From Limnohabitans sp. INBF002 (GTDB lineage: Bacteria; Pseudomonadota; Gammaproteobacteria; Burkholderiales; Burkholderiaceae_C): a DNA stretch of 64,000 nucleotides. The notes beneath the pieces are model-generated. The model had not been told where the DNA came from. It made no database searches and was given only the letters and a program-made list of their open reading frames with translations. The stretch is taken from assembly GCF_027924905.1 (NCBI RefSeq), contig NZ_AP027055.1, forward strand, positions 992,001 through 1,056,000, in the 5' to 3' direction. Positions within the stretch are counted from its first letter, which is position 1; each line of letters begins with the position of its first letter. Made by a program: the position numbers and the translations under genes. This document shows, one piece after another, positions 1 through 64,000 of this stretch.

Positions 1-21
1 TACTTTAGAAGAGTTACACAG

Positions 22-48
22 ATGCTTCCCTCGGAAGCATTTTTTTTT
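22..48 (+). terminator. Intrinsic terminator of an upstream gene
   Basis: A perfect 8-bp stem (ATGCTTCC, 22-29, with GGAAGCAT, 33-40) and a 3-base loop is followed directly by a run of eight or more T. This is a textbook rho-independent terminator for a plus-strand gene that ends before the window. On the other side lies the 3' end of the minus-strand LysR gene. Confidence 0.85.
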
Positions 49-73
49 GCCTATCAAAAGCTGCACCTGTTGG

Positions 74-967
74 TTAATGCATCACGCGCGCGCATAGGAT
101 CCGAATAAATTCTTGAACAACTAGACTGGGTTTGTCGGAGCTAGTGATTGCAAAGATTTCAGACTCCAATTGCTTTCCTTTGATTGGAACGAAAGCCACA
201 TCTGTTCTATTGTTTTTGGCTACTGTCTTGCCAACCAGCGTGATTCCAAGCCCAGCGGCAACCAGGCCCAATGCTGTTTGAATTTCTTTTGCTTCGTGGC
301 CTACGTTTGGTGTCGCGCCATGTTCTTGAAGATAGTTCAGCGATTGACTTGCAAATTTACTGAATGGGTCTTTGGGAAATGAGATGAACGGCAAGCAATC
401 TAGCTCGCTAGGTGCCACAGTTTTTTTCTTGGCTAGAGGGTGATTGATCGGAATGGCAGCCACTAATGGGTCTCGAATGAGAGGGATGTAGATCATGTCC
501 TTTTCTTTTTCATACTGACCTATTTGCCGTGAAATGCCGATATGAATAGTTCCCTTGCGGATATTTTCAGCCTGGTGCTCACTCAACATCTCATCAAGAT
601 CAATACGAATCTTGGGGAACTCCTCTCGCATCACTCGAACAGATTCGGGAATCAGCGAGTGCAGGGTAGATCGCACAAATCCAATGCTGAGCCAGCCATA
701 GTCACCAGAGGCTATTCCCTTGGCCTCGTTCTCCATTTGTCTGGCATTGGATAACAACGCCTTCGCCTTCGGGTAGATGTACTGCCCCAGCGTTGTCAGA
801 CTCATAGGTCGCGTGGATCTATCAAAAAGTTTGCCCCCTAAGGACTCCTCAAGGTTCGATAGCTGCATGCTGACCGCCGTTGCTGCAATGTGCAACTTTT
901 CCGCCGCCAAGTTTGCGCTTCCGGAATCAACGATCTGACAAAAAACTCTTAGGTGTTTTAAGTTCAT
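74..967 (-). CDS. LysR-family transcriptional regulator
   Basis: A 297-residue LysR-type regulator. The N-terminal winged helix-turn-helix covers about residues 1-60, with the recognition region near SANLAAEKLHIAATAVSMQL, and the periplasmic-binding-protein-like effector domain covers about 90-290. Length and layout are normal for the family. It is divergent from an RraA-type aldolase and a Bug receptor gene, with a 93-bp gap holding an AT-rich inverted repeat, so it most likely controls that pair in response to its substrate. The start is the first Met, MNLKHLRVF, a typical LysR opening. The effector is not predictable from sequence. Confidence 0.9.
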   Translation of the reverse strand: MNLKHLRVFCQIVDSGSANLAAEKLHIAATAVSMQLSNLEESLGGKLFDRSTRPMSLTTLGQYIYPKAKALLSNARQMENEAKGIASGDYGWLSIGFVRSTLHSLIPESVRVMREEFPKIRIDLDEMLSEHQAENIRKGTIHIGISRQIGQYEKEKDMIYIPLIRDPLVAAIPINHPLAKKKTVAPSELDCLPFISFPKDPFSKFASQSLNYLQEHGATPNVGHEAKEIQTALGLVAAGLGITLVGKTVAKNNRTDVAFVPIKGKQLESEIFAITSSDKPSLVVQEFIRILCARVMH

Positions 968-973
968 AAAAAA

Positions 974-989
974 TTGAACATATATTCAA
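974..989. promoter_or_regulatory. Candidate LysR operator
   Basis: TTGAA (974-978) and TTCAA (985-989) form a perfect inverted repeat with a 6-bp spacer, inside the AT-rich gap between the divergent LysR gene and the aldolase gene. It sits just upstream of the LysR start, as expected for an autoregulatory LysR site. Assignment to this regulator is inference. Confidence 0.45.
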
Positions 990-1060
990 AATATAGACAT
1001 TGATTTCAAATTATATGTATCTAAGAATTGGCCAAATTTTAAAAAAGAGGAGAAGTATTC

Positions 1061-1723
1061 ATGGGCAGTGGAATATCAATACACCCTTGCGCGCCAAGAG
1101 ATGATGCCGCTGTAGCAGCTTTGTCTGGACTGCCGTCCTCCGTTATCAGCGATGTGATGGGACGGTTGGTCGGTACAACGGGGCTGAGCCTGGTCAATCG
1201 AACCAACTTAACTGTTTGCGGAGTTGCTGTGACTGTCAAAGTAAGAGCAGGGGACAACCTGCTCATTCACAAGGCTTTGGATATGTTGCGCCCAGGTGAT
1301 GTCTTGGTCGTCGATGGAGAAGGCGATGTTTCTCGTGCATTAGTGGGCGAAATCATGATGACCTCCGCCATCGTTCAGGGCGCTATTGGGTTTGTCATCG
1401 ATGGAGCCGTTCGTGACTCTGAAGCGTTTGAGGAACACCCATTTCCTTGTTGGGCACGAGGCGTGAATTTGCGAGGCCCATACAAAGACGGCCCAGGCTC
1501 AATTAATTCGCCCGTCACTGTTGGCGGAATGAGGGTCAATCCTGGGGACATCATTGTTGGCGATGCTGATGGTGTTGTTGCCGTGCCTCCGACTGACGCG
1601 CTGTTGATTGGAAAAATGGCTCACGACAAAGTATTGGATGAGCAAAAAATGATTGCAGACATTAAGTCCGGGACCTATAGCTCGGCATGGGTAGATGCAC
1701 TGATTAAACAAAAAGGAGACTGA
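1061..1723 (+). CDS. RraA/HMG-aldolase-family protein (4-hydroxy-4-methyl-2-oxoglutarate / CHA aldolase-like)
   Basis: A 220-residue protein of the RraA-like class II pyruvate aldolase family. These enzymes are metal-dependent and cleave 4-hydroxy-2-oxo acids such as HMG or 4-carboxy-4-hydroxy-2-oxoadipate to pyruvate plus a keto acid. The family signature GAIGFVIDGAVRD is visible, with the substrate-binding Arg and metal-binding Asp at residues 118-119. GAGGAG (1047-1052) lies 8 bp before the ATG. A Bug-type receptor follows after one base, and a divergent LysR lies upstream. It is a distant paralogue of pmdF at 6609. The real substrate is unknown; regulator-of-RNase-E activity is less likely in this context. 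Confidence 0.8.
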   Translation: MGSGISIHPCAPRDDAAVAALSGLPSSVISDVMGRLVGTTGLSLVNRTNLTVCGVAVTVKVRAGDNLLIHKALDMLRPGDVLVVDGEGDVSRALVGEIMMTSAIVQGAIGFVIDGAVRDSEAFEEHPFPCWARGVNLRGPYKDGPGSINSPVTVGGMRVNPGDIIVGDADGVVAVPPTDALLIGKMAHDKVLDEQKMIADIKSGTYSSAWVDALIKQKGD

Positions 1724-1724
1724 G

Positions 1725-2708
1725 ATGACATTGAAATTTATTTCCCAAATCGTTAAGAAGCAAGCGTGCTCTATTCTTTGTGTAGGACTCTCTTGCGTAG
1801 CCGTGAGCGCTTGGGCTGCTTATCCCGACAAGCCGATCAAAATTATTGTTCCGTGGGCAACGGGTGGGGCGACTGATCAGGTTGGACGTTTGATCGCTCA
1901 ACCCCTTTCGCAAGCGCTGGGCGTCCCCGTGGTTGTGGAAAACAAGGCAGGTGCTGGTGGTGTGATTGGCACTCAGTTGTTTGTAAAAGAAAAAGCGGAC
2001 GGCTATACGTTGTTGCTTGCAACCAGCTCCACAAATGCCGCTGCTCCGTATCTTTATTCAAAACTTGGTTTTGATCCGGTGACTGATTTCACACCTGTGG
2101 TTTCGCTGTGTTCCATCCCGAACGTGATGGTGGTGCCAACTAAGTCGCCTTGGAACTCACTCAAGGACATCGTGGATGCGTCTACAAAATCACCCGGTAA
2201 CTACACCTATGGTTCCGCTGGGATCGGAGGGTCGCAACACTTGGCGGGTGCTCAATTTAAAACAACAGCGAACATTGATATACGCCATGTGCCCTACAAA
2301 GGGAGTGGGCCTGCTGCTCAGGACTTGGTCGCTGGTCACATCGACATGATGATTGATACGGGATCACTCGGTAGCATCAAAGGTGGATTGTTGCGACCTA
2401 TTGCAGTTGCTTCATCCAAGCGACTTTCAGTTCTGCCGAATGTGCCAACATTCAATGAGGCTGGCGTGCCAATGGTCGCCTCTGCTTGGTATGGGATTGT
2501 TCTTCCAGCAGGAGCCTCAGCCGAAGTGGTGAATCGACTCAATGCTGAAATCAATAAGATTCTGAAATCTAAAGAAGTCAGCAACAAGCTGGTTGATATG
2601 GGGGCTGAAGTGATGGGTGGTACATCGGCTGAATTCGTCAAATTTACCAGCTCTGAGTTGAAGCGTTACGAAGCGATCGTCAAAAACTCTGGCGCTCCCA
2701 AAGAGTGA
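1725..2708 (+). CDS. Bug-family tripartite tricarboxylate transporter substrate-binding protein
   Basis: A 327-residue periplasmic receptor of the Bug/TctC family. The signal peptide covers about residues 1-31, with cleavage after AWA. It continues with the family-typical YPDKPIKIIVPWATGGATD, and VVENKAGAGG and later PYKGSGPAAQDLVAGHIDMM are also diagnostic. AAGGAG stands just before the start, and the gene begins one base after the aldolase stop, so the two are co-transcribed. No TctA/TctB membrane subunits are nearby; in Burkholderiales such receptors are commonly orphans. The ligand is probably an organic acid related to the aldolase substrate, which is inference. Confidence 0.92.
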   Translation: MTLKFISQIVKKQACSILCVGLSCVAVSAWAAYPDKPIKIIVPWATGGATDQVGRLIAQPLSQALGVPVVVENKAGAGGVIGTQLFVKEKADGYTLLLATSSTNAAAPYLYSKLGFDPVTDFTPVVSLCSIPNVMVVPTKSPWNSLKDIVDASTKSPGNYTYGSAGIGGSQHLAGAQFKTTANIDIRHVPYKGSGPAAQDLVAGHIDMMIDTGSLGSIKGGLLRPIAVASSKRLSVLPNVPTFNEAGVPMVASAWYGIVLPAGASAEVVNRLNAEINKILKSKEVSNKLVDMGAEVMGGTSAEFVKFTSSELKRYEAIVKNSGAPKE

Positions 2709-2768
2709 TTCATCAAGTCCCTTTGACTTTTCTACGCCACTTTCTTTCCCCCTTGTATTTTTGCTGAA

Positions 2769-2800
2769 CACGCCCATTTAGGTGTCATGTGGGCGTGCTT
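2769..2800 (+). terminator. Weak terminator-like hairpin after the Bug gene
   Basis: CACGCCCA (2769-2776) pairs perfectly with TGGGCGTG (2790-2797) across a 13-base loop, about 60 bp past the Bug stop codon. Only a short T run follows (CTTTG), so termination efficiency is doubtful. Confidence 0.4.
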
Positions 2801-2877
2801 TGCGAAGCCGTTACATCGGTGCTGCACAATGCAACGCCGCTGAAGTGTTCAGATTGGATTGAAAGGTAGTCAAACCC

Positions 2878-3771
2878 ATGTTTTCTCGATTGTTGAAATC
2901 TGTTGTTGCGGGGGCATTGGTGCTCAGTGCCACGCTTGCCTTGGCGCTGCCCACCCCCAAAGACATTGAGGCTGCGGTGGCTGCTGGCCACTACACGCAA
3001 GCCGAAACCATGCTGCGTGAGGTGCTGCAAGACAAACCGCAAAGCGCCAAAGCGCATTACGAATTAGGCCAAGTGTTGGCCCACGAACAGCGCTACAAAG
3101 ATGCGCAAACCGAGTTGCAAAAAGCCAAGGACATCGATCCGTCTTTGAAGTTCGCGACCAGTCCCGAAAAATTCAACACGGTGTTCACCAAAGTGAGTGA
3201 GTTGGCCGCTGCGCCATCGTCTTCTGTGGTGATGGCGCCTTCAGTTGCACCCGGCACGCACGCTGCCACTCAAGCTGCACCCGCACCCAGTAGCGGCGGT
3301 TCATCGCTGACTTATGTGTGGCTGGCCATTGCGGGCTTGGTTGTGGTGGGCTTGTGGCTGCGTCGTTCTGCGGCTGCCAACGCCAACACGGCCAGCTATG
3401 CGCCTGTGGCCACCCCTATGGGCACGCCACCCGCACCGCGCGGTTTTGGCGCTCAGTTCACACCCAATGCGCCACAAGGTGGCTATGCCCCTCAAGGTTA
3501 TGCACAACCCACGGGTGGTGGCTCGACCATGACCGGCGCCGTGGTGGGCGGTTTGGCTGGCGTGGCGGCGGGTTACGCTTTGTCCAAAGCCTTAGAAGGT
3601 GACCACCACACCTCCGCCCCATCTTCTGCGGGCGCATCGTCTTCCTCCGGTAACGGTGGTTACGTGCCGTTTGACACACCTGTCCAGCCCGACCTGGGCG
3701 CTTTCGATGCAGGCTCCGGCAGCGATTGGGACAGTGCCGACTCCGGAGGCGGCAGCGACGACAGCTGGTAA
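2878..3771 (+). CDS. TPR-repeat membrane protein with glycine zipper and acidic Ser/Gly tail
   Basis: A 297-residue protein I do not recognise as a named family. A signal peptide covers about 1-24. TPR-like helices run about 30-90 (AHYELGQVLAHEQRYKDAQTEL). An Ala/Pro/Ser linker leads to a transmembrane helix at about 145-161. A Pro/Gly/Gln-rich stretch follows, then a glycine-zipper segment at about 220-236 (GAVVGGLAGVAAGYAL), and finally an acidic tail ending SGGGSDDSW. The architecture suggests a membrane-anchored envelope protein that assembles with partners through the TPR. It lies alone between the Bug unit and a convergent LysR gene only 7 bp away. Function is unknown. Confidence 0.75.
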   Translation: MFSRLLKSVVAGALVLSATLALALPTPKDIEAAVAAGHYTQAETMLREVLQDKPQSAKAHYELGQVLAHEQRYKDAQTELQKAKDIDPSLKFATSPEKFNTVFTKVSELAAAPSSSVVMAPSVAPGTHAATQAAPAPSSGGSSLTYVWLAIAGLVVVGLWLRRSAAANANTASYAPVATPMGTPPAPRGFGAQFTPNAPQGGYAPQGYAQPTGGGSTMTGAVVGGLAGVAAGYALSKALEGDHHTSAPSSAGASSSSGNGGYVPFDTPVQPDLGAFDAGSGSDWDSADSGGGSDDSW

Positions 3772-3778
3772 GCGCTGT

Positions 3779-4699
3779 TTAGCCGTTGGCTTGCAGCGCT
3801 TGAGACACCACCTCGTTGGTGAGCTGCATGGCTGCTTTGTGCGTCGCCGTCATCGGGCGGCGCGCTGACCACACCAGCATCAACTGACTCATCAACTTAG
3901 GCTTCTCTACGCGATGCGTGGTGAAGTCTTTCGGCTTTGCAAAGTTCCTCAGGGTGTAGGCGGGCAGCACGGCATAGCCCAAGCCTTCTTTGACCAATTC
4001 CAAAATCGCATTCAAGCCATCAATTTCCAGCACGATGTTGGGCTTGCAGTTGATGCGCAGCATTTCGGTGTCAATCAACAAGCGAAACGCATTGGGACGA
4101 CTGGGCACGATCAGGGGCAATTTGGCCAAGTCGGCCAGTTGCACCACGTCTTTGAGTTGGGTGTCGGGTGTGAGCGGCTGACTTTTTTTGCCCGCAATCA
4201 AAATCAAGGTGTCTTCGTGCAGCACCGTCATTTCCAAATCGGGGGAGGGCGGTGGGTTGTAGAGCACCGCCATGTCTAGGCGTCCAGCGCGCAAGCTCTC
4301 CACCATCAACACCGAGAAACCTTCGGTCAACGACAGTTGTGCGTGGGGCAAGGCTTGGCGAAACGACATGGTCAGCGGCACCGTCACCAGCTTGGACAGG
4401 CTAGGGGGCAAACCAATCGACACACGCCCCGCCAGTGCGCCGCGCACCGAGCCCAGCTCTTCTTGCGCCACGGCCACTTGGTGCAAGATGCCGCGCCCGT
4501 GTTCCAACATCACCAGGCCAGCTTCGGTCACGGTCACGCCGCGGCCATTGCGCATCAGTAAGTTCTGGTGCAATTCCACTTCAAGCTGGCGCACATGGCG
4601 GCTCAGCAGAGGTTGGGGGATGCTTAAAGCCAGTGCTGCTTTGGTGAAACTGCCCAGCTCTGCGACGCGTACAAATGATTCGATTTGTTTGAGTTCCAT
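3779..4699 (-). CDS. LysR-family regulator, probable regulator of the protocatechuate 4,5-cleavage operon
   Basis: A 306-residue LysR-type regulator with an N-terminal winged HTH (MELKQIESFVRVAELGSFTK, recognition region about residues 17-36) and a C-terminal effector-binding domain. It is transcribed divergently from the ModA-like/pmd operon, with a 106-bp gap. By position it is the natural regulator of that operon, as LysR-type regulators control the equivalent lig/pmd genes in other bacteria. The effector is likely protocatechuate or a ring-cleavage intermediate; this is inference. Confidence 0.88.
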   Translation of the reverse strand: MELKQIESFVRVAELGSFTKAALALSIPQPLLSRHVRQLEVELHQNLLMRNGRGVTVTEAGLVMLEHGRGILHQVAVAQEELGSVRGALAGRVSIGLPPSLSKLVTVPLTMSFRQALPHAQLSLTEGFSVLMVESLRAGRLDMAVLYNPPPSPDLEMTVLHEDTLILIAGKKSQPLTPDTQLKDVVQLADLAKLPLIVPSRPNAFRLLIDTEMLRINCKPNIVLEIDGLNAILELVKEGLGYAVLPAYTLRNFAKPKDFTTHRVEKPKLMSQLMLVWSARRPMTATHKAAMQLTNEVVSQALQANG

Positions 4700-4715
4700 G
4701 GCGTTCTCTATTTTG

Positions 4716-4736
4716 AATAACCAATTGTCCGTTATT
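4716..4736. promoter_or_regulatory. Candidate LysR operator upstream of the pmd operon
   Basis: AATAAC (4716-4721) and GTTATT (4731-4736) form a perfect 6-bp inverted repeat with a 9-bp spacer, centred at 4726. It lies between the LysR start and the operon's candidate -10 element, as expected for a LysR recognition site. No footprint is implied. Confidence 0.45.
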
Positions 4737-4792
4737 TAAAAACGTTATAGCAGCTAGTTCCTCATTTGAGGCCCATTTCTGGGGTAAATCTC

Positions 4793-4806
4793 TAGAATCA
4801 CGCCCA
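4793..4806 (+). promoter_or_regulatory. Candidate -10 element giving a leaderless start of the pmd operon
   Basis: TAGAAT (4793-4798) resembles a sigma-70 -10 box and ends 7 bp before the A of the ATG at 4806. Transcription from it would start at or next to that ATG. No Shine-Dalgarno sequence precedes the ATG. No good -35 is seen at the right distance (the nearest, TTGAGG at 4766, is 21 bp away), which fits an activator-dependent promoter. Confidence 0.4.
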
Positions 4807-5522
4807 TGCAAACCCCATCTTCATCTCTTGTTCTGCGCGGTATTTCATCCATGGCCACCAAGGCTTTGCTGGCCGATTTGACGCAGGCGTACCAGGCGCA
4901 AACGCGTGTGTCTGTGCAGATCGAATCTGTGGGTGGTGTGGATGCCGCCAAACGCGTGCAAGCGGGTGAGGCCTTTGACATGGTGCTCTTGGCTTCAGAC
5001 GCGATTGAACGTTTGATCGCGTCGGGCCATGTGCAAACCGGTTCGCGCAGCGACTGGGTGCGTTCACCCGTGGCGGTGGCGGTGCAGGCCGGTGCAGCAC
5101 GCCCCGACCTGAGCAACGAAGCTGCCGTGAAAGCGGCTGTGTTGGCCAGCCCCACACTGAGCTACTCCACCGGCCCAAGCGGCGTGTACCTTGAGAAATT
5201 GTTCACACGCTGGGGTATCGCTGATGAGGTGAAAGCCCGCATCGTGGTGCCGCCACCTGGCACACCTGTGGGCGCTTTGGTGGCCAATGGCAAAGCTGCT
5301 TTGGGCTTTCAACAGTTGAGCGAACTCATTGCCTTGCCCGGCATTGATGTGTTGGGCACTTTGCCTGCAGATGTGGCGTTCATCACCACGTTCTCGTCGG
5401 GCATTCCTTCAGTCATTGCCAACGACGCGGCTCGCGTGGCGGCAGTGCAATCGTTTTTACAGTTCTTGGCTTCGGCTGACGTGGAAGACGTCAAGCGCAA
5501 GCAAGGCATGAACTGGCTTTAA
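4806..5522 (+). CDS. ModA-like solute-binding-fold protein without signal peptide
   Basis: A 238-residue protein with the fold of molybdate/sulfate-type periplasmic binding proteins. The first strand is LVLRGISSMATKALLADL; SVGGVDAAKRVQAGEAFDMVLLASDAIERL and STGPSGVYLEKLFTRWGI are family-typical. It has no signal peptide, because the first beta strand begins within ten residues of the only plausible start, so it should be cytoplasmic. It is the first gene of the pmd operon, 30 bp before pmdE, where Comamonas and Sphingobium carry isomerase/tautomerase or transporter genes. It is unlikely to bind molybdate for transport. A role as a cytoplasmic ligand binder or an oxalomesaconate-processing protein is speculative. 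Confidence 0.7.
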   Translation: MQTPSSSLVLRGISSMATKALLADLTQAYQAQTRVSVQIESVGGVDAAKRVQAGEAFDMVLLASDAIERLIASGHVQTGSRSDWVRSPVAVAVQAGAARPDLSNEAAVKAAVLASPTLSYSTGPSGVYLEKLFTRWGIADEVKARIVVPPPGTPVGALVANGKAALGFQQLSELIALPGIDVLGTLPADVAFITTFSSGIPSVIANDAARVAAVQSFLQFLASADVEDVKRKQGMNWL

Positions 5523-5552
5523 TTTTTAAATTTCATTCTGTAAGGGGTATTC

Positions 5553-6587
5553 ATGTCTCTCATCATCGACGTCCACGGTCACTACACCACAGCGCCTAAG
5601 GCTTTGGAAGAATGGCGCAATCGCCAAATCGCCGGCATCAAAGACCCCGCGTCTATGCCCAAAGTGTCTGAGCTCAAAATCAGCGATGACGAGCTGCGCG
5701 AAACCATCGAGACCAACCAACTCGCCAAGATGAAAGAGCGTGGCTCTGACATCACCATCTTCAGCCCACGTGCCAGCTTCATGGCGCATCACATTGGCGA
5801 TTTCCAAGTGTCATCCACTTGGGCCGCCATCTGTAACGAGCTGTGCTTCCGCGTGTCTGAGCTGTTCCCCAACAACTTCGTGCCTGCGGCCATGCTGCCC
5901 CAGTCACCCGGTGTGGACCCCGCCACGTGCATTCCTGAATTGGTGAAGTGCGTGGAGCAATACGGCAACGTTGGCATCAACCTGAACCCCGATCCATCGG
6001 GTGGTCACTGGACATCGCCTTCGCTGGCCGACAAGTCGTGGTACCCCATTTACGAAAAAATGGTCGAGTACGACATCCCCGCCATGATTCACGTGTCCAC
6101 CAGCTGCAACGGCTGCTTCCACACCACGGGCGCGCATTACTTGAACGCCGACACCACCGCCTTCATGCAGTGCTTGACCTCTGACTTGTTCAAAGACTTC
6201 CCCACCTTGAAGTTCTTGATTCCTCATGGCGGCGGCGCTGTGCCTTACCACTGGGGCCGTTTCCGTGGCTTGGCGCAAGAGCTCAAAAAGCCTTTGCTCA
6301 CTGAGCACTTGATGAACAACATTTACTTCGACACCTGCGTGTACCACCAGCCAGGCATCGACTTGTTGACCAAAGTGATTCCGGTCAAGAACATCATGTT
6401 CGCGTCCGAGATGATTGGCGCAGTGCGCGGCATCGACCCCGAAACTGGTCACTACTACGACGACACCAAGCGCTACATCGAGTCCACACTCAACCTCAAT
6501 GCTGACGAACGCCATCAGGTGTACGAGGGCAACGCACGTCGTGTGTTCTCACGCTTGGACACCAAGCTGAAGTCGCAAGGCCGTTAA
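5553..6587 (+). CDS. pmdE: 4-oxalomesaconate hydratase (LigJ/PmdE type)
   Basis: A 344-residue amidohydrolase-superfamily protein closely resembling LigJ, which hydrates 4-oxalomesaconate to 4-carboxy-4-hydroxy-2-oxoadipate in the protocatechuate 4,5-cleavage pathway. Visible features are the metal-binding HGH at residues 8-10, the MTIFSPRAS-like segment DITIFSPRASFM, NLNPDPSGGHW, MIHVS, IPHGGGAVPYHWGRFRGL, YFDTCVYHQPGI and GAVRGIDPETGHYYDDTKRY. Length matches the family (about 340). The gene lies between the ModA-like gene and pmdF, the order E-F found in Comamonas. The product acts in the cytoplasm. Confidence 0.93.
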   Translation: MSLIIDVHGHYTTAPKALEEWRNRQIAGIKDPASMPKVSELKISDDELRETIETNQLAKMKERGSDITIFSPRASFMAHHIGDFQVSSTWAAICNELCFRVSELFPNNFVPAAMLPQSPGVDPATCIPELVKCVEQYGNVGINLNPDPSGGHWTSPSLADKSWYPIYEKMVEYDIPAMIHVSTSCNGCFHTTGAHYLNADTTAFMQCLTSDLFKDFPTLKFLIPHGGGAVPYHWGRFRGLAQELKKPLLTEHLMNNIYFDTCVYHQPGIDLLTKVIPVKNIMFASEMIGAVRGIDPETGHYYDDTKRYIESTLNLNADERHQVYEGNARRVFSRLDTKLKSQGR

Positions 6588-6608
6588 TCCATTCTCAGGA
6601 GATTTCTT

Positions 6609-7292
6609 ATGTATGAACTCGGCGTTGTGTATCGCAACATCAAACGCGCAGACCGCGCAGCAGCAGACGGCTTGGCCGCTTTGGGCTCCGCCACTGTGCA
6701 TGAAGCCATGGGCCGCGTGGGTTTGCTCAAGCCCTATATGCGCCCCATCTTCCCAGGCGCGCAAGTGTCGGGCACCGCGGTGACCGTGCTCTTGCACCCC
6801 GGTGACAACTGGATGATGCATGTGGCTGCTGAACAAATTCAACCCGGTGACATCGTGGTGGCTGCCATCACCGCAGAGTGCACCGACGGTTACTTTGGTG
6901 ATTTGTTGGCCACGTCTTTCCAAGCACGCGGCGCGCGCGCCCTCATCATCGATGCTGGTGTGCGCGATGTGAAAGAGCTGCAAAAGATGAACTTCCCCGT
7001 GTGGAGCAAAGCCATCAGCAGCAAAGGCACCATCAAGGCGACCATCGGCTCCGTCAACATCCCCGTGGTGTGTGCGGGCATGTTGGTCACGCCCGGTGAC
7101 GTGATCGTGGCGGACGACGACGGTGTGGTGTGCGTGCCTGCTGCACGTGCTGCAGAAACTTTGGCTGCTGCGCAAAAACGTGAAAGCTTTGAAGGCGAAA
7201 AGCGTGAGAAGTTGGCTTCTGGTGTTTTGGGCCTGGATATGTACAAAATGCGTGAGCCCTTGGCTGCTGCGGGCTTAAAGTACATCGATTAA
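6609..7292 (+). CDS. pmdF: 4-carboxy-4-hydroxy-2-oxoadipate aldolase (LigK/PmdF type)
   Basis: A 227-residue RraA-fold class II aldolase that cleaves 4-carboxy-4-hydroxy-2-oxoadipate to pyruvate and oxaloacetate, the last step of protocatechuate 4,5-cleavage. The signature [13 protein letters not shown] is present, with Arg119 and Asp120 as the expected substrate- and metal-binding residues; [20 protein letters not shown] is also typical. CAGGAG precedes the ATG at suitable spacing. It directly follows pmdE (21 bp), and its stop overlaps a possible upstream ATG of the next gene (TAATG). Length is normal. The paralogue at 1061 lacks pathway neighbours. Confidence 0.93.
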
Positions 7293-7318
7293 TGTCGATC
7301 ACTTTGAAGGCTTTGTTC

Positions 7319-8305
7319 ATGACTCACCCCTCTAAACGCCAGCTGCTCGTCGCAGCGGCGTTGGGTGCTTTGGCGTTGTGCGGACTGTCCGCGCACGCCC
7401 AAGACTTCCCCACCAAACCTGTGCGCATCCTCACGCCGTTTCCCGTGGGGAGCGGCCCTGAGGGCGTGTTGCGTTTGGTGGCGGACAAGTTGTCACGCAC
7501 CTGGGGCAAGCCTGTGGTGGTGGAGAACAAGCCCGGTGGCAATGGCTTCATCGCCATTGACACCTTCAAACGTGGCGCCACCGATGGCCATGATTTGATT
7601 CAGCTCGACAGCGTGCATTTGTCTGCCTACCCGCATCTGTTTAAAAAGCTGCCTTATGACATCAAGGCCGATTTCGAGCCATTGGCGCCGTTGTTCAAAA
7701 CCTACTTTTTTGTCACCGTCGCCACCGACAGCAAATACAAAAAAGTATCTGACCTGATTGCCGATGCCAAAGCGCATCCCGGCAAGCTGAACTACGGTTC
7801 TTGGTCTGTGGGCAACCCTGTGCATCTAGGCTCGGCTTTGTTTGAGTCGGTCACAGGCACCGACATGCAGCACGTTATTTACAAAGAAACCAGCATGCTC
7901 TACAGCGGCGTGGCCAATGGCGAACTGTCATTCGCCTTGGGCTCCAATGCCACAGCAGGTGCGATGTACCGCGCAGGCAAGTTGCAATATTTGGCCGTGG
8001 CTGCACCCAAGCGCGTGAGCGCGTTTCCGAATGTGCCCACCATCGGTGAATCAGGTGGCCCCGCAGGTTTTGAAGTGAGTGGCTGGACCACCATTGCTGC
8101 ACCGCGCGGATTACCCAAAGCCGTCACAGACAAAATTCAACGTGACATCGAAAAAGCCTTGGCCGAACCCGATGTGCGCGAAAAATTTGCCTCGTTTGCC
8201 TACGAGCCTTTCACGCTGAACCGCGAACAGTTGAATGCCTACATTCAGGCCGAGTCAACGCGCTTTGGCGGCACCATCAAAAAAGCCCAAGTGTCTTTGG
8301 ATTGA
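7319..8305 (+). CDS. Bug-family substrate-binding protein in the pmd operon (first copy)
   Basis: A 328-residue Bug/TctC-type periplasmic receptor. The chosen ATG at 7319 has GAAGG 8 bp upstream and opens a clean signal peptide (MTHPSKRQLLVAAALGALAL, cleavage after AHA). An ATG at 7292 overlapping the pmdF stop would add nine residues. Family marks are FPTKPVRILTPFPVGSGPEG and VVENKPGGNG. The segment after the first strand lacks the usual GGxxD form (VGSGPEGVLR), which may change ligand choice. It sits between pmdF and pmdD with a second Bug gene, so the ligand is probably a dicarboxylic or aromatic acid fed into this pathway (inference). Confidence 0.9.
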   Translation: MTHPSKRQLLVAAALGALALCGLSAHAQDFPTKPVRILTPFPVGSGPEGVLRLVADKLSRTWGKPVVVENKPGGNGFIAIDTFKRGATDGHDLIQLDSVHLSAYPHLFKKLPYDIKADFEPLAPLFKTYFFVTVATDSKYKKVSDLIADAKAHPGKLNYGSWSVGNPVHLGSALFESVTGTDMQHVIYKETSMLYSGVANGELSFALGSNATAGAMYRAGKLQYLAVAAPKRVSAFPNVPTIGESGGPAGFEVSGWTTIAAPRGLPKAVTDKIQRDIEKALAEPDVREKFASFAYEPFTLNREQLNAYIQAESTRFGGTIKKAQVSLD

Positions 8306-8310
8306 ATGTC

Positions 8311-9279
8311 ATGACCACCCTGTTGAAACGCTTGAGCCTGATTCTGTTGACGTCTTATGTGGCGACTTTCTCGCTGGCGCAAAACTATCCAAGCAAACCT
8401 ATCAAAGTGGTGGTGGGCTATGCCGCTGGCGGCGCGGTCGATGTGGTGGCACGCACCATAGGCCAAAGCCTCTCTACCAGCCTAGGCCAGCCCGTGATTG
8501 TGGAAAACAAACCTGGCGCTGGTACCAACATTGCCGTGAAGTCCGTGGTCACCGCTGAACCCGATGGCTACACGATGATGATGGCCGCCAACGCCTTGGC
8601 GGCCAACATGTCGCTTTACCAACCCGCGCCGTTCGACGCCGAGCGTGACTTGGTGGCGGTGTCGCTCATCGGTCGCGTGCCTGTGGTGATTGCCGCCAAC
8701 CCGAATGCGCCTTACACCAACATCAAGCAGTTGATCGAGGCAGCCAAGGGCAAACCTAACAGCATTGCGTTTGGTTCGCCCGGTAATGGCTCAACACCGC
8801 ACATGGCGATTGAGTTGTTTGCTCGCGCCGCTGGCATTGATTTGCAACACATTCCCTACCGTGGCGGCTCGCCGGCCATCACCGATGTGATCGGTGGTCA
8901 GTTGCCGCTGGTGGCAGTCAACGCGTTGGAGGTGCTGCCGCACGCCAAGAGCGGCAAGCTCAAAGTGTTGGCCGTGCTCAGCCCCAACCGCAGCGCCATC
9001 TTCCCCGATGTGCCCACCATTGCCGAGTCTGGCTTTCCTGGCTTTGAAGCCTCCGTGTGGTACGGCTTGGTGGCCCCTGCGGCCACGCCCAAACCGATCG
9101 TGAACAAGCTGCATGACGAAGTGCAAAAAGCTTTGGAAACCAAAGAAGTGCGCGAGCGCATGAGTGCCGTGGGCGGCGAAGTCGTGCCCGGCAGCGCCGA
9201 GATGTTTACCCACCTGATTCGCTCCGAACGCCAGCGTTATGCCAAGCTGGTGCGCGAAGCCAACATTCAACCTGATTGA
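8311..9279 (+). CDS. Bug-family substrate-binding protein in the pmd operon (second copy)
   Basis: A 322-residue Bug/TctC-type receptor. The ATG at 8311 gives a normal signal peptide (MTTLLKRLSLILLTSYVATF, cleavage near SLA); a TTG at 8302 overlapping the previous stop would add three residues. Canonical features are YPSKPIKVVVGYAAGGAVDV, VVENKPGAGTN and PYRGGSPAITDVIGGQL. It follows the first Bug gene almost without a gap and precedes pmdD. The two receptors differ clearly in sequence, so they probably bind different ligands and are not a recent duplication. No TctA or TctB permease genes are present in the window. Confidence 0.9.
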   Translation: MTTLLKRLSLILLTSYVATFSLAQNYPSKPIKVVVGYAAGGAVDVVARTIGQSLSTSLGQPVIVENKPGAGTNIAVKSVVTAEPDGYTMMMAANALAANMSLYQPAPFDAERDLVAVSLIGRVPVVIAANPNAPYTNIKQLIEAAKGKPNSIAFGSPGNGSTPHMAIELFARAAGIDLQHIPYRGGSPAITDVIGGQLPLVAVNALEVLPHAKSGKLKVLAVLSPNRSAIFPDVPTIAESGFPGFEASVWYGLVAPAATPKPIVNKLHDEVQKALETKEVRERMSAVGGEVVPGSAEMFTHLIRSERQRYAKLVREANIQPD

Positions 9280-9295
9280 GACTAAGAGGAGCACC

Positions 9296-10212
9296 ATGGA
9301 ATTTCAAAAAACCCCCGGCTGGATGGACTGGTACACCGGCCCCAGCAAACCCAAATTCAAATTGCCCGCAGGCGCCGTGGATGCCCACTGCCACGTGTTT
9401 GGCCCTGGCAACGAGTTCCCTTACGCACCTGAGCGCAAGTACACCCCGTGCGACGCGTCGAAGGCGCAGCTCTACGCCTTGCGCGACCACCTCGGCTTTG
9501 CCCGCAACGTGGTGGTGCAAGCCACCTGCCACGGCGCAGACAACCGCGCCATGGTCGATGCGCTGGTCAGCTCCGGTGGCAAAGCGCGTGGCGTGGCCAC
9601 CGTCAAGCGCAGCGTGACGGAAGACGAGTTGCAAGCCATGCACGACGCAGGTGTGCGCGGTGTGCGTTTTAACTTTGTGAAGCGCTTGGTGGACTTCACC
9701 CCCAAAGACGAATTGTTGGAAATTGCCAAGCGCGTTCAGATGTACGGCTGGCATGTGGTGATTTACTTTGAAGCCGTCGACTTACCCGAGTTGTGGGACT
9801 TCTTCACCGCCTTGCCCACCAACATTGTGGTGGACCACATGGGCCGCCCCGATGTGACCAAGCCTGTGGATGGCCCTGAGTTTGAGTTGTTTGTGAAATT
9901 CATGCGCGAACACCCCAACGTATGGAGCAAGGTGACGTGTCCTGAGCGTTTGTCAGTGGCTGGCCCCAGGGCTTTGAACGGCGAGCAAAACGCCTACCAA
10001 GACGTGATTCCCTTTGCCAAGCGCATCGTGGACGAGTTCCCAGACCGCGTGATCTGGGGCACCGATTGGCCGCACCCCAACCTCAAAGACCACATGCCCG
10101 ATGACGGCTTGCTGGTGGATTTCATCCCGCACATCGCGACCACCGAAGAAAAACAACGCAAGTTGTTGGTGGACAACCCGATGCGCTTGTACTGGCCTGA
10201 GGAGACTTTTTA

Positions 10213-10213
<1 letters not shown>
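9296..10213 (+). CDS. pmdD: 2-pyrone-4,6-dicarboxylate hydrolase (LigI/PmdD type)
   Basis: A 305-residue amidohydrolase that opens the lactone 2-pyrone-4,6-dicarboxylate to 4-oxalomesaconate. The ATG at 9296 has AAGAGGAG just upstream; earlier in-frame starts lie inside the Bug gene and were rejected. The start of the barrel, VDAHCHVFGP, carries His31 and His33; His181 in VVDHMGRPD and Asp257 in WGTDWPHPN complete the active-site set known for LigI. WSKVTCPERLS is another family mark. Its TAA overlaps the ATG of pmdA (TAATG), so translation is likely coupled to the dioxygenase genes. Confidence 0.93.
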
Positions 10214-11555
<1,342 letters not shown>

Positions 11556-11565
11556 TAACTTTGCG

Positions 11566-11587
11566 GGACAGACCTTCAGCTCTGTCC
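11566..11587 (+). other. Intercistronic hairpin between pmdB and pmdC
   Basis: GGACAGA (11566-11572) pairs perfectly with TCTGTCC (11581-11587) around an 8-base loop. There is no T run, so it is not an intrinsic terminator; such hairpins often stabilise or process the upstream message. The pmdC ribosome site (TGGAG) follows it. Confidence 0.55.
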
Positions 11588-11606
11588 TCAACTGGAGTAA
11601 AACAAC

Positions 11607-12563
11607 ATGAGTAAAACCATCAAAGTCGCCTTGGCTGGCGCAGGTGCTTTCGGCATCAAACACTTGGACGGCATCAAAAATATCGACGGCGTGGAAGTCG
11701 TGTCATTGATCAGCCGTGATTTGGAAAAAACGAAAGAAGTCGCCGACAAATACGGCATCAAGCACATCACCACCGACTTGGCTGACAGCTTGGCTTTGCC
11801 CGAAGTCGACGCTGTGATTTTGTGTACCCCTACACAAATGCACGCCGCACAAAGCTTGGCTTGCTTGAAAGCTGGCAAACACGTGCAGGTGGAAATTCCC
11901 TTGGCCGACAGCTGGAAAGATGCGGAAGAGGTCGCGCGCGTGGCCAAAGAAAAAGGCTTGGTCGCCATGTGCGGTCACACCCGTCGCTTCAACCCCAGCC
12001 ATCAGTGGGTGCACAACAAAATCAAAGCGGGCGAATTCAACATCCAACAAATGGATGTGCAAACCTACTTCTTCCGCCGCACCAACATGAACGCCTTGGG
12101 CCAAGCCCGTAGCTGGACCGACCACTTGCTGTGGCACCACGCTGCGCACACCGTGGATTTGTTTGCTTACCAAGCCGGCAGCCCCATCGTCAAAGCCAAT
12201 GCGGTGCAAGGCCCCATCCACCCCGCATTGGGCATCGCGATGGACATGAGCATTCAATTGCAAGCCGCCAACGGCGCGATTTGTACCTTGAGCCTGTCGT
12301 TCAACAACGACGGCCCCTTGGGCACGTACTTCCGCTACATCGGTGACACCGGCACTTACTTGGCCCGTTACGACGACCTGTTCACCGGCAAGGAAGAGCA
12401 AATTGATGTGTCCAAAGTGGCGGTGTCCATGAATGGCATCGAGTTGCAAGACCGCGAGTTCTTCGCTGCCATCAAAGAAGGTCGCGAGCCGAATTCCAGC
12501 GTCGCTCAAGTGCTGCCTTGCTACAAGGTGTTGCACGAGTTGGAGTTGCAACTCAACGCTTGA
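11607..12563 (+). CDS. pmdC: 4-carboxy-2-hydroxymuconate-6-semialdehyde dehydrogenase (LigC/PmdC type)
   Basis: A 318-residue Gfo/Idh/MocA-fold NADP-dependent dehydrogenase. It oxidises the hemiacetal form of the ring-cleavage product to 2-pyrone-4,6-dicarboxylate. The N-terminal Rossmann motif is VALAGAGAFGIKHLDGI. The usual EKP of the family reads VQVEIPLA here, as in LigC-type enzymes. MCGHTRRFNPSHQW and FFRRTNMNALGQARSWTDHL are characteristic of this subfamily. Length (about 315-320) and position after pmdAB match Comamonas and Sphingobium. It ends at a strong bidirectional terminator, so it is the last gene of the operon. Confidence 0.94.
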   Translation: MSKTIKVALAGAGAFGIKHLDGIKNIDGVEVVSLISRDLEKTKEVADKYGIKHITTDLADSLALPEVDAVILCTPTQMHAAQSLACLKAGKHVQVEIPLADSWKDAEEVARVAKEKGLVAMCGHTRRFNPSHQWVHNKIKAGEFNIQQMDVQTYFFRRTNMNALGQARSWTDHLLWHHAAHTVDLFAYQAGSPIVKANAVQGPIHPALGIAMDMSIQLQAANGAICTLSLSFNNDGPLGTYFRYIGDTGTYLARYDDLFTGKEEQIDVSKVAVSMNGIELQDREFFAAIKEGREPNSSVAQVLPCYKVLHELELQLNA

Positions 12564-12576
12564 TGTTGCAAGCCAC

Positions 12577-12606
12577 AAAAAAAGGGAGCCATCTGGTTCC
12601 CTTTTT
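12577..12606. terminator. Bidirectional terminator between pmdC and the orphan TRAP receptor gene
   Basis: GGGAGCC (12584-12590) pairs with GGTTCCC (12595-12601; one G-T pair) around a 4-base loop, flanked by a run of seven A on the left and a T run on the right. It can terminate both converging transcripts. Confidence 0.8.
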
Positions 12607-12624
12607 TATTGCGTGTGCGACTGC

Positions 12625-13641
12625 TTATTTCGCTTTACGCGCCTTGTCCACGGCAGCGTACATCTCACCCACGATGGGGCCGAGTTCAGTGGTGTACTTC
12701 TCGACCACTGGCTTAGAGCGCTCGCGCAGTTTGGTGATTTCTTCGGGTGACAACTCAAACACAGTCATGCCTTTGCGCTTGATTTCAGCCAACACTTTGG
12801 CGGCTTCATCGCGTGCAATTTTGCGTTGGTACAAGGCTGTTTCTTGTGCGCTTTCACGCATCAGTTTTTGTTCGGCAGGCGTCAGCTTGTCCCAGAATTT
12901 TTTGCTCACCACCACAGCTTGTGGGGTGTACATGTGGTTGGTGATGGTGAGGTACTTGGACACTTCATCGAACTTGCTGTCCAAAATGTTCAACAAGGGG
13001 TTGGTCATGCCATCAATCGCGCCTTGCTCCAGCGCGGTGTAGGTTTCGGTGAAGGCCATAGGCACAGGCGATGCACCCAAAGATTTCATGAAGTCCACAT
13101 AGATGGGCGTAGGAATCACGCGCATCTTCATGCCTTTGAAGTCATCGGCTTTGGCAATGGGCTTTTTGCCGGTGTGCACTTGGCGATAGCCCAAGTCCCA
13201 ATAAGCCAACCCGACCAAGCCTTTGTCTTGCAACTTGTCCAACAGTTTTTGGCCGACGGGGCCATCAGACACAGCGTCCGCTTCTTTGGTGTTGTTAAAC
13301 AGGAATGGGAAATCAAAGATGGCCATTTCTTTGGCTACGCCCGCCAACAAGCTGGCGTTCATCACGGTCATCTCAACGGTGCCGCCTTGCATGGCTGACA
13401 CGGTTTGCAAATCTGGGCCCAAGGCGCCGCCTGGGAAGGCTTGCACTTTGAACTTGCCATTGGTTTTCTTGGCCATCAGTTCAGCAAACTTTTCAACGCC
13501 TTGCACTTGAGGGTGGCCTTTGTTGCTGGCCGATGGGAACTTGACGGTACGCGCTTCAAAGTCAGCAGCGTGAGCCAAGCCTGTGGATGCGAGAGCAGCA
13601 GTCAAGAGTGACAGCGAGAGGACGCGACGTAATGGATTCAT
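12625..13641 (-). CDS. TRAP transporter substrate-binding protein (DctP family), orphan
   Basis: A 338-residue DctP-type periplasmic receptor with a signal peptide (MNPLRRVLSLSLLTAALAST, cleavage after AHA). The start at 13641 was chosen because an upstream in-frame extension would run antisense through the IclR gene and precede the signal peptide. Ligand-domain marks are FPGGALGPDLQTVSAMQGGT, MKMRVIPTPIYVDFMKSLGA (the conserved carboxylate-binding Arg) and ALEQGAIDGMTNP. It is clearly paralogous to the receptor at 37593. No permease genes adjoin it, so it may use the DctQM at 35673-37502 or a permease elsewhere. It is divergent from an IclR gene. Confidence 0.92.
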   Translation of the reverse strand: MNPLRRVLSLSLLTAALASTGLAHAADFEARTVKFPSASNKGHPQVQGVEKFAELMAKKTNGKFKVQAFPGGALGPDLQTVSAMQGGTVEMTVMNASLLAGVAKEMAIFDFPFLFNNTKEADAVSDGPVGQKLLDKLQDKGLVGLAYWDLGYRQVHTGKKPIAKADDFKGMKMRVIPTPIYVDFMKSLGASPVPMAFTETYTALEQGAIDGMTNPLLNILDSKFDEVSKYLTITNHMYTPQAVVVSKKFWDKLTPAEQKLMRESAQETALYQRKIARDEAAKVLAEIKRKGMTVFELSPEEITKLRERSKPVVEKYTTELGPIVGEMYAAVDKARKAK

Positions 13642-13724
13642 GAGGTTTCTCAGTGTGGGTTGAATGACAAGCCTGAACTGTATTTGCGTGATGGAATATT
13701 TCAATCTTTGCTTTGCGCCCATTG

Positions 13725-13758
13725 ACCGAATAGCGGACAATGTCGTCCGAAAGGCGGT
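13725..13758. promoter_or_regulatory. 34-bp dyad, candidate IclR operator
   Basis: Between the divergent TRAP receptor and IclR genes there is an exactly symmetric dyad: ACCG (13725-13728), CGGAC (13734-13738), GTCCG (13745-13749) and CGGT (13755-13758), all centred at 13741.5. The half-site CCG-N5-CGGAC resembles the PcaR-type box (TCG-N5-CGCAC). It ends 7 bp before the chosen IclR start. Confidence 0.55.
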
Positions 13759-13765
13759 TGAAAGC

Positions 13766-14575
13766 ATGGTTTCTCCTAATGCGTCTGCACTGGTCTCAAA
13801 ACCTTCAAGCAAAGAATTTCCCATCGACTCTGGTGACTTGATCACAGGTGTGGGTCGTGCGCTGGCCGTCATCGAAGCGTTCAACGATGAGTACGGGCGC
13901 ATGACGGTGTCACAAGTGGCAGAACGCACCGGCATTCCACGTACGGCGGCAAGGCGTTATTTGCTCAACCTGTGTCACTTTGGTTATGGCGACACCGATG
14001 GCAAGTTTTATTGGCTCACACCGCGTGTGCTCAGACTGGGTCAAGGTTACTTAGATGGCGCGCGTCTGCCCCGGTTGGTGCAGCCTTTCATTCAACGCTT
14101 GGCCATGTCGTCGGGTGAGACGGTCAATGTGTCCGTGCTCGACGGGCATGAGGTGGTGTATGTGGCTCGCAGCAACAGTCCCAGAGTGGTGTCGATTGGT
14201 TTTTATGCCGGTGCGCGCGTGCCTGCGCACGTGGTGGGGCCGGGGGCTGCTATTTTGTCGACCTTGAGCGATGCCGATTTGAAAACATGGATTGCCGCCC
14301 ACGAGTTTTCAACCTTCAACAGCAATGCCGTGCTCACGCCCAAGAAGTTTGAAAAGATGGTGCTCAGTGCCCGCAAAGCCAATTACTGCATTTCGGTCGG
14401 CAACTTGGATCAGGGTCTTACCGGTGTGGCAGTTCCACTGAGAGACCGCCATGGTGAATGCAAGGCCGCATTGAGCATGACCTTGCAATCCACCATTTGG
14501 AACGACGCGTTGATTGTTGACAAGCTACTGCCACTGATCATTGAAACATCTCAAGTGCTCAGGGCCGTGATTTGA
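13766..14575 (+). CDS. IclR-family transcriptional regulator (PcaR/PcaU-like)
   Basis: A 269-residue IclR-family regulator. An N-terminal winged HTH (MTVSQVAERTGIPRTAARRY) is followed by an IclR effector domain with VNVSVLDGHEVVYVARSNSP and GLTGVAVPLRDRHGECKAAL. The RTAARRYLLNL recognition helix resembles the PcaR/PcaU/PobR subgroup that governs aromatic-acid catabolism. The start at 13766 (MVSPNASAL) is preferred; an upstream start at 13664 would read through the dyad operator. It is divergent from the orphan TRAP receptor and probably controls it; the flavoprotein gene downstream points the other way. Confidence 0.88.
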   Translation: MVSPNASALVSKPSSKEFPIDSGDLITGVGRALAVIEAFNDEYGRMTVSQVAERTGIPRTAARRYLLNLCHFGYGDTDGKFYWLTPRVLRLGQGYLDGARLPRLVQPFIQRLAMSSGETVNVSVLDGHEVVYVARSNSPRVVSIGFYAGARVPAHVVGPGAAILSTLSDADLKTWIAAHEFSTFNSNAVLTPKKFEKMVLSARKANYCISVGNLDQGLTGVAVPLRDRHGECKAALSMTLQSTIWNDALIVDKLLPLIIETSQVLRAVI

Positions 14576-14579
14576 TGTT

Positions 14580-16349
14580 TTACAACTGGCGTGCGCGTGC
14601 CACGGCGTGTTTCGCTGCCAAGTAACCAAAGGTCACGCCAGGCCCAATGGTGATGCCCGGTGCTGGATACACGCCACCCATGATGGAGTGCATGTCGTTG
14701 CCCGCCGCGTACAAGCCGTCAATGGCCACGCCTTGTGCGTTGAGTACACGCGCATCGCCATCGGTGACCAAGCCTGTGGCCGCACCAATGTCGCCAGGGT
14801 AGAGAGCCACCGCATAGAACGGGCCTTCGCGCAATGCGCCCAAACACGGGTTGTGGCCGTGCCATGTGGCGTCGCCATTGGCACGTTGGTAGTCGGTGGT
14901 GCCGCGTTGGAAATCTTCGTCCACGCCTTTGTCGGCAAACGCATTGAAGCGTTCGACGGTGGCTTGGAGTTTGTCTGCGGGCACATTCAGTTGTTGCGCC
15001 AACTCGGCCAAGGTGTTGCCTTGTTTCAAATAGCCATCGGCCAAGAATGGCTCTAAGCCTTTGCCACCAGGACGAACCATGCCAATGCCATAGCGCTTCA
15101 AGGCGCCTGCATCGCACACCAACCACGATGGCACGCTGGGCGTGGTGGCGTGGTGGGCTTGCATGGCAATGCCAAACAAGTGGTACGAGGTGGATTCGTT
15201 CAGATAGCGTTGGCCTTGGCTGTCCACGGTGAGCATGCCGGGCTTGCCGCGGTCCATCACAAAGTGTGGAAACACAGCGGTGCTGCCGTCGGCACGTTGA
15301 CGTGTGGAGACCGGAGCCCAAAACGCATTGCTCAAACCGCCGGTGCCGAGTTGGCCACCAGCAAGGAGTGCCAAGTCTTGCGCCTTGCCTGTGTGGCCGG
15401 GGCCTGCGGGGCACCACGCTTCTTTGGCGCCGGGCAACATGTCTGCACGGCGTGTGGGGTGGCGGTTGAAACCACCGCTGGCCATGACCACGCCGCCTTT
15501 GCTGCGCACCATGCGTTTCACCACGCTGCCATCGGGCAAGGTTTGTTGCAGCGCCACGCCTTGAATGGTGTTGCCGTCTTGCAGCAGTTGTGTGGCTTCG
15601 GTGTTCGTGACCAACAAGCCTTGGCGTTGGATGTAGCTGTAGAGCATGCGCGCAATCATGGCGTTGCCCATGACCAAGCGTGTGCTGCGTGGGTGCAGCA
15701 GTTTGTCTAGGAAATGGCGCACGATGATGCGCACGCTGTAGCTGAACGATTTCCACGTCTCCGTCAAACGCAGCAAATGGAAGATGTCATCACGGTCCAC
15801 CATCATGCCGCCGAGCACGGTGAATTCCGGGATAGGGTTGCGCACAAGCGGCAAGTTGGGGCCGAGCAATTTGCCATCAAAGGGCTGCGGCTCAATCGCA
15901 CGGCCACGCAACACCGAGCCTTCGAGTTCAGACAAATAGTCGGGGTGCAACATGCGCACTTGGAATTGCAGTGCGCTGTTTGCTTCGAGTTTGGCGATGG
16001 CGTGTGGCCCGTTGTCGATGAACGCTTGGCGCAACTTGGCGTCTGAGCGTTCGCCCACAGCGAGGTTCAAAAACGTGGCCACGCGTTCAGGCGTGTCATC
16101 CGGGTTGACTTCCAGGCCGCGTTGGGTGCCGGGCACCCAGGTGGTGGCTGCCGACAAGGCGGTGGTGCCACCCACATGGGCCATGCGTTCGACCAGCAGC
16201 ACACGTGCGCCGTCAATCGCGGCATTGAGTGCGGCTGAAAGACCTGCGCCGCCAGAACCAATCACCACCAAGTCCACGGTGTCGTGGTCTTTGAATTGCG
16301 ACAGGTCAGTGCTGATGCGCTGATGCAGGGGATGCAAGGTGTCGTTCAT
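14580..16349 (-). CDS. KstD-like FAD-dependent dehydrogenase (FAD_binding_2 family)
   Basis: A 589-residue flavoprotein of the fumarate reductase/3-ketosteroid dehydrogenase superfamily. The FAD-binding Rossmann motif is VIGSGGAGLSAALNAA (about 29-44), followed by GGTTALSAATTWVPG. The C-terminal flavin-binding signature GGVYPAPGITIGPGVTFGYL is of the type seen in 3-ketosteroid-delta1-dehydrogenases. No signal peptide is seen, so it is cytoplasmic. It is downstream of and co-directional with a shikimate-dehydrogenase-like gene (3-bp gap). A second KstD-like flavoprotein lies at 18094. The likely reaction is desaturation of a ring next to a ketone; an alicyclic carboxylate such as an oxocyclohexane acid is inferred. 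Confidence 0.85.
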   Translation of the reverse strand: MNDTLHPLHQRISTDLSQFKDHDTVDLVVIGSGGAGLSAALNAAIDGARVLLVERMAHVGGTTALSAATTWVPGTQRGLEVNPDDTPERVATFLNLAVGERSDAKLRQAFIDNGPHAIAKLEANSALQFQVRMLHPDYLSELEGSVLRGRAIEPQPFDGKLLGPNLPLVRNPIPEFTVLGGMMVDRDDIFHLLRLTETWKSFSYSVRIIVRHFLDKLLHPRSTRLVMGNAMIARMLYSYIQRQGLLVTNTEATQLLQDGNTIQGVALQQTLPDGSVVKRMVRSKGGVVMASGGFNRHPTRRADMLPGAKEAWCPAGPGHTGKAQDLALLAGGQLGTGGLSNAFWAPVSTRQRADGSTAVFPHFVMDRGKPGMLTVDSQGQRYLNESTSYHLFGIAMQAHHATTPSVPSWLVCDAGALKRYGIGMVRPGGKGLEPFLADGYLKQGNTLAELAQQLNVPADKLQATVERFNAFADKGVDEDFQRGTTDYQRANGDATWHGHNPCLGALREGPFYAVALYPGDIGAATGLVTDGDARVLNAQGVAIDGLYAAGNDMHSIMGGVYPAPGITIGPGVTFGYLAAKHAVARARQL

Positions 16350-16352
16350 GAA

Positions 16353-17147
16353 TCAAGCCTCCAATAAGAAATTAACCATCAGTTCGCGCACTTGCGCAAA
16401 CATGTCAGCGCCTGTCACAGTCTTGCAGCCTTTGGCGCGCGCCGCCGCAATCAACGGGGTGATGGCGGGGGCCGTGATGACGCAGCCGACAAACATGTCG
16501 CCGTGAATTTTGGTGATGTCAATCGGCGTGGGATCGGCTTCTTTCATACCGATGGGCGTGGCGTTGACGGCGATATCAAAACCTGCGGGGTCAGAACTAC
16601 CCTGCATGACTTTGCCCAGTTTCAAACTGTTGAGGCGGTCGATCAAGGATTGACGGCGTTGGTCATCCGGGTCGTGAATGGCCAACTCGCTCACCCCCGC
16701 CAGCACCAAACTGTGCGCAATGGCAGAGCCTGCGCCGCCTGCACCCACCAGCAAGGCCCGTTTGTTTTTCAACACGCAACCGTTCTTTTCCATGGCGCGC
16801 ACATAGCCCAAACCATCGAACATGTCGCCATGCCAATGGCCTTGCGCGTCGCGTCGCACGGTGTTCACGGTGCCCAGAAAAGCGGCGCGCTCTGACAAGG
16901 TGTCGCAAAACGCGGTGCAGGCAAATTTGTGCGGCACGGTGACGATGAGGCCGTCGATGTTGCGCGCACGCTTGGTGCCTGCCCACCAATCAGTCAAGTC
17001 CGCAGGGGTGACGTGGGCGGGGACGCAGATGGCGTCGCGGCCATGCGATTCAAAGGCTTGGGTCACGCCAAAAGGTGATTTCACTTGGGCAATGGGGTCG
17101 CCAACAATGATGTGGACACGTGTGGCGCCGCTGAAGTTTTCAAGCAT
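16353..17147 (-). CDS. Shikimate/quinate dehydrogenase-family protein (variant GDMFDG motif)
   Basis: A 264-residue AroE-fold NAD(P)-dependent dehydrogenase. The substrate domain shows IVGDPIAQVKSPFGV and the catalytic Lys in VTVPHKFA. NTV in GTVNTVRR is kept, and the catalytic Asp is in GDMFDGLGYV, where biosynthetic AroE proteins read (G)DNTDGxG. The nucleotide domain opens with ALLVGAGGAGSAIAHSLV. It is the first gene of a minus-strand pair with the KstD-like flavoprotein and is divergent from an IclR gene. It probably oxidises a ring hydroxyl for the flavoprotein to act on. It shares the GDMFDG variant with the gene at 39109. Confidence 0.87.
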   Translation of the reverse strand: MLENFSGATRVHIIVGDPIAQVKSPFGVTQAFESHGRDAICVPAHVTPADLTDWWAGTKRARNIDGLIVTVPHKFACTAFCDTLSERAAFLGTVNTVRRDAQGHWHGDMFDGLGYVRAMEKNGCVLKNKRALLVGAGGAGSAIAHSLVLAGVSELAIHDPDDQRRQSLIDRLNSLKLGKVMQGSSDPAGFDIAVNATPIGMKEADPTPIDITKIHGDMFVGCVITAPAITPLIAAARAKGCKTVTGADMFAQVRELMVNFLLEA

Positions 17148-17194
17148 GGTGATGAAGCGTTGAGTGGATGAATGTGTCGTAGTTTATCCAAAAA

Positions 17195-17227
17195 TGGAAT
17201 TGCGTTCAACTTTTGAACAAATTTCAT
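17195..17227. promoter_or_regulatory. Candidate IclR operator overlapping the -35 region
   Basis: GTTCAA (17204-17209) and TTGAAC (17213-17218) form a perfect dyad centred at 17211. Symmetry extends outward with GAA (17197-17199) and TTC (17223-17225). Each half resembles the IclR-family consensus form TGGAA...TTC-A. The right arm TTGAAC is also a -35-like element of the IclR promoter, so the site could repress one gene and act on the other. Confidence 0.55.
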
Positions 17228-17240
17228 TTTTCGTGATAAA
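17213..17240 (+). promoter_or_regulatory. Candidate promoter of the IclR/flavoprotein operon
   Basis: The -35-like TTGAAC (17213-17218) and -10-like GATAAA (17235-17240) are separated by 16 bp, 33 bp before the IclR start. The -35 lies inside the dyad operator. Confidence 0.45.
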
Positions 17241-17273
17241 GTCCGATCCAACATTCACCAACCACACACCACT

Positions 17274-18089
17274 ATGAGCGGCGTACTTGAGAGAACTTTG
17301 GGCATCTTGGAGCTCTTGTCTAGCCAAGAGCAGGGCGTTGAGCTGGCTGTGTTGGCCGACAAGCTCAACATGCCCAAGAGTGCTGCGCACCGCCTGTTGG
17401 CGGACCTCATTCGTTTCGGTTACGTGCGCCAAACCCGCGACATGGGCGAGTACGTGTTGACCACCAAACTCGTGTCCTTGGGCTTGACCTACCTCAGCAA
17501 AACAGGCGTCATCGATGTGGCGCAGCCCTTGCTCGACCGCTTGGCCGAGCAAACGGGCGAGCTGGTGCGTTTGTCAGTGGTGGACGGTGACCGCTTGATT
17601 TGGGTGGCACGCGCACAAGGTGCTCGCCAAGGTCTGCGCTATGACCCGGACATGGGCAGTATTGCGCGGTTGAGCTGTTCGTCGTCTGGCTTGGCTTGGT
17701 TGTCCACCATGAAGGATGACGATGCGTTGGCCTTGGTGTCGCAACAAGGCCTAGGCACGCCACAAGAGTTTGGCCCCAACGCTCCCAAGAGTTTGAAAGC
17801 CTTTCTCAAGGTGTTGCAAGACACCCGCAAACAAGGCTACAGCCTGACCGAAGAAACCTACACCGCAGGGCTCAACGCCATTGCCGTGCCGGTGGGCTTG
17901 GCTGGGCAGTTGCCCATGGGCACCATCAGCGTGGCGGGGCCTTCTGCACGTTTGACGCGTGAGCGCATGTTGGCACTTGTGCCTGACTTGCTGTCCTACG
18001 CCGCCCAGCTGGCCGCAGCCAGTGGTGCGTCGCCCATGTTGACGCGCGGCACCAGCCAAGTGCGTTTGCAACCTATTTACGCAGCTTGA
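17274..18089 (+). CDS. IclR-family transcriptional regulator
   Basis: A 271-residue IclR-type regulator: winged HTH (VELAVLADKLNMPKSAAHRL, about 21-40) and effector domain with GELVRLSVVDGDRLIWVARA and TYTAGLNAIAVPV. It starts the plus-strand operon with the flavoprotein-NIPSNAP gene (4 bp gap) and the TIM-barrel gene, and is divergent from the dehydrogenase/flavoprotein pair. One regulator therefore probably controls both arms through the dyad at 17195-17227. No clear Shine-Dalgarno is seen before the ATG. The effector is unknown. Confidence 0.9.
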   Translation: MSGVLERTLGILELLSSQEQGVELAVLADKLNMPKSAAHRLLADLIRFGYVRQTRDMGEYVLTTKLVSLGLTYLSKTGVIDVAQPLLDRLAEQTGELVRLSVVDGDRLIWVARAQGARQGLRYDPDMGSIARLSCSSSGLAWLSTMKDDDALALVSQQGLGTPQEFGPNAPKSLKAFLKVLQDTRKQGYSLTEETYTAGLNAIAVPVGLAGQLPMGTISVAGPSARLTRERMLALVPDLLSYAAQLAAASGASPMLTRGTSQVRLQPIYAA

Positions 18090-18093
18090 AACC

Positions 18094-20487
18094 ATGAGCC
18101 GCCACAGCGCCTCTACGCACTGGGATTGCGATTTGCTCGTTGTGGGCTCGGGCGCAGGTGCGCTGTCTACGGCCGTCACGGCTGCGCACTTGGGGCTCAA
18201 AGTCATCGTCGTTGAAAAGGATCCGCAATACGGCGGTACCACCGCATGGTCGGGTGGTTGGATGTGGATTCCACGCAACCCGTTGGCGATCAAAGCGGGC
18301 ATGACCGAACCGATTGAAAAGCCGCTGGCGTATTTGCGCCGCGAGTTGGGCGAACAGTTTGACGAAACGCGTGCGCGCGCTTTCCTCACGCACGGGCCGC
18401 GCATGGTGCGCTTCTTTGAAGACCACACGGCTTTGCAGTTCATCGATGGCAACTTGATCCCCGATTTCCACGGCAAAACCGAAGACGCTGCCTTGGGTGG
18501 CCGCTCGGTCTGCGCGGCACCGTTCAACGGCCGCTGGCTGGGCAAGCATGTGAAGCAGCTCAAAACACCGTTGTACGAGATGACTTTCCTGGGCATGGGC
18601 ATTGCCTCGGGGGCTGACATTCGTCACTTCTTCAATGCGCTGCGTTCATGGGGCTCGTTCTTCCATGCGGCCAAGCGCGTCACGCGTCATGTGTTTGATT
18701 TGCTTTTGCATGGCCGTGGCATGCAGCTGGTCAACGGCAATGCCTTGGTCGCAGGTTTGGCCAAGTCAGCATTTGATGCGGGGGTGGACATTCGCGTCAG
18801 CAGCCCGGCGGTGCGTTTGATCACAGAAGCCGGTGCTGACGGTGTGCAAAAAGTGCGTGGCGCTGTGGTGATGCACAACGGCACCGAGCAAGCCATTCGT
18901 GCCAAACGCGGTGTGATGCTGGCCACCGGTGGCTTTCCACACGACCCGCAACGTAAGAGCCAACTCTTGCCGCACGACCCGACAGGCCAACAACATTTCT
19001 CAGCAGCCTCGCGCGGCAACACCGGCGATGGTTTGCGCATGGGCGAGTCGGTGGGCGCTGTGGTCGCCACCGATTTGAAGCACGCGGCTGCCATGGCGCC
19101 CGTGTCTTTGGTGCCACGTCAAGATGGAACCACCGCACACTACCCGCATTTGATTGAACGCGGCAAGCCCGGCTTGATTGCCGTGACACGCTTTGGCAAA
19201 CGCTTTGTGAACGAGGCCGACTCGTACCACGACTTCATGCAAGGGTTGATTCAAGCCTTACCTGAAGGTGAGCCCGTGCAAGCCTGGTTGGTGGTGGACC
19301 ACCGCTTCATCCGTCGCTGGGGCTTAGGCGCCGTCAAACCTGCACCCGTGCCCATGCATGGCATGTTGGCCAATGGTTACTTGAAACGTGGCAACACCTT
19401 GGCTGAGTTGGCGGATGCGTGTGGCATCGACGCCGTGGCCTTGCACAACACCGTGGCGCGTTACAACACCCAAGCCGACATTGGCTACGACGGTGAATTT
19501 GCCAAAGGCCAAACCGCTTACAACCGTGTGCAAGGCGACGCCACACACGAAGGCCGCAACCCCAACATGGCGCCCATTCAAGACGGTCCGTTTTACGCGG
19601 TACGCATCGTGGCTGGCAGCTTGGGCACGTTTGCGGGCTTGCGTTGCAACGAACACGCCCAAGTGCTCAATGCGCAAGGCCAGCCCATCGACGGTTTGTA
19701 CGCTGGTGGCAACGACCTCTCCAGCGTGATGGGGGGCAACTACCCGAGCGGTGGCATCACCCTCGGTCCCGCCATGACATTTGGCTACCTCGCGGCGCAC
19801 CACGCGGCTCGCTTGTCACCTGACTTCGCATCTTCTGAACATCCATTTTTGAAAAGGACTTCCCCCATGTATTACGAACTCGCCACCATGACGCTGCCTT
19901 TTGGTACCGCTGCCCAAGCCGCAGCCAACGTGCAAACTTTTTGCGCGCAAGGCCAAGGCGAATTGCTGGGCTGCTGGTTCACCGACATCGGTGTGCTCAA
20001 CCAAATGGTTGTGTTGCGCGGCTTTGACGACTTGGCCACCTTGCAAGCCGAGCGCAACCGCACGCAGCACAATGCCAGCCCGTTTGGTTGTGGCGACATC
20101 TTTCAAAGCTTGGAGCAACACAGCTACCAAGGCTTCCCTTGGATGAAGCCCGTGCGCCCCAGCGCCGAGAGCGGCATCAACGGCCCCGTGTACGAAATTC
20201 GCACCTACGGCATCAAGCCCGGTGGCGTGCAACCCACGATTGATTTGTGGGAACAAGCCATTCCTGCACGCGAAAAAATTTCGCCTTGCGTGGTGGCCAT
20301 GGTCGCGTTGGACGGCCCCTTGCGCTTCACCAACATTTGGGCTTACCCCACACTCGACGCACGAAGCAAAGCGCGCGCGGATGCTGTGGCCCAAGGCATC
20401 TGGCCACCCAAAGGCGGCCCAGCCAACTTGACCACCAACATGGTGTCCACCATCGCGTTGCCCACCGCAGTTTCTCCATTGAAATAA
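18094..20487 (+). CDS. KstD-like FAD-dependent dehydrogenase joined in frame to a NIPSNAP-type domain
   Basis: A 797-residue reading frame. Residues about 1-575 are a KstD-like flavoprotein: FAD motif VVGSGAGALSTAVTAA near 16-31, GGTTAWSGGWMWIPRN, and the C-terminal signature GGNYPSGGITLGPAMTFGYL. Residues 592-797 form two alpha+beta repeats of NIPSNAP type (YYELATMTLPFGTAAQ and YEIRTYGIKPGGVQPTIDLW). The paralogue at 14580 ends right after the equivalent flavin signature, so the second part is an addition. An in-frame ATG (19867) with AAAAGGA 8 bases upstream marks the junction, so the second domain may also be made alone. A lost stop or a sequence indel could explain the join. Confidence 0.8.
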   Translation: MSRHSASTHWDCDLLVVGSGAGALSTAVTAAHLGLKVIVVEKDPQYGGTTAWSGGWMWIPRNPLAIKAGMTEPIEKPLAYLRRELGEQFDETRARAFLTHGPRMVRFFEDHTALQFIDGNLIPDFHGKTEDAALGGRSVCAAPFNGRWLGKHVKQLKTPLYEMTFLGMGIASGADIRHFFNALRSWGSFFHAAKRVTRHVFDLLLHGRGMQLVNGNALVAGLAKSAFDAGVDIRVSSPAVRLITEAGADGVQKVRGAVVMHNGTEQAIRAKRGVMLATGGFPHDPQRKSQLLPHDPTGQQHFSAASRGNTGDGLRMGESVGAVVATDLKHAAAMAPVSLVPRQDGTTAHYPHLIERGKPGLIAVTRFGKRFVNEADSYHDFMQGLIQALPEGEPVQAWLVVDHRFIRRWGLGAVKPAPVPMHGMLANGYLKRGNTLAELADACGIDAVALHNTVARYNTQADIGYDGEFAKGQTAYNRVQGDATHEGRNPNMAPIQDGPFYAVRIVAGSLGTFAGLRCNEHAQVLNAQGQPIDGLYAGGNDLSSVMGGNYPSGGITLGPAMTFGYLAAHHAARLSPDFASSEHPFLKRTSPMYYELATMTLPFGTAAQAAANVQTFCAQGQGELLGCWFTDIGVLNQMVVLRGFDDLATLQAERNRTQHNASPFGCGDIFQSLEQHSYQGFPWMKPVRPSAESGINGPVYEIRTYGIKPGGVQPTIDLWEQAIPAREKISPCVVAMVALDGPLRFTNIWAYPTLDARSKARADAVAQGIWPPKGGPANLTTNMVSTIALPTAVSPLK
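19852..19869 (+). promoter_or_regulatory. Internal ribosome binding site and start at the NIPSNAP domain boundary
   Basis: AAAAGGA (19852-19858) is followed after 8 bases by an ATG (19867) that is in frame with the flavoprotein and opens the NIPSNAP-type domain (MYYELATM). Two stops in the +2 frame (19821 and 19836) lie just upstream. The arrangement is that of a separate downstream gene, yet no in-frame stop separates it from the flavoprotein. Confidence 0.6.
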
Positions 20488-20507
20488 GTCATTCAAGGTA
20501 GCTCACC

Positions 20508-21317
20508 ATGCGCACTTATTCACTCGCGTACTTAACGGCCAACGCATCCACTGTGTCGCAAGCCATTGGCATTGCGGCAGAGCTGGGCTATGGTTTTGTG
20601 GGCTTGCGTTTGCAACCCAATGGGCCTGGCGCTCCGTTTCAAAGTTTCATCGACGATGCCGTTGTGCAGCGCGAAACCTTGGCGCGCATGGCCGACACGG
20701 GCGTGCAAGTGTTTGACCTTGAAATCATTCGTATCGGCGAGCAGTTTGACCCCGTGGTGCACCGCCCCTTGTTAGAGGCGGGTGCCGCACTCAAAGCCCG
20801 TGCGGTGTTGATTGCAGCCGACGACAGCAACGAACAGCGTTTGGCCCACCATTACGCGCAACTGTGTGAGTTCATGCAGCCCTATGGCCTCACCGCAGAT
20901 TTAGAGTTCATGCCGTGGACGGGTGTGAAAGATGCACAAGCCGCGATGCGTGTGGTCAAAGCAGCCGGCACCCCCAAAAACGCCGGCATCTTGGTCGATG
21001 CCTTGCACTTTGGTCGCTCCACCACCAGCTTGGCAGACATTGCGGCCATCCCGCGCGAGCTGTTGCACTACGCGCAAATGTGCGATGCGCAAGCAGGTTT
21101 GAACTTCACCACAGAGCAGCTGATTCACACCGCACGCCAAGAGCGCTTGTTGCCAGGCGAAGGCAACATCGATGTGGCAGGTTTGTTTGCCACCTTGCCG
21201 CAAGATTTGCCAGTGAGCGTGGAAATTGTGAACTTAGAACGATCGAAACCGATCGGTGACAAAGCTTGGGCTGCGCTGTGTCTCAACGCCACCCAGAAAG
21301 TTTTGGGCGATGCCTGA
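20508..21317 (+). CDS. Sugar-phosphate isomerase/epimerase-like TIM-barrel protein
   Basis: A 269-residue protein of the xylose isomerase-like TIM-barrel (AP endonuclease family 2) superfamily. Putative divalent-metal ligands are the acidic residue in ADLEFMPWT, Asp and His in GILVDALHFGRS, Asp in MCDAQAG, and Glu in SVEIVN. GTP-like or DNA-repair motifs are absent, so it is more likely an isomerase or a dehydratase. AAGGTAG lies before the ATG, and the gene follows the flavoprotein by 20 bp in one operon. 3-Dehydroshikimate dehydratases belong to the same fold, but this protein lacks their characteristic middle segments. Substrate unknown. Confidence 0.8.
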   Translation: MRTYSLAYLTANASTVSQAIGIAAELGYGFVGLRLQPNGPGAPFQSFIDDAVVQRETLARMADTGVQVFDLEIIRIGEQFDPVVHRPLLEAGAALKARAVLIAADDSNEQRLAHHYAQLCEFMQPYGLTADLEFMPWTGVKDAQAAMRVVKAAGTPKNAGILVDALHFGRSTTSLADIAAIPRELLHYAQMCDAQAGLNFTTEQLIHTARQERLLPGEGNIDVAGLFATLPQDLPVSVEIVNLERSKPIGDKAWAALCLNATQKVLGDA

Positions 21318-21336
21318 TCGTGTTTGCCACGCTGAG

Positions 21337-22119
21337 TTAAATCAAGGGGCGCAAACTCTGCGCGACTTCGCGCAACACGGGCAACACGCGGTTCACGGCT
21401 TCCTTCGAAGTCTCGTGCTGAATGGGCATGCTCACGGTCAGCGCGCCTTGCACATTCCCTTTGTGGTCACGCAAGGGCACAGCCACACCGCGGTACGCCA
21501 AGTCGAGTTGTTGCTCGGACAGCGCCCAGTCTTGTGCACGGATGCGGGCCAACTCGGCGCGCATGCGTTTGGGGTCGGTGATGGTGTGAGAGGTGAACGC
21601 CTTGAGTTCATGGTTGGCCAACCACGCGTCCACTTCTTCTTCGCCCAACAGCGCAAGCAACAACACGCCCGCGCTGGTGAGGTGACAGGGCACACGCGCC
21701 CCCAGTGCAAAGCTGGTGTTCATGCTTCGGTTTTGTCCGTTGCGCGCGATGTAAACCAAGTCATAGCCGTCGAGCACGGCGACAAACGAAATTTCTTGTG
21801 TGCCCATCGCCAAGCGCTGCAACGAGGGTTGCACGATGCGCGGCAAGCGCGCCGACTCCAAGTACGACTGGCCCAAACGCATGACCTTGGGCGTGAGCCA
21901 AAACAACTTGCCGTCGGTGGTCACAAAACCCAAGTGGGCGAGGGTGAGCAAATAACGACGCGCGGCGGTACGCGTGAGTCCGCAGCGTTGCCCGGCTTGT
22001 GTGGCGGTCAAGCGCGGGTTGTGTTCGTCAAAGGTTTGCAGCATGGTCAAACCTTTGTCCAAGCCTGCGATCCAGTCCTTCTTGTCCATGCCCGTCGATT
22101 GCGTCAAAAGTGTGTTCAT
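21337..22119 (-). CDS. IclR-family transcriptional regulator (PcaR/PcaU-like)
   Basis: A 260-residue IclR-type regulator from the chosen ATG at 22119 (MNTLLTQ). A longer frame to 22164 would reach the operator boxes; a start at 22089 (MDKKDW) is possible. The HTH region TATQAGQRCGLTRTAARRYL and the effector domain (ISFVAVLDGYDLVYIARNGQ, AYRGVAVPLRDHKGN) place it with the PcaR/PcaU/PobR subgroup. It is divergent from a LivK-type receptor gene, and two PcaR-like boxes lie between the two genes. It most likely senses an aromatic or hydroaromatic acid and controls the ABC importer. Confidence 0.88.
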   Translation of the reverse strand: MNTLLTQSTGMDKKDWIAGLDKGLTMLQTFDEHNPRLTATQAGQRCGLTRTAARRYLLTLAHLGFVTTDGKLFWLTPKVMRLGQSYLESARLPRIVQPSLQRLAMGTQEISFVAVLDGYDLVYIARNGQNRSMNTSFALGARVPCHLTSAGVLLLALLGEEEVDAWLANHELKAFTSHTITDPKRMRAELARIRAQDWALSEQQLDLAYRGVAVPLRDHKGNVQGALTVSMPIQHETSKEAVNRVLPVLREVAQSLRPLI

Positions 22120-22147
22120 AGCGTGTGCAGGGGGAAACCCGAGATGG

Positions 22148-22183
22148 GATCGATGATCGCACATAAGCGTTCGTTAATCGCAC
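22148..22183 (+). promoter_or_regulatory. Two tandem PcaR-type boxes, 21 bp apart
   Basis: GATCGATGATCGCAC (22148-22162) and GTTCGTTAATCGCAC (22169-22183) are direct repeats with a 21-bp period, two helical turns. From memory, the 15-bp PcaR box of Pseudomonas is GTTCGATAATCGCAC; the copies match it at 13 and 14 positions. They lie between a PcaR-like IclR gene and the livK-type gene. This is the best-supported operator in the window. Confidence 0.75.
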
Positions 22184-22324
22184 ATTTTGGGTTAATTTAT
22201 CCCTCACTTCACGCTTTTCCAATTAAATTTCACACGTTCAATGCCTTTGAACGGTGTGCAGCTGATTTCATCACCCCGAGTCACCACATCAAGGCTCAAT
22301 TTCAAACCCAAAGAGGAGACATCC

Positions 22325-23470
22325 ATGAATAAACGTTCCACCTTAAAAGCTGTAGCTGCCGCCGCGATTTTTGCGTTGGCAGGCGTGGCCCACGCCCAGC
22401 AAACCATCAAGATTGCCAACATCGTTGAGCTCTCAGGTCCTGGCACCACAGCCGGCACGGTGTTCAAGAACGGCGTGGAGTTGGCGGTCAAAGAGATCAA
22501 CGACAACGGCGGCATCTTGGGCAAGAAAATTGAGAACTACACCGTTGACACACAAACCAACCCTGGCGTGGCCAAGGGTTTGACCCAGAAGGCTGTGGAC
22601 GACGGCGTGTTCGCCATTTTTGGCCCCGTGTACTCGGGCTCCATCATGGTGTCCATGGCTGAATCCAAGCGCGGCGAAGTGCCTAACTTCACAGGCGGCG
22701 AAGCCGCTTCCATCACCGCACAAGGCAACCCTTATGTGTTCCGTACAGCGTTTGGCCAAAGCACATCGTTCCCTAAGCTGGCCAAGTTCATCAACACCAA
22801 AGCCAAAACATTGGCGGTGATTTATGTGAACAACGACTTCGGCAAAGGCGGTCGTGACACCTTGGCCAAATTGCTCGATGGCAGCCCTACCAAAGTGGTG
22901 GCAGACATTTCGACAGACGCAGGTCAAGTCGACTTCTCCGCTGCGGTGTTGAAAGCCAAACAAAGCAACGCCGACGCGATCTTTGCGTACACCAACGAAG
23001 AAGAATCTGCTCGTTTGTTGCGTGAGTTGAAGAAACAAGGTTGGACCAAGCCTGTCATCGGCGAGACCACGTTGACAGGTCAAAAAGTGATCGAACTCGC
23101 AGGCGATGCAGCCAACGGTGCGATGGCCCACGTGGGTTTGACCGTGGATGCCCCTAACCCAGAAATGTTGAAGTTCAAGGCTAAGTACTACCAAGCCTAC
23201 GGCAGCATTTCTGACCACAACGGCATCAAGGGCTACACCGGTGTGTACGTCTTGAAAGCCGCTATCGAAAAAGTGGGCAAGCTCGACCGCAAGGCCGTCG
23301 CTCAAGCTTTGCATGGCATCAACATCAGCGCTAAGAAAAATCCAGGCGTCATCATGGACGTGAGCTTTGACGCCAACGGTGACCTCGACCGCGAAAGCTT
23401 CTTGATCGAAGTGAAAAACGGCCGTCAAGTGGTGACCGCTACTTTGCCCGCTTTGAACGCGAAGAAGTAA
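22325..23470 (+). CDS. livK: ABC transporter substrate-binding protein, branched-chain amino acid/aromatic acid type
   Basis: A 381-residue periplasmic binding protein of the LivK family (ANF-receptor fold). The ATG at 22325 has GAGGAG upstream and begins a signal peptide (MNKRSTLKAVAAAAIFALAG, cleavage after AHA). IKIANIVELSGPGTTAGTVF, ELAVKEINDNGGILGKKIE and AIFGPVYSGSIMVSM are diagnostic. It heads livKHMGF. The PcaR-like regulator and neighbouring catabolic genes suggest that the ligand is an aromatic or hydroaromatic acid and not leucine; this is inference. A strong hairpin right after the gene probably limits read-through so that receptor is made in excess. Confidence 0.92.
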   Translation: MNKRSTLKAVAAAAIFALAGVAHAQQTIKIANIVELSGPGTTAGTVFKNGVELAVKEINDNGGILGKKIENYTVDTQTNPGVAKGLTQKAVDDGVFAIFGPVYSGSIMVSMAESKRGEVPNFTGGEAASITAQGNPYVFRTAFGQSTSFPKLAKFINTKAKTLAVIYVNNDFGKGGRDTLAKLLDGSPTKVVADISTDAGQVDFSAAVLKAKQSNADAIFAYTNEEESARLLRELKKQGWTKPVIGETTLTGQKVIELAGDAANGAMAHVGLTVDAPNPEMLKFKAKYYQAYGSISDHNGIKGYTGVYVLKAAIEKVGKLDRKAVAQALHGINISAKKNPGVIMDVSFDANGDLDRESFLIEVKNGRQVVTATLPALNAKK

Positions 23471-23480
23471 CCAAGAAAAC

Positions 23481-23516
23481 AAGGCACGCCTATTTCGGGC
23501 GTGCCTTTCTTTTTTC
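23481..23516 (+). terminator. Intra-operon attenuating terminator after livK
   Basis: AAGGCACGCC (23481-23490) pairs perfectly with GGCGTGCCTT (23498-23507), 7-base loop, followed by TCTTTTTT. It lies between the receptor gene and the first permease gene, the usual place for partial termination in ABC importer operons. Confidence 0.85.
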
Positions 23517-23528
23517 AAGCGAATCGAC

Positions 23529-24404
23529 ATGACCGACTTCCTACAACTCTTTTTCAGTGGCCTCGCCACCGGCAGCATTTATGCGCTGGCAGCCTTGGGC
23601 TTTACCTTGCTTTGGCAAGCTTCGGGCACCATCAACTTCGCGCAAGGCGAGTTTGTGATGCTGCCTGCTTTCATGATGCTGGGCTTCTTGGCCGCAGGCT
23701 TTCCTTTGGTGCTGAGTTTTGCTGCGAGTTGTGTGGTGTCGGTCTTTGTGCTGGGCTGGTTGTTCAAGCGCGGCGTGGTGGACCCGCTCTTTAAGTTCGG
23801 CATGATGCCCATCGTGGTGGCGACCATTGGTCTGTCCATCGCCATGCGCAACGCCGTGCGTGCGGGCTACAGCGCTGAGCCGCATCCATTCCCCAATCTG
23901 TTTCCAGACGAGGTGTACAACATTGCTGGTGTGACCATTTCGGCCACCGACATTGGTACCTTTGTGTTTGCCATTGCACTCGTGTTGGTGACGCAAGCCT
24001 TCTTGGCCAAGACCGTCACCGGTCGCGCCATGCAAGCCGTGGCACAAAACACCGAGAGCGCTTCGGTGTTGGGCATCAACGTGCCGCGCATGATTTTTTA
24101 CACCTTCGCCATCAACGCGGTGCTGGCTGCTGCCGCTGCGATTTTGGTGACACCGACTTATTTGGCGAAGTTCGACATGGGCGCGTCGCTGGGCAACAAG
24201 GCCTTTTTCGCCGCCATCATTGGCGGCTTCAACAACTCACGCGGTGCGTTGTTGGGCGGCGTGATTGTGGGCGTGTGCGAAAACTTGGCTGCAGCCTACA
24301 TTTCGCCTGCGTACAAAGACGCCGTGGCGCTGGTCATTTTCATGGTCGTGATTTTGTTCAAGCCACAAGGCTTGCTCGGTAAAAAAGTGGAGCGCAAAGT
24401 ATGA
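23529..24404 (+). CDS. livH: ABC transporter permease, LivH family
   Basis: A 291-residue inner-membrane permease of the LivH family with about eight hydrophobic helices. Family features are LQLFFSGLATGSIYALAALG, INFAQGEFVMLPAF near the N-terminus, and the EAA-like cytoplasmic loop region GRAMQAVAQNTESASVLGIN. It pairs with LivM to form the pore of the importer. The stop overlaps the livM start by 4 bp (ATGA), which couples translation. Length is normal for the family. Confidence 0.93.
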   Translation: MTDFLQLFFSGLATGSIYALAALGFTLLWQASGTINFAQGEFVMLPAFMMLGFLAAGFPLVLSFAASCVVSVFVLGWLFKRGVVDPLFKFGMMPIVVATIGLSIAMRNAVRAGYSAEPHPFPNLFPDEVYNIAGVTISATDIGTFVFAIALVLVTQAFLAKTVTGRAMQAVAQNTESASVLGINVPRMIFYTFAINAVLAAAAAILVTPTYLAKFDMGASLGNKAFFAAIIGGFNNSRGALLGGVIVGVCENLAAAYISPAYKDAVALVIFMVVILFKPQGLLGKKVERKV

Positions 24405-25384
24405 AGAAGCTCGCAATTCTTGCCGGCCTCTTGGGGCTGCTGGCCTGTATTTTTGTGCCCACGTTGCTCAAAAATCACGGCATCTATTTGTTCACCTATT
24501 GGCTGATCTACGTCATTGCCACCATGGGCTTGAACCTCACCATCGGTTACGCCGGTCAAAAGTCGCTCGGACATGCCGCGTTCTTTGGCATTGGCGCCTA
24601 CACCGTGGCGGTGATGATGCAAGCGGGTTACAGCTTTTGGCTCGGCATGCCACTCGCAGCCTTGGGCTGCTTTGTGGTGGGTTTGGCGCTGGGCTTTCCT
24701 GCGCTGCGCGTGCAAACCATTTACTTGGCATTTGCCACCCTCGGCTTCAATACCGCCGTGTGGTTGGTGATGCGTAACGAAGAGTGGCTCACGGGCGGCA
24801 CCTTTGGCATCAACAACATTGCACGTCCTGAAGCTTTCGGCATCAGCTTTGATGGCAACTTGGCTTACTACTACTTGGTCTTGGCATTTGCCGTGGTGCT
24901 GGGTTTGCTCTTGTGGGGCTTGCTCAACTCGCCATGGGGCAAAGCGTTCACGGCCTTGCGTGACAACCCCATCCGTGCGGAGAGCTTGGGTGTGGACATC
25001 CGTGGTTACACCTTGCTGAGCTTCGCGATTGGCGCGGCTTATGCAGGCATTGCCGGTGGTTTGTTTGGCTCGATGGTTCAGTTCATTGACCCTGCACCGT
25101 TCACGGTGGAAGCGTCCATCATGATGTACCTCATGGTGGTGGTGGGTGGCCCTGGTTATTTCTTGGGTCCCTTGCTGGGTGCTGCTGTGGGCGTGATCTT
25201 GCCCGAGTGGCTGCGCTTTGCACAGGCTTGGTATTTGTTTGTGTTCGGCACCGCCGTGGTGATGTTGATGATTTGGCTGCCCGATGGTTTGCTGAGCATT
25301 CCAGACCGCATTCGTGCGAAACGTCAGTCGCGTGAAGCCTCGGCTGCACGTGCGGCGGCAGGCCAATCAGGAGTCAAAGCATGA
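24401..25384 (+). CDS. livM: ABC transporter permease, LivM family
   Basis: A 327-residue LivM-type permease. GYAGQKSLGHAAFFGIGAYT, FPALRVQTIYLAFATLGF and the coupling-loop segment GKAFTALRDNPIRAESLGVD are characteristic; many hydrophobic helices fill the rest. The C-terminus is basic and cytoplasmic (RIRAKRQSREASAARAAAG). It overlaps livH and livG by 4 bp at each end, so livHMG are translationally coupled. It forms the heteromeric channel with LivH. Confidence 0.93.
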   Translation: MKKLAILAGLLGLLACIFVPTLLKNHGIYLFTYWLIYVIATMGLNLTIGYAGQKSLGHAAFFGIGAYTVAVMMQAGYSFWLGMPLAALGCFVVGLALGFPALRVQTIYLAFATLGFNTAVWLVMRNEEWLTGGTFGINNIARPEAFGISFDGNLAYYYLVLAFAVVLGLLLWGLLNSPWGKAFTALRDNPIRAESLGVDIRGYTLLSFAIGAAYAGIAGGLFGSMVQFIDPAPFTVEASIMMYLMVVVGGPGYFLGPLLGAAVGVILPEWLRFAQAWYLFVFGTAVVMLMIWLPDGLLSIPDRIRAKRQSREASAARAAAGQSGVKA

Positions 25385-26154
25385 CGATATCTACCAACCA
25401 ACCCGTTCTCAAAGTCACCGACTTGAAGAAGGCCTACGGCGCGATTCAAGCGGTGGGTGGCGTGTCTTTTGAGGTGCGCCCCGGTGAAATTTTTGGTGTC
25501 ATTGGCCCCAACGGTTCGGGCAAGACCACCTTGTTCAACAGTATGTTGGGTCAGATCACACCGGACACCGGCAAGATTGAACTCAACGGCCAAGACGTGA
25601 CGCAATTGGGCCCCTTGGAGCTCAACCGCCTCGGTGTAGGCCGCACCTTCCAAACCCTGCAGGTGTTTGGCAAGATGACCGTGCGCGACAACTTGATCGT
25701 GGCCGCGCAAGAGCACCAAGGCACCATGTTCAGCCGCATGTTTGCGCCCAGCGATTCCAACTTGGGAGCCAAGGCAGATGCCTTGATTGACCAATTCCAC
25801 ATCCGACATGTGGCCGACAAAAAAGCCGGTGAGTTGAGCTACGGCCAGCAAAAGCTGGTGGACATTGCCATGGCTTTCATGAGTGAACCCGACTTGGTCT
25901 TGCTCGACGAACCTTGCGCGGGTGTGAACCCATCGCTGGTGGGCGGCATCAGCACCTTGCTGAAAGATTTGAACAAAACCCAAAGAGCAGACGGCAAGGC
26001 CAGCAGTTTTGTGGTGATTGAACACAACATGGATTTTGTGATGGACCTGTGCCACCGCATCATGGTGATGGTCGAAGGCAAGGTGATGGCCATTGGTACG
26101 CCGGCTGAGATTCGCGCCAACAAACAAGTGCTCGACGCTTACTTGGGAAGCTGA
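25381..26154 (+). CDS. livG: ABC transporter ATP-binding protein, LivG family
   Basis: A 257-residue ATPase subunit. Walker A is GPNGSGKTT (about 41-49); the ABC signature reads LSYGQQKLVDIAMAF (variant of LSGGQ, common in LivG); Walker B is DLVLLDEPCAGVNP; the switch His is in FVVIEHNMD. It works with LivF to drive the importer. The start overlaps livM by 4 bp (ATGA). Confidence 0.94.
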   Translation: MTISTNQPVLKVTDLKKAYGAIQAVGGVSFEVRPGEIFGVIGPNGSGKTTLFNSMLGQITPDTGKIELNGQDVTQLGPLELNRLGVGRTFQTLQVFGKMTVRDNLIVAAQEHQGTMFSRMFAPSDSNLGAKADALIDQFHIRHVADKKAGELSYGQQKLVDIAMAFMSEPDLVLLDEPCAGVNPSLVGGISTLLKDLNKTQRADGKASSFVVIEHNMDFVMDLCHRIMVMVEGKVMAIGTPAEIRANKQVLDAYLGS

Positions 26155-26156
26155 TC

Positions 26157-26918
26157 ATGACAACACAGAACAACACAACACCGTGCATCGAGTTTGACGA
26201 TGTCGTGGCGGGTTACAAAGATTTCATGATCTTGAACAACCTGTCATTCACCGTGCCCAAGGGCTCCATCACCTTGCTGATTGGCCCCAACGGCGCTGGT
26301 AAATCGACGGTGCTCAAAACCTTGTTTGGCTTGCTCACACCGCGCCAAGGCAAGATTCGTTTGAATGGCGACGACATCACCGGCGCCACACAAAAAGACT
26401 TGCTCGCGCGTGGCATTGCTTTTGTGCCGCAAGGTCGCAATTTGTTTGGTCAACTGTCGGTGTACGAAAACCTAGAGCTGGGCGGCATCACGCTGGGCAT
26501 GAAGACCACGCACGAGCGTATTCCTCAAGTGCTGGAGTTTTTCCCACGCGTGAAAGAGCGCATGAACTCGTTGGCTTCTTCACTGTCAGGTGGTGAACAA
26601 AAGCAACTTGAAATTGGCCGCGCTTTGCTGCTGCGTCCTAAGGTGTTGTTGATTGACGAGCCTTCGATTGGTTTGTCGCCCATGGTGGTGCAAGACGTGT
26701 TCAAGCTCTTGCGCAAGCTGGCTGACCAAGGCACCACGGTGCTGATGGTGGAGCAAAACGTGAAGAGTGCGCTCAAGTACTCGGACAACGCGATTGCTTT
26801 GGAGTCTGGCCGTTTGGTGCTGTACAAATCAGCTGCTGAAATTTTGGCTGACCCACAAATGGAACGTTTGTTCTTGGGTGGTGCACACACCACCACGGCT
26901 GCTGCAGCTACCGTTTAA
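26157..26918 (+). CDS. livF: ABC transporter ATP-binding protein, LivF family
   Basis: A 253-residue ATPase subunit. Walker A is GPNGAGKST, the signature is SLSGGEQKQLEIGRAL, Walker B is KVLLIDEPSIGLSP, and the switch His is replaced by Gln in VLMVEQNVKSA as is usual for LivF. GIAFVPQGRNLF covers the Q-loop region. It starts 3 bp after livG, and the oxidoreductase gene follows after 2 bp, so importer and enzyme are one transcription unit. Confidence 0.94.
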   Translation: MTTQNNTTPCIEFDDVVAGYKDFMILNNLSFTVPKGSITLLIGPNGAGKSTVLKTLFGLLTPRQGKIRLNGDDITGATQKDLLARGIAFVPQGRNLFGQLSVYENLELGGITLGMKTTHERIPQVLEFFPRVKERMNSLASSLSGGEQKQLEIGRALLLRPKVLLIDEPSIGLSPMVVQDVFKLLRKLADQGTTVLMVEQNVKSALKYSDNAIALESGRLVLYKSAAEILADPQMERLFLGGAHTTTAAAATV

Positions 26919-26920
26919 GC

Positions 26921-27973
26921 ATGCCCCCAGTGAACATCGCGGTCGCTGGTGCGGGCGTGATTGGTCGCGCCCACATCGCTGTCATTGCGCAATCTTCGCA
27001 GTGCCGATTGAGCGCCATTGCCGATCCGTCTGAGACTGCGCAAGCCTTGGCCCAAGCGCATGGCGTGCCTTGGTTCGCCACCTTGGACGAACTGCTGGCT
27101 GCGGTCTCGCCCGACGGCGTGATTCTGGCCACACCCAATGCCATGCATGTGCCGCAAGCCCTGCAGTGCATTGCAGCAGGCGTGCCGGTGTTGGTCGAGA
27201 AGCCGATCGCACACACCGTGGCCGATGCGCAAAAGCTGGTGCAAGCCACGCAAACCCACCAAGCCAAGGTGTTGATCGGTCACCACCGTGCGCACAGCCC
27301 CCTCATCCGTCAAGCCAAAGCGGTGATTGACGAGGGGCGTTTGGGGCAATTGGTGAGCGTGGTTGGCAGTGCCATGTTTTACAAACCCGATGACTACTTC
27401 ACGCAAGCGCCTTGGCGGCGTGAGGCGGGCGGTGGCCCCATCCTGATCAACCTCATCCATGAGATTCACAACTTGCGCATGTTGTGCGGTGAGATCACGC
27501 AAGTGCAGGCCATGACCTCGAATGCGGTGCGTGGCTTTGCGGTGGAGGACACCGCGTCCATCACGTTTCGTTTTGCATCGGGTGTGTTGGCGTCATTCAT
27601 GCTCTCTGACACAGCGGCATCGGCGCGGAGTTGGGAGCAAACCAGCCAAGAGAACAAAGCCTACGCCAGCTATGACGATGAAGACTGCTACGTCATTGCA
27701 GGAACGATGGGCAGTTTGTCTGTGCCCACCATGCGTTTGAAAACCTATGCCAGAGCAGAAGACCGTTCATGGTTCAAACCGTATGACGTCAGCACGGTGG
27801 CCCTGCAGCGCGAAGACCCCTTGCGTTTGCAAATGGATCACTTCATTCGCGTCATCCAAGGCTTGGATGCGCCGCGGGTGAGCACGCATGATGGCTTGCA
27901 AAACTTGCGGGTCGTCGAAGCCATTGCGCAAGCCGCGGCCAGTCAGCAAACCGTTCGCTTAAGCGAAGCTTGA
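26921..27973 (+). CDS. Gfo/Idh/MocA-family oxidoreductase
   Basis: A 350-residue NAD(P)-dependent dehydrogenase: Rossmann motif VAVAGAGVIGRAHIAV (about 5-20), the family EKP motif in VPVLVEKPIAHTV, and the putative catalytic histidine region LINLIHEIHNLRMLCGE. It follows livF by 2 bp, so it probably oxidises or reduces the compound taken up by the importer. Related enzymes act on inositols, sugars and hydroaromatic rings. It differs strongly from PmdC (11607), and the substrate is unknown. Confidence 0.85.
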   Translation: MPPVNIAVAGAGVIGRAHIAVIAQSSQCRLSAIADPSETAQALAQAHGVPWFATLDELLAAVSPDGVILATPNAMHVPQALQCIAAGVPVLVEKPIAHTVADAQKLVQATQTHQAKVLIGHHRAHSPLIRQAKAVIDEGRLGQLVSVVGSAMFYKPDDYFTQAPWRREAGGGPILINLIHEIHNLRMLCGEITQVQAMTSNAVRGFAVEDTASITFRFASGVLASFMLSDTAASARSWEQTSQENKAYASYDDEDCYVIAGTMGSLSVPTMRLKTYARAEDRSWFKPYDVSTVALQREDPLRLQMDHFIRVIQGLDAPRVSTHDGLQNLRVVEAIAQAAASQQTVRLSEA

Positions 27974-28017
27974 GCATGGCGCGCAGGGCGCGCAGGGCGT
28001 GTTGCGCCGGCTAATAG

Positions 28018-29064
28018 TCAGCGGCTCAAGCGCACAACTTCTCCCGTTTTGGCACTGGTCTGAATGGCATCCAAGGTGGCAGCAATGTCGTGGCTCGCCG
28101 TTGCGGCGCGTTCGATGGCGGCCATGTTGCCCTCGTGCACCACTTGGGCAAAGGCTTCTGCGGCAAAGTGAAAACCACTACCTGAAGCCGAGTGAACATC
28201 TTCAAACGGAATGCTGTTGGCAATGCCTTGGCGCACGCGCAGTTGGCTGGGCAAGTAGCCCCAAGCGTGGGCGTGCGAGTCGCTGGTGTGGTTGAGGTAT
28301 TCGGTTTCCACCGTGCCGTGTGAGCCCACGATGGTGGCGCGGCGGTGGTTGGCGGTGTCCATGGCGCACGACATCTGCGCACGTCGGCCATCGGCATAAA
28401 ACAACGTGGCCATGAGGCTGATGTCCACGCCCGTGTCGGCCCAAGTGGCATGCGCCATCACACGTTCGGGTGCGCAGCCCATCACCAAACGAATCAAGCT
28501 GAGCGGATAGCTGCCTGCGTCTAGCAAAGCGCCGCCACCGAGGTCGGGTTTCATGCGGATGTTGGTATCGGTGTTGCCCACGGTGAAGCCAAAGCTGGCT
28601 TGCATGCTGCGCACTTCACCAATTTTGTCGTGGCTCAAACACGCCAACAAGTCAAGGGTTTGAGGTTGGAACCAATAAGGGTAGGCCTCTAGCAACATCA
28701 CGCCTTGTTGGCGTGCGACTTCAAACATACGCGTGACTTCTGCCAAGTTGAGTGCAAGCGGTTTTTCGCACAGCACATGCTTGCCCGCTTGCATGGCGCG
28801 AATCGCCCACTCAGCATGCATGCTGTTGGGCAAGGGGATGTAAATGGCGTCTAGCGCGGCATCGGCCAACAAGGCCTCGTAGCTGCCATGGGCGCGTGCG
28901 ATGTGAAAGCTCTGCGCGAAGGCTTGCGCTTTGGCCAAGTCGCGGCTGGCCACGGCTTGGATGGCAACCAGCGGGCTGCCAGATACATCACGGGCAAATT
29001 GTTTGGCGATGTTGGCGCAGCCCAAGATACCGAGGCGCAGAGGTTGTTGTGCGTGCTGTGTCAT
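28018..29064 (-). CDS. Gfo/Idh/MocA-family oxidoreductase
   Basis: A 348-residue NAD(P)-dependent oxidoreductase from the ATG at 29064, which overlaps the stop of the upstream LysR gene (ATGA) and so fixes the start. The Rossmann motif is LGILGCANIAKQFARD, EKP is in HVLCEKPLALNLAEV, and GGALLDAGSYPLSLIRLVMG contains the putative catalytic region. It resembles dimeric dihydrodiol/D-xylose dehydrogenase-type members, but that is only a resemblance. Translational coupling to LysR suggests both respond to the same compound. It converges with the preceding oxidoreductase across a 44-bp gap. Confidence 0.85.
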   Translation of the reverse strand: MTQHAQQPLRLGILGCANIAKQFARDVSGSPLVAIQAVASRDLAKAQAFAQSFHIARAHGSYEALLADAALDAIYIPLPNSMHAEWAIRAMQAGKHVLCEKPLALNLAEVTRMFEVARQQGVMLLEAYPYWFQPQTLDLLACLSHDKIGEVRSMQASFGFTVGNTDTNIRMKPDLGGGALLDAGSYPLSLIRLVMGCAPERVMAHATWADTGVDISLMATLFYADGRRAQMSCAMDTANHRRATIVGSHGTVETEYLNHTSDSHAHAWGYLPSQLRVRQGIANSIPFEDVHSASGSGFHFAAEAFAQVVHEGNMAAIERAATASHDIAATLDAIQTSAKTGEVVRLSR

Positions 29065-30011
29065 TTTTTTGTGAATGGTTTGGAGTTTAAGAACAAATCG
29101 GCGCACACACCGCGCAGCCAGCGATTGGCGGGATCGTTGTGATAACGCGCATGCCAATGTTGCTTGACGGTGAAGGAGGGAATAGCCACAGGGCAGTCCA
29201 GCACTTGGAGTCCACCCAGTCGCGCCAGTGATTCACCGATTTGACGGGGCAGGGTGACGATCAAGTCGGTGGTGGCCAAAATGGCGGGCAGTCCTAAAAA
29301 CCCTGGCAGTTCTAGCAACACACGGCGGTTGATGCGCTGACGTTTGAGTGCTTCGCTTTGCAACACGGCACCTGTGCCCGCCGCAATCAAGATGTGGGCT
29401 TCTTCTTTGTAGTGCTTGAGGTTGAATGTTTTGCCAATGCGCGGGTGCGCGCTGTTGGCCAAACACACCCAATCTTGGGTGAACAAGGTTTGTTGGTAAA
29501 AGCCGGCTTCGAGTTGCGGCACCAAGCCAATGGCGATGTCGGCGTCACCCGTTTGCAGGGCCAGCGGCATGTCGTCATCAATGCGCGCGGCATCTAGGCG
29601 AACGTTGGGGGCCAAAGCTCGCACATGCGAGAGCAACTGTGGCAGCAACGTGATGTGGCTGGCGTCCGTCATGCAAATGCGAAAACTGCGCACGGCAGTG
29701 GCGGGGTTGAACACAGGTTCTGAGGCCGAGAGCAAACGGAACGATTCCAACGCGGTGCGCACGGTGCCAATCAGCGCATCGGCACGTGGTGTGGGCTGCA
29801 TGCCTTCTGAGGTGCGAACAAACAACGGGTCGTTGAACTGGGTGCGCAGCTTGGCCAGCCAAATGCTGATGGTGGGCTGACTCAAACCCAGTTCTTCTGC
29901 AGCTCGCGTGACGCTGCGTGTGTGATACAGCAAGTCGAACAGGCGCAGCAACTTGGCATCAAACAAGTCAGACGAGGTGCTGGTGGTTTCGGCAGATTGG
30001 GTGCGAGGCAT
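29061..30011 (-). CDS. LysR-family transcriptional regulator
   Basis: A 316-residue LysR-type regulator with a Ser/Thr-rich N-terminal extension of about 15 residues before the winged HTH (LFDLLYHTRSVTRAAEELGL). The effector-binding domain follows. It is divergent from the six-gene operon starting at 30108, with a T-N11-A dyad in the gap, and its stop codon overlaps the start of an oxidoreductase gene. It is thus placed to control both directions. Resembles NodD/PcpR-like members by general layout only. Confidence 0.9.
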   Translation of the reverse strand: MPRTQSAETTSTSSDLFDAKLLRLFDLLYHTRSVTRAAEELGLSQPTISIWLAKLRTQFNDPLFVRTSEGMQPTPRADALIGTVRTALESFRLLSASEPVFNPATAVRSFRICMTDASHITLLPQLLSHVRALAPNVRLDAARIDDDMPLALQTGDADIAIGLVPQLEAGFYQQTLFTQDWVCLANSAHPRIGKTFNLKHYKEEAHILIAAGTGAVLQSEALKRQRINRRVLLELPGFLGLPAILATTDLIVTLPRQIGESLARLGGLQVLDCPVAIPSFTVKQHWHARYHNDPANRWLRGVCADLFLNSKPFTKK

Positions 30012-30028
30012 GGCAATGGTTGTGGTTT

Positions 30029-30043
30029 GTATTATTGAAATAC
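30029..30043. promoter_or_regulatory. Candidate LysR box (T-N11-A dyad)
   Basis: GTATT (30029-30033) and AATAC (30039-30043) are a perfect dyad with a 5-bp spacer; T30030 and A30042 give the classical T-N11-A. It lies 18 bp upstream of the LysR start and 65 bp before the first gene of the divergent operon. Confidence 0.6.
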
Positions 30044-30107
30044 GTAATGTGAATTATTGCAGCCATTGCATAGCCAAGAGACACCCAGCTGCCTAGCATT
30101 TGCCCTC

Positions 30108-31070
30108 ATGAAAATAGTTGTACTTGGCGCAGGCGCATTGGGTTGCGCATTAGGCAGTGCTCTCACCGAGGGTGGGCATGAGGTGTGGTTGGTCAACCGT
30201 GGACAAGCGCATGTGAATGCGATGAAGCAGCACGGTTTGAAGGTTCGCGAGAACGGCGTGGACCGTTTTGTGAAGGTGCATGCCGCCACCACGTGCGCCG
30301 AGGTCGACCTTGGCACGGGGCCTGTGGATTTGGTCATCGTGTTGGTGAAATCGTTTCACACCCGCGAAGCCATCGAATCAGCCAAACCTGTTTTCGGCAA
30401 AGACACGGTGGTGCTGTCGCTGCAAAACGGTTTGGGCCACGAAGACATCTTGGCTGAAGTCGTGGGTCAAGCACGCGTGTTGGCGGGCAAGACCTACGCC
30501 GGCGGCGTGTTGATTGGCACTGGCCACATCATTGCGGGCACCCAAGGCAAAGACACCCACATCGGCGAGCTCAACGGCCAAGTGACGGAGCGCGTGACAC
30601 GCATTGCCGAGGTGTTTAACGCGGCAGGTTTGTTGACCCATGTGAGTGAAAACATCATGGGCACCATGTGGGACAAGCTCTTGGTCAACGTCGCTACCGG
30701 CGCGTTGAGTGGCATCACCCGCTTGACCTATGGCGAGTTGTACCAACTGCCCGAAATCGAAGCGACAGCGATCTCCGCAGTGGCGGAGGCCATGGCCGTG
30801 GCCAAGGCCAAAGGCATCGCACTGAGTGTGACGGACCCCAAGCAACCGTGGGTCAAAGCTGCTGCGGGCCTGCCTGATGAATTCAAAGCCTCCATGCTGC
30901 AAAGCTTGGAAAAAGGTTCCATCACCGAAATCGACTTTGTCAACGGCGCCGTGGTGCGCTGGGGCGCAAAGCTCGGTGTGCCTACCCCTGTCAACCTTGC
31001 GCTCGTGGCTTGCATGAAAGGCATTGAGCGCGGTTTGTGCCATGTTTCCGCCAAGAAAGACAACGCATGA
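30108..31070 (+). CDS. 2-Dehydropantoate 2-reductase-family protein (ApbA/PanE-like)
   Basis: A 320-residue NADPH-dependent reductase family member. The ATG at 30108 directly opens the Rossmann motif MKIVVLGAGALGCALGSAL; an earlier frame start is non-homologous. Family features are VKSFHTREAI, LSLQNGLGHEDIL (with Asn), the catalytic Lys region in MWDKLLVNVATGALSGITR, and EIDFVNGAVVRWGAKLGVPT. In a catabolic operon with a MaoC hydratase and CoA-transferase it is more likely to reduce a catabolic 2-keto acid than to make pantoate. Its stop overlaps the next start (ATGA). Confidence 0.87.
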   Translation: MKIVVLGAGALGCALGSALTEGGHEVWLVNRGQAHVNAMKQHGLKVRENGVDRFVKVHAATTCAEVDLGTGPVDLVIVLVKSFHTREAIESAKPVFGKDTVVLSLQNGLGHEDILAEVVGQARVLAGKTYAGGVLIGTGHIIAGTQGKDTHIGELNGQVTERVTRIAEVFNAAGLLTHVSENIMGTMWDKLLVNVATGALSGITRLTYGELYQLPEIEATAISAVAEAMAVAKAKGIALSVTDPKQPWVKAAAGLPDEFKASMLQSLEKGSITEIDFVNGAVVRWGAKLGVPTPVNLALVACMKGIERGLCHVSAKKDNA

Positions 31071-31468
31071 CCTATACCAACAAAGCCTATGTCGAGCACG
31101 TCGCCGTGCGCGTCAAAGACATCCACTGGCACATCAAATTTTTCTACGACGTGTTGGGCATGGATGTGCGCGAAATCGACGGCCCCACAGACAACCCCCG
31201 CCAATATTGGACCTTGGGCGGCATGCAACTCATGGCCACCCCCGACTTTGAAGCGCCGCCGTCCAACGATGCCGGTTGGTTGGCCCACCTCGGTGTGATG
31301 GTGGATGACCTAGAGGCTGCGTTGACCGAAGCGCAAAAGTGGGGCGTCAAGCCATTGCCCCAAGGCCGCAATTGGTTGCAACTGCCTGACGGCTTAGCTC
31401 TTGAGCTGATACAAGCCGCACCCGGCACCGTGGGCCAAGCCCTGTCGATCAACCCCCGTGCGAAATAA
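31067..31468 (+). CDS. VOC-superfamily (glyoxalase/dioxygenase-fold) protein
   Basis: A 133-residue single-domain vicinal-oxygen-chelate protein. The start at 31067 overlaps the previous stop (ATGA). VEHVAVRVKDIHWHIKFFYD carries the first putative metal His; LAHLGVMVDDLEAALTEAQK carries the second; LPDGLALELIQ carries the terminal Glu, so the metal set looks complete. Members include glyoxalase I, methylmalonyl-CoA epimerase and extradiol dioxygenases. In an operon with CoA enzymes an epimerase or isomerase role is plausible but unproven. Confidence 0.82.
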   Translation: MTYTNKAYVEHVAVRVKDIHWHIKFFYDVLGMDVREIDGPTDNPRQYWTLGGMQLMATPDFEAPPSNDAGWLAHLGVMVDDLEAALTEAQKWGVKPLPQGRNWLQLPDGLALELIQAAPGTVGQALSINPRAK

Positions 31469-31478
31469 AGAGACACCC

Positions 31479-31964
31479 ATGAAACTCACCCCGCCTGTCA
31501 TTCACTTCAACACGCCCGAAAGATACTGGGACGACGCCAAAGAAGGCGACGTGTGCATCAGCCCCACGTATGAAGTGACAGAAGACCGCATCAACGCCTA
31601 CGCGGTGTTGACCGGCGACTACACGCCTGTGCACATCGACGAAGACTATGCCAAGACCACACCCTTTGGCACGCGCGTTGCGCACGGCTTGTTGGGACTC
31701 TCGATTGCCGACGGCTTGAAAACACAAAGCGAATACCGTTTTTTGCCAGGTATGTCTCTGGGCTGGACGTGGGACTTTTTGTTGCCCATCAAGATCAACG
31801 ACACGCTGCATGTGAAGTTCACCGTCACGGGCTTGCGGGCCTCTAAAAGCCGTCCGGGGTGGGGCATCGTCATCTTGCCTTCTGAGCTGATCAACCAACA
31901 CGGTCAAGTGGTGCACAAGGGTGAGCACCGTTTGATGATTCCACGCCGCCTCGGTGCCTTCTAA
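31479..31964 (+). CDS. MaoC-family (R)-specific enoyl-CoA hydratase-like protein
   Basis: A 161-residue hot-dog-fold protein with the MaoC hydratase motif: GDYTPVHIDEDYAKTTPFGT followed by RVAHGLLG, containing the catalytic Asp/His pair. AAAGAGAC precedes the ATG at 31479. It probably hydrates or dehydrates a CoA thioester made by the CoA-transferase encoded next. Mesaconyl-CoA hydratase-like and itaconate-pathway enzymes belong here, which suggests a branched C4-C6 dicarboxylate, as inference. Confidence 0.87.
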   Translation: MKLTPPVIHFNTPERYWDDAKEGDVCISPTYEVTEDRINAYAVLTGDYTPVHIDEDYAKTTPFGTRVAHGLLGLSIADGLKTQSEYRFLPGMSLGWTWDFLLPIKINDTLHVKFTVTGLRASKSRPGWGIVILPSELINQHGQVVHKGEHRLMIPRRLGAF

Positions 31965-31974
31965 GGACTACAAC

Positions 31975-33195
31975 ATGAGCCAACAAAATCTTCCGCTCGC
32001 GGGCATGCGCGTCATTGACTACAGCCACTTCTTGGCGGGGCCGTATGTGGGCCGTTGCTTGGCGGCTTTGGGGGCAGAAGTCATCAAAGTCGAACGTCCT
32101 AAAACGGGCGATGCGGGGCGTCAGCACGCGTACTTCATCGGCAACCACAGCGGTTATTTTTTGCAGCAAAACATGGGCAAAAAAGGCCTGTGCGTGAACA
32201 TGAAAGACCCACGCGGCCGTGCCTTGATGCAAAAGCTGGTGGACAGCGCCGATGTGTTTGTCGAGAACTACCGCCCAGGCGCGTTGGGCAAGATGGGCTT
32301 TGGGTATGAAGACCTCGCCAAGACCAACCCCGGCTTGGTGTATTGCTCAATCTCAGCCTACGGCCACACGGGGCCAGACGCGCACCGCGCAGGCTTTGGT
32401 TTGATTGCAGAGGCCAAGAGCGGCATCATGCAAATGGTGGGTGTGCCCGGTGAGGCACCGCCTTTGTTGCGCATCTCTTTGGGGGATATGTACACGGGCA
32501 TTCATGCCGTGGCAGCCATCAATGCCGCGTTGCTAGGGCGTGTGAAATCTGGCAAGGGTCAGCACATTGATTTGGCTTTGTACGACACCCTGGTGTCCAT
32601 GCATGAATATGCGGTGCAGCTCTACACCTTGTCAGGGGGCAAAGAGGTGCCGGTGCAAACGGGCCATGACATGCCCAACTCCACGCTCTACGGTGTGTTC
32701 CGTGCACAAGATGGTGACTTGGTCATTGCGGCGCAAGTGGACGATGCGTGGAAGCGTTTTGCGCAAGTGGTCGCGAACACAGGTGGCCCTGCAGGATGGG
32801 ATGCCGATGAGCGCTTTCATACCGCGGCAGGGCGCAATGCCAATCGCTTGGAAATTTTGCCGATTGTCAAAGCGTGGGTAGCGCAGCAAAAAGTGGCGGA
32901 CGTGTTGGCCAAACTCGACGCCATCGATGTGCCTTGCGCCAAAGTGCAACGCATTGATGAAGTGTTGGATGACCCACAAATTAAAGCGCGCGGCATGGTG
33001 ATTGAGCAAGACCATCCCGCGCTTGGAAAAATCAAGCTGCCTAACTTGCCATTTCACTTCTCTGGCTGCGACACCACGGTCACGCAAGTGGCGCCTGACT
33101 TGGGGCAACACAACGCCGAGATTGCACACAGCTTGGGTTTCAGCGATGACGACATCGCGGCCATGCAAGCCGATGGCGTTTTGTACGCTGAATAA
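31975..33195 (+). CDS. CaiB/BaiF (family III) CoA-transferase
   Basis: A 406-residue family III CoA-transferase. MRVIDYSHFLAGPYVGRCLA, GAEVIKVERP, ADVFVENYRPGALGKMGFGY and the catalytic Asp171 in LRISLGDMYTGIHAVA are diagnostic. It transfers CoA to a carboxylate, usually from succinyl-CoA or a product thioester. The ATG at 31975 follows CTAAGGAC at good spacing. Flanked by MaoC and AroE-like genes in one operon, it likely activates the pathway acid. Substrate unknown. Confidence 0.92.
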   Translation: MSQQNLPLAGMRVIDYSHFLAGPYVGRCLAALGAEVIKVERPKTGDAGRQHAYFIGNHSGYFLQQNMGKKGLCVNMKDPRGRALMQKLVDSADVFVENYRPGALGKMGFGYEDLAKTNPGLVYCSISAYGHTGPDAHRAGFGLIAEAKSGIMQMVGVPGEAPPLLRISLGDMYTGIHAVAAINAALLGRVKSGKGQHIDLALYDTLVSMHEYAVQLYTLSGGKEVPVQTGHDMPNSTLYGVFRAQDGDLVIAAQVDDAWKRFAQVVANTGGPAGWDADERFHTAAGRNANRLEILPIVKAWVAQQKVADVLAKLDAIDVPCAKVQRIDEVLDDPQIKARGMVIEQDHPALGKIKLPNLPFHFSGCDTTVTQVAPDLGQHNAEIAHSLGFSDDDIAAMQADGVLYAE

Positions 33196-33206
33196 GAGAA
33201 CGCACC

Positions 33207-34043
33207 ATGACCGATCAATACGCCGTCATTGGCAACCCGATTGACTTCAGCAAGTCGCCACTCATTCACGGCATGTTTGCCGAAGTCACACACCAAGACA
33301 TTGCCTACACCAAGATCTTGGGGCCCTTGGGCGAATTCGCCAAAACCGTCGATGCGTTTCGCGCCAACGGCGGTCAAGGCTTGAACATCACGGCGCCGTT
33401 CAAGCTGGATGCGTTTGCCTACGCCACCGAACGCTCGGCCCGTGCCGAGTTGGCAGGAGCCGTCAATGCGATGAAGTTTGACGGTAACAAAGTCATTGCC
33501 GAAAACTTTGATGGCGTGGGTTTGGTACGTGATGTGGTGCACAACCTGAAGACCCCCATGCGCGGCCAGCGCGTGTTGATGCTGGGCGCGGGCGGTGCTG
33601 CACGCGGTGCTTTGTTGCCATTCCTAGAGGAGCAACCCGAGCTGTTGGTGATTGCCAACCGCACGCTGGCGAAAGCGCAAGCCTTGGTGGCGCAAGTTTT
33701 GGCACAACAACCCAGCGCCAAAGGTCGTTTGCAGGCCATGGGCTATCAAGACTTGGTGGGCGAACAGTTTGATGTGGTGTTCAACGCCACATCGGCCAGT
33801 TTGACGGGCGACTTGCCGCCCGTGCCCGCTACGGTCTTTGCCCCCAATGGATTGGCCTACGAGCTGGCGTATGCCAAAGGCCTCACACCCTTTTTGCGTT
33901 TGGCGCAAAACGCAGGCGTCAAACACATCGCCGATGGCGTGGGCATGTTGGCTGAGCAAGCGGCAGAAGCCTTTGCGTGGTGGCGCGGTGTGCGCCCTGA
34001 TACAGCGGCTGTGATTGAACGCATCCGTGTTCCTTTGGTTTAA
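33207..34043 (+). CDS. Shikimate dehydrogenase (AroE family)
   Basis: A 278-residue AroE-family dehydrogenase and the most canonical of three in this window: YAVIGNPIDFSKSPLIHGMF, catalytic Lys in NITAPFKLDAF, and nucleotide motif VLMLGAGGAARGALLPFL. The catalytic Asp is in AENFDGVGLVRD, where most AroE read DNTDGxG. Near the C-terminus the usual Gln motif of AroE reads GVGMLAEQAAEAFAWW, which is the standard form. It may be the biosynthetic enzyme reducing 3-dehydroshikimate, yet it sits in a catabolic-looking operon. If no other aroE exists in the genome, it serves biosynthesis. Confidence 0.88.
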   Translation: MTDQYAVIGNPIDFSKSPLIHGMFAEVTHQDIAYTKILGPLGEFAKTVDAFRANGGQGLNITAPFKLDAFAYATERSARAELAGAVNAMKFDGNKVIAENFDGVGLVRDVVHNLKTPMRGQRVLMLGAGGAARGALLPFLEEQPELLVIANRTLAKAQALVAQVLAQQPSAKGRLQAMGYQDLVGEQFDVVFNATSASLTGDLPPVPATVFAPNGLAYELAYAKGLTPFLRLAQNAGVKHIADGVGMLAEQAAEAFAWWRGVRPDTAAVIERIRVPLV

Positions 34044-34055
34044 CGAAAGCGATTC

Positions 34056-34844
34056 ATGCAAATTCATACCCCTCCGATCGGTTGGTGCGGCCCACTGGAA
34101 CGCGCTGCCGACATGCACCAAGCAGGCTTGGACTACATCGAAGTACAGCTCGTCCCCATGAAGCTAGAAGATGACCAAGCCTTTGAAGAAGCCAAAGCAC
34201 TGGTGCGCGACTTGCCATTGCCGGCATTGGCCATGAGCTATTTGTTCCCGCATGATTTCAGACTCGTTGGTGCAGAAAAAAATGAGGCGCGCAACCGTGC
34301 TTACTTTGACCGCGTGGTGGCCATGCTGGCGTTGGCCCAAAGTCGCATCGTGGTCTTGGGCAGTGGGTGGACACGCAATATCCCGCAAGGATGGTCGCAA
34401 GCTCAAGCGGAAGATGAGTTTTTGCACGCCTTGTCTTGGTGTGCGGATGCGCTGAAAGGTGTGGGCACGACGCTGGTGATTGAGCCGCTCAACACCAAAG
34501 AGTCCAACTTGGTCAACAGTGTGGCCGATGGCGTGCGCTTGGCCCAGCAACTCAACCGCGCCGAGGTGCGTGGCCTTGCTGATTTCTATCACATGGATGA
34601 AGAGAACGAGCCTTTGGCCACCTTGTCTGAGCAGGGCGATTGGGTGCAACACATCCATTTGGCCGATACGGGACGCTTGAACCCAGGCACTGGCAGCTAT
34701 GACTATCCGGAATTCATGCGCCATTTGAAGCGCAGCGGTTACCGTGGTTTGCTCAGTGCCGAGTGCGGCTTCAAAGGTGAGCCGGTCGCGGCCATGCGCC
34801 ACAGCTTTGAATTCTTGACGCACGCGTGGCACACGGCCGCCTGA
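34056..34844 (+). CDS. Sugar-phosphate isomerase/epimerase-like TIM-barrel protein
   Basis: A 262-residue xylose isomerase-like TIM-barrel protein. Metal-binding segments are VIEPLNTKESNLVNS (Glu), LADFYHMDEENEP (Asp, His), HIHLADTGRLNPGTG (His) and LSAECGF (Glu). The pattern resembles hydroxypyruvate isomerase and D-tagatose 3-epimerase-like enzymes. It is the last gene of the operon starting at 30108, 12 bp after the AroE homologue. Substrate unknown; a keto-hydroxy acid isomerase is plausible. Confidence 0.82.
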   Translation: MQIHTPPIGWCGPLERAADMHQAGLDYIEVQLVPMKLEDDQAFEEAKALVRDLPLPALAMSYLFPHDFRLVGAEKNEARNRAYFDRVVAMLALAQSRIVVLGSGWTRNIPQGWSQAQAEDEFLHALSWCADALKGVGTTLVIEPLNTKESNLVNSVADGVRLAQQLNRAEVRGLADFYHMDEENEPLATLSEQGDWVQHIHLADTGRLNPGTGSYDYPEFMRHLKRSGYRGLLSAECGFKGEPVAAMRHSFEFLTHAWHTAA

Positions 34845-34865
34845 CGTATTAGGGTTCTTCTGGTG

Positions 34866-34901
34866 TCTACACCCCATGTCTTGCGTTCTATACTTTATGA
34901 A
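34866..34901 (+). promoter_or_regulatory. Candidate promoter giving a leaderless TetR mRNA
   Basis: A -35-like TCTACA (34866-34871), 17-bp spacer and -10-like TATACT (34889-34894) place the transcription start about 7 bp later, at the A of the TetR ATG (34901). No Shine-Dalgarno sequence precedes that ATG. Confidence 0.45.
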
Positions 34902-35566
34902 TGAACGAAACGGTACATTCCGCACGCAAGGCGCCCAAGCGCACCAACGATCCCGAGCGGACGATGGCTGGCATCATGGCCGTGGCCACGCAAGAGTTCG
35001 CGGCCAAGGGCTTGGCGGGGGCGCGTATCGATGCGATTGCCGCCGCCACGCACACCAGCAAGCGCATGATCTATTACTACTACGGCAGCAAAGAGGGCTT
35101 GTACCTGGCCGTGCTGGAAGACGCGTATCGCCGCATCCGTGCCACCGAAGCCGAGCTGCACCTGGCCGATCTGTCGCCCGTCGAGGCGCTCAAGGCGCTG
35201 GTGGGCTTTACCTTCGATCACCACCACAGCAACCAAGACTTTGTGCGCTTGGTCATTTCCGAGAACATGCAGCGCGGGGAGTATCTGGCGCAAAGCAAGC
35301 TGATTCAAGAGCTCAACGTGTCGGTGATTCAGGCCATCGAAGCGCTGTACAAACGCGGTGTGAAAGCAGGGGTGTTTCGCAAGGGGCTGGACCCCATCGA
35401 CATCCACGCGTCTATTTCGGCGTTGACTTTTTTCAACGTGTCCAACCGCTACACCTTCGATTTGATTTTCAAACGCAACGGCCAAACCGCCAAAGCTTTG
35501 GCTGCACGACGCCAAAGCGTGGTGGACATGGTTCTGCGTTTTGTGAGTTATTCCAATTTGGCATAA
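34901..35566 (+). CDS. TetR-family transcriptional regulator
   Basis: A 221-residue TetR-type repressor. The N-terminal HTH contains IMAVATQEFAAKGLAGARID followed by AIAAATHTSKRMIYYYYGSKEGLYLAVLE; the C-terminal ligand domain is all-helical. GC content and codon use are slightly higher than in the genes beside it. It lies 106 bp upstream of dctQMP in the same direction and is the obvious candidate regulator of that transporter and the hydroaromatic genes behind it. Ligand unknown. Confidence 0.9.
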   Translation: MNETVHSARKAPKRTNDPERTMAGIMAVATQEFAAKGLAGARIDAIAAATHTSKRMIYYYYGSKEGLYLAVLEDAYRRIRATEAELHLADLSPVEALKALVGFTFDHHHSNQDFVRLVISENMQRGEYLAQSKLIQELNVSVIQAIEALYKRGVKAGVFRKGLDPIDIHASISALTFFNVSNRYTFDLIFKRNGQTAKALAARRQSVVDMVLRFVSYSNLA

Positions 35567-35625
35567 CAGATAGTTTGCTATGCGTGATTTAAATGCGGGT
35601 TTTCACTGACATGCCACAAAGTAAC

Positions 35626-35645
35626 TGTTTTGTACATTTTGTTCC
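35626..35645. promoter_or_regulatory. Candidate operator in the dctQMP leader
   Basis: The short segment contains a repeated TTTTGT (35628-35633 and 35637-35642) in 9-bp phase, overlapping the self-complementary TGTACA (35631-35636). A related string, GGTACATTCC, overlaps the TetR gene start. A TetR site is possible but support is weak. Confidence 0.25.
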
Positions 35646-35672
35646 AGCCCATATTCTTTAAGGATCTTCCTC

Positions 35673-36203
35673 ATGTTTAACCTAATTTTGGATCGCTGCT
35701 GCCGAGTGCTGGAAGCCGCGATTGCCTTTTGCCTGGCTCTGATGGTGGTGCTGGTGTTTGGTAACGTATTTTTGCGTTACGCCATGAACTCTGGCATCAC
35801 CTTGTCTGAAGAGTTGTCACGTTGGGCCTTTGTGTGGATGACCTTTTTGGGCGCCATCGTGGCCCTGAAGGAACACGGTCATTTAGGGACTGACATGTTG
35901 GTGAGCCGCTTAGGTCCGTTTGGCAAAAAGATTTGCTTAGGCGCTTCGTACGTCTTGATGTTGTTCGCATGCTGGTTGTTGTTCCGCGGTGCGTATGAGC
36001 AAGCGGTCATCAACTTGGACAGTACGAGTGCGGTGATGGAAGCTTCGATGAGCTGGGTGTATTTGCCCGGCATTTTGTTTGCTGTGTTGGGTGGGTTGAT
36101 TCTTGCTGTTGAGCTGCTGCGCTTGCTCACGGGTCAAATTCGCGACGAAGACTTGGTGATGATCCAAGAATCTGAAGAAGTCCCTCACGGCGACAGCCAC
36201 TAA
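35673..36203 (+). CDS. dctQ: TRAP transporter small permease subunit (DctQ family)
   Basis: A 176-residue inner-membrane protein with four hydrophobic helices. VFGNVFLRYAMNSGITLSEE and LSRWAFVWMTFLGAIVALKE are the family signature (EExxRxxFVWxxFLG). AAGGA precedes the ATG. It forms the membrane complex with DctM and is energised by a Na+ or H+ gradient. First gene of dctQMP; the downstream hydroaromatic genes suggest that quinate or shikimate is transported. Confidence 0.93.
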   Translation: MFNLILDRCCRVLEAAIAFCLALMVVLVFGNVFLRYAMNSGITLSEELSRWAFVWMTFLGAIVALKEHGHLGTDMLVSRLGPFGKKICLGASYVLMLFACWLLFRGAYEQAVINLDSTSAVMEASMSWVYLPGILFAVLGGLILAVELLRLLTGQIRDEDLVMIQESEEVPHGDSH

Positions 36204-36224
36204 ACCCACTCAAGGAATAAGACC

Positions 36225-37502
36225 ATGACGATCACTGTATTTCTCTTTTCCCTGATGGGTTCCATGGCATTGGGTATCCCAATCGCCTTCTCTTTGTTGC
36301 TCTGCGGTGCTGCGCTGATGTGGCACATGAACATGTTTGACGCGCAAATTTTGGCGCAAAACTTGATCGAAGGCTCCAACAGCTTCCCGCTGCTGGCCGT
36401 GCCATTCTTCATGCTGGCTGGCGAAATCATGAACGCGGGTGGTTTGTCACGCCGCATCGTGAACTTTGCAATGGCTTGCGTGGGCCACATCAAAGGTGGC
36501 TTGGGTTATGTGACCATCATGGCGGCTGTGATCATGGCCGCCTTGTCGGGCTCTGCTGTGGCGGACGCCGCGGCACTGGCGTCACTGCTGTTGCCCATGA
36601 TGGTGGCTGCTGGACATGACCGCGCGCGTTCTGCGGGTTTGATCGCTTCTGCTGGCATCATCGCGCCGGTGATTCCACCGAGCATTGGTTTTGTGATTTT
36701 TGGAGTGGCCGGCAACGTGTCGATTTCTAAGTTGTTCATGGCCGGTATCGTGCCTGGCATCTTGTTGGGTGGTTCCTTATGGATCACTTGGTGGTGGTTG
36801 GCTCGCCAAGAGGTGGTCAGCGTTCCACCGCGTAAATCGTTTGGCGAAATCCGCGAAGCTCTGCGCGAAGCCACTTGGGCTTTGGTGTTGCCTGTGATCG
36901 TGGTGTTTGGTTTGAAGTTCGGTGTGTTCACACCCACGGAAGCCGCTGTGGTTGCTGCTGTGTATGCCTTGCTCATTTCGACGTTTATTTACAAAGAACT
37001 TAACTTCAAAAGCTTGTATCCCTTGTTTGTGGCGTCAGCCAAAACCAGTGCGATTGTGATGTTCTTGGTGGCCGCCGCCATGGTGTCAGCTTGGTTGATC
37101 ACGGTGGCTAATTTACCGGCTGAATTGATCGTCTTGTTGCAACCTTTGTTGGATAGCCCTCGTTTGTTGATGCTGGCCATCATGGTGATCACCATGTTGG
37201 TGGGCACGGCCTTGGACATGACGCCCACCATTTTGTTGCTCACACCTGTGCTGATGCCTGTCGTGAAAGCTGCTGGTATTGACCCCGTGTACTTTGGTGT
37301 CTTGTTCATCATCAACAATGCGATTGGCTTGATCACACCACCTGTAGGGACCGTGCTGAATGCTGTGGCAGGTGTAGGCAAGGTCAGCATGGATGAGGTC
37401 ACACGTGGTGTGATGCCGTTCATGGTGGCTCAGTTCATCATCATGTTTGCGATGGTGGCATTCCCACAACTCGTCATGGTTCCCGCTCGCTGGTTCTATT
37501 GA
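36225..37502 (+). CDS. dctM: TRAP transporter large permease subunit (DctM family)
   Basis: A 425-residue integral membrane protein with about 12 hydrophobic helices, the transport channel of the TRAP system. MALGIPIAFSLLLCG, FPLLAVPFFMLAGEIMNAGG, SGSAVADAAALASLLLPMMV and IAPVIPPSIGFVIFGV are highly conserved in DctM. It follows dctQ by 21 bp and ends 8 bp before a terminator-like hairpin that precedes dctP. Length matches the family (about 425). Confidence 0.95.
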   Translation: MTITVFLFSLMGSMALGIPIAFSLLLCGAALMWHMNMFDAQILAQNLIEGSNSFPLLAVPFFMLAGEIMNAGGLSRRIVNFAMACVGHIKGGLGYVTIMAAVIMAALSGSAVADAAALASLLLPMMVAAGHDRARSAGLIASAGIIAPVIPPSIGFVIFGVAGNVSISKLFMAGIVPGILLGGSLWITWWWLARQEVVSVPPRKSFGEIREALREATWALVLPVIVVFGLKFGVFTPTEAAVVAAVYALLISTFIYKELNFKSLYPLFVASAKTSAIVMFLVAAAMVSAWLITVANLPAELIVLLQPLLDSPRLLMLAIMVITMLVGTALDMTPTILLLTPVLMPVVKAAGIDPVYFGVLFIINNAIGLITPPVGTVLNAVAGVGKVSMDEVTRGVMPFMVAQFIIMFAMVAFPQLVMVPARWFY

Positions 37503-37510
37503 TTTTTCTT

Positions 37511-37552
37511 TTCCACAGTCTGTTCGGGTACGCCAGACCGTGGAACTTTTTT
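37511..37552 (+). terminator. Terminator-like hairpin between dctM and dctP
   Basis: TTCCACAGTCTG (37511-37522) pairs with CAGACCGTGGAA (37534-37545; one A-C mismatch) and is followed by CTTTTTT. Bases of its loop (GTACGCC, 37528-37534) can instead pair with GGCGTAC (37557-37563) downstream, so two structures compete. Read-through must occur or dctP must have its own promoter. Confidence 0.65.
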
Positions 37553-37592
37553 GTTTGGCGTACGACCGCAAAGTTCATCAGGAGACACTGAC

Positions 37593-38588
37593 ATGAAACG
37601 TGTATTTATCAAAACCGTGATCGCTACGATGGCCTTGGCTGCCATGGGCATCGCTTCGGCACAAGAGAAAACCATCAAGTTCGCTAACCAGAACACTGCG
37701 GGTCACCCCATCGTGCAAGGTATGGAGAAATTCAAAGAAATCGTTGAGAAAAACTCTGGCGGCAAGATCAAGGTCAACCTGTTCCCAGGCGGTACTTTGG
37801 GTAGCGACCAGGCCAACGTGTCCGCCATTCAAGGCGGCACATTGGAGATGGCTTCCATGAACTCGGGCATCTTCGCCAGCCAAGTCAAAGACTTCGGCGT
37901 GTTCGACTTCCCCTTCATGTTTGCCAGCGGCAAAGAAGCTGACACGGTTGTCGACGGTGCCTTTGGCAAGAAGATGCATGCCAAGTTGGAAGAAAAAGGT
38001 TTGATCGGTTTGGCTTATTACGAGCTGGGTTTCCGCCACCTTTCAAACGGCAAGCGTGCCATCAACAAAGTGTCTGATATCGAAGGCCTGAAGTTGCGCG
38101 TCATTCCTAACCCCATCAACGTGGATTGGGTCAAAGCCTTGGGTGCTAACCCCACACCACTGCCATGGCCAGAGGTGTATGCCGCTTTGGAGCAAGGTGC
38201 TGTGGACGGTCAAGAAAACCCCATCCCCACCATCAATAGCGCCAAACTTTTCGAAGTGCAAAAGCACTTGGCTTTGACGGGCCATCAATACAACCCACAG
38301 TCTGTGGTGATTAGCAAAAAGTTCTGGGACACCTTGAACGCTGCTGAGAAAAAAATCGTTGCTGACGCTGCCGCTGAGTCTGCCAAGTTCCAACGCAGCA
38401 CTGCACGTGCTCTGGAAGCCAGCTTGCTGGACAACTTGAAGAAGAACGGCATGCAAGTCACCACATTGCCAGCCTCTGAAATGGCCATCCTTCGTGAGAA
38501 GATGAAGCCTGTGATTGCCAAGCACGGCGAACCTATCGCTGCGACTGTGAGCGAATTGCAAGCTGAATTGACCAAGCTGCGCAAGTAA
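37593..38588 (+). CDS. dctP: TRAP transporter substrate-binding protein (DctP family)
   Basis: A 331-residue periplasmic receptor with signal peptide MKRVFIKTVIATMALAAMGI, cleavage after ASA. CAGGAG stands before the ATG at 37593. FPGGTLGSDQANVSAIQGGT, KLRVIPNPINVDWVKALGAN (carboxylate-binding Arg) and ALEQGAVDGQENP are family marks. It is paralogous to the orphan receptor at 12625. Next come aroQ and the other hydroaromatic genes after a terminator, so quinate or shikimate is the inferred ligand. Confidence 0.93.
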   Translation: MKRVFIKTVIATMALAAMGIASAQEKTIKFANQNTAGHPIVQGMEKFKEIVEKNSGGKIKVNLFPGGTLGSDQANVSAIQGGTLEMASMNSGIFASQVKDFGVFDFPFMFASGKEADTVVDGAFGKKMHAKLEEKGLIGLAYYELGFRHLSNGKRAINKVSDIEGLKLRVIPNPINVDWVKALGANPTPLPWPEVYAALEQGAVDGQENPIPTINSAKLFEVQKHLALTGHQYNPQSVVISKKFWDTLNAAEKKIVADAAAESAKFQRSTARALEASLLDNLKKNGMQVTTLPASEMAILREKMKPVIAKHGEPIAATVSELQAELTKLRK

Positions 38589-38597
38589 CGCACCCCA

Positions 38598-38632
38598 CGC
38601 GAAACCCTGTCTTTGCAGGGTTTCGCGTTTTT
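38598..38632 (+). terminator. Strong intrinsic terminator after dctP
   Basis: A perfect 12-bp stem, CGCGAAACCCTG (38598-38609) with CAGGGTTTCGCG (38616-38627), 6-base loop, then TTTTT. It separates the transporter genes from aroQ and downstream genes; the latter start 27 bp later. Confidence 0.9.
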
Positions 38633-38658
38633 AGACGAACTGATATCAGGAGATTATT

Positions 38659-39102
38659 TTGAAAATTCTCATGCTGCATGGCATCAACCACGATATGTTT
38701 GGCAAGCGCGACCCCGTGCAATACGGCACCATCACGCTCGACGAAATCAATGCCAGCTTGCAAAAGTTGGGTGGCGAGTTGGGCGCGCAAGTGGAGTGTT
38801 TTCAAACCAATCACGAAGGTGATATGTGCGAGCGCATACACAAAGGTTTTTTAGATGGCGTAGACGCTGTGTTGATCAACGCCGGAGCCTGGACGCATTA
38901 CAGCTACGGCATTCGAGATGCCTTGGCCATCCTCACATGTCCGATTGTTGAATTGCACATGTCCAACATCCATGCACGTGAAGAGTTCCGCCACAAGTCG
39001 GTGTTTGCCGAAATTGTGAAAGGCCAAATCTGTGGCTTTGGCGCGGACAGCTATTTGTTGGCTTTGCGTGCAGCTGTGTCTGCCGTTCAATCTTCTAAAT
39101 AA
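38659..39102 (+). CDS. aroQ: Type II 3-dehydroquinate dehydratase (AroQ/QuiB type), TTG start
   Basis: A 147-residue type II dehydroquinase, which interconverts 3-dehydroquinate and 3-dehydroshikimate. The start is TTG at 38659 with AGGAG 8 bases upstream (38648-38652); it opens MKILMLHGIN, the exact beginning of the fold. Active-site residues are Tyr22 (DPVQYG), Asn74 and His80 in INAGAWTHYS, His100 in ELHMSNIHAREEF, and Arg111. The first loop reads HGINHDMFGKR instead of the usual GPNLNLLGxR, so it is a divergent member. Placed before AroE-like and dehydroshikimate dehydratase genes, it is probably catabolic. Confidence 0.9.
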   Translation: MKILMLHGINHDMFGKRDPVQYGTITLDEINASLQKLGGELGAQVECFQTNHEGDMCERIHKGFLDGVDAVLINAGAWTHYSYGIRDALAILTCPIVELHMSNIHAREEFRHKSVFAEIVKGQICGFGADSYLLALRAAVSAVQSSK

Positions 39103-39108
39103 AACACC

Positions 39109-39960
39109 ATGAGCAAGCACGGCATTTCTATCAATGGCAACACGCAGCTGATTGCCCACATCGGCTATCCCACACATTCCTTCAAGTCACCCATGATTTA
39201 CAACCCGTACTTCGCCAGTGCGGGCATCAATGCGGTGGTGGTGCCCATGGGCTGCCAAACGCCTGACTACCCGGTGTTTTTGAAATCAGTTTTCAGCCTC
39301 ACCAACATTTGCGGTGCACTCATCACCATGCCGCACAAGGTGGTGACCGTGGGCTTGCTCGACGAAGTGACCGCCACCGTGCGCGTGGCCGGGGCTTGCA
39401 ATGCCGTGAAAAAATTGGCGGATGGCCGTTTGGTCGGCGACATGTTTGACGGCGCAGGCTTTGTGCGCGGCGTGCAACGCAAGGGCTTTGACCTCACAGG
39501 TAAGCGCGTGTTGGTGGTCGGCTCAGGCGGTGTGGGTTGCGCCATTGCAGCGTCTCTCGCAGGTGCAGGCATTGCCGCCATCAGCTTGTTTGATGTGAAC
39601 ACCGCCTCTGCCGAGGCCTTGGGCCAACGCCTGAAACAAAACTACCCTCAGATCGATGTGCGCACGGGCTCAAACGACCCCGCTGACCACGACTTGGTGG
39701 TCAACGCCACGCCCATGGGCATGAACGAAGGCGATGCTTTGCCAATGGATGTGTCGCGCATTTCGCCTGACGCCTTTGTGGGCGAGGTGGTGATGAAAAC
39801 CGAAATGACTGCCTTCTTGCAAGCCGCCAAGAACCGTGGCTGCCGCGTGCAGGTGGGCTCGGACATGTTGTTTGAACAAATCCCTGCCTACTTGGAATAC
39901 TTCGACTTGCCCACCACCACGGCTGACGTGTTGCGCGATGTGGCACAGCTGAGTTACTAA
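39109..39960 (+). CDS. Quinate/shikimate dehydrogenase-like protein (AroE family, GDMFDG variant)
   Basis: A 283-residue AroE-fold dehydrogenase. The substrate domain shows LIAHIGYPTHSFKSPMIYN and the catalytic Lys in ITMPHKVVTVG; NAV in GACNAVKK is kept; Asp is in GDMFDGAGFVRG. The nucleotide motif is VLVVGSGGVGCAIAASLAGA. It starts 7 bp after aroQ and precedes the dehydroshikimate dehydratase unit, which fits oxidation of quinate and/or shikimate to the 3-dehydro compounds. Cofactor choice (NAD or NADP) is not certain. It shares the GDMFDG variant with 16353 but the two differ widely elsewhere. Confidence 0.88.
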   Translation: MSKHGISINGNTQLIAHIGYPTHSFKSPMIYNPYFASAGINAVVVPMGCQTPDYPVFLKSVFSLTNICGALITMPHKVVTVGLLDEVTATVRVAGACNAVKKLADGRLVGDMFDGAGFVRGVQRKGFDLTGKRVLVVGSGGVGCAIAASLAGAGIAAISLFDVNTASAEALGQRLKQNYPQIDVRTGSNDPADHDLVVNATPMGMNEGDALPMDVSRISPDAFVGEVVMKTEMTAFLQAAKNRGCRVQVGSDMLFEQIPAYLEYFDLPTTTADVLRDVAQLSY

Positions 39961-39978
39961 TTTTTCTTGGAGTATTTG

Positions 39979-40857
39979 ATGACCTTGCCATCTCAACACC
40001 GCGAGTCCGTGCCCGACATGCCCAATCGTTTGGGCTTAGACGGGATCGAGTTCATCGAATACGCCACCAGCCGCCCACAGGCGCTGGGCCAAGTGCTAGA
40101 GAACATGGGCTTTCGCCCCGTGGCACGCCACCGCTCGCGTGAGGTGACCTTGTACCGCCAAGGCGGCATGAACTTGGTGGTCAACGCCAGCCCTGATGAC
40201 GCGCGTGTGAGCGCCACCACCGATGGCCAACCCGTGATTTCTGCTGTGGCTTTCCGCGTGCGTGATGCGCTGCAAGCGCACACCCGCTGCATGGAGTTGG
40301 GCGCATGGAATGTGACCAGCCAAGCGCAAGCGATGGAGCTGCACATTCCTGCCATCCACGGCCCAGGCGGCAGCCGCTTTTATTTTGTGGACCGTTGGCA
40401 AGAGTTTTCGATTTACGACATCGATTTCAAACCCATCCCCACCGTGGACCAACACCCAGAAGCCACCGCTGGCATGAGCTACTTTGGCGTGGTGCAGTAC
40501 ATCGGTGCAGGTCGCAGTGCCGACTGGTTGGCCTACTTTGAACACATGTTTGATTTCAGCTTTGTGCCCGATGACCAACGTTTTGGCATCTTGCCCAAAG
40601 GCAAATTGATGAAGAGCCCGTGTGGCAACTTCTTGTGGCAACTGATCGAACCCGATCCTTGGATGGACACCGATGAATCGCCCGAGTGCTTGCAACGCAT
40701 TGGTTTGGGCGCGGTCGATGTGGGCGCTGCGGTTGCGGCACTCAAAGCGCGTGGCGTGGAGTTTGTCGAGTCCACCCAGTTGCACCCCGAAGACCGTGGC
40801 GCGCTCACACGCAGCGCCTTGGGCTCGGTGTCGTTTGAGCTGGTTCACAAAGACTAA
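39979..40857 (+). CDS. HPPD-like two-domain VOC protein lacking iron ligands
   Basis: A 292-residue protein homologous to 4-hydroxyphenylpyruvate dioxygenase and to the C-terminal half of QuiC-type dehydroshikimate dehydratases. The ATG at 39979 has TTGGAG 6 bases upstream. The N-terminal domain starts LGLDGIEFIEYATSRPQALG; the C-terminal domain shows ADWLAYFEHMFDFSF. Aligned by eye to Pseudomonas HPPD, the first iron His is Gly170, the second is Arg240, and only Glu287 remains. It should therefore not be an Fe(II) dioxygenase. It is shorter than HPPD (about 357). It lies 15 bp before the dehydratase gene and is probably its partner subunit. Confidence 0.78.
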   Translation: MTLPSQHRESVPDMPNRLGLDGIEFIEYATSRPQALGQVLENMGFRPVARHRSREVTLYRQGGMNLVVNASPDDARVSATTDGQPVISAVAFRVRDALQAHTRCMELGAWNVTSQAQAMELHIPAIHGPGGSRFYFVDRWQEFSIYDIDFKPIPTVDQHPEATAGMSYFGVVQYIGAGRSADWLAYFEHMFDFSFVPDDQRFGILPKGKLMKSPCGNFLWQLIEPDPWMDTDESPECLQRIGLGAVDVGAAVAALKARGVEFVESTQLHPEDRGALTRSALGSVSFELVHKD

Positions 40858-40872
40858 TAAAAAGGCCACGCC

Positions 40873-41760
40873 ATGAACTTACTCGACGGCTTCGGCATGG
40901 ACACCATCACGATGGCGGGCTCTTTAGAAGCCAAGCTGTCGGCGATGAAAGACGCAGGCTTCTCACAAGTCATGCTCATGGCGCGTGACTTGGTCACACA
41001 CCCCGGCGGCGTGCTTGCCGCCGTGGCCGCCGTGCAGGCCAGCGGTTTGCGTCCCACAGGTTTTCAGGTGTTGCGCGACTTTGAAGGTTTGTCTGGTCAT
41101 TTGCACGGCTACAAAGTGGACATCGCCAAATCGATGTTGGAGATGTGCGCGGCCACGGGCAGCAAAGTGTTGTTGGCGTGTTCGTCCACCTCACGCCATG
41201 CCACCGATGACCTCGATCACATCGCCCGCGATTTGAAAAAGCTCGCCATGTTGGCCTTGCCCTTGGGGATCAAAGTGGCTTACGAAGGTTTGTCATGGGG
41301 CCGCACGGTCAACGAGTTCAACACGTCTTGGGATGTGGTGTGCCGCGCCGATTGCCCCAACCTCGGCATTGGTTTGGACTCGTTCCACATCTTCGCGGCC
41401 AACACACCGCTGGATGCGATTGAAGACCTCGACCCCGAGAAAATTTTCTTGGTGCAACTGTCTGACTTCATGTGGAACGAAACGCCCACCTTTGAAGACC
41501 GCATGACCACCGCACGCACCTTCCGTGTGTTCCCAGGCGAAGGTGTGCACAGCGAAGCCTTGGCTGACTTGGTGCTGCGCCTAGATCGCATTGGTTACCG
41601 TGGCGACTACAGCTTTGAAGTCTTCAACGACGACTACCAACAACTGCCCTTGGCCACTGTGGCCGAGCGCGCGCGCATAAGCGCCACATGGCTGCACGAC
41701 AACGTGCTGCACCGTTCAGCCCCGTTGCCTGCTTGGACTCGCACACAAGCTTCTGTATGA
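40873..41760 (+). CDS. quiC: 3-Dehydroshikimate dehydratase (QuiC N-terminal-domain type)
   Basis: A 295-residue TIM-barrel protein that matches the dehydratase half of QuiC. That enzyme converts 3-dehydroshikimate to protocatechuate. Metal-ligand candidates are Glu138 (VAYEGLSWG), Asp169 and His172 (GLDSFHIF), Gln195 (LVQLSDF) and Glu249 (YSFEVFND); the spacing matches what I recall for QuiC1. FRVFPGEG is also typical. The start has AAAGGC upstream. In Pseudomonas the HPPD-like domain is fused after this domain; here it is a separate gene before it. The last four bases overlap the aldo/keto reductase start (ATGA). Confidence 0.88.
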   Translation: MNLLDGFGMDTITMAGSLEAKLSAMKDAGFSQVMLMARDLVTHPGGVLAAVAAVQASGLRPTGFQVLRDFEGLSGHLHGYKVDIAKSMLEMCAATGSKVLLACSSTSRHATDDLDHIARDLKKLAMLALPLGIKVAYEGLSWGRTVNEFNTSWDVVCRADCPNLGIGLDSFHIFAANTPLDAIEDLDPEKIFLVQLSDFMWNETPTFEDRMTTARTFRVFPGEGVHSEALADLVLRLDRIGYRGDYSFEVFNDDYQQLPLATVAERARISATWLHDNVLHRSAPLPAWTRTQASV

Positions 41761-42758
41761 AACAACGTCAACTCGGCCCCTACCAAGTTTCAGCCATTGG
41801 CCTTGGCTGCATGAACCTCAGCCACGCTTATGGCGCGCCACCCGCGCCTGAAGTGGGGGAGGCACTCATTCATCGCGCCCTAGACCTCGGCGTGACGATG
41901 TTTGATACCGCCGCTTTGTATGGCTTTGGCACCAACGAACTGTTGGTCGGTCGCGCCCTCAAAGCACATCGCAGTGAAATCACCTTGTGCAGCAAAGGCG
42001 GCATGGCGGGTGTGTCGTTCCCCGATGGCGTGAAGCGCGTCATCAATGGCCGTCCTGAAGCGATTCGCCAAAACTGCGAAGACAGCTTGTCGCGTTTGGG
42101 TACCGATGTGATTGACCTGTACTACCTGCATCGCTGGGACAAACAAGTGCCTATCGAGGACAGCGTGGGCGCTTTGAGCGACCTGGTGCGCGCAGGCAAG
42201 ATTCGCGAGATTGGTTTGAGCGAAGTCTCGGCCACCACGCTGCGCAAAGCGCACGCCGTGCACCCCATTGCGGCGGTGCAAACCGAATATTCGCTGTGGA
42301 CACGCAACCCCGAAATCGCTGTGCTCAAAGCCTGTGAAGAACTGGGCACCACCTTTGTGGCTTTCAGCCCCGTGGCGCGTGGCTTCTTGTGTGGTGATTT
42401 ACGCGATGTCAGCAGCTTGGCCGCCAACGACATTCGCCGAGCCATGCCACGCTTTGCTGCGGACACCTATGCCGCCAACTTGCCTTTGCTTGATGCCTAC
42501 CAAGCCATCGCACGCCAAGTGGGTTGCACGCCCGCGCAGCTGGCGTTGGCTTGGTTGCTACACAAAGACAGCAAACTCATCCCGATTCCCGGCACACAAA
42601 ACATTCGCCACCTCGAAGACAACATCGCCGCCGCCGATGTGGTGTTGTCGGCTGAGCAGATGCAGCAGTTGGACACGCTCATCAACCCGCAGACGGTGAA
42701 GGGGGCGCGTTACAACGCGGTCAATGCGTCTGAGGTGGATACCGAAGAGTTCGCGTAA
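41757..42758 (+). CDS. Aldo/keto reductase
   Basis: A 333-residue NADP-dependent aldo/keto reductase. The start at 41757 overlaps the stop of the dehydratase gene. The catalytic tetrad is visible: Asp and Tyr in TMFDTAALYGFG, Lys in TLCSKGG, His in YYLHRWD. GLSEVSATTLRKAH and LIPIPGTQNIRHLEDNI are typical of the AKR11/12-like group. In this operon it may reduce or oxidise a carbonyl of a hydroaromatic compound; the substrate is unknown. It converges with a LysR gene 5 bp away. Confidence 0.88.
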   Translation: MKQRQLGPYQVSAIGLGCMNLSHAYGAPPAPEVGEALIHRALDLGVTMFDTAALYGFGTNELLVGRALKAHRSEITLCSKGGMAGVSFPDGVKRVINGRPEAIRQNCEDSLSRLGTDVIDLYYLHRWDKQVPIEDSVGALSDLVRAGKIREIGLSEVSATTLRKAHAVHPIAAVQTEYSLWTRNPEIAVLKACEELGTTFVAFSPVARGFLCGDLRDVSSLAANDIRRAMPRFAADTYAANLPLLDAYQAIARQVGCTPAQLALAWLLHKDSKLIPIPGTQNIRHLEDNIAAADVVLSAEQMQQLDTLINPQTVKGARYNAVNASEVDTEEFA

Positions 42759-42763
42759 ACGTA

Positions 42764-43648
42764 TCAAGCAGCAAACAACAACTCCCGCAACCAAGCGTGC
42801 ACAGGGTCTTGTTGGTGCCGCACATGCCAGATGGCATACATGGGCATTTCGGGTGTTTCAAAGGGGGCTGGCGCATCTGCCAAGCCGCGCAGCAAACCTT
42901 GGCGCAGCAAGCCGGGCAGGGTGGCCAAGCGCTCGGTGCCAGCCACGAAAGCTGCCACACCTGCAAAACTGCTCAAGGTAGCCGAAAAACGGCGTTGCAC
43001 GCCTTTTTTCAGCAGCAGTTCATCAATGTCTAAGCTGCGACGCGGTTGGTGCACCACGGTGATGTGCTCGGCTGCCTCATAGGCTTTGAGCGACCGCGGA
43101 GCTTTGCGCACCTGCGGGTCGTAGAACACACGGTAGCTGTCGGCAAACAAGCGCTTGTGTTTGATGTCGGTGGCATCTGGCGGGCGAGGGCTGATGACCA
43201 ACTGGCAGTCTTGTGCGCGCAGCATGTCAGCACTGGGCACATCCGACGGCACCACGCGCAGCGTGACGCCCGGAGCTTGGGCTTGCAAGCGGTTCAACAA
43301 GCCCGGCAGCAGCAAGTCACGCTGCAAATCATTGGCGGCGATGGTGAAACATTGGGTCAGGCGCGCAGGCTCAAATGCGCCACTGTGCACAAAGCCTTGC
43401 AACTGAGTCAGCAGTCCTTGGGCTTGCAAAGCCAAGGCTTCCGCCCGCGCCGTGGGCACAATGCCGCGCCCTGATTTGACAAACAAGGCGTCGCCCACGA
43501 TGGCGCGCAAGCGGTCGAGCTGGTGGCTCACGGCCGACTGTGTGATGCCCAGCGCATTGGCTGCTGCGGTGACCGAGCCTTGCTCAATGACCGTGCTGAG
43601 CAAATGCAGCAGGTGACCGTCCAAATCTAAGTGATTAAATTTTTTCAT
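42764..43648 (-). CDS. LysR-family regulator of the second extradiol dioxygenase
   Basis: A 294-residue LysR-type regulator starting at 43648 (MKKFNHLDLDG); the longer frame to 43708 crosses the intergenic region and was not used. The HTH region is QGSVTAAANALGITQSAVSHQL. It is divergent from the LigA/LigB-like gene pair with an 87-bp gap holding two inverted repeats, so it likely activates them in response to the ring-cleavage substrate or product. Confidence 0.88.
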   Translation of the reverse strand: MKKFNHLDLDGHLLHLLSTVIEQGSVTAAANALGITQSAVSHQLDRLRAIVGDALFVKSGRGIVPTARAEALALQAQGLLTQLQGFVHSGAFEPARLTQCFTIAANDLQRDLLLPGLLNRLQAQAPGVTLRVVPSDVPSADMLRAQDCQLVISPRPPDATDIKHKRLFADSYRVFYDPQVRKAPRSLKAYEAAEHITVVHQPRRSLDIDELLLKKGVQRRFSATLSSFAGVAAFVAGTERLATLPGLLRQGLLRGLADAPAPFETPEMPMYAIWHVRHQQDPVHAWLRELLFAA

Positions 43649-43650
43649 GG

Positions 43651-43722
43651 AATAAATGAGTAATGCGCTGTTTATTTTATGGGTTGAAACGCCCACACTC
43701 CGATCCATTGAAAAACTTCAAT
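43651..43722. promoter_or_regulatory. Two inverted repeats in the LysR/dioxygenase intergenic region
   Basis: AATAAA (43651-43656) and TTTATT (43671-43676) form one dyad with a 14-bp spacer beside the LysR start. ATTGAA (43707-43712) and TTCAAT (43717-43722) form a second, tighter dyad just before the ribosome site of the dioxygenase gene. Either could bind the LysR protein; the second may also form an mRNA hairpin. Confidence 0.4.
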
Positions 43723-43735
43723 CACGGAGACAACC

Positions 43736-44086
43736 ATGAGCCACAAACCTGAACCCATTTTTGGAACCACTTTGTTTGACGGTGACCAAGCCCAAAAAGG
43801 CTATGCCCTCAACAAGATGTGCTACTCGTTCAACAGCGCTGACAACCGCAATGCCTTCAAAGCCGACGAAGAGGCGTACATGGTGCAGTACGGCTTGAAC
43901 GCACAGCAAGCCGACGCCATTCGCACACGCGATGTGCTGGGTCTGATTGCAGCCGGTGGCAATGTGTATTACCTCGCCAAGTTCGCTGGCATTTTGGGCT
44001 TGGACGTGCAAGACCTGGGCGCGGCCCAAACCGGCATGACCAAAGAAGAATTCAAAGCCAAGCTGCGCGCTGCAGCTCACCAATAA
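43736..44086 (+). CDS. LigA-like small subunit of a second extradiol dioxygenase
   Basis: A 116-residue LigA-family protein: FGTTLFDGDQAQKGYALNKM, then AFKADEEAYMVQYGLNAQQA, IAAGGNVYYLAKFAGILGLD and QTGMTKEEFKAKL. It is about 35 residues shorter than PmdA because it lacks the Gln/Ala-rich tail, and it is only moderately similar. CACGGAG precedes the ATG. The catalytic partner follows after 18 bp. It should cap the active site of the LigB-like protein. Possible substrates are gallate, protocatechuate or methylated relatives. Confidence 0.88.
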   Translation: MSHKPEPIFGTTLFDGDQAQKGYALNKMCYSFNSADNRNAFKADEEAYMVQYGLNAQQADAIRTRDVLGLIAAGGNVYYLAKFAGILGLDVQDLGAAQTGMTKEEFKAKLRAAAHQ

Positions 44087-44104
44087 ACATCAAGGAGACA
44101 CACC

Positions 44105-44941
44105 ATGGCAAATATCGTTGGCGGCCTCGCCTCATCACACATCCCATCCATCGGCGGCGCGATTGCCAAAGGCATTCAGCAAGACCCGTATTGGAAGCCC
44201 TTCTTTGATGGCTTCCCACCCATTCACGAGTGGTTGGGCAAGGTCAAGCCCGATGTGGCGGTGGTGTTTTACAACGACCACGGTTTGAACTTCTTCCTCG
44301 ACAAAATGCCCACCTTTGCCGTGGGCGCTGCAGCGCAATACAACAACGCCGATGAAGGCTGGGGCATTCCCACCTTGCCACCGTTCAAAGGTGCGCCTGA
44401 TTTGTCATGGCACATCATCAACGAGCTGGTGGAGAAAGAATTTGATGTGGTGACGTGCCAAGAAATGTTGGTTGACCATGCGTTCACTTTGCCGCTCAAG
44501 TTGTTTTGGCCAGGCGACACATGTCCCGTGTTGACCGTGCCGATTTGCATCAACACCGTGCAGTTCCCATTGCCATCGGCCAAGCGCTGCTACAACTTAG
44601 GCAAAGCCGTGGGTGACGCCATTCGCAGCTGGGACAGCGATTTGAATGTGGTGGTGTTGGGCACGGGTGGTTTGAGCCATCAACTCGACGGTGAACGTGC
44701 TGGCCACATCAACAAAGCGTTTGATTTGGAGTTCATGGACAGCCTGCAAAAGAACCCCGAGTGGGCCACGCAGTTCAGCATCCACGAGTTGGTTGAAAAG
44801 ACCGGCACGCAAGGTGTGGAGCTGGTGATGTGGTTGGCCATGCGCGGCGCTTTGGGCGACCACGTGAAGCCTGTGCACCAGAACTATCACATCCCAATTT
44901 CCAACACGGCCACAGGCGTGATGGCGTTGGCGACTGAATAA
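44105..44941 (+). CDS. LigB-like catalytic subunit of a second class III extradiol dioxygenase
   Basis: A 278-residue LigB-family dioxygenase subunit. Fe ligands are conserved: His12 (SSHIPSIG), His59 (FYNDHGLNFF) and Glu239 (GTQGVELVMW); the base His192 is in GTGGLSHQLDG. It is 15 residues shorter than PmdB, and the substrate-facing loops differ. AAGGAG precedes the ATG. Positioned after the hydroaromatic genes, it could cleave protocatechuate made there or gallate, whose cleavage product 4-oxalomesaconate would enter the pathway at PmdE. Substrate assignment is inference. Confidence 0.9.
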   Translation: MANIVGGLASSHIPSIGGAIAKGIQQDPYWKPFFDGFPPIHEWLGKVKPDVAVVFYNDHGLNFFLDKMPTFAVGAAAQYNNADEGWGIPTLPPFKGAPDLSWHIINELVEKEFDVVTCQEMLVDHAFTLPLKLFWPGDTCPVLTVPICINTVQFPLPSAKRCYNLGKAVGDAIRSWDSDLNVVVLGTGGLSHQLDGERAGHINKAFDLEFMDSLQKNPEWATQFSIHELVEKTGTQGVELVMWLAMRGALGDHVKPVHQNYHIPISNTATGVMALATE

Positions 44942-44960
44942 AACAAAACCCCAAAAGAAA

Positions 44961-44992
44961 AACCCCGCCGGTGAAAACTGGCGGGGTTTTTT
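44961..44992. terminator. Bidirectional terminator between the dioxygenase genes and rpoD
   Basis: CCCCGCC (44963-44969) pairs perfectly with GGCGGGG (44980-44986), with an A-rich left flank and a TTTTTT right flank. It serves the plus-strand dioxygenase transcript and the minus-strand rpoD transcript. Confidence 0.88.
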
Positions 44993-45026
44993 GTTGCTTC
45001 GCAAAAAGCGAGGCAGGTGAGGTTGC

Positions 45027-47390
45027 TTACATCGTGTCGATGAAGCTGCGCAGTTTGTCGCTGCGGCTGGGGTGCTTCAACTTGCGCAAAGCCTTGGCTT
45101 CGATTTGACGGATGCGCTCGCGCGTGACGTCAAACTGTTTGCCCACTTCTTCCAAGGTGTGGTCGCTGGCCATTTCGATACCAAAGCGCATGCGCAGCAC
45201 TTTGGCTTCGCGTGGTGTCAGACCATCCAAGATGTCTTTCACCACATCGCGCAAGCCTGCTTGCATGGCAGCTTCGATAGGCGCGGTGTTGACGCTGTCT
45301 TCGATGAAGTCGCCCAAGTGGCTGTCGTCATCGTCACCGATCGGTGTTTCCATCGAGATTGGCTCTTTGGCGATCTTCATGATCTTGCGGATCTTGTCTT
45401 CTGGAATTTCCATCTTCTCGGCCAAGACGCTGGCATCTGGCTCGAAACCAAACTCTTGCAAGTGTTGGCGGCTGATGCGGTTCATCTTGTTGATCGTTTC
45501 GATCATGTGCACAGGGATACGGATGGTGCGCGCTTGATCGGCGATGGAGCGCGTGATCGCTTGGCGAATCCACCAAGTGGCGTAAGTCGAGAACTTGTAG
45601 CCGCGACGGTATTCAAACTTGTCCACGGCCTTCATCAAGCCGATGTTGCCTTCTTGGATCAAGTCCAGGAATTGCAAGCCACGGTTGGTGTACTTCTTGG
45701 CGATTGAGATGACCAAACGCAAGTTGGCTTCGATCATTTCTTTCTTCGCGCCGCGTGAGCTGCGTTCGCCGGCGTTCATGCGTTTGTTGATGTCTTTGAG
45801 TTGTTCCAAAGGCACGACCACGCGGGACTGCAAGTCAATCAGCTTTTGCTGCAAGTCTTGCACCGGAGGGATGTAGCGGCCCATGGTGGTGGACCATGGT
45901 TTGCCAGCCGCCGCTTGCTTTTCCACCCACTTGAGGTTGAGCAAGTTCGGTGGGAAGTCTTTGATGAAGGTGGCTTGTGGCATGCCGCACTTGTCCACAA
46001 TGATGCGACGCAATTCGCGTTCGTTTTTACGCACATCATCCACTTGGCCGCGCACAGATTCGCACAACTTTTCAATGGTCTTCGCGGTGAAGCGAATGCC
46101 CATCAACTCGGTGGTCAAAGCCGTTTGTGCTTTCACATAAGCAGGTGTGCCGTAGCCTTCTTTGTCGTAGGTTTTGCGGAGTTTTTCGAACAACACAATC
46201 ATGCGGTCGAAACGCTCCAAGGCGGCGTTCTTCAACTCTTCCAGTTTCTTGGTCAGAGCCTTAGAGCCACCTTTGCCGTCGTCGTCATCTTCTTCGTCGA
46301 ACTCGTCGAAGTCTTCTTCGGCCACATAGTCGTCGGCTTCGTTGAGGTTGTTGAAACCGTCAACGATGGTCGAGATGACGACTTTGTTTTCACGAATGTC
46401 TTCGGCCATGACCAGCACAGCAGCGATGGTCGCTGGTGAGCCGCTGATCGCAGCCATCATGTCCATCAAGCCTCCTTCGATGCGCTTGGCAATTTCAATT
46501 TCACCTTCGCGGGTCAGCAACTCGACCGTGCCCATTTCGCGCATGTACATGCGCACGGGGTCGGTGGTGCGGCCGAATTCGCTGTCCACGGTGGACAGCG
46601 CGGCTTCGGCTTCTTCTTCGGCTTCTTCTTCGGTCGCTGCCGTTGGGGTGTTGTTGTTGAGCAGCAGGGTTTCTGCGTCAGGGGTGTGTTCGTAAACAGC
46701 CACGCCCATGTCGTTCAACATGCTGATCACCACTTCGAGGGTTTCAGCATCGACCAGCTTGTCGGGCAAGTGGTCAGAAATTTCGCCGTGCGTCAGGTAG
46801 CCACGTGTCTTACCGAGTTTGATCAGGGTCTTCAGACGTGAGCGACGCTTTTGCATGTCTTCTTCAGACAGCACGGTTTCGTCCAAACCGAATTCTTTCA
46901 TCAAGGCACGTTCTTTGGCCTTGCTGATTTTCATGCGCAGGGGTTTGACTTTTTCTGCACCGGCTTCGACGACAGGTTCGCCTTCGAGGTCGGCTTCGAT
47001 GTCGCCGAGGTCTTCGTCATCAGCCCCGGCTTTTTTGCCTTTGGCTTTGGTGGCTTTTTTAGCAGGGGCTTTTTTGGCCGCTGCTTTTGGCGCATGGGCT
47101 TCTACGGCCGAAGTTTTTTTCTTGGTGTCTTCTGCTTTGGTTGTCTTAGCAGTTGTTTTTGATTTCGATGCGGGCACTGACTTGGCTTTCGTTGCTGGCT
47201 TGGCTGCCGGTTTGGCAGCTGTTTTTGCAACGGGTTTTGCGGTTGGCTTAGTAACTGCTTTGACAGCGGCTTTGACGGGGGGCTTGGCTGCTGCTTTGGG
47301 CGCAGCAGGTGCTGGCTTTTTGCTCACAGGTTTAGCAACCGTCTTGGCCACAGGTTTGGCAGGCTTCTTGGACTTGCGGTCAACGGGCAT
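45027..47390 (-). CDS. rpoD: RNA polymerase primary sigma factor (sigma-70)
   Basis: A 787-residue primary sigma factor. Residues about 5-130 are a repetitive Lys/Ala/Pro-rich extension seen in beta-proteobacteria. Region 1.1 follows at about 170-240; region 1.2 is [20 protein letters not shown]. Region 2 carries [20 protein letters not shown], region 3 starts [14 protein letters not shown], and region 4.2 has [25 protein letters not shown] lies 7 bases before the ATG. It follows dnaG on the same strand after 250 bp that contain a TATAAT promoter. All core regions are intact. Confidence 0.98.
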
Positions 47391-47599
47391 GAAAACTCCT
47401 AGACATCAAAGAAACAAATACACAGCGCCACAAAAACCCGGCGCGGGAAAAGAAAAAGGGGGGTGAAGTGTGAACCTCTAGAAGCAAGCGGATTGGGCGA
47501 ACATTTGGAATGCAGTCCTTGCGGTAAGGTGGCGAGTCGTGCGCTTGTGTCACGGTTAGCCGGGCCCGGAGGTGCTGCTGTCGCACTTGCTAAGTGTGG

Positions 47600-47605
47600 A
47601 TTATA
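47600..47605 (-). promoter_or_regulatory. Candidate rpoD promoter (-10 element)
   Basis: On the minus strand a perfect TATAAT stands at 47605-47600, preceded by TTTTTGGG; no strong -35 is visible at 17 bp. A start here would give rpoD a leader of about 200 nt. The leader has GC-rich self-complementary patches (for example GGGCCCGG) but no feature I can name. Confidence 0.55.
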
Positions 47606-47640
47606 CCCAAAAATGCGACATTGAATTAGCCGCAGGCGCG

Positions 47641-49545
47641 TCAGTCTTGGCTTTCGACCAATTTTTGCGGGATCAGGCCCAGCTGTTTGCGCCGCTCAAA
47701 CAGTGCTTTGTAGCGCTGCATGGCCGTGGGATCAGCCGCGGCCTCAGCAATGGCCTCTTTCATTTGCGCGTCTAGGCTTTCAAACAAAATTTTGTTCAAG
47801 ATGCCGCGCAGCTCTAAGCCCGCTTCTTTGCGTTGTTGCTCTGGCGTCAGGCTTTCGGGCATGGGTTTGCCTTCGTCGTCCAGCAAGGGCGTGAAGGCCG
47901 AGGCCATCACGCGCAGGGCGAGATCTTCCGATTCATGTTCACGCAGGCCTTCGCGCAGCGCGCCCCAGGCTTGGTTGCCGTGTTCGTGGTGTTGGTGGTC
48001 CAGCCACACAAACAGTGGGCCGTGGGGTGGGGCCAGCTCGCACAAGAGGTTGTGGTCTTCGGTGGAGAGGTCTTCCCACAAGTCCATGTGCGAGAGCAGC
48101 ACCCGCGCGGCGTGGTCGGCGCGGCCTTGGGGAATCAGCCGTGTGCCGCGCTTGTAGGTTTTGGGCGCGTAGGACTCGCGGGGTTTGAACTTGGATGATT
48201 TTTTAAATTCGCCCGTGCGTGTAGGCGCAGCAGCAGGGGCCGCGGGCATCCACAGGTCTTGTAGCTCGTGGTTGCCTAGATCGGCCAGCTCGGCGATTTC
48301 GCTGAGCAACTGGCGCTTGAGCGCGCCATCGGGCAAGGCCATCCACATGGGCTTGGCGTTGCTGGCCATGTGGGCGCGGCCTTCCGCCGTGTGCAAGTCA
48401 CAACCTTCGCGGGCCACTTCGATCAGAAAGCGGCTCAGCGGCATGGCTTCGGTCACGCAGTGGGCAAAGGCTTCTTTGCCAAATTCGCGGATGTAGCTGT
48501 CGGGGTCGTGCTCTTGCGGCAAGAACAAAAACTTCACGCTGCGCACATCGGTGGCGTAGGGGAGTGCGCCATCCAGCGCTTTGCGTGCAGCGCGGCGACC
48601 CGCACTGTCGCCGTCAAAGCTGAACACCACGTTGTCGGTGAAGCGAAACAGTTTTTGTACGTGGTCGGTCGTGCAGGCCGTGCCCAGCGTGGCCACCGCG
48701 TTGGGAAAGCCCAGCTGTGCCAAGGCCACCACGTCCATGTAGCCTTCGGTCACCAGCACGTAGCCGGCGTCGCGCAGCGCATTGCGGGCTTCGAACAAGC
48801 CATACAACTCGCGGCCTTTGCTGAACACAGGCGTTTCTGGTGAGTTGAGGTACTTGGGTGTGCCCTCAAACAACACGCGGCCACCAAAGCCAATGCACTC
48901 GCCCTTGACGTTGCGGATGGGGAACATCATACGGTCTCGGAAGCGGTCGTAGCGTTTTTCTTCTTCGCCGTCTTCTTGGTTCACGATGACCAAGCCACTC
49001 TCTGCGAGCAGCGGGTCTTGGTAGTCGGGGAACACACTGGCCAAGCTGCGCCAACCTTCTGGCGCGTAGCCCAGGCCAAATTGTTTGGCGATTTCGCCAC
49101 TCAGGCCACGGCCTTTGAAATACTCAATCGCTTTGGGTGAGTTGCGCAAATGTTTGCGAAATGACTCGCCTGCTTTTTCCAACACGTCGGTGAGCGTGGC
49201 TTGTTTTTGGCGTTGCTGTGCCGCACGCTCGCGGTCTTGCGGCGAGGCGTCGTCTTCGGGCACTTGCATGCCGACGTTTTGTGCCAGGTCCTTCACCGCT
49301 TCGACGAAGGTCATGCCCGCGTGCTCCATCAAGAAGCCAATCGCATTGCCGTTTTTGCCGCACCCAAAGCAATGAAAAAACTGTTTCGCGGGACTGACCG
49401 AAAACGAAGGCGACTTCTCCCCGTGGAACGGGCACAGCCCCATGAAGTTGGCCCCGCCCTTTTTGAGCTGCACATAGCGACCCACCACCTCGACCACGTC
49501 GACGCGGGCGAGAAGTTCTTGGATGAAGTGCTGGGGGATGGCCAT
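47641..49545 (-). CDS. dnaG: DNA primase
   Basis: A 634-residue bacterial primase. The N-terminal CHC2 zinc finger includes LCPFHGEKSPSF and FFHCFGCGKNG. The TOPRIM catalytic core contains VTEGYMDVVALAQLGF and VVFSFDGDSAGRRAARKAL. The C-terminal helicase-interaction domain is about 470-634. It makes RNA primers for replication. The dnaG-rpoD order is the conserved macromolecular-synthesis arrangement, but rpsU is not directly upstream here; an SDR gene is. Length is typical. Confidence 0.97.
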   Translation of the reverse strand: MAIPQHFIQELLARVDVVEVVGRYVQLKKGGANFMGLCPFHGEKSPSFSVSPAKQFFHCFGCGKNGNAIGFLMEHAGMTFVEAVKDLAQNVGMQVPEDDASPQDRERAAQQRQKQATLTDVLEKAGESFRKHLRNSPKAIEYFKGRGLSGEIAKQFGLGYAPEGWRSLASVFPDYQDPLLAESGLVIVNQEDGEEEKRYDRFRDRMMFPIRNVKGECIGFGGRVLFEGTPKYLNSPETPVFSKGRELYGLFEARNALRDAGYVLVTEGYMDVVALAQLGFPNAVATLGTACTTDHVQKLFRFTDNVVFSFDGDSAGRRAARKALDGALPYATDVRSVKFLFLPQEHDPDSYIREFGKEAFAHCVTEAMPLSRFLIEVAREGCDLHTAEGRAHMASNAKPMWMALPDGALKRQLLSEIAELADLGNHELQDLWMPAAPAAAPTRTGEFKKSSKFKPRESYAPKTYKRGTRLIPQGRADHAARVLLSHMDLWEDLSTEDHNLLCELAPPHGPLFVWLDHQHHEHGNQAWGALREGLREHESEDLALRVMASAFTPLLDDEGKPMPESLTPEQQRKEAGLELRGILNKILFESLDAQMKEAIAEAAADPTAMQRYKALFERRKQLGLIPQKLVESQD

Positions 49546-49612
49546 GTGAGAGAAAAGCGAGAGAGCACAGATTCTAGGCAGGCACTCCCGCCTTTCCCAC
49601 TTGGCCAGTTCT

Positions 49613-50371
49613 TTATTTCGGTGCCAAACGAATCGCGCCGTCCAAACGAATCACTTCGCCATTGAGCAAATCGTTCTCAAAAATGTGCAGGGCCAGCTTG
49701 GCGTAGTCCTGTGGGGTGCCCAAGCGTGAAGGGAAGGGCACGCCTGCAGCCAGTGCGTCTTGCACTTCTTGGGGCATGCCAAACAACATGGGCGTGCCCA
49801 TGATGCCGGGGGCGATGGTCATGTTGCGAATGCCATTGCGTGCCAGGTCGCGGGCGATGGGCAGGGTCATGCCCACGATGCCGCCTTTGGAGGCGCTGTA
49901 AGCGGCTTGGCCAATTTGGCCGTCGTAAGCCGCCACGGATGCGGTAGAAATCAACACCCCGCGCTCGCCGGTGGCTTCGGGTTCGTTGTGGCACATGGCT
50001 TCAGAGGCCAAGCGAATCATGTTGAAGCTGCCCACCAAGTTGATGGTGATGGTGCGGGTGAAGTTGCTCAGCGCATGTGCGCCGTTTTTGCCCACGGTTT
50101 TTTCGGCAGGCGCCACGCCCGCGCAGTTGACCAAGCCCATGAGTTTGCCCAAGGACACGGCTTTGGCGACCACGGCTTGGCCGTCGGCCTCGTTGCTCAC
50201 ATCACATTTCACAAAGGCGCCGCCAATCTCTTTGGCCACGGCTTCGCCTTTGTCGGCTTGCATGTCGGCGATGACCACGATGCCGCCTTTAGCGGCGAGC
50301 GCACGTGCCGTGCCTTCGCCCAAGCCCGATGCGGCGCCGGTGACGATGAAAACTTTGCCTTTGATGTCCAT
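49613..50371 (-). CDS. Short-chain dehydrogenase, 3-hydroxyacyl-CoA dehydrogenase (HSD10-like)
   Basis: A 252-residue SDR enzyme: cofactor motif [20 protein letters not shown] in [12 protein letters not shown], and the Ser-Tyr-Lys triad in [10 protein letters not shown] and AAYSASKGG. The [20 protein letters not shown] segment and the C-terminus ([15 protein letters not shown]) resemble type 2 3-hydroxyacyl-CoA dehydrogenases of fatty-acid or branched-chain catabolism. A perfect 16-bp palindrome 31 bp upstream resembles operators of acyl-CoA-catabolism regulators, consistent with such a role. Confidence 0.88.
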
Positions 50372-50401
50372 GAGGGTCTCCCGTATTTTGAAAGTTGGTT
50401 T

Positions 50402-50417
50402 ACGTTTACGTAAACGT
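50402..50417. promoter_or_regulatory. Perfect palindrome ACGTTTAC-GTAAACGT, candidate operator
   Basis: The 16-bp perfect palindrome lies 31 bp upstream of the SDR start. Its TTTACGT-containing core resembles operators of MerR-type LiuR-like or TetR-type regulators of branched-chain and fatty-acid degradation in proteobacteria. The cognate regulator is not in the window. Confidence 0.6.
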
Positions 50418-50497
50418 CAATTATGCGGGATGCTGAGCGCTTGTGACGGCCATCTAGGACAATCCCTAGTTAGAGATTTATTTGTTAAGGCTTTTGC

Positions 50498-51415
50498 ATG
50501 AATTTGCGTTTGTTGTTTGCACCGTCCAGCGCGCGTGCTTGGGTGTTGGTTTTGAGTTTGGCTGTGTTAGCCGGCTGTTCTTCGCGCGGGCCTTTGGCGC
50601 CCACAGAAAGCGGCCAACCAGAAACGCCCGTGGCCAAACGTGTGCCCAAGTTTGGCTTGGCCTTGGGCGGCGGTGCGGCGCGTGGCTTTGCGCACGTGGG
50701 CGTGATTCAGGTGTTGGAAGAAGCGGGCATCAAGCCCGACTTGGTGGTGGGCACCTCGGCCGGTAGCGTGGTGGCCGCGTTTTATGCCAGTGGCAAAGAT
50801 GGTGCGCAGTTGCAAAAAGCAGCCGAAACCATGGAAGAAGCCACCATCACCGACTGGACTGTGCCTTTGCTCGGACGCGGCATGATGCGCGGCGATGGTT
50901 TGGCCCGTTACGTCAACAAGCAAACGGGTGGCCGTCGCATTGAAGAACTGAAGATGCCTCTGGGCATCGTGGCCACCGATTTAAAAACCGGCGATGGCAT
51001 TTTGTTCCAGCGCGGCGATGTGGGCACGGCGGTGCGCGCGTCTAGTTCGGTGCCTTCGGTGTTTGAGCCGGTGCGCATTGGCAGCCGAGAGTTTGTGGAT
51101 GGTGGCTTGGTGTCGCCTGTGCCTGTGCGTTACGCGCGTCAGATGGGGGCCGAGTACGTGTTGGCCATCGACATTTCTAGCCCGCCCGAGTCGGGCAAAA
51201 CCGGCGACATGTTTGACATCTTGATGCAGACCTTCACCATCATGGGCAAAAGCATCAACAGCTTCGAACTCCGCGAGGCCGACCTGGTGGTGCGCCCCGC
51301 TTTGAACGATGTGGGCAGCGCCGACTTCAAATCCCGTCGCCGTTCCATTGAAGCAGGCCGTGCTGCCATGTTGCAAGCTTTGCCCAAGCTCAAAATCGCT
51401 TTGGCTGGGCAATAA
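50498..51415 (+). CDS. Patatin-like phospholipase family lipoprotein (RssA-like)
   Basis: A 305-residue patatin-fold serine hydrolase. The signal peptide ends in a lipobox LAVLAGC with Cys27, so it is a lipoprotein. The oxyanion motif is GLALGGGAARGFAHVG, the nucleophile Ser is in VVGTSAGSVVAAFY, and the dyad Asp is in VDGGLVSPVPV. It probably hydrolyses phospholipid acyl esters at the envelope; RssA/YlbK-type relatives have no firm substrate. It is transcribed toward the convergent phasin gene. Confidence 0.9.
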   Translation: MNLRLLFAPSSARAWVLVLSLAVLAGCSSRGPLAPTESGQPETPVAKRVPKFGLALGGGAARGFAHVGVIQVLEEAGIKPDLVVGTSAGSVVAAFYASGKDGAQLQKAAETMEEATITDWTVPLLGRGMMRGDGLARYVNKQTGGRRIEELKMPLGIVATDLKTGDGILFQRGDVGTAVRASSSVPSVFEPVRIGSREFVDGGLVSPVPVRYARQMGAEYVLAIDISSPPESGKTGDMFDILMQTFTIMGKSINSFELREADLVVRPALNDVGSADFKSRRRSIEAGRAAMLQALPKLKIALAGQ

Positions 51416-51435
51416 GCGTACAGATACAAAGGCGC

Positions 51436-51468
51436 AAAAAAAAGGGGCCCGCCTTGCGGCGAGCCCTT
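51436..51468 (-). terminator. Terminator for the phasin transcript
   Basis: A GC-rich imperfect stem (AAGGG at 51442-51446 with CCCTT at 51464-51468, and CGCC at 51450-51453 with GGCG at 51458-51461, loop TTGC) is flanked on its left by eight A, which is a U run in minus-strand RNA. It lies 57 bp past the phasin stop. Confidence 0.6.
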
Positions 51469-51524
51469 GAAGGGATTCCTGCACCCTGAGGTGACGAAGA
51501 ATCCGAGGAGACAATCGTTACAAA

Positions 51525-52067
51525 TTAACGCTTCTTAGCAGCGCTTTTTGAAGCTTTCACAGCTGTTTCAGTGGCTGTTTGGATGTGTGATTCGGCCAAG
51601 TCAGCAGCTTGCTTGACGGCTTTTTGCACAGATTCCACAGCGGTGTTGCTGGCAGTCACGGCTTGCTTGAAGAAAGCCACAGCTTGCTCAGAGCCAGCGG
51701 GTGCGTTTTTCAAAGCAGATTCGATGTAAGCCTGAACAGCTTGTTGGCCTTCGGCGGCTTTGCCTTCGAAGCCTTTGGTCAGGTCAGCGCCAGTGCCTTG
51801 AGCGATGTCATAGATGTGGCGGCTGTAAGCAGCAGACTTCTCAGCCAAAGGCTGCAAGAAGCTGGTTTGCAAAGCGATCAGTTCTTGTGCGTCTTTCACG
51901 CCCATCACGGCTTGTGCGTGAGCAGCAGACTCGGCCAAAGCGGCGCGGCCAGCGGTGAGGTTGAGTTCAACCATTTTTTCAACGCCAGCGAAGGCCTTGT
52001 TTGACAAACCGAACAGGTTGTCCAAGTTGGCTTTGTTGGTGGCGGCGATTTGTTCGACGTTGATCAT
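51525..52067 (-). CDS. Phasin-family protein
   Basis: A 180-residue helical protein of the PhaP/phasin_2 type, which coats polyhydroxyalkanoate granules. The start at 52067 ([20 protein letters not shown]) is the canonical phasin opening and has GGAG upstream on the minus strand. Most of the chain is Ala/Glu/Lys-rich helix suited to coiled-coil packing. The C-terminus is basic ([10 protein letters not shown]). Codon use looks strongly biased, as for highly expressed genes. Confidence 0.93.
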
Positions 52068-52261
52068 GTGAATACTCCAGAAAGTTAAGTGAGCTTGCAA
52101 AAAATGTTGCGGTGCAGCATTGGGATGAAGTTTAGGGTTATCCCGGAGCTTTGCAAGAGGGTTTGGGGCTTTGACGCTCTGTTTAGAGGTGAGGTTCTAA
52201 AACCTAAGGTTTTTGCAGATTGGTGACAATGCAGCCTTGTTTCATGCGGTTTCCAAGGGAT

Positions 52262-53227
52262 ATGCGCGCTTTTTATTCGGACCAATTCGTATTGCCCTTG
52301 CCGCCCGGCCACCGCTTTCCCATGGCCAAGTACCGCCTGCTGCGCGAGCGTTTGGGTGTCGATGTGCCTGACGTTGAGCTGGCTGCCGCCGAACCCGCCA
52401 GCGATGGCGAGCTGGCGTTGGTCCACACGCCCAGCTACATCCAGTCTGTTGTACAGGGCACGTTGAGTGATGCCCAGCAAAAAGAAATAGGCTTTCCATG
52501 GACACCGGCGATGGTCGAGCGCTCACGCCGCTCGGCAGGCGCCACGGTGATGGCCGCTCGCACCGCCTTGTTTGGCGGGCAGGGCGTGTCGGCCAACCTC
52601 GCTGGCGGCACGCACCACGCGTATGCCGACAAAGGCAGTGGTTTTTGTGTGTTCAATGATGCCGCCGTGGCCACCCGCCTCATGCAGGCTGAGTGGGGGC
52701 GTGTGCACAAGCAGCCTTTGAAAGTCGCCATCATTGATTTGGATGTGCACCAAGGCAACGGCACAGCGCGCATCTTTGAGCGAGATGCGCAGGTGTTTAC
52801 CCTGTCGATGCACGGGGCGCGTAACTTTCCGTTTGACAAAGAAGCCAGTGATTTGGACATTGAACTGCCCGATGGCTGTGACGATGCGGCTTATTTAGAG
52901 GCGCTAGAACACGCCTTGACTGAGCTAGAGGCTCGCTTTGACCCAGGCTTGGTGATTTACCTGGCGGGCGCTGACCCGCACGAGGGCGACCGCCTGGGGC
53001 GCTTGAGCCTGAGCTTTGATGGCCTAGAGGCCCGTGACCGCCGAGTCTTTGACTGGGCGTGGTCCAAACGCATTCCCTTGGCCTTTTCGATGGCGGGTGG
53101 GTATGGCCGTGACATGACCGACACCGTCCAGGTGCAAATCAACACCTACCGTGTCGCCTATGCGTACTGGCGACGCTGGCAAAATCTGACCAAAGATCTA
53201 AATCAAGAAAAGGAGACTCACCCATGA
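52262..53227 (+). CDS. Histone deacetylase-family protein (AcuC/APAH-like)
   Basis: A 321-residue arginase/deacetylase-fold zinc amidohydrolase. Features are MRAFYSDQFVLPLPPGHRFP at the N-terminus, the tandem His of the active site in GGTHHAYADKGSGFCVFND, metal-binding VAIIDLDVHQGNGTARIF, and ADPHEGDRLGRLSL. It probably deacetylates lysine side chains or small amides. The start at 52262 is chosen by fit to the family; ATGs at 52244 and 52229 are possible. The stop overlaps the nitroreductase start (ATGA). Confidence 0.9.
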   Translation: MRAFYSDQFVLPLPPGHRFPMAKYRLLRERLGVDVPDVELAAAEPASDGELALVHTPSYIQSVVQGTLSDAQQKEIGFPWTPAMVERSRRSAGATVMAARTALFGGQGVSANLAGGTHHAYADKGSGFCVFNDAAVATRLMQAEWGRVHKQPLKVAIIDLDVHQGNGTARIFERDAQVFTLSMHGARNFPFDKEASDLDIELPDGCDDAAYLEALEHALTELEARFDPGLVIYLAGADPHEGDRLGRLSLSFDGLEARDRRVFDWAWSKRIPLAFSMAGGYGRDMTDTVQVQINTYRVAYAYWRRWQNLTKDLNQEKETHP

Positions 53228-53928
53228 CCAATTCAAACGTGGCCGCCGTAGACCAAGCCATCACCTCACGCATGTCAGCGCGTGCCTTCACGCAACAAGC
53301 CGTGTCGCGCGAACTCATCACAGACATTTTGCAAGTGGCCAGTCGCGCGCCATCGGGCACCAACACCCAGCCTTGGAAGGTCTATGTGTTGCAAGGTGCC
53401 ACACGTGATGCGTTGGTCGACAAAGTGTGCGCCGCTCACGAGGCCATTCGCGCCAACCCCGAAGTGGCCAAGCAATACCAAGAGCAATACGACTATTACC
53501 CCGCGCAATGGGTCAGCCCCTACATCGACCGTCGCCGTGAAAACGGTTGGAGCCTGTATGGCTTGTTGGGCATCGGCAAAGCCGACAAAGACCGCATGCA
53601 CGAACAACAGCAACGTAACTTCAAGTTCTTTGATGCGCCTGTGGGTTTGATGTTCACCATCGACCCCATCATGGGCCGCGGTTCGATGCTGGACTACGGC
53701 ATGTTCATTCAAAACATCATGGTGGCTGCGCGTGCGCGTGGTTTGCACACCTGCCCGCAAGCGGCTTGGAATGCATTTCACAGCATCATCTTGCCGCACA
53801 TCAGCGCGGGCGAGGGCGAGATGCTTGTGTGCGGTATGTCGTTGGGCTATGCCGACGAAACCGATAAGGTCAACACTTTAGTCACACCGCGTGTGCCCGT
53901 GGATGAGTTCACCCATTGGGTAGCCTAA
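53224..53928 (+). CDS. Nitroreductase-family FMN oxidoreductase
   Basis: A 234-residue FMN-dependent nitroreductase-fold protein. ITSRMSARAFTQQAVSRELI and VASRAPSGTNTQPWKVYVLQ are the FMN phosphate-binding region; GMFIQNIMVAARARGLHTCP and the C-terminal MLVCGMSLGYADETDKVNT are typical. AAAAGGAG lies 7 bases before the start. It overlaps the deacetylase gene by 4 bp. Substrates may include quinones or nitroaromatics; the natural one is unknown. Confidence 0.9.
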   Translation: MTNSNVAAVDQAITSRMSARAFTQQAVSRELITDILQVASRAPSGTNTQPWKVYVLQGATRDALVDKVCAAHEAIRANPEVAKQYQEQYDYYPAQWVSPYIDRRRENGWSLYGLLGIGKADKDRMHEQQQRNFKFFDAPVGLMFTIDPIMGRGSMLDYGMFIQNIMVAARARGLHTCPQAAWNAFHSIILPHISAGEGEMLVCGMSLGYADETDKVNTLVTPRVPVDEFTHWVA

Positions 53929-53947
53929 TTTTTAAAGTTGCTTTCAC

Positions 53948-55132
53948 ATGATCATCACCAGCCTGCTCGACACCGACCTTTATAAATTCACCATGATGCA
54001 GGCTGTGCTGCATCAGTTTCCCAGTGCGCAGGTGTCGTACAAGTTCAAGTGCCGCAATCCGGGTGTGCAGCTGGCGCCGTACGTGCAGGAAATTCGTGAC
54101 GAAATTCGCTCGCTGTGCAGCTTGCAGTTTCAAGATGCCGAGTTGGCTTGGCTGCGCAGCCTGCGTTTCATCAAGAGTGACTTTGTGGATTTTTTGGGGC
54201 TGTTTCGCCTCAACGAAAAATACATCCAAGTGAATGCGCTCTCGAATGGCGAGATCGACATCAGCATCCAAGGCCCTTGGCTGCATACGATTTTGTTTGA
54301 GATTCCCGTGTTGGCCATCGTCAACGAGGTGTACTTTCGCAACACGCAAAAAGTGCCCGATTTCTTGGAAGGGCGCAAGCGCCTGGATCAAAAAATTCAA
54401 GCCTTGCATGCCGAGCGTTTGAGCGATTTGAAAATTGCCGACTACGGCACACGCCGCCGCTTCTCGAAAGCGTGGCATGAAGAAATTTTGCGCGTCTTGA
54501 TTTCTCGCTTGGGCACGGGGTCTGAAGGGCAATTTGCCGGTACCAGCAACGCCTTGTTTGCCATGAAGCTTGGCCTCACGCCCTTGGGCACCATGGCGCA
54601 TGAGTATTTACAAGCGTGCCAAGCCTTGGGCCCACGCTTGCGTGACAGCCAGGTGTTCGGTTTTGAAACGTGGGCGCGCGAATACCGTGGTGACTTGGGC
54701 ATTGCGTTGAGCGATGTGTACGGCATTGAGCCGTTCTTGCGCGATTTCGACATGTACTTTTGCAAACTGTTCGATGGCGCGCGTCACGACAGTGGCGACC
54801 CCTTCACTTGGGGCGAGCGCATGATTGAGCATTACCGCAACAACCGCGTAGACCCGATGACCAAGACCTTGATTTTTTCGGATGGCCTCACCATCGAAAA
54901 AATCATCGCGCTGTACCAACAGTTCCGTGGCCGCTGCCAACTCGCGTTTGGCATTGGCACCAACTTGACCAATGACCTCGGCTACGAACCCTTGCAAATC
55001 GTCATCAAGATGACGCAATGCAACGGACAACCCGTAGCCAAACTGTCGGACACACCCTCTAAAAATATGTGCCAAGACGAAAAATACTTGGCCTATTTGC
55101 GCCAGGTGTTTGACATTGCACAGCCTGCTTAA
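53948..55132 (+). CDS. pncB: Nicotinate phosphoribosyltransferase
   Basis: A 394-residue PncB enzyme of NAD salvage; it makes nicotinate mononucleotide from nicotinate, PRPP and [28 protein letters not shown]-like [15 protein letters not shown], the phosphorylated-His region [27 protein letters not shown] and [10 protein letters not shown] are diagnostic. Length matches the family (about 400). It follows the nitroreductase gene by 19 bp. Confidence 0.96.
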
Positions 55133-55142
55133 AGGCGTGTTG

Positions 55143-56471
55143 ATGAATTACCTCAAGGTCGCTTTGGTGTTTGCACTCGCATTTGGGGTGAATCTGGTAG
55201 CGCCTGGCTTGCTGGCGCATATCTCGCATTTGGGCGAGGCAGAAGCCGCCATTGCCGCCACCTTGTGGTGTTTGGGTTTGTTTCTTTTGTTTGGTTGGGC
55301 GTGCAGCAAAGTGGCGGATGGCACACTGTTTCCGAGCTTTACGTTGCAGTTGCTCATCGGCATCGTCTTGCACGATGCGCTGGCGCCGTTGTCGGCGCAG
55401 CTGGTGTTGTCGGTGGTCGTCTGCACGGCCTTGGCCGCCATCATTTTGAAATCGGGTGGGGATGAAATTGCGCGCCAAGATTTTTTGAAAATTGCGTTTC
55501 CAACTTTGTTGATTGCCACCGTGGGCTACTTGGTGACGTTTTTCATCATGTTCCCCGTGCTGATGTGGCTGGGCTTGGACAGCAAGACAGCGGCACTCTT
55601 GGCCGCCATCATTGGCTCTACCGATCCTGCTGCGTTGATCCCCACGCTCAAGACCTTGGCGTTCAAACCCCAGTACAAACAAGTGTCCAACTTGTCGGTG
55701 GCTGAAAGCGCGTTGAACGATGCGGTGGGGGCCATCTTTACCGGTGCCATTGCCGCCATGATTTTGGGTGGCGTCAACATTGACAATGTGGGCGCATTGG
55801 CGACGGGGCTGTTCAGTGGAGACAACTTACGTTTGCTGGCCGCACAGTTTGGTTTTGGCGTGATCGCGGGTGTCGTCGGTTGGTTGGGCATGTATGCGTT
55901 TGAGCGCTACAAATCCAAAAGCAACGCGGCAGGCAAGTTGGATGAACCGTATGACTTTGCGCTGGTGTTGGCTGTGCCTTTGGTGACGTTTGTATTGGCA
56001 CAAATGATTCATGGCAATGGTTTCTTGGCTGCGTTCATCGCAGGCTTGCTGGCCAACTTCAACCACGGCACGCATTACTTTCATGGCTTGCTGCACAGCC
56101 TCGAAGTGAAGCTTGAAAGCGTGGCCAAGCCCACCATCTTCATGATGGTGGGGCCGTTCGTGGCCCTGCAACAGTTGGCTGATACGGCTTTGTTGGGCTT
56201 GCTGGTGTCTTTGGCCTTCATTGTTTTGGCTCGGCCTGTGGCGGTGTTCGTGTCCTTGCTACCCACATCCATCAGCCGCCAAGAAAAATTATTCCTGTGT
56301 GCCGTGCGCGAGACCGGGGTGATTCCCGTCGTCTTGGCTGTAGTCACGGTGGCCCAATTTCCAGAGATGACCCAACTCATGCCCTTGACCGCTTGGGTGG
56401 TGATTTGGACCTTGACCTTGCTTCCTGCGCTGACCCCTTGGTGGGCCAAAAACTTAAACATGATTGAGTAA
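55143..56471 (+). CDS. Cation:proton antiporter (CPA1 family)
   Basis: A 442-residue integral membrane protein with about 12 hydrophobic helices. The ion-binding-type segment IIGSTDPAALIPTLKTLAF and LSVAESALNDAVGAIFTGAI are typical of CPA1 Na+/H+ antiporters. The start at 55143 (MNYLKVALVFA) lies 11 bp after the pncB stop; an earlier in-frame start inside pncB was rejected. It probably exchanges Na+ or K+ for protons. Confidence 0.9.
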   Translation: MNYLKVALVFALAFGVNLVAPGLLAHISHLGEAEAAIAATLWCLGLFLLFGWACSKVADGTLFPSFTLQLLIGIVLHDALAPLSAQLVLSVVVCTALAAIILKSGGDEIARQDFLKIAFPTLLIATVGYLVTFFIMFPVLMWLGLDSKTAALLAAIIGSTDPAALIPTLKTLAFKPQYKQVSNLSVAESALNDAVGAIFTGAIAAMILGGVNIDNVGALATGLFSGDNLRLLAAQFGFGVIAGVVGWLGMYAFERYKSKSNAAGKLDEPYDFALVLAVPLVTFVLAQMIHGNGFLAAFIAGLLANFNHGTHYFHGLLHSLEVKLESVAKPTIFMMVGPFVALQQLADTALLGLLVSLAFIVLARPVAVFVSLLPTSISRQEKLFLCAVRETGVIPVVLAVVTVAQFPEMTQLMPLTAWVVIWTLTLLPALTPWWAKNLNMIE

Positions 56472-56474
56472 CTT

Positions 56475-57449
56475 ATGAAATCCAAAATCATCATCGCCCG
56501 TCCCATTTTTGAAGCAACCTTGGCGCGCTTGCGCGAGCATTTTGAGGTGACCGATAACCAAGCTGACACGCCATGGACCAAAGCTTCTTGGACCCAAGCG
56601 TTGTCGCAGCACGTGGGTGCACTCACCACCGGTTCTGACCCAGTGGACGCAGAGGTGCTCAAGGCGTGCCCTCAACTCAAAGCCGTGGCCAACATGGCTG
56701 TGGGTTACAACAACTTCGACGTACCAGCCATGACCGCCCAAGGCGTGCAAGCCAGCAACACACCCGATGTGTTGACCGAAACCACGGCCGATTTTGGCTT
56801 TGCGTTGTTGATGGCTACTGCACGCCGCATCACCGAGAGCGAACACTACCTGCGCCGTGGCGAGTGGACGCAGTGGCGCTACGACATGTTTGCCGGTGCT
56901 GAAGTGCACGGCAGCACCATTGGTATTTTGGGCATGGGGCGTATTGGTCAAGGCATTGCGCGCCGCGCCGCACACGGCTTTGGCATGAAGGTGATTTATC
57001 ACAACCGTTCACGCCTGAGTGCTGAGTCTGAAGCCGAATGCAAAGCCACGTATGTGAGCAAAGAAGAACTGCTCAAAACTGCAGACCACGTGATGTTGGT
57101 GGTGCCTTACAGCGCCGCGTCGCATCACACCATTGGCGCGGCAGAGTTGGCGCAAATGAAGCCCACGGCCACGCTCATCAACATCGCACGCGGTGGCATC
57201 GTGGACGATGCTGCTTTGGCGGTGGCCTTGCGCAACAAGCAAATTGCAGCCGCTGGCTTGGATGTGTTTGAAGGCGAGCCCAAAGTGCATCCCGATTTGT
57301 TGACCGTGCCCAATGTGGTCCTCACGCCGCACATTGCCAGTGCGTCGATTCCCACACGCATGGCCATGGCGAACTTGGCAGCAGACAACCTCATCAGCTA
57401 CTTCACCCAAGGCAAATCGTTGACGCCTTTGAACACGGTGGCTGCGTGA
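56475..57449 (+). CDS. D-isomer-specific 2-hydroxyacid dehydrogenase (glyoxylate/hydroxypyruvate reductase-like)
   Basis: A 324-residue NAD(P)-dependent dehydrogenase. NMAVGYNNFDVPAM, nucleotide motif IGILGMGRIGQGIARRA, HNRSR after the second strand (suggesting NADP), the catalytic Arg in INIARGGIVDD, Glu in DVFEGEPKVHPDL, and His in VVLTPHIASAS are all present. Glyoxylate or hydroxypyruvate is the likely substrate. Its TGA overlaps the rmuC ATG (TGATG). Confidence 0.92.
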   Translation: MKSKIIIARPIFEATLARLREHFEVTDNQADTPWTKASWTQALSQHVGALTTGSDPVDAEVLKACPQLKAVANMAVGYNNFDVPAMTAQGVQASNTPDVLTETTADFGFALLMATARRITESEHYLRRGEWTQWRYDMFAGAEVHGSTIGILGMGRIGQGIARRAAHGFGMKVIYHNRSRLSAESEAECKATYVSKEELLKTADHVMLVVPYSAASHHTIGAAELAQMKPTATLINIARGGIVDDAALAVALRNKQIAAAGLDVFEGEPKVHPDLLTVPNVVLTPHIASASIPTRMAMANLAADNLISYFTQGKSLTPLNTVAA

Positions 57450-58711
57450 TGGAAATTTGGATTGCAGTTGGTGTTGGCGCGTTCAACGCCTTGCTGTTGG
57501 TTTTGCTGTTGCGCCGCCCCAGTGGCAACAACGAAGCCGCCGCTTTGGCTTTGCAGCAGAGCCTGCAAAGCATGCATGAAAAGCTAGAGCGCATCGAGCG
57601 CGAGCTGCGCACAGAAATTACCGAATCCTCACGCGGTGGCCGCCAAGAGCTGACGCAAAACCTCGCGCTGTTTCAGCAAAGCCAAGTGCAGCAACTCACG
57701 CTCATGCAAAAAAGCATTGGCGACACGCTGAACCAACAGCTCCAGCAGCTGCAAAAAAGCAATGCCGACAAGTTGGATGAAATGCGTCGCACGGTGGATG
57801 AGAAGCTGCAAACCACGCTTGAGAAGCGTTTGTCTGAAAGCTTCAAACAAGTGGCGGAGCGCTTGGAGCAAGTGCACAACGGCCTCGGGCAAATGCAAAA
57901 ACTGGCTGACGGTGTGGGCAGCTTGCAGCGCGTGTTGACCAACGTCAAAACACGCGGCATGTTTGGCGAGGTGCAACTCGAAGCCTTGCTGGAACAAGTG
58001 CTCACGATTGAGCAATACGCCAAGCAAGTCGAAACCAAACCCCGCAGCAACCAACGTGTGGACTTTGCGATTCGCTTTCCAGGCCGAGGCGGTGCAGACG
58101 GCGAACCCGTGTGGCTGCCGATTGATGCCAAGTTTCCCCGTGAAGACTACGAGCGCTTGCTCGACGCGCAGGACCGCGCGGATGGTGTGGCTGCTGAAGT
58201 GGCAGCCAAAGCTCTGGAAGTGCGCATCCGCACCGAAGCCAAGAGCATTGCCGAGAGCTACCTCGCGCCGCCGCACACCACCGACTTTGCCATTTTGTTT
58301 TTGCCCACCGAAGGTTTGTATGCCGAGGTGTTGCGCCGCCCCGGTTTGATGGACAGCTTGCAGCGCGACTACCGCGTCACCCTGGCTGGCCCCACCACCT
58401 TGCTGGCCATGCTCAACAGCTTGCACATGGGCTTTCGCACATTGGCGTTGGAGCAGCAAGCCTCTGAGGTGTGGAAAGTGTTGGGCGCCGTCAAAACCGA
58501 GTTCGAACGCTACGGTGATTGGGTGGAGAAGGTGCGCGAGCAAGTGCAAAAAGCCGCTGACACCTTGGACCGTGCCGACACGCGCAGCCGCCAAATGCGC
58601 CGTGCTTTGAAAAACGTCGAAGCCTTGCCCGAAGGCGAAGCGCAAGCCTTGTTGCCCAAGTTTGACGATGCCTTGGAAGAATCGGACGTGAAAGCGGACG
58701 CCAAAGTTTGA
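57449..58711 (+). CDS. rmuC: DNA recombination protein RmuC
   Basis: A 420-residue RmuC-family protein, which limits DNA inversions and has a restriction-endonuclease-like fold. There is an N-terminal membrane-anchor helix (IWIAVGVGAFNALLLVLLLR), a long coiled coil at about 30-150, and the nuclease-like domain with VDFAIRFPGRG, VWLPIDAKFPREDYERL and AILFLPTEGLYAEVLRRPGL. The ATG at 57449 overlaps the previous stop. Confidence 0.94.
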   Translation: MEIWIAVGVGAFNALLLVLLLRRPSGNNEAAALALQQSLQSMHEKLERIERELRTEITESSRGGRQELTQNLALFQQSQVQQLTLMQKSIGDTLNQQLQQLQKSNADKLDEMRRTVDEKLQTTLEKRLSESFKQVAERLEQVHNGLGQMQKLADGVGSLQRVLTNVKTRGMFGEVQLEALLEQVLTIEQYAKQVETKPRSNQRVDFAIRFPGRGGADGEPVWLPIDAKFPREDYERLLDAQDRADGVAAEVAAKALEVRIRTEAKSIAESYLAPPHTTDFAILFLPTEGLYAEVLRRPGLMDSLQRDYRVTLAGPTTLLAMLNSLHMGFRTLALEQQASEVWKVLGAVKTEFERYGDWVEKVREQVQKAADTLDRADTRSRQMRRALKNVEALPEGEAQALLPKFDDALEESDVKADAKV

Positions 58712-59859
58712 AACGTGAACTCGCCAAGTTGATTGCAGGCCAGGTGTGCTTGCATGCTTGCATGGCGGGCATGCGCATGGCCGCACCCTTGATGGCCTTG
58801 CGCAATGGCCAAAGCGAAGCTGCCGTTGGTTTTTTGCTGGCTATGTTTGCTTTGACCCAAGTGTTCTTGGCTTTGCCTGCAGGCCGTTATGCCGACTTGC
58901 ACGGCTTGAAGCGCCCCGTGATGTGGAGTGTGCTCATGGGGGCTACGGGTGCAGGTGCTGCGGCGTTGTGGCCCACTTTTGCGGTGCTGTGTTTCAGTGG
59001 GTTGATGACGGGCGGTGCCACGGGCATTGCCATCATCGCTTTACAACGCCATGTGGGGCGTGCGGCGCAAGGTTTGACGCAAATGAAACAAGCGTTCAGT
59101 TGGCTGTCGATTGCGCCTGCGTTCTCTAACTTCATTGGCCCGTTCATGGCCGGTTTGCTGATTGACCATGCTGGCTTTCAATGGGCGTTTGCCGCCATGG
59201 CTGCGTTGCCTGTGATGGCCTGGCTGTGGATACGCCAAGCACATGAGTTGCCCAAGGTGGTCAAGCCCGAAGGCCATGAGAACAACAGCGCTTGGGATTT
59301 GTTGAACGAGCCCATGTTTCGGCGCTTGTTGATGGTCAATTGGTTTTTGTCGGCGTGCTGGGATGTGCACACCTTTGTGGTGCCCATCTTGGGTCACGAA
59401 CGCGGTCTGAGTGCTTCGGCGATTGGCTCTATCTTGGGCGTGTTTGCCTTGGCCGCCGCCTTCATTCGCATGATGATGCCCTTCATTGCGGCGCGCTTGC
59501 ATGAGTGGCAAGTGGTCACCGGTGCGATGCTGATCACTTCGTTCATGCTGGCGGTGTACCCCTTCACTGAAACAGCTTGGTTGATGGGCGTATGTTCGGT
59601 GTTGGTGGGCTTGTCGCTAGGGGGCGTTCAGCCCATGATCATGAGCACCTTGCACCAAATCACGCCAGAGCATCGGCATGGCGAGGCTTTGGGTTTGCGT
59701 TTGATGGGCATCAACGCCTCCAGCGTGCTGATGCCCATGGTGTTTGGTGCAGCAGGCACCGTCATTGGCATCAGCGGGGTGTTTTGGTGTGTGTCGGCGG
59801 TGGTGGGCTTGGGCTCACGCAGCGCGTATCAGCTCAGAGTTCATAAAAAGCACGGATAA
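58708..59859 (+). CDS. MFS transporter, TTG start overlapping rmuC
   Basis: A 383-residue major facilitator superfamily permease with about 12 hydrophobic helices. The loop between helices 2 and 3 reads LPAGRYADLHGLKRPVMWSV, an MFS motif A variant. The start is TTG at 58708, sharing 4 bases with the rmuC stop (TTGA), since no ATG precedes the first helix. The tail overlaps the convergent LOG-family gene by 26 bp. Substrate unknown. Confidence 0.88.
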   Translation: MKRELAKLIAGQVCLHACMAGMRMAAPLMALRNGQSEAAVGFLLAMFALTQVFLALPAGRYADLHGLKRPVMWSVLMGATGAGAAALWPTFAVLCFSGLMTGGATGIAIIALQRHVGRAAQGLTQMKQAFSWLSIAPAFSNFIGPFMAGLLIDHAGFQWAFAAMAALPVMAWLWIRQAHELPKVVKPEGHENNSAWDLLNEPMFRRLLMVNWFLSACWDVHTFVVPILGHERGLSASAIGSILGVFALAAAFIRMMMPFIAARLHEWQVVTGAMLITSFMLAVYPFTETAWLMGVCSVLVGLSLGGVQPMIMSTLHQITPEHRHGEALGLRLMGINASSVLMPMVFGAAGTVIGISGVFWCVSAVVGLGSRSAYQLRVHKKHG

Positions 59860-60697
59860 ATTCCCATGCTTCTTCGACGCTGTCGCTGTATTTGAACAAC
59901 TCTGCATCTGCCGCAGAAATCACGCCTTCTTCAATCATCACCGAGATGTTCAGCAAACGCTTCCAATAACTGCTGCCAAACAAAACAATCGGGACGGGCT
60001 TTGCTTTTTTGCATTGCACCAAGGTCAGCGTTTCAAAGAGTTCATCCATGGTGCCGAAGCCGCCAGGAAATGCCACCAAGGCTTTGGCGCGCATCATGAA
60101 GTGCATCTTGCGCAGCGCAAAGTAATGGAATTTAAAACTTAGTCCTGGGGTGATGTACGGGTTGGGTACTTGTTCGTGCGGTAAGGCAATGTTCAAACCA
60201 ATGCTCATACCGCCAGCTTCGGATGCGCCACGGTTCGCGGCCTCCATGATGCCGGGGCCACCGCCTGTGCAGATGTAAAACTTGCGGCCATTGAGCCGGT
60301 CTGCACTGAATTTGGTAATGAGGTGCGCCAGTGCCCGAGACTGCTCATAAAAGCGGGCGTTACGAACCAAGGTTTCAGCTTCGGTGATGGCTTGCGCGTC
60401 GTCGCTTGTACGCGCTTTGAGCAAGATGCGATGGGCTTCCTCTTCGCTTTTGAAGCGCGCACTGCCAAACACCACCACGGTGTGTTCGATGCCCAAGGCC
60501 TGTTGAGCCAAGTCTGGTTTGAGCATCTCGAGTTGAAAACGAATGCCACGCGTTTCACGGCGCAGCAAAAATTCAGGGTCTCCAAAAGCGAGTCGGTTTG
60601 ATTCCGGGGCGAGCGTGTCACCTGCAGGGGTTTGCGCTTTGAGCGTTTCCCAAGCTTCTGCAATTCTTCGGTCGTGAGGGTCAAGCATTCCATCCAT
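59834..60697 (-). CDS. LOG-family protein (TIGR00730-type Rossmann nucleotide hydrolase)
   Basis: A 287-residue protein of the LOG family, whose members release bases from nucleoside monophosphates and can make cytokinins. FYICTGGGPGIMEAANRGA and FPGGFGTMDELFETLTLVQ are the two signature motifs (PGGxGTxxE). It is longer than plant-type LOG (about 190) because of about 80 N-terminal residues. It overlaps the MFS gene tail-to-tail and lies just downstream of the efp terminator. Confidence 0.88.
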   Translation of the reverse strand: MDGMLDPHDRRIAEAWETLKAQTPAGDTLAPESNRLAFGDPEFLLRRETRGIRFQLEMLKPDLAQQALGIEHTVVVFGSARFKSEEEAHRILLKARTSDDAQAITEAETLVRNARFYEQSRALAHLITKFSADRLNGRKFYICTGGGPGIMEAANRGASEAGGMSIGLNIALPHEQVPNPYITPGLSFKFHYFALRKMHFMMRAKALVAFPGGFGTMDELFETLTLVQCKKAKPVPIVLFGSSYWKRLLNISVMIEEGVISAADAELFKYSDSVEEAWEFIRAFYEL

Positions 60698-60731
60698 AGC
60701 GCTATGTTAGCGGCTCGCTTGATGTGACCAT

Positions 60732-60756
60732 GAAAAAAGGCTCCCGAAGGAGCCTT
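60732..60756 (-). terminator. Intrinsic terminator of efp
   Basis: AAGGCTCC (60737-60744) and GGAGCCTT (60749-60756) form a perfect 8-bp stem with loop CGAA; a run of A on the left is a U run in the minus-strand RNA. It lies 23 bp past the efp stop. Confidence 0.88.
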
Positions 60757-60778
60757 GATTTGCTAAACCGTTGAAGGC

Positions 60779-61333
60779 TTAGACGCGCTTGCGGTATTCG
60801 CCGGTGCGTGTGTCGACTTCAACTTTATCGCCTTGGGCCACGAACAAGGGCACAGCCACTTCGAAGCCTGTTGCGAGTTTGGCGGGCTTCAACACTTTGC
60901 CTGAGGTGTCGCCTTTGACGGCTGGCTCAGTCCAAGTGATTTCGCGCACGACGTTGGTAGGCAATTCGACAGAGATGGCTTTCTCGTCGTAGAACACCAC
61001 TTCGAGTTCCATGCCGTCTTCGAGGTAGTTCAAGGCGTCGCCCATGTTGCTGGCTTCGACTTCGTATTGGTTGAAGTCAGCGTCCATGCACACGTACATG
61101 GGGTCAGCGAAGTAAGAGTAGGTGCAGTCTTTCTTGTCCAAGATGACTTGGTCCATCTTGTCGTCGGCCTTGAACACGACTTCGGTGCCGAAGTTAGCGA
61201 TCAAGCTTTTGAGTTTCATGCGAACGGTGGACGAGCCACGACCGCCACGTTGGTATTCGGTGCGCAGGACAACCATCGGGTCCTTGCCGTGCATGATGAC
61301 GTTGCCAACGCGGATTTCTTGAGCGGTTTTCAT
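60779..61333 (-). CDS. efp: Elongation factor P
   Basis: A 184-residue EF-P, which relieves ribosome stalling at polyproline. Three beta-barrel domains are of normal length. The tip of the first-domain loop is [12 protein letters not shown] with Arg at residue 32, the residue rhamnosylated by EarP in this class, instead of the Lys34 of E. coli-type EF-P. The earP gene lies directly upstream on the same strand, confirming the class. Ends at a strong terminator. Confidence 0.97.
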
Positions 61334-61406
61334 AGTTTGGATGTTTTCTAAGAGGTATGTGGCCCATGCAGCTCAAGCTGCGCTGGGATTCGCAAAGCCG
61401 TCTATT

Positions 61407-62531
61407 TTAGCGTTTTTGGGCCACAAAACCTAGCAAAGTGGTGGTGAGGTCGCTTTGACTTTGTAAACGGTGCTGCGTTCGGTTGCTCCAATCATGCCAA
61501 TCCTCAAGGATGGCGCGGGATAGCGTCGGAAGTGGGCCGGTTTCCACACCATTCCAAACCGCATGAAATTTCCTCAAAAGTAGTGGCATGTCGAGCGCGG
61601 CTTCGAAGGCATGTAGCTTGTCATGGTGGGCTAAATCGTCTTGAGGGTAGATGTGCCACACCAACGGCTGGCCCGCCCAAAGGGCGCGTACCAGTGAGTC
61701 TTCGCCACGGACGAAATTCAGGTCACAGGCCCACAGCAGGTGGTCAAAGTCGGTTTGGCTGAAATAGGGCAGTTGGCTGATCTGCAACTGATCTGTGCCT
61801 GTAGTGGGCATGTTCAGCGCTTGTGTGGCTGCCGTCACCGCTGCACTGGGGCGGCCTTGGGCCACCAGTAGGCGCGTGGGTTCATCGGTTTGGCTTAGTT
61901 GATTGAGCAGCGATGGCAAGGCGGCTGGTTCGTAGCAGAAGAGGCTGATGAGGCGTTCGTTGCTTGCTATCGGCGTGTCCAGCGGCAGGGCGTTGAGCCA
62001 TTCCGTGCGGTCAAACGCGGCTTGGCGTGCGGCTAAGTTTGGCTCGCGCAGCAAGCCGCCCGTGTCTGGCGTGAAGCCCGGAAAGAAAAACCATTTGGTC
62101 ATGCCGCGTGCAGGGCCGCTCATCACGGGCGAGGCTAAGCCGTGCGAGCGCGCCACATAGCGCTCGGCGCTGAGGTATTCGAGGTTGATCCACACGGACG
62201 GCGGGCCTTGGACCATGAGGGTTTGAAACGCTTCCGGCAGTTCGCAGCCAAAGGCTTCGATCACCACATTGCCCACTTGGAATGCGGCATCTTGAGCCAA
62301 GGCTTGAAGCGCTGCCTCCGTCGGCCAAGCGCGCACCTCAACGCCCGCACAACCTTGCGGCGCCATCCATACCAAGGCAGAGGCGTCGTCGACCCACAAG
62401 CGCACGGCGTGACCGCGCTGCGCCAAGTCAGCGCACAGCCGCCAGCACACGCCGAGGTCACCGTGGTTGTCGATGACGCGACAAAAAATATCCCAGTGCA
62501 GAACGGGTAATGAAGAGGTGTCTGGTTTCAC
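61407..62531 (-). CDS. earP: EF-P arginine rhamnosyltransferase EarP
   Basis: A 374-residue GT-B glycosyltransferase that transfers rhamnose from dTDP-rhamnose to Arg32 of EF-P. The N-terminus [20 protein letters not shown] holds the conserved Asp residues; ISLFCYEP and [20 protein letters not shown] followed by WHIYPQDD near the C-terminus form the donor-nucleotide site. It precedes efp by 73 bp, the usual earP-efp order. It is divergent from uvrC with only 25 bp between starts. Confidence 0.95.
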
Positions 62532-62556
62532 GCCTCAGATTGTCCACAATACAGAC

Positions 62557-64000
62557 ATGTCCAAAACTTCTTCAGACGCTACGCCAGAAAACACGGCTCC
62601 GCGCCACCCGCCCGAGCTGTTAGAGCTGGTGGCCAGCTTGCCTGCGTTGCCCGGCGTGTACCGCTACTTTGATGCGCAAGAGCAGGTGCTGTACGTGGGC
62701 AAGGCCATCAACCTGAAGAAGCGGGTGTCTAGCTATTTCCAAAAGGACCACGGCGGCACACGCATTGGCCACATGGTCAGCAAGATTGTGCGCATGGAAA
62801 CCACGGTGGTCCGCTCTGAGGCCGAGGCCTTGCTGCTGGAAAACAACCTCATCAAAACGCTCAAGCCCAAGTACAACATCTTGTTTCGCGATGACAAGAG
62901 CTACCCGTATTTGAAAATGACGCGCGGCGTGCCAGTGAAAATCAATGACGCTGCAAAACCGGCTGCATCGCCAGTCGGTTTGTCCAGCCCCGACATGGCC
63001 AACTCCAACACGGGCAATCACCTGAGCGTGAACCCCCAACAAGTGCCTCGCGTCGTGTATTACCGCGGCGCCGTGGACAAACGCCACGACTACTTTGGCC
63101 CATACCCCAGCGTGTGGGCGGTGCGCGAAGCCATTCAGCTGTTGCAAAAAGTGTTTCGCTTGCGCACCTGCGAAGACACGGTGTTCAACAACCGCACGCG
63201 CCCCTGTTTGCTATTTCAAATCAAGCGTTGCTCGGGGCCATGTGTGGGCCTCATTTCTGTGCCTGATTACCAGCGCGATGTGGACAGCGCCATGCGCTTG
63301 CTGCGCGGTGAAACCCAAGAGGTGATGGGCAGCATCGAAGCGCGCATGATGGCGCACGCTGAGAAGCTGGAGTTTGAACAAGCTGCCGAACTGCGCAACC
63401 AAATGAGCGCGCTCTCCAAAGTGCTGCACCAACAAGCGGTGGACACCGTGGGCGACCAAGACGTGGACATCCTCGCCGTCAAAGTGCAGGGTGGCAAAGC
63501 CTGTGTCAACTTGGCCATGGTACGCGGTGGCCGCCATTTGGGCGACCGACCTTACTTTCCTGTGCATGTGGACGATGCTGAGCCTGCAGAAGTGTTGGAA
63601 GCGTTTTTGAGCCAGCATTACTTGGATGTGCCTGTGCCGCCCGCACTCATCACCAGCCATGCGGTGGACAAAGAGCTGCTGCAAGCGTTGACCGAACAAA
63701 CGGGCGTCAAGATCACCGCCGTGCACAACCCGCGTGAGCAACGCCGCGTGTGGCTAGAAATGGCGCAACAAAACGCGGACATTCAACTGGCCCGCTTGTT
63801 GGCTGAAGAAGGTTCGCAACAAGCGCGCACGCGTGCGTTGGTGGACGCGCTGGATTTAGCGCCCGAAGATTTAGAGCAGTTCCGCGTGGAGTGCTTTGAC
63901 ATTTCGCACACCTCGGGCGAGTCCACCCAAGCCTCGTGCGTGGTGTTCCATCACCACAAAATGCAAAGCGCGGAATACCGCCGCTACAACATCGACGGCA
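62557..64000 (+). CDS. uvrC: Excinuclease ABC subunit C, 3' end outside the window
   Basis: The first 481 codons of UvrC are visible and open to the window edge. A GIY-YIG nuclease domain comes first ([30 protein letters not shown]), then [15 protein letters not shown], the Cys-containing [17 protein letters not shown], the UvrB-binding UVR motif (about [14 protein letters not shown]), and the start of the second nuclease domain ([20 protein letters not shown]). About 35 residues rich in Ala/Ser/Asn/Pro are inserted after MTRGV (about 129-166) where E. coli has a short loop. It makes both incisions in nucleotide excision repair. Confidence 0.96.

What the first reader, a model, noticed from the sequence alone, without database searches (positions are those of the whole stretch)
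14580..21317. Candidate undescribed alicyclic-acid aromatisation unit with two KstD-like flavoproteins
Two KstD-like FAD dehydrogenases, a shikimate-dehydrogenase-like enzyme and a TIM-barrel protein surround one IclR gene and its operator. KstD-type enzymes introduce double bonds next to a ring ketone. A dehydrogenase making the ketone plus two desaturases would aromatise a cyclohexane carboxylate, as in the aerobic cyclohexanecarboxylate route with two flavin desaturases described in actinobacteria. The TIM-barrel and NIPSNAP parts are not in that scheme.
Basis: inference. Interest (0 to 1): 0.72.

Follow-up and report, generated by a model that had tools for sequence, protein, structure and literature searches.

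The report
Probable ring-aromatising catabolic gene unit
A compact, conserved set of bacterial genes that most likely turns a saturated plant-type ring acid into an aromatic acid the cell can then break open; the reactions are untested and the starting compound is unknown.

Summary
In a Limnohabitans-type genome, 14580-21317 carries two divergent operons, <KstD1 <AroE1 and >IclR2 >KstD2-NIPSNAP >TIM-barrel, sharing a 126-bp region with an IclR-type operator, its only match in the genome (reversed-pattern control also 1). The six functions recur together: 52 of 56 relatives with enough flanking DNA have all six; 55 of 58 complete sets share one order. Similar sets occur in unnamed proteobacteria and on Paracoccus, Rhizobium, Limimaricola and Diaphorobacter plasmids.

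Both flavoproteins keep the KSTD catalytic residues, except Phe for Tyr119 in KstD2. AroE1 keeps its Lys/Asp dyad. The TIM barrel is nearest Lmo2234, IolI and the dehydroshikimate dehydratase QuiC1. Genomes with a close KstD2 carry LigB in 28 of 29 cases, other family members in 149 of 270.

Best reading: ring-alcohol oxidation, flavin desaturation beside the ketone and metal-dependent dehydration convert a hydroaromatic acid to protocatechuate (less likely gallate). Substrate and NIPSNAP role are unknown.

The parts
14580..16349 (-). KstD1: FAD-dependent ketone alpha,beta-desaturase of the KSTD superfamily (NCBIfam PRK12843)
   Evidence: KSTD residues Y119/Y318/Y487/G491 (numbers recalled) = Y138/Y389/Y561/G565; the three Tyr in 62 of 62 relatives, the Gly in 61 of 62
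16353..17147 (-). AroE1: shikimate-dehydrogenase-family NAD(P) ring-alcohol dehydrogenase, atypical (below AroE cut-offs)
   Evidence: best PDB 4k28, 154 bits; K74, N95, D111 in 70 of 70 relatives; 36% identical to AroE3 of the quinate genes in the same window
17195..17218 (.). IclR-type operator, three half-sites TGGAAT-N3-GTTCAA-N3-TTGAAC, in the shared divergent region 17148-17273
17274..18089 (+). IclR2: IclR-family regulator (nearest PcaR/PcaU/PobR model, 133 bits, below its cut-off of 285)
18094..19833 (+). KstD2 domain: FAD-dependent desaturase (NCBIfam PRK06134)
   Evidence: F125 (at KSTD Tyr119), Y378, Y550, G554 in 80 of 80 relatives
19834..20487 (+). NIPSNAP region (about 217 aa, probably two NIPSNAP units) fused to KstD2; of 80 relatives one ORF in 43, a separate ORF in 36, none in 1 (L094, whose contig ends there)
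   Evidence: best conserved part, median identity 84%
20508..21317 (+). TIM1: xylose-isomerase-like TIM barrel, probable hydro-lyase of dehydroshikimate-dehydratase type
9239..12563 (+). context, not part of the unit: LigI-like hydrolase, LigA, LigB, LigC-like dehydrogenase (protocatechuate 4,5-cleavage), the likely downstream route
   Evidence: for families of the LigI- and LigC-like proteins (4-sulfomuconolactone hydrolase 214 of 500 bits; Gfo/Idh/MocA); the lig names are recalled and LigA/LigB were not scanned against a library; LigB was the query

Best explanation
The unit encodes a peripheral catabolic pathway that aromatises a (poly)hydroxylated, partly or fully saturated cyclohexane carboxylate to protocatechuate, which the 4,5-cleavage (lig) pathway then degrades. 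Inferred order: AroE1 oxidises a ring hydroxyl to a ketone with NAD(P); KstD1 and KstD2 remove hydrogen from carbons next to the ketone (flavin desaturation); the metal-dependent TIM barrel eliminates water as dehydroshikimate dehydratases do; the ring becomes aromatic. A concrete candidate is a dihydroshikimate-type acid: 3-oxo form, then 3-dehydroshikimate by Delta1 desaturation, then protocatechuate. NIPSNAP is a partner of KstD2 (substrate handling or tautomerisation). IclR2 controls both operons from one operator. Shown by computation: families, catalytic residues, operator, conservation of the set, linkage to lig/quinate genes in some relatives. Inferred: reaction order, substrate, product, NIPSNAP role, regulation.
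For: All six functions in 52 of 56 relatives with enough flank, 55 of 58 complete sets in one order. The set is kept but reordered in the unnamed L128 and L129; by annotation it is on plasmids of Paracoccus, Limimaricola, Diaphorobacter and, without a listed IclR, Rhizobium. Catalytic residues conserved. TIM1: best PDB relative by profile Lmo2234, then QuiC1 and IolI; best fold matches Lmo2234 TM 0.80, IolI 0.78, QuiC1 0.76-0.78; 27% identical to QuiC_N of the same window over 142 aa. lig genes in 10 and quinate genes in 10 other loci of 80, in several arrangements; the Paracoccus unit lies beside a QuiC fusion and a second shikimate dehydrogenase. LigB in 28 of 29 family genomes with KstD2 at 59% identity or more, versus 149 of 270 others, Fisher p = 2e-6. 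Transporters alongside: Liv ABC, TTT, TRAP, and in L129 an aromatic-acid symporter nearest PcaK, below its cut-off.
Against: No substrate or activity is known. TIM1 hits the full-length QuiC model at only 36 bits and IolI scores as well as QuiC1, so it could be an isomerase or epimerase. A complete quinate/shikimate set already lies in the same window (38659-41760), so the unit must serve something else. 27 and 28 of 80 loci carry an acyl-CoA dehydrogenase and a CoA transferase, beside TIM1 in most, which the free-acid scheme does not use. KstD1 was not found in 2 of the 56 eligible loci and TIM1 not in 2 others. 60 of 80 loci have neither lig nor quinate genes in the fetched stretch (mean 17.8 kb, many cut by contig ends), and no background rate for such neighbours was computed. 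The LigB association is not corrected for kinship and its 59% identity threshold was set after seeing the hits. The operator was not found at lig or transporter genes.
Confidence: 0.6

Rival explanations
1. A proteobacterial version of the cyclohexanecarboxylate (Chc) aromatisation: AroE1 makes 4-oxocyclohexanecarboxylate, KstD1 and KstD2 are ChcC1/ChcC2-type desaturases, product 4-hydroxybenzoate.
For: Two KSTD-type flavoproteins per unit; ChcC2 model at E 1e-126/1e-146, for KstD2 somewhat above the steroid model (487 vs 434 bits); the scheme is described in PMC9795900 (passages).
Against: Scores are about half (ChcC2) or a third (ChcC1) of the cut-offs; no P450 in the window and no P450 motif in ORFs over 300 aa of the loci; AroE-type instead of SDR dehydrogenase; TIM barrel and NIPSNAP unexplained. 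Two P450 genes exist elsewhere in the genome.
Confidence: 0.15
2. Two desaturations without dehydration of a 3,4,5-trihydroxy ring acid give gallate, with the TIM barrel acting as a ketol isomerase or epimerase rather than a dehydratase.
For: TIM1 is as close to IolI as to QuiC1 by fold and profile; a second LigA/LigB-like pair lies in the window at 43736-44941.
Against: Sequence nearest to Lmo2234, and E133, D164, H167, Q190, R213, E239 align with the same residues of QuiC1; linked dioxygenase and quinate genes are of the protocatechuate type.
Confidence: 0.12
3. A CoA-linked alicyclic acid pathway: the substrate is activated by a CoA transferase and desaturated by an acyl-CoA dehydrogenase, and the six-function unit handles ring oxidation of the product.
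For: Acyl-CoA dehydrogenase in 27 and CoA transferase in 28 of 80 loci, beside TIM1 in most; the dehydrogenase matches two cyclohexane-carbonyl-CoA dehydrogenase models below cut-off, 234 of 650 and 158 of 575 bits.
Against: Not adjacent in the window, in its nearest relatives L039-L043 or in the four annotated plasmid units; the acryloyl-CoA reductase model scores higher (283 bits, also below its cut-off).
Confidence: 0.08
4. Steroid or other terpenoid A-ring desaturation.
For: Best solved relatives of both flavoproteins are 3-oxosteroid 1-dehydrogenases, 260 and 296 bits to 7p18.
Against: AroE-type and dehydratase-like partners; neighbours include protocatechuate/quinate genes; an invariant PH-x(3,4)-RGKPG stretch (H, R and K in 62 of 62 and 80 of 80) stands where the aligned KSTDs lack the H and K. 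The genome was not searched for other steroid genes.
Confidence: 0.05

Closest known systems
Quinate/shikimate catabolism to protocatechuate (AroE/QuiB-type dehydrogenase, AroQ, QuiC/QuiC1/QuiC2/QsuB dehydroshikimate dehydratases)
   Same: AroE-family dehydrogenase plus xylose-isomerase-like TIM barrel related to Lmo2234 and QuiC1; linked in some genomes to protocatechuate cleavage
   Different: Adds two KSTD-type desaturases and NIPSNAP; no 3-dehydroquinate dehydratase in the unit; TIM1 far below the QuiC model (36 bits) and without the HPPD-like half
Aerobic cyclohexanecarboxylate aromatisation (chc genes, Sinomonas/Corynebacterium cyclohexanicum)
   Same: Ring ketone plus two flavin desaturases leading to an aromatic acid
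   Different: No P450 in the window, AroE-type instead of SDR dehydrogenase, flavoproteins below ChcC1/ChcC2 cut-offs, extra TIM barrel and NIPSNAP
3-ketosteroid Delta1-dehydrogenase (KSTD; 7p18, 4c3x)
   Same: Family and catalytic tyrosines/glycine
   Different: Tyr119 is Phe in KstD2; polar PH-x(3,4)-RGKPG stretch in place of a KSTD segment that I recall as part of the substrate pocket wall; no steroid genes recognised in the unit

Membership tests
chc cyclohexanecarboxylate pathway | ChcC1 and ChcC2 desaturases (curated NCBIfam cut-offs) | tested here: not met
   290/305 bits vs 1000 and 422/487 bits vs 900
chc cyclohexanecarboxylate pathway | P450 for 4-hydroxylation encoded with the unit | tested here: not met
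   none in the window; two at about 1.66 Mb; motif scan of ORFs over 300 aa in 80 loci
KSTD superfamily (flavin desaturases) | Catalytic Tyr119, Tyr318, Tyr487, Gly491 (numbers recalled) | tested here: met
   KstD1 all four; KstD2 three of four, Phe at Tyr119
KSTD superfamily (flavin desaturases) | Delta1 desaturation of 3-ketosteroids | not testable with these tools
   no assay
dehydroshikimate dehydratase | Xylose-isomerase-like TIM barrel with a Glu/Asp/Glu metal site | tested here: met
   that metal site in AsbF, QsuB and Qa-4 is stated in PMC9324987 (passages). IolI-type isomerases share the fold, so this does not separate the two
dehydroshikimate dehydratase | NCBIfam QuiC equivalog cut-off | tested here: not met
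   36 of 1200 bits (the model has 635 positions and spans the fused two-domain QuiC, so a single-domain enzyme cannot be expected to reach it; QuiC_N of this window has 150)
dehydroshikimate dehydratase | Conversion of 3-dehydroshikimate to protocatechuate | not testable with these tools
   no assay
shikimate dehydrogenase AroE | Catalytic Lys/Asp dyad and Shikimate_dh_N domain | tested here: met
   K74 and D111 in 70 of 70
shikimate dehydrogenase AroE | Curated AroE cut-offs | tested here: not met
   best 145 of 252 and 139 of 200 bits

The most novel reading that the evidence does not exclude
An undescribed oxidative route for hydroaromatic acids, spread over alpha- and betaproteobacteria: ring alcohol to ketone by an AroE paralogue, two flavin desaturations, and a QuiC2-like dehydration to protocatechuate, with a NIPSNAP protein as a catalytic partner of one desaturase, which would give this bacterial NIPSNAP family a defined metabolic role.
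Probability: 0.35. Interest if true: 0.75.

Novelty: new variant of a known kind. Interest (0 to 1): 0.55.

Why it matters
Saturated, carboxyl-rich alicyclic compounds are common in plant litter and freshwater organic matter (recalled), yet few enzymes for their aerobic aromatisation are known to me. A conserved unit with one operator and intact active sites makes one such route directly testable, and ties a NIPSNAP domain, whose function is poorly understood (recalled), to a defined flavoenzyme.

Tried and rejected
Structure of the KstD2-NIPSNAP fusion: low confidence (mean pLDDT 58, 13 sequences), not used for any fold search. The Chc assignment was rejected on model cut-offs and missing P450. 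The thought that KstD2-NIPSNAP in L130/L131 sits with a ring-hydroxylating dioxygenase was dropped: in L131 the neighbours scanned are cytochrome bc1, MbfA and haem-type genes. Lmo2234 = QuiC2 could not be verified: the library search listed 13 papers, none of whose titles or shown abstract starts concern the enzyme; the identification is recalled, and the QuiC2 paper (Xue 2020) was seen only as a reference line. My first count of fused KstD2-NIPSNAP (44 of 80) mixed in ORFs with long N-terminal extensions; the corrected count is 43 fused, 36 separate, 1 none. For the KstD1 residue counts 62 of 80 loci remain: loci without an 85% match, and those where the best match was the KstD2 ORF itself, were dropped; the median identities still contain some such rows for KstD1. 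Ten paper searches listed no paper that I recognised as describing this unit; I saw passages of two papers (PMC9324987, PMC9795900) and listings of the rest, and the library lacks most subscription journals, so this is weak evidence of absence.
Full report
What is there. The window lies in a 2.59-Mb single-contig genome. I take it for Limnohabitans because the nearest named relatives of the fusion protein are Limnohabitans sp. B9-3 and Jir61 (96% and 92% identity). The stretch 14580-21317 holds five genes with six functions: KstD1 and AroE1 leftward, IclR2, KstD2-NIPSNAP and a TIM barrel rightward. Gaps of 3, 4 and 20 bp inside the arms and 126 bp between them make two divergent operons. The intergenic region carries TGGAAT-N3-GTTCAA-N3-TTGAAC (17195-17218). 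It is the only match with up to three mismatches in the genome (the control, the pattern read backwards, also gave one match), so the recognisable regulon is this unit alone and no such site was found at the lig or transporter genes. Of 68 AroE1-upstream regions (window and 67 relatives), 59 contain an inverted repeat of such half-sites, against a mean of 0.05 in mononucleotide shuffles; the patterns were written after looking at the regions.

Conservation. A scan of GTDB species genomes found 211 stretches encoding a relative of KstD2; the best 80 loci were kept. Of 56 loci with at least 4.5 kb upstream and 2 kb downstream of KstD2, 52 have KstD1, AroE1, IclR, KstD2, NIPSNAP and TIM barrel (matches over at least 60% of the query); of 58 complete sets, 55 have the window's order. 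Of the four incomplete ones, two lack KstD1 (L060, L095) and two TIM1 (L049, L099; L099 has a partial TIM1 match elsewhere in the locus). In genomes without names the set recurs reordered: L128, same phylum, has AroE, TIM, KstD2, a KstD1 match at 40%, NIPSNAP and IclR; L129, same order, has AroE, KstD1, KstD2, NIPSNAP, TIM, an aromatic-acid symporter and IclR. On plasmids I opened 6 of 32 records with a NIPSNAP match. By their annotation four carry the set: Paracoccus alcaliphilus (with a TTT binding protein and a universal stress protein between the genes), Limimaricola variabilis (same divergent order as the window, with a Gfo/Idh/MocA gene), Diaphorobacter sp. (its AroE is listed as a ThiF-family protein, which I take for AroE1 because the window's AroE1 also hits ThiF; not tested) and Rhizobium sullae (an SDR added, no IclR listed; the PLSDB gene table is incomplete). 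In the other two, Rhodococcus opacus and Cupriavidus oxalaticus, the NIPSNAP gene sits among CoA-type genes. Of 398 genomes spread over the phylum, 9 have the NIPSNAP part at E <= 1e-25, the window's own included. I fetched stretches of 16-20 kb for the other 8: two have the set (L128, L129), two only KstD2-NIPSNAP (L130, L131), four NIPSNAP without KstD2 (L132-L135). So NIPSNAP of this kind is not confined to the unit. A Gfo/Idh/MocA dehydrogenase stands beside AroE1 in 19 of 68 loci.

Enzymes. KstD1 and KstD2 are 38% identical. Their best solved relatives are 3-oxosteroid 1-dehydrogenases (7p18: 260 and 296 bits), well ahead of fumarate and urocanate reductases. Aligned to 4c3x, the KSTD catalytic residues (numbers recalled) are Y138, Y389, Y561, G565 in KstD1 and F125, Y378, Y550, G554 in KstD2; they are invariant in 62 and 80 relatives except one G565D. 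A stretch PHFVMDRGKPG (KstD1) / PHLIERGKPG (KstD2) with invariant H, R and K falls where 4c3x and 7p18 lack the H and K; I read it as a polar pocket wall for a small acid, which is inference. On NCBIfam both pass only models without a stated substrate (PRK12843, PRK06134); they score 422/487 on ChcC2, 290/305 on ChcC1 and 420/434 on a steroid model, so sequence alone does not choose the substrate.

AroE1 keeps K74, N95 and D111 in 70 of 70 relatives. One of the two serines recalled to hold the shikimate carboxylate is Val22, as in its best solved relative 4k28. It is closer to AroE3 of the quinate genes (36%) than to AroE2 (26%) of the window. The genome has four matches to the AroE N-domain, three of them in this window.

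TIM1: nearest by profile are Lmo2234 (68.6 bits), QuiC1 (35.2) and IolI (35.0); the AF2 model (pLDDT 97.1) ranks Lmo2234, IolI and QuiC1 first in the PDB. E133, Q190 and R213 are found in 71 of 71 relatives, D164 and H167 in 70 (one unreadable), E239 in 69 (two gaps), and they align with QuiC1. Dehydroshikimate dehydratases AsbF, QsuB and Qa-4 share a Glu/Asp/Glu metal site (PMC9324987, passages). I take TIM1 as a hydro-lyase of that type; IolI's equal score keeps an isomerase possible.

NIPSNAP: about 217 residues, the best conserved part of the unit (median identity 84%, against 59-69% for the others). It is fused to KstD2 in 43 loci and a separate ORF in 36, and stays with KstD2 where the rest is absent (L130, L131). 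This argues for a functional partnership with KstD2; its chemistry is unknown.

Metabolic context. lig genes lie in 10 and quinate genes in 10 other loci of 80 (matches of at least 50% identity and 60% coverage), upstream, downstream and in different orders, which suggests that the linkage arose more than once; no background rate was computed, and loci average 17.8 kb. The Paracoccus unit lies beside a QuiC fusion and another shikimate dehydrogenase. Of the 299 genomes drawn from the same family, 29 have KstD2 at 59% identity or more, which I take as bearing the unit without checking each; 28 of these have LigB (E <= 1e-60), against 149 of the other 270 (Fisher p = 2e-6). The exception, G163, is 70% complete. 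The threshold was chosen after seeing the hits and kinship is not corrected. By hand count from the two tables the 29 fall in 18 genera.

Mechanism. With these parts the simplest chemistry is: oxidise a ring hydroxyl; desaturate next to the ketone; eliminate water; aromatise. From dihydroshikimate this gives 3-dehydroshikimate and then protocatechuate with one desaturation; the second flavoprotein would serve a further position or a more reduced substrate. Two desaturations without water loss would give gallate. The quinate set at 38659-41760 (AroQ, AroE3, QuiC in two genes) means that quinate and shikimate themselves should need no second unit.

Comparison. The aerobic cyclohexanecarboxylate route (P450, dehydrogenase, two desaturases, 4-hydroxybenzoate) is described in PMC9795900 (passages; its primary paper, Yamamoto 2021, was seen only as a reference). 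The present unit shares the ketone-plus-two-desaturases logic but fails the tested defining features (ChcC cut-offs, P450 with the unit) and adds two conserved members. It works like both the chc and quinate routes, and by the tests made here I file it under neither. I therefore call it a new variant of a known kind. Ten searches of the open-access library listed no description, which does not exclude one in subscription journals.

Noticed in passing
window 30057-34844: Another uncharacterised catabolic run: ApbA-like reductase, VOC protein, MaoC, a protein that looks like a CaiB-type CoA transferase (31954-33195, named from its sequence, not scanned), AroE2 (passes two AroE cut-offs) and an AP_endonuc_2 TIM barrel nearest 5-keto-L-gluconate epimerase, below cut-off. 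It is one of three AroE plus TIM-barrel pairings in this window.
   Followed up: no
window 38659-41760: Quinate/shikimate genes AroQ, AroE3 and a dehydroshikimate dehydratase in two genes (HPPD-like half 39967-40857, TIM-barrel half 40873-41760), where the QuiC model has both in one protein.
   Followed up: partly
window 43736-44941: A second LigA/LigB-like pair; its LigB (44105-44941) is 43% identical to the first at 10674-11555 (LigA start and end counted by hand from the translation).
   Followed up: no
L130, L131: KstD2 plus NIPSNAP as an isolated two-gene pair without AroE1, TIM1 or KstD1; in L131 the scanned neighbours are cytochrome bc1, MbfA and other housekeeping-type genes.
   Followed up: partly
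L138 (Rhodococcus opacus plasmid), L139 (Cupriavidus oxalaticus plasmid): A related NIPSNAP gene lies among CoA-type genes with thiolase, OB-fold protein and SDR, suggesting a role of this NIPSNAP family beyond the present unit.
   Followed up: no
genome G000:C1:1595251-1596939: A further KSTD-type flavoprotein elsewhere in the genome, 46% identical to KstD2; an attempt to scan it failed on frame.
   Followed up: no
for example L061, L063, L102, downstream of TIM1: CoA transferase (28 of 80 loci) and acyl-CoA dehydrogenase (27 of 80 loci) near the unit, beside TIM1 in most.
   Followed up: partly
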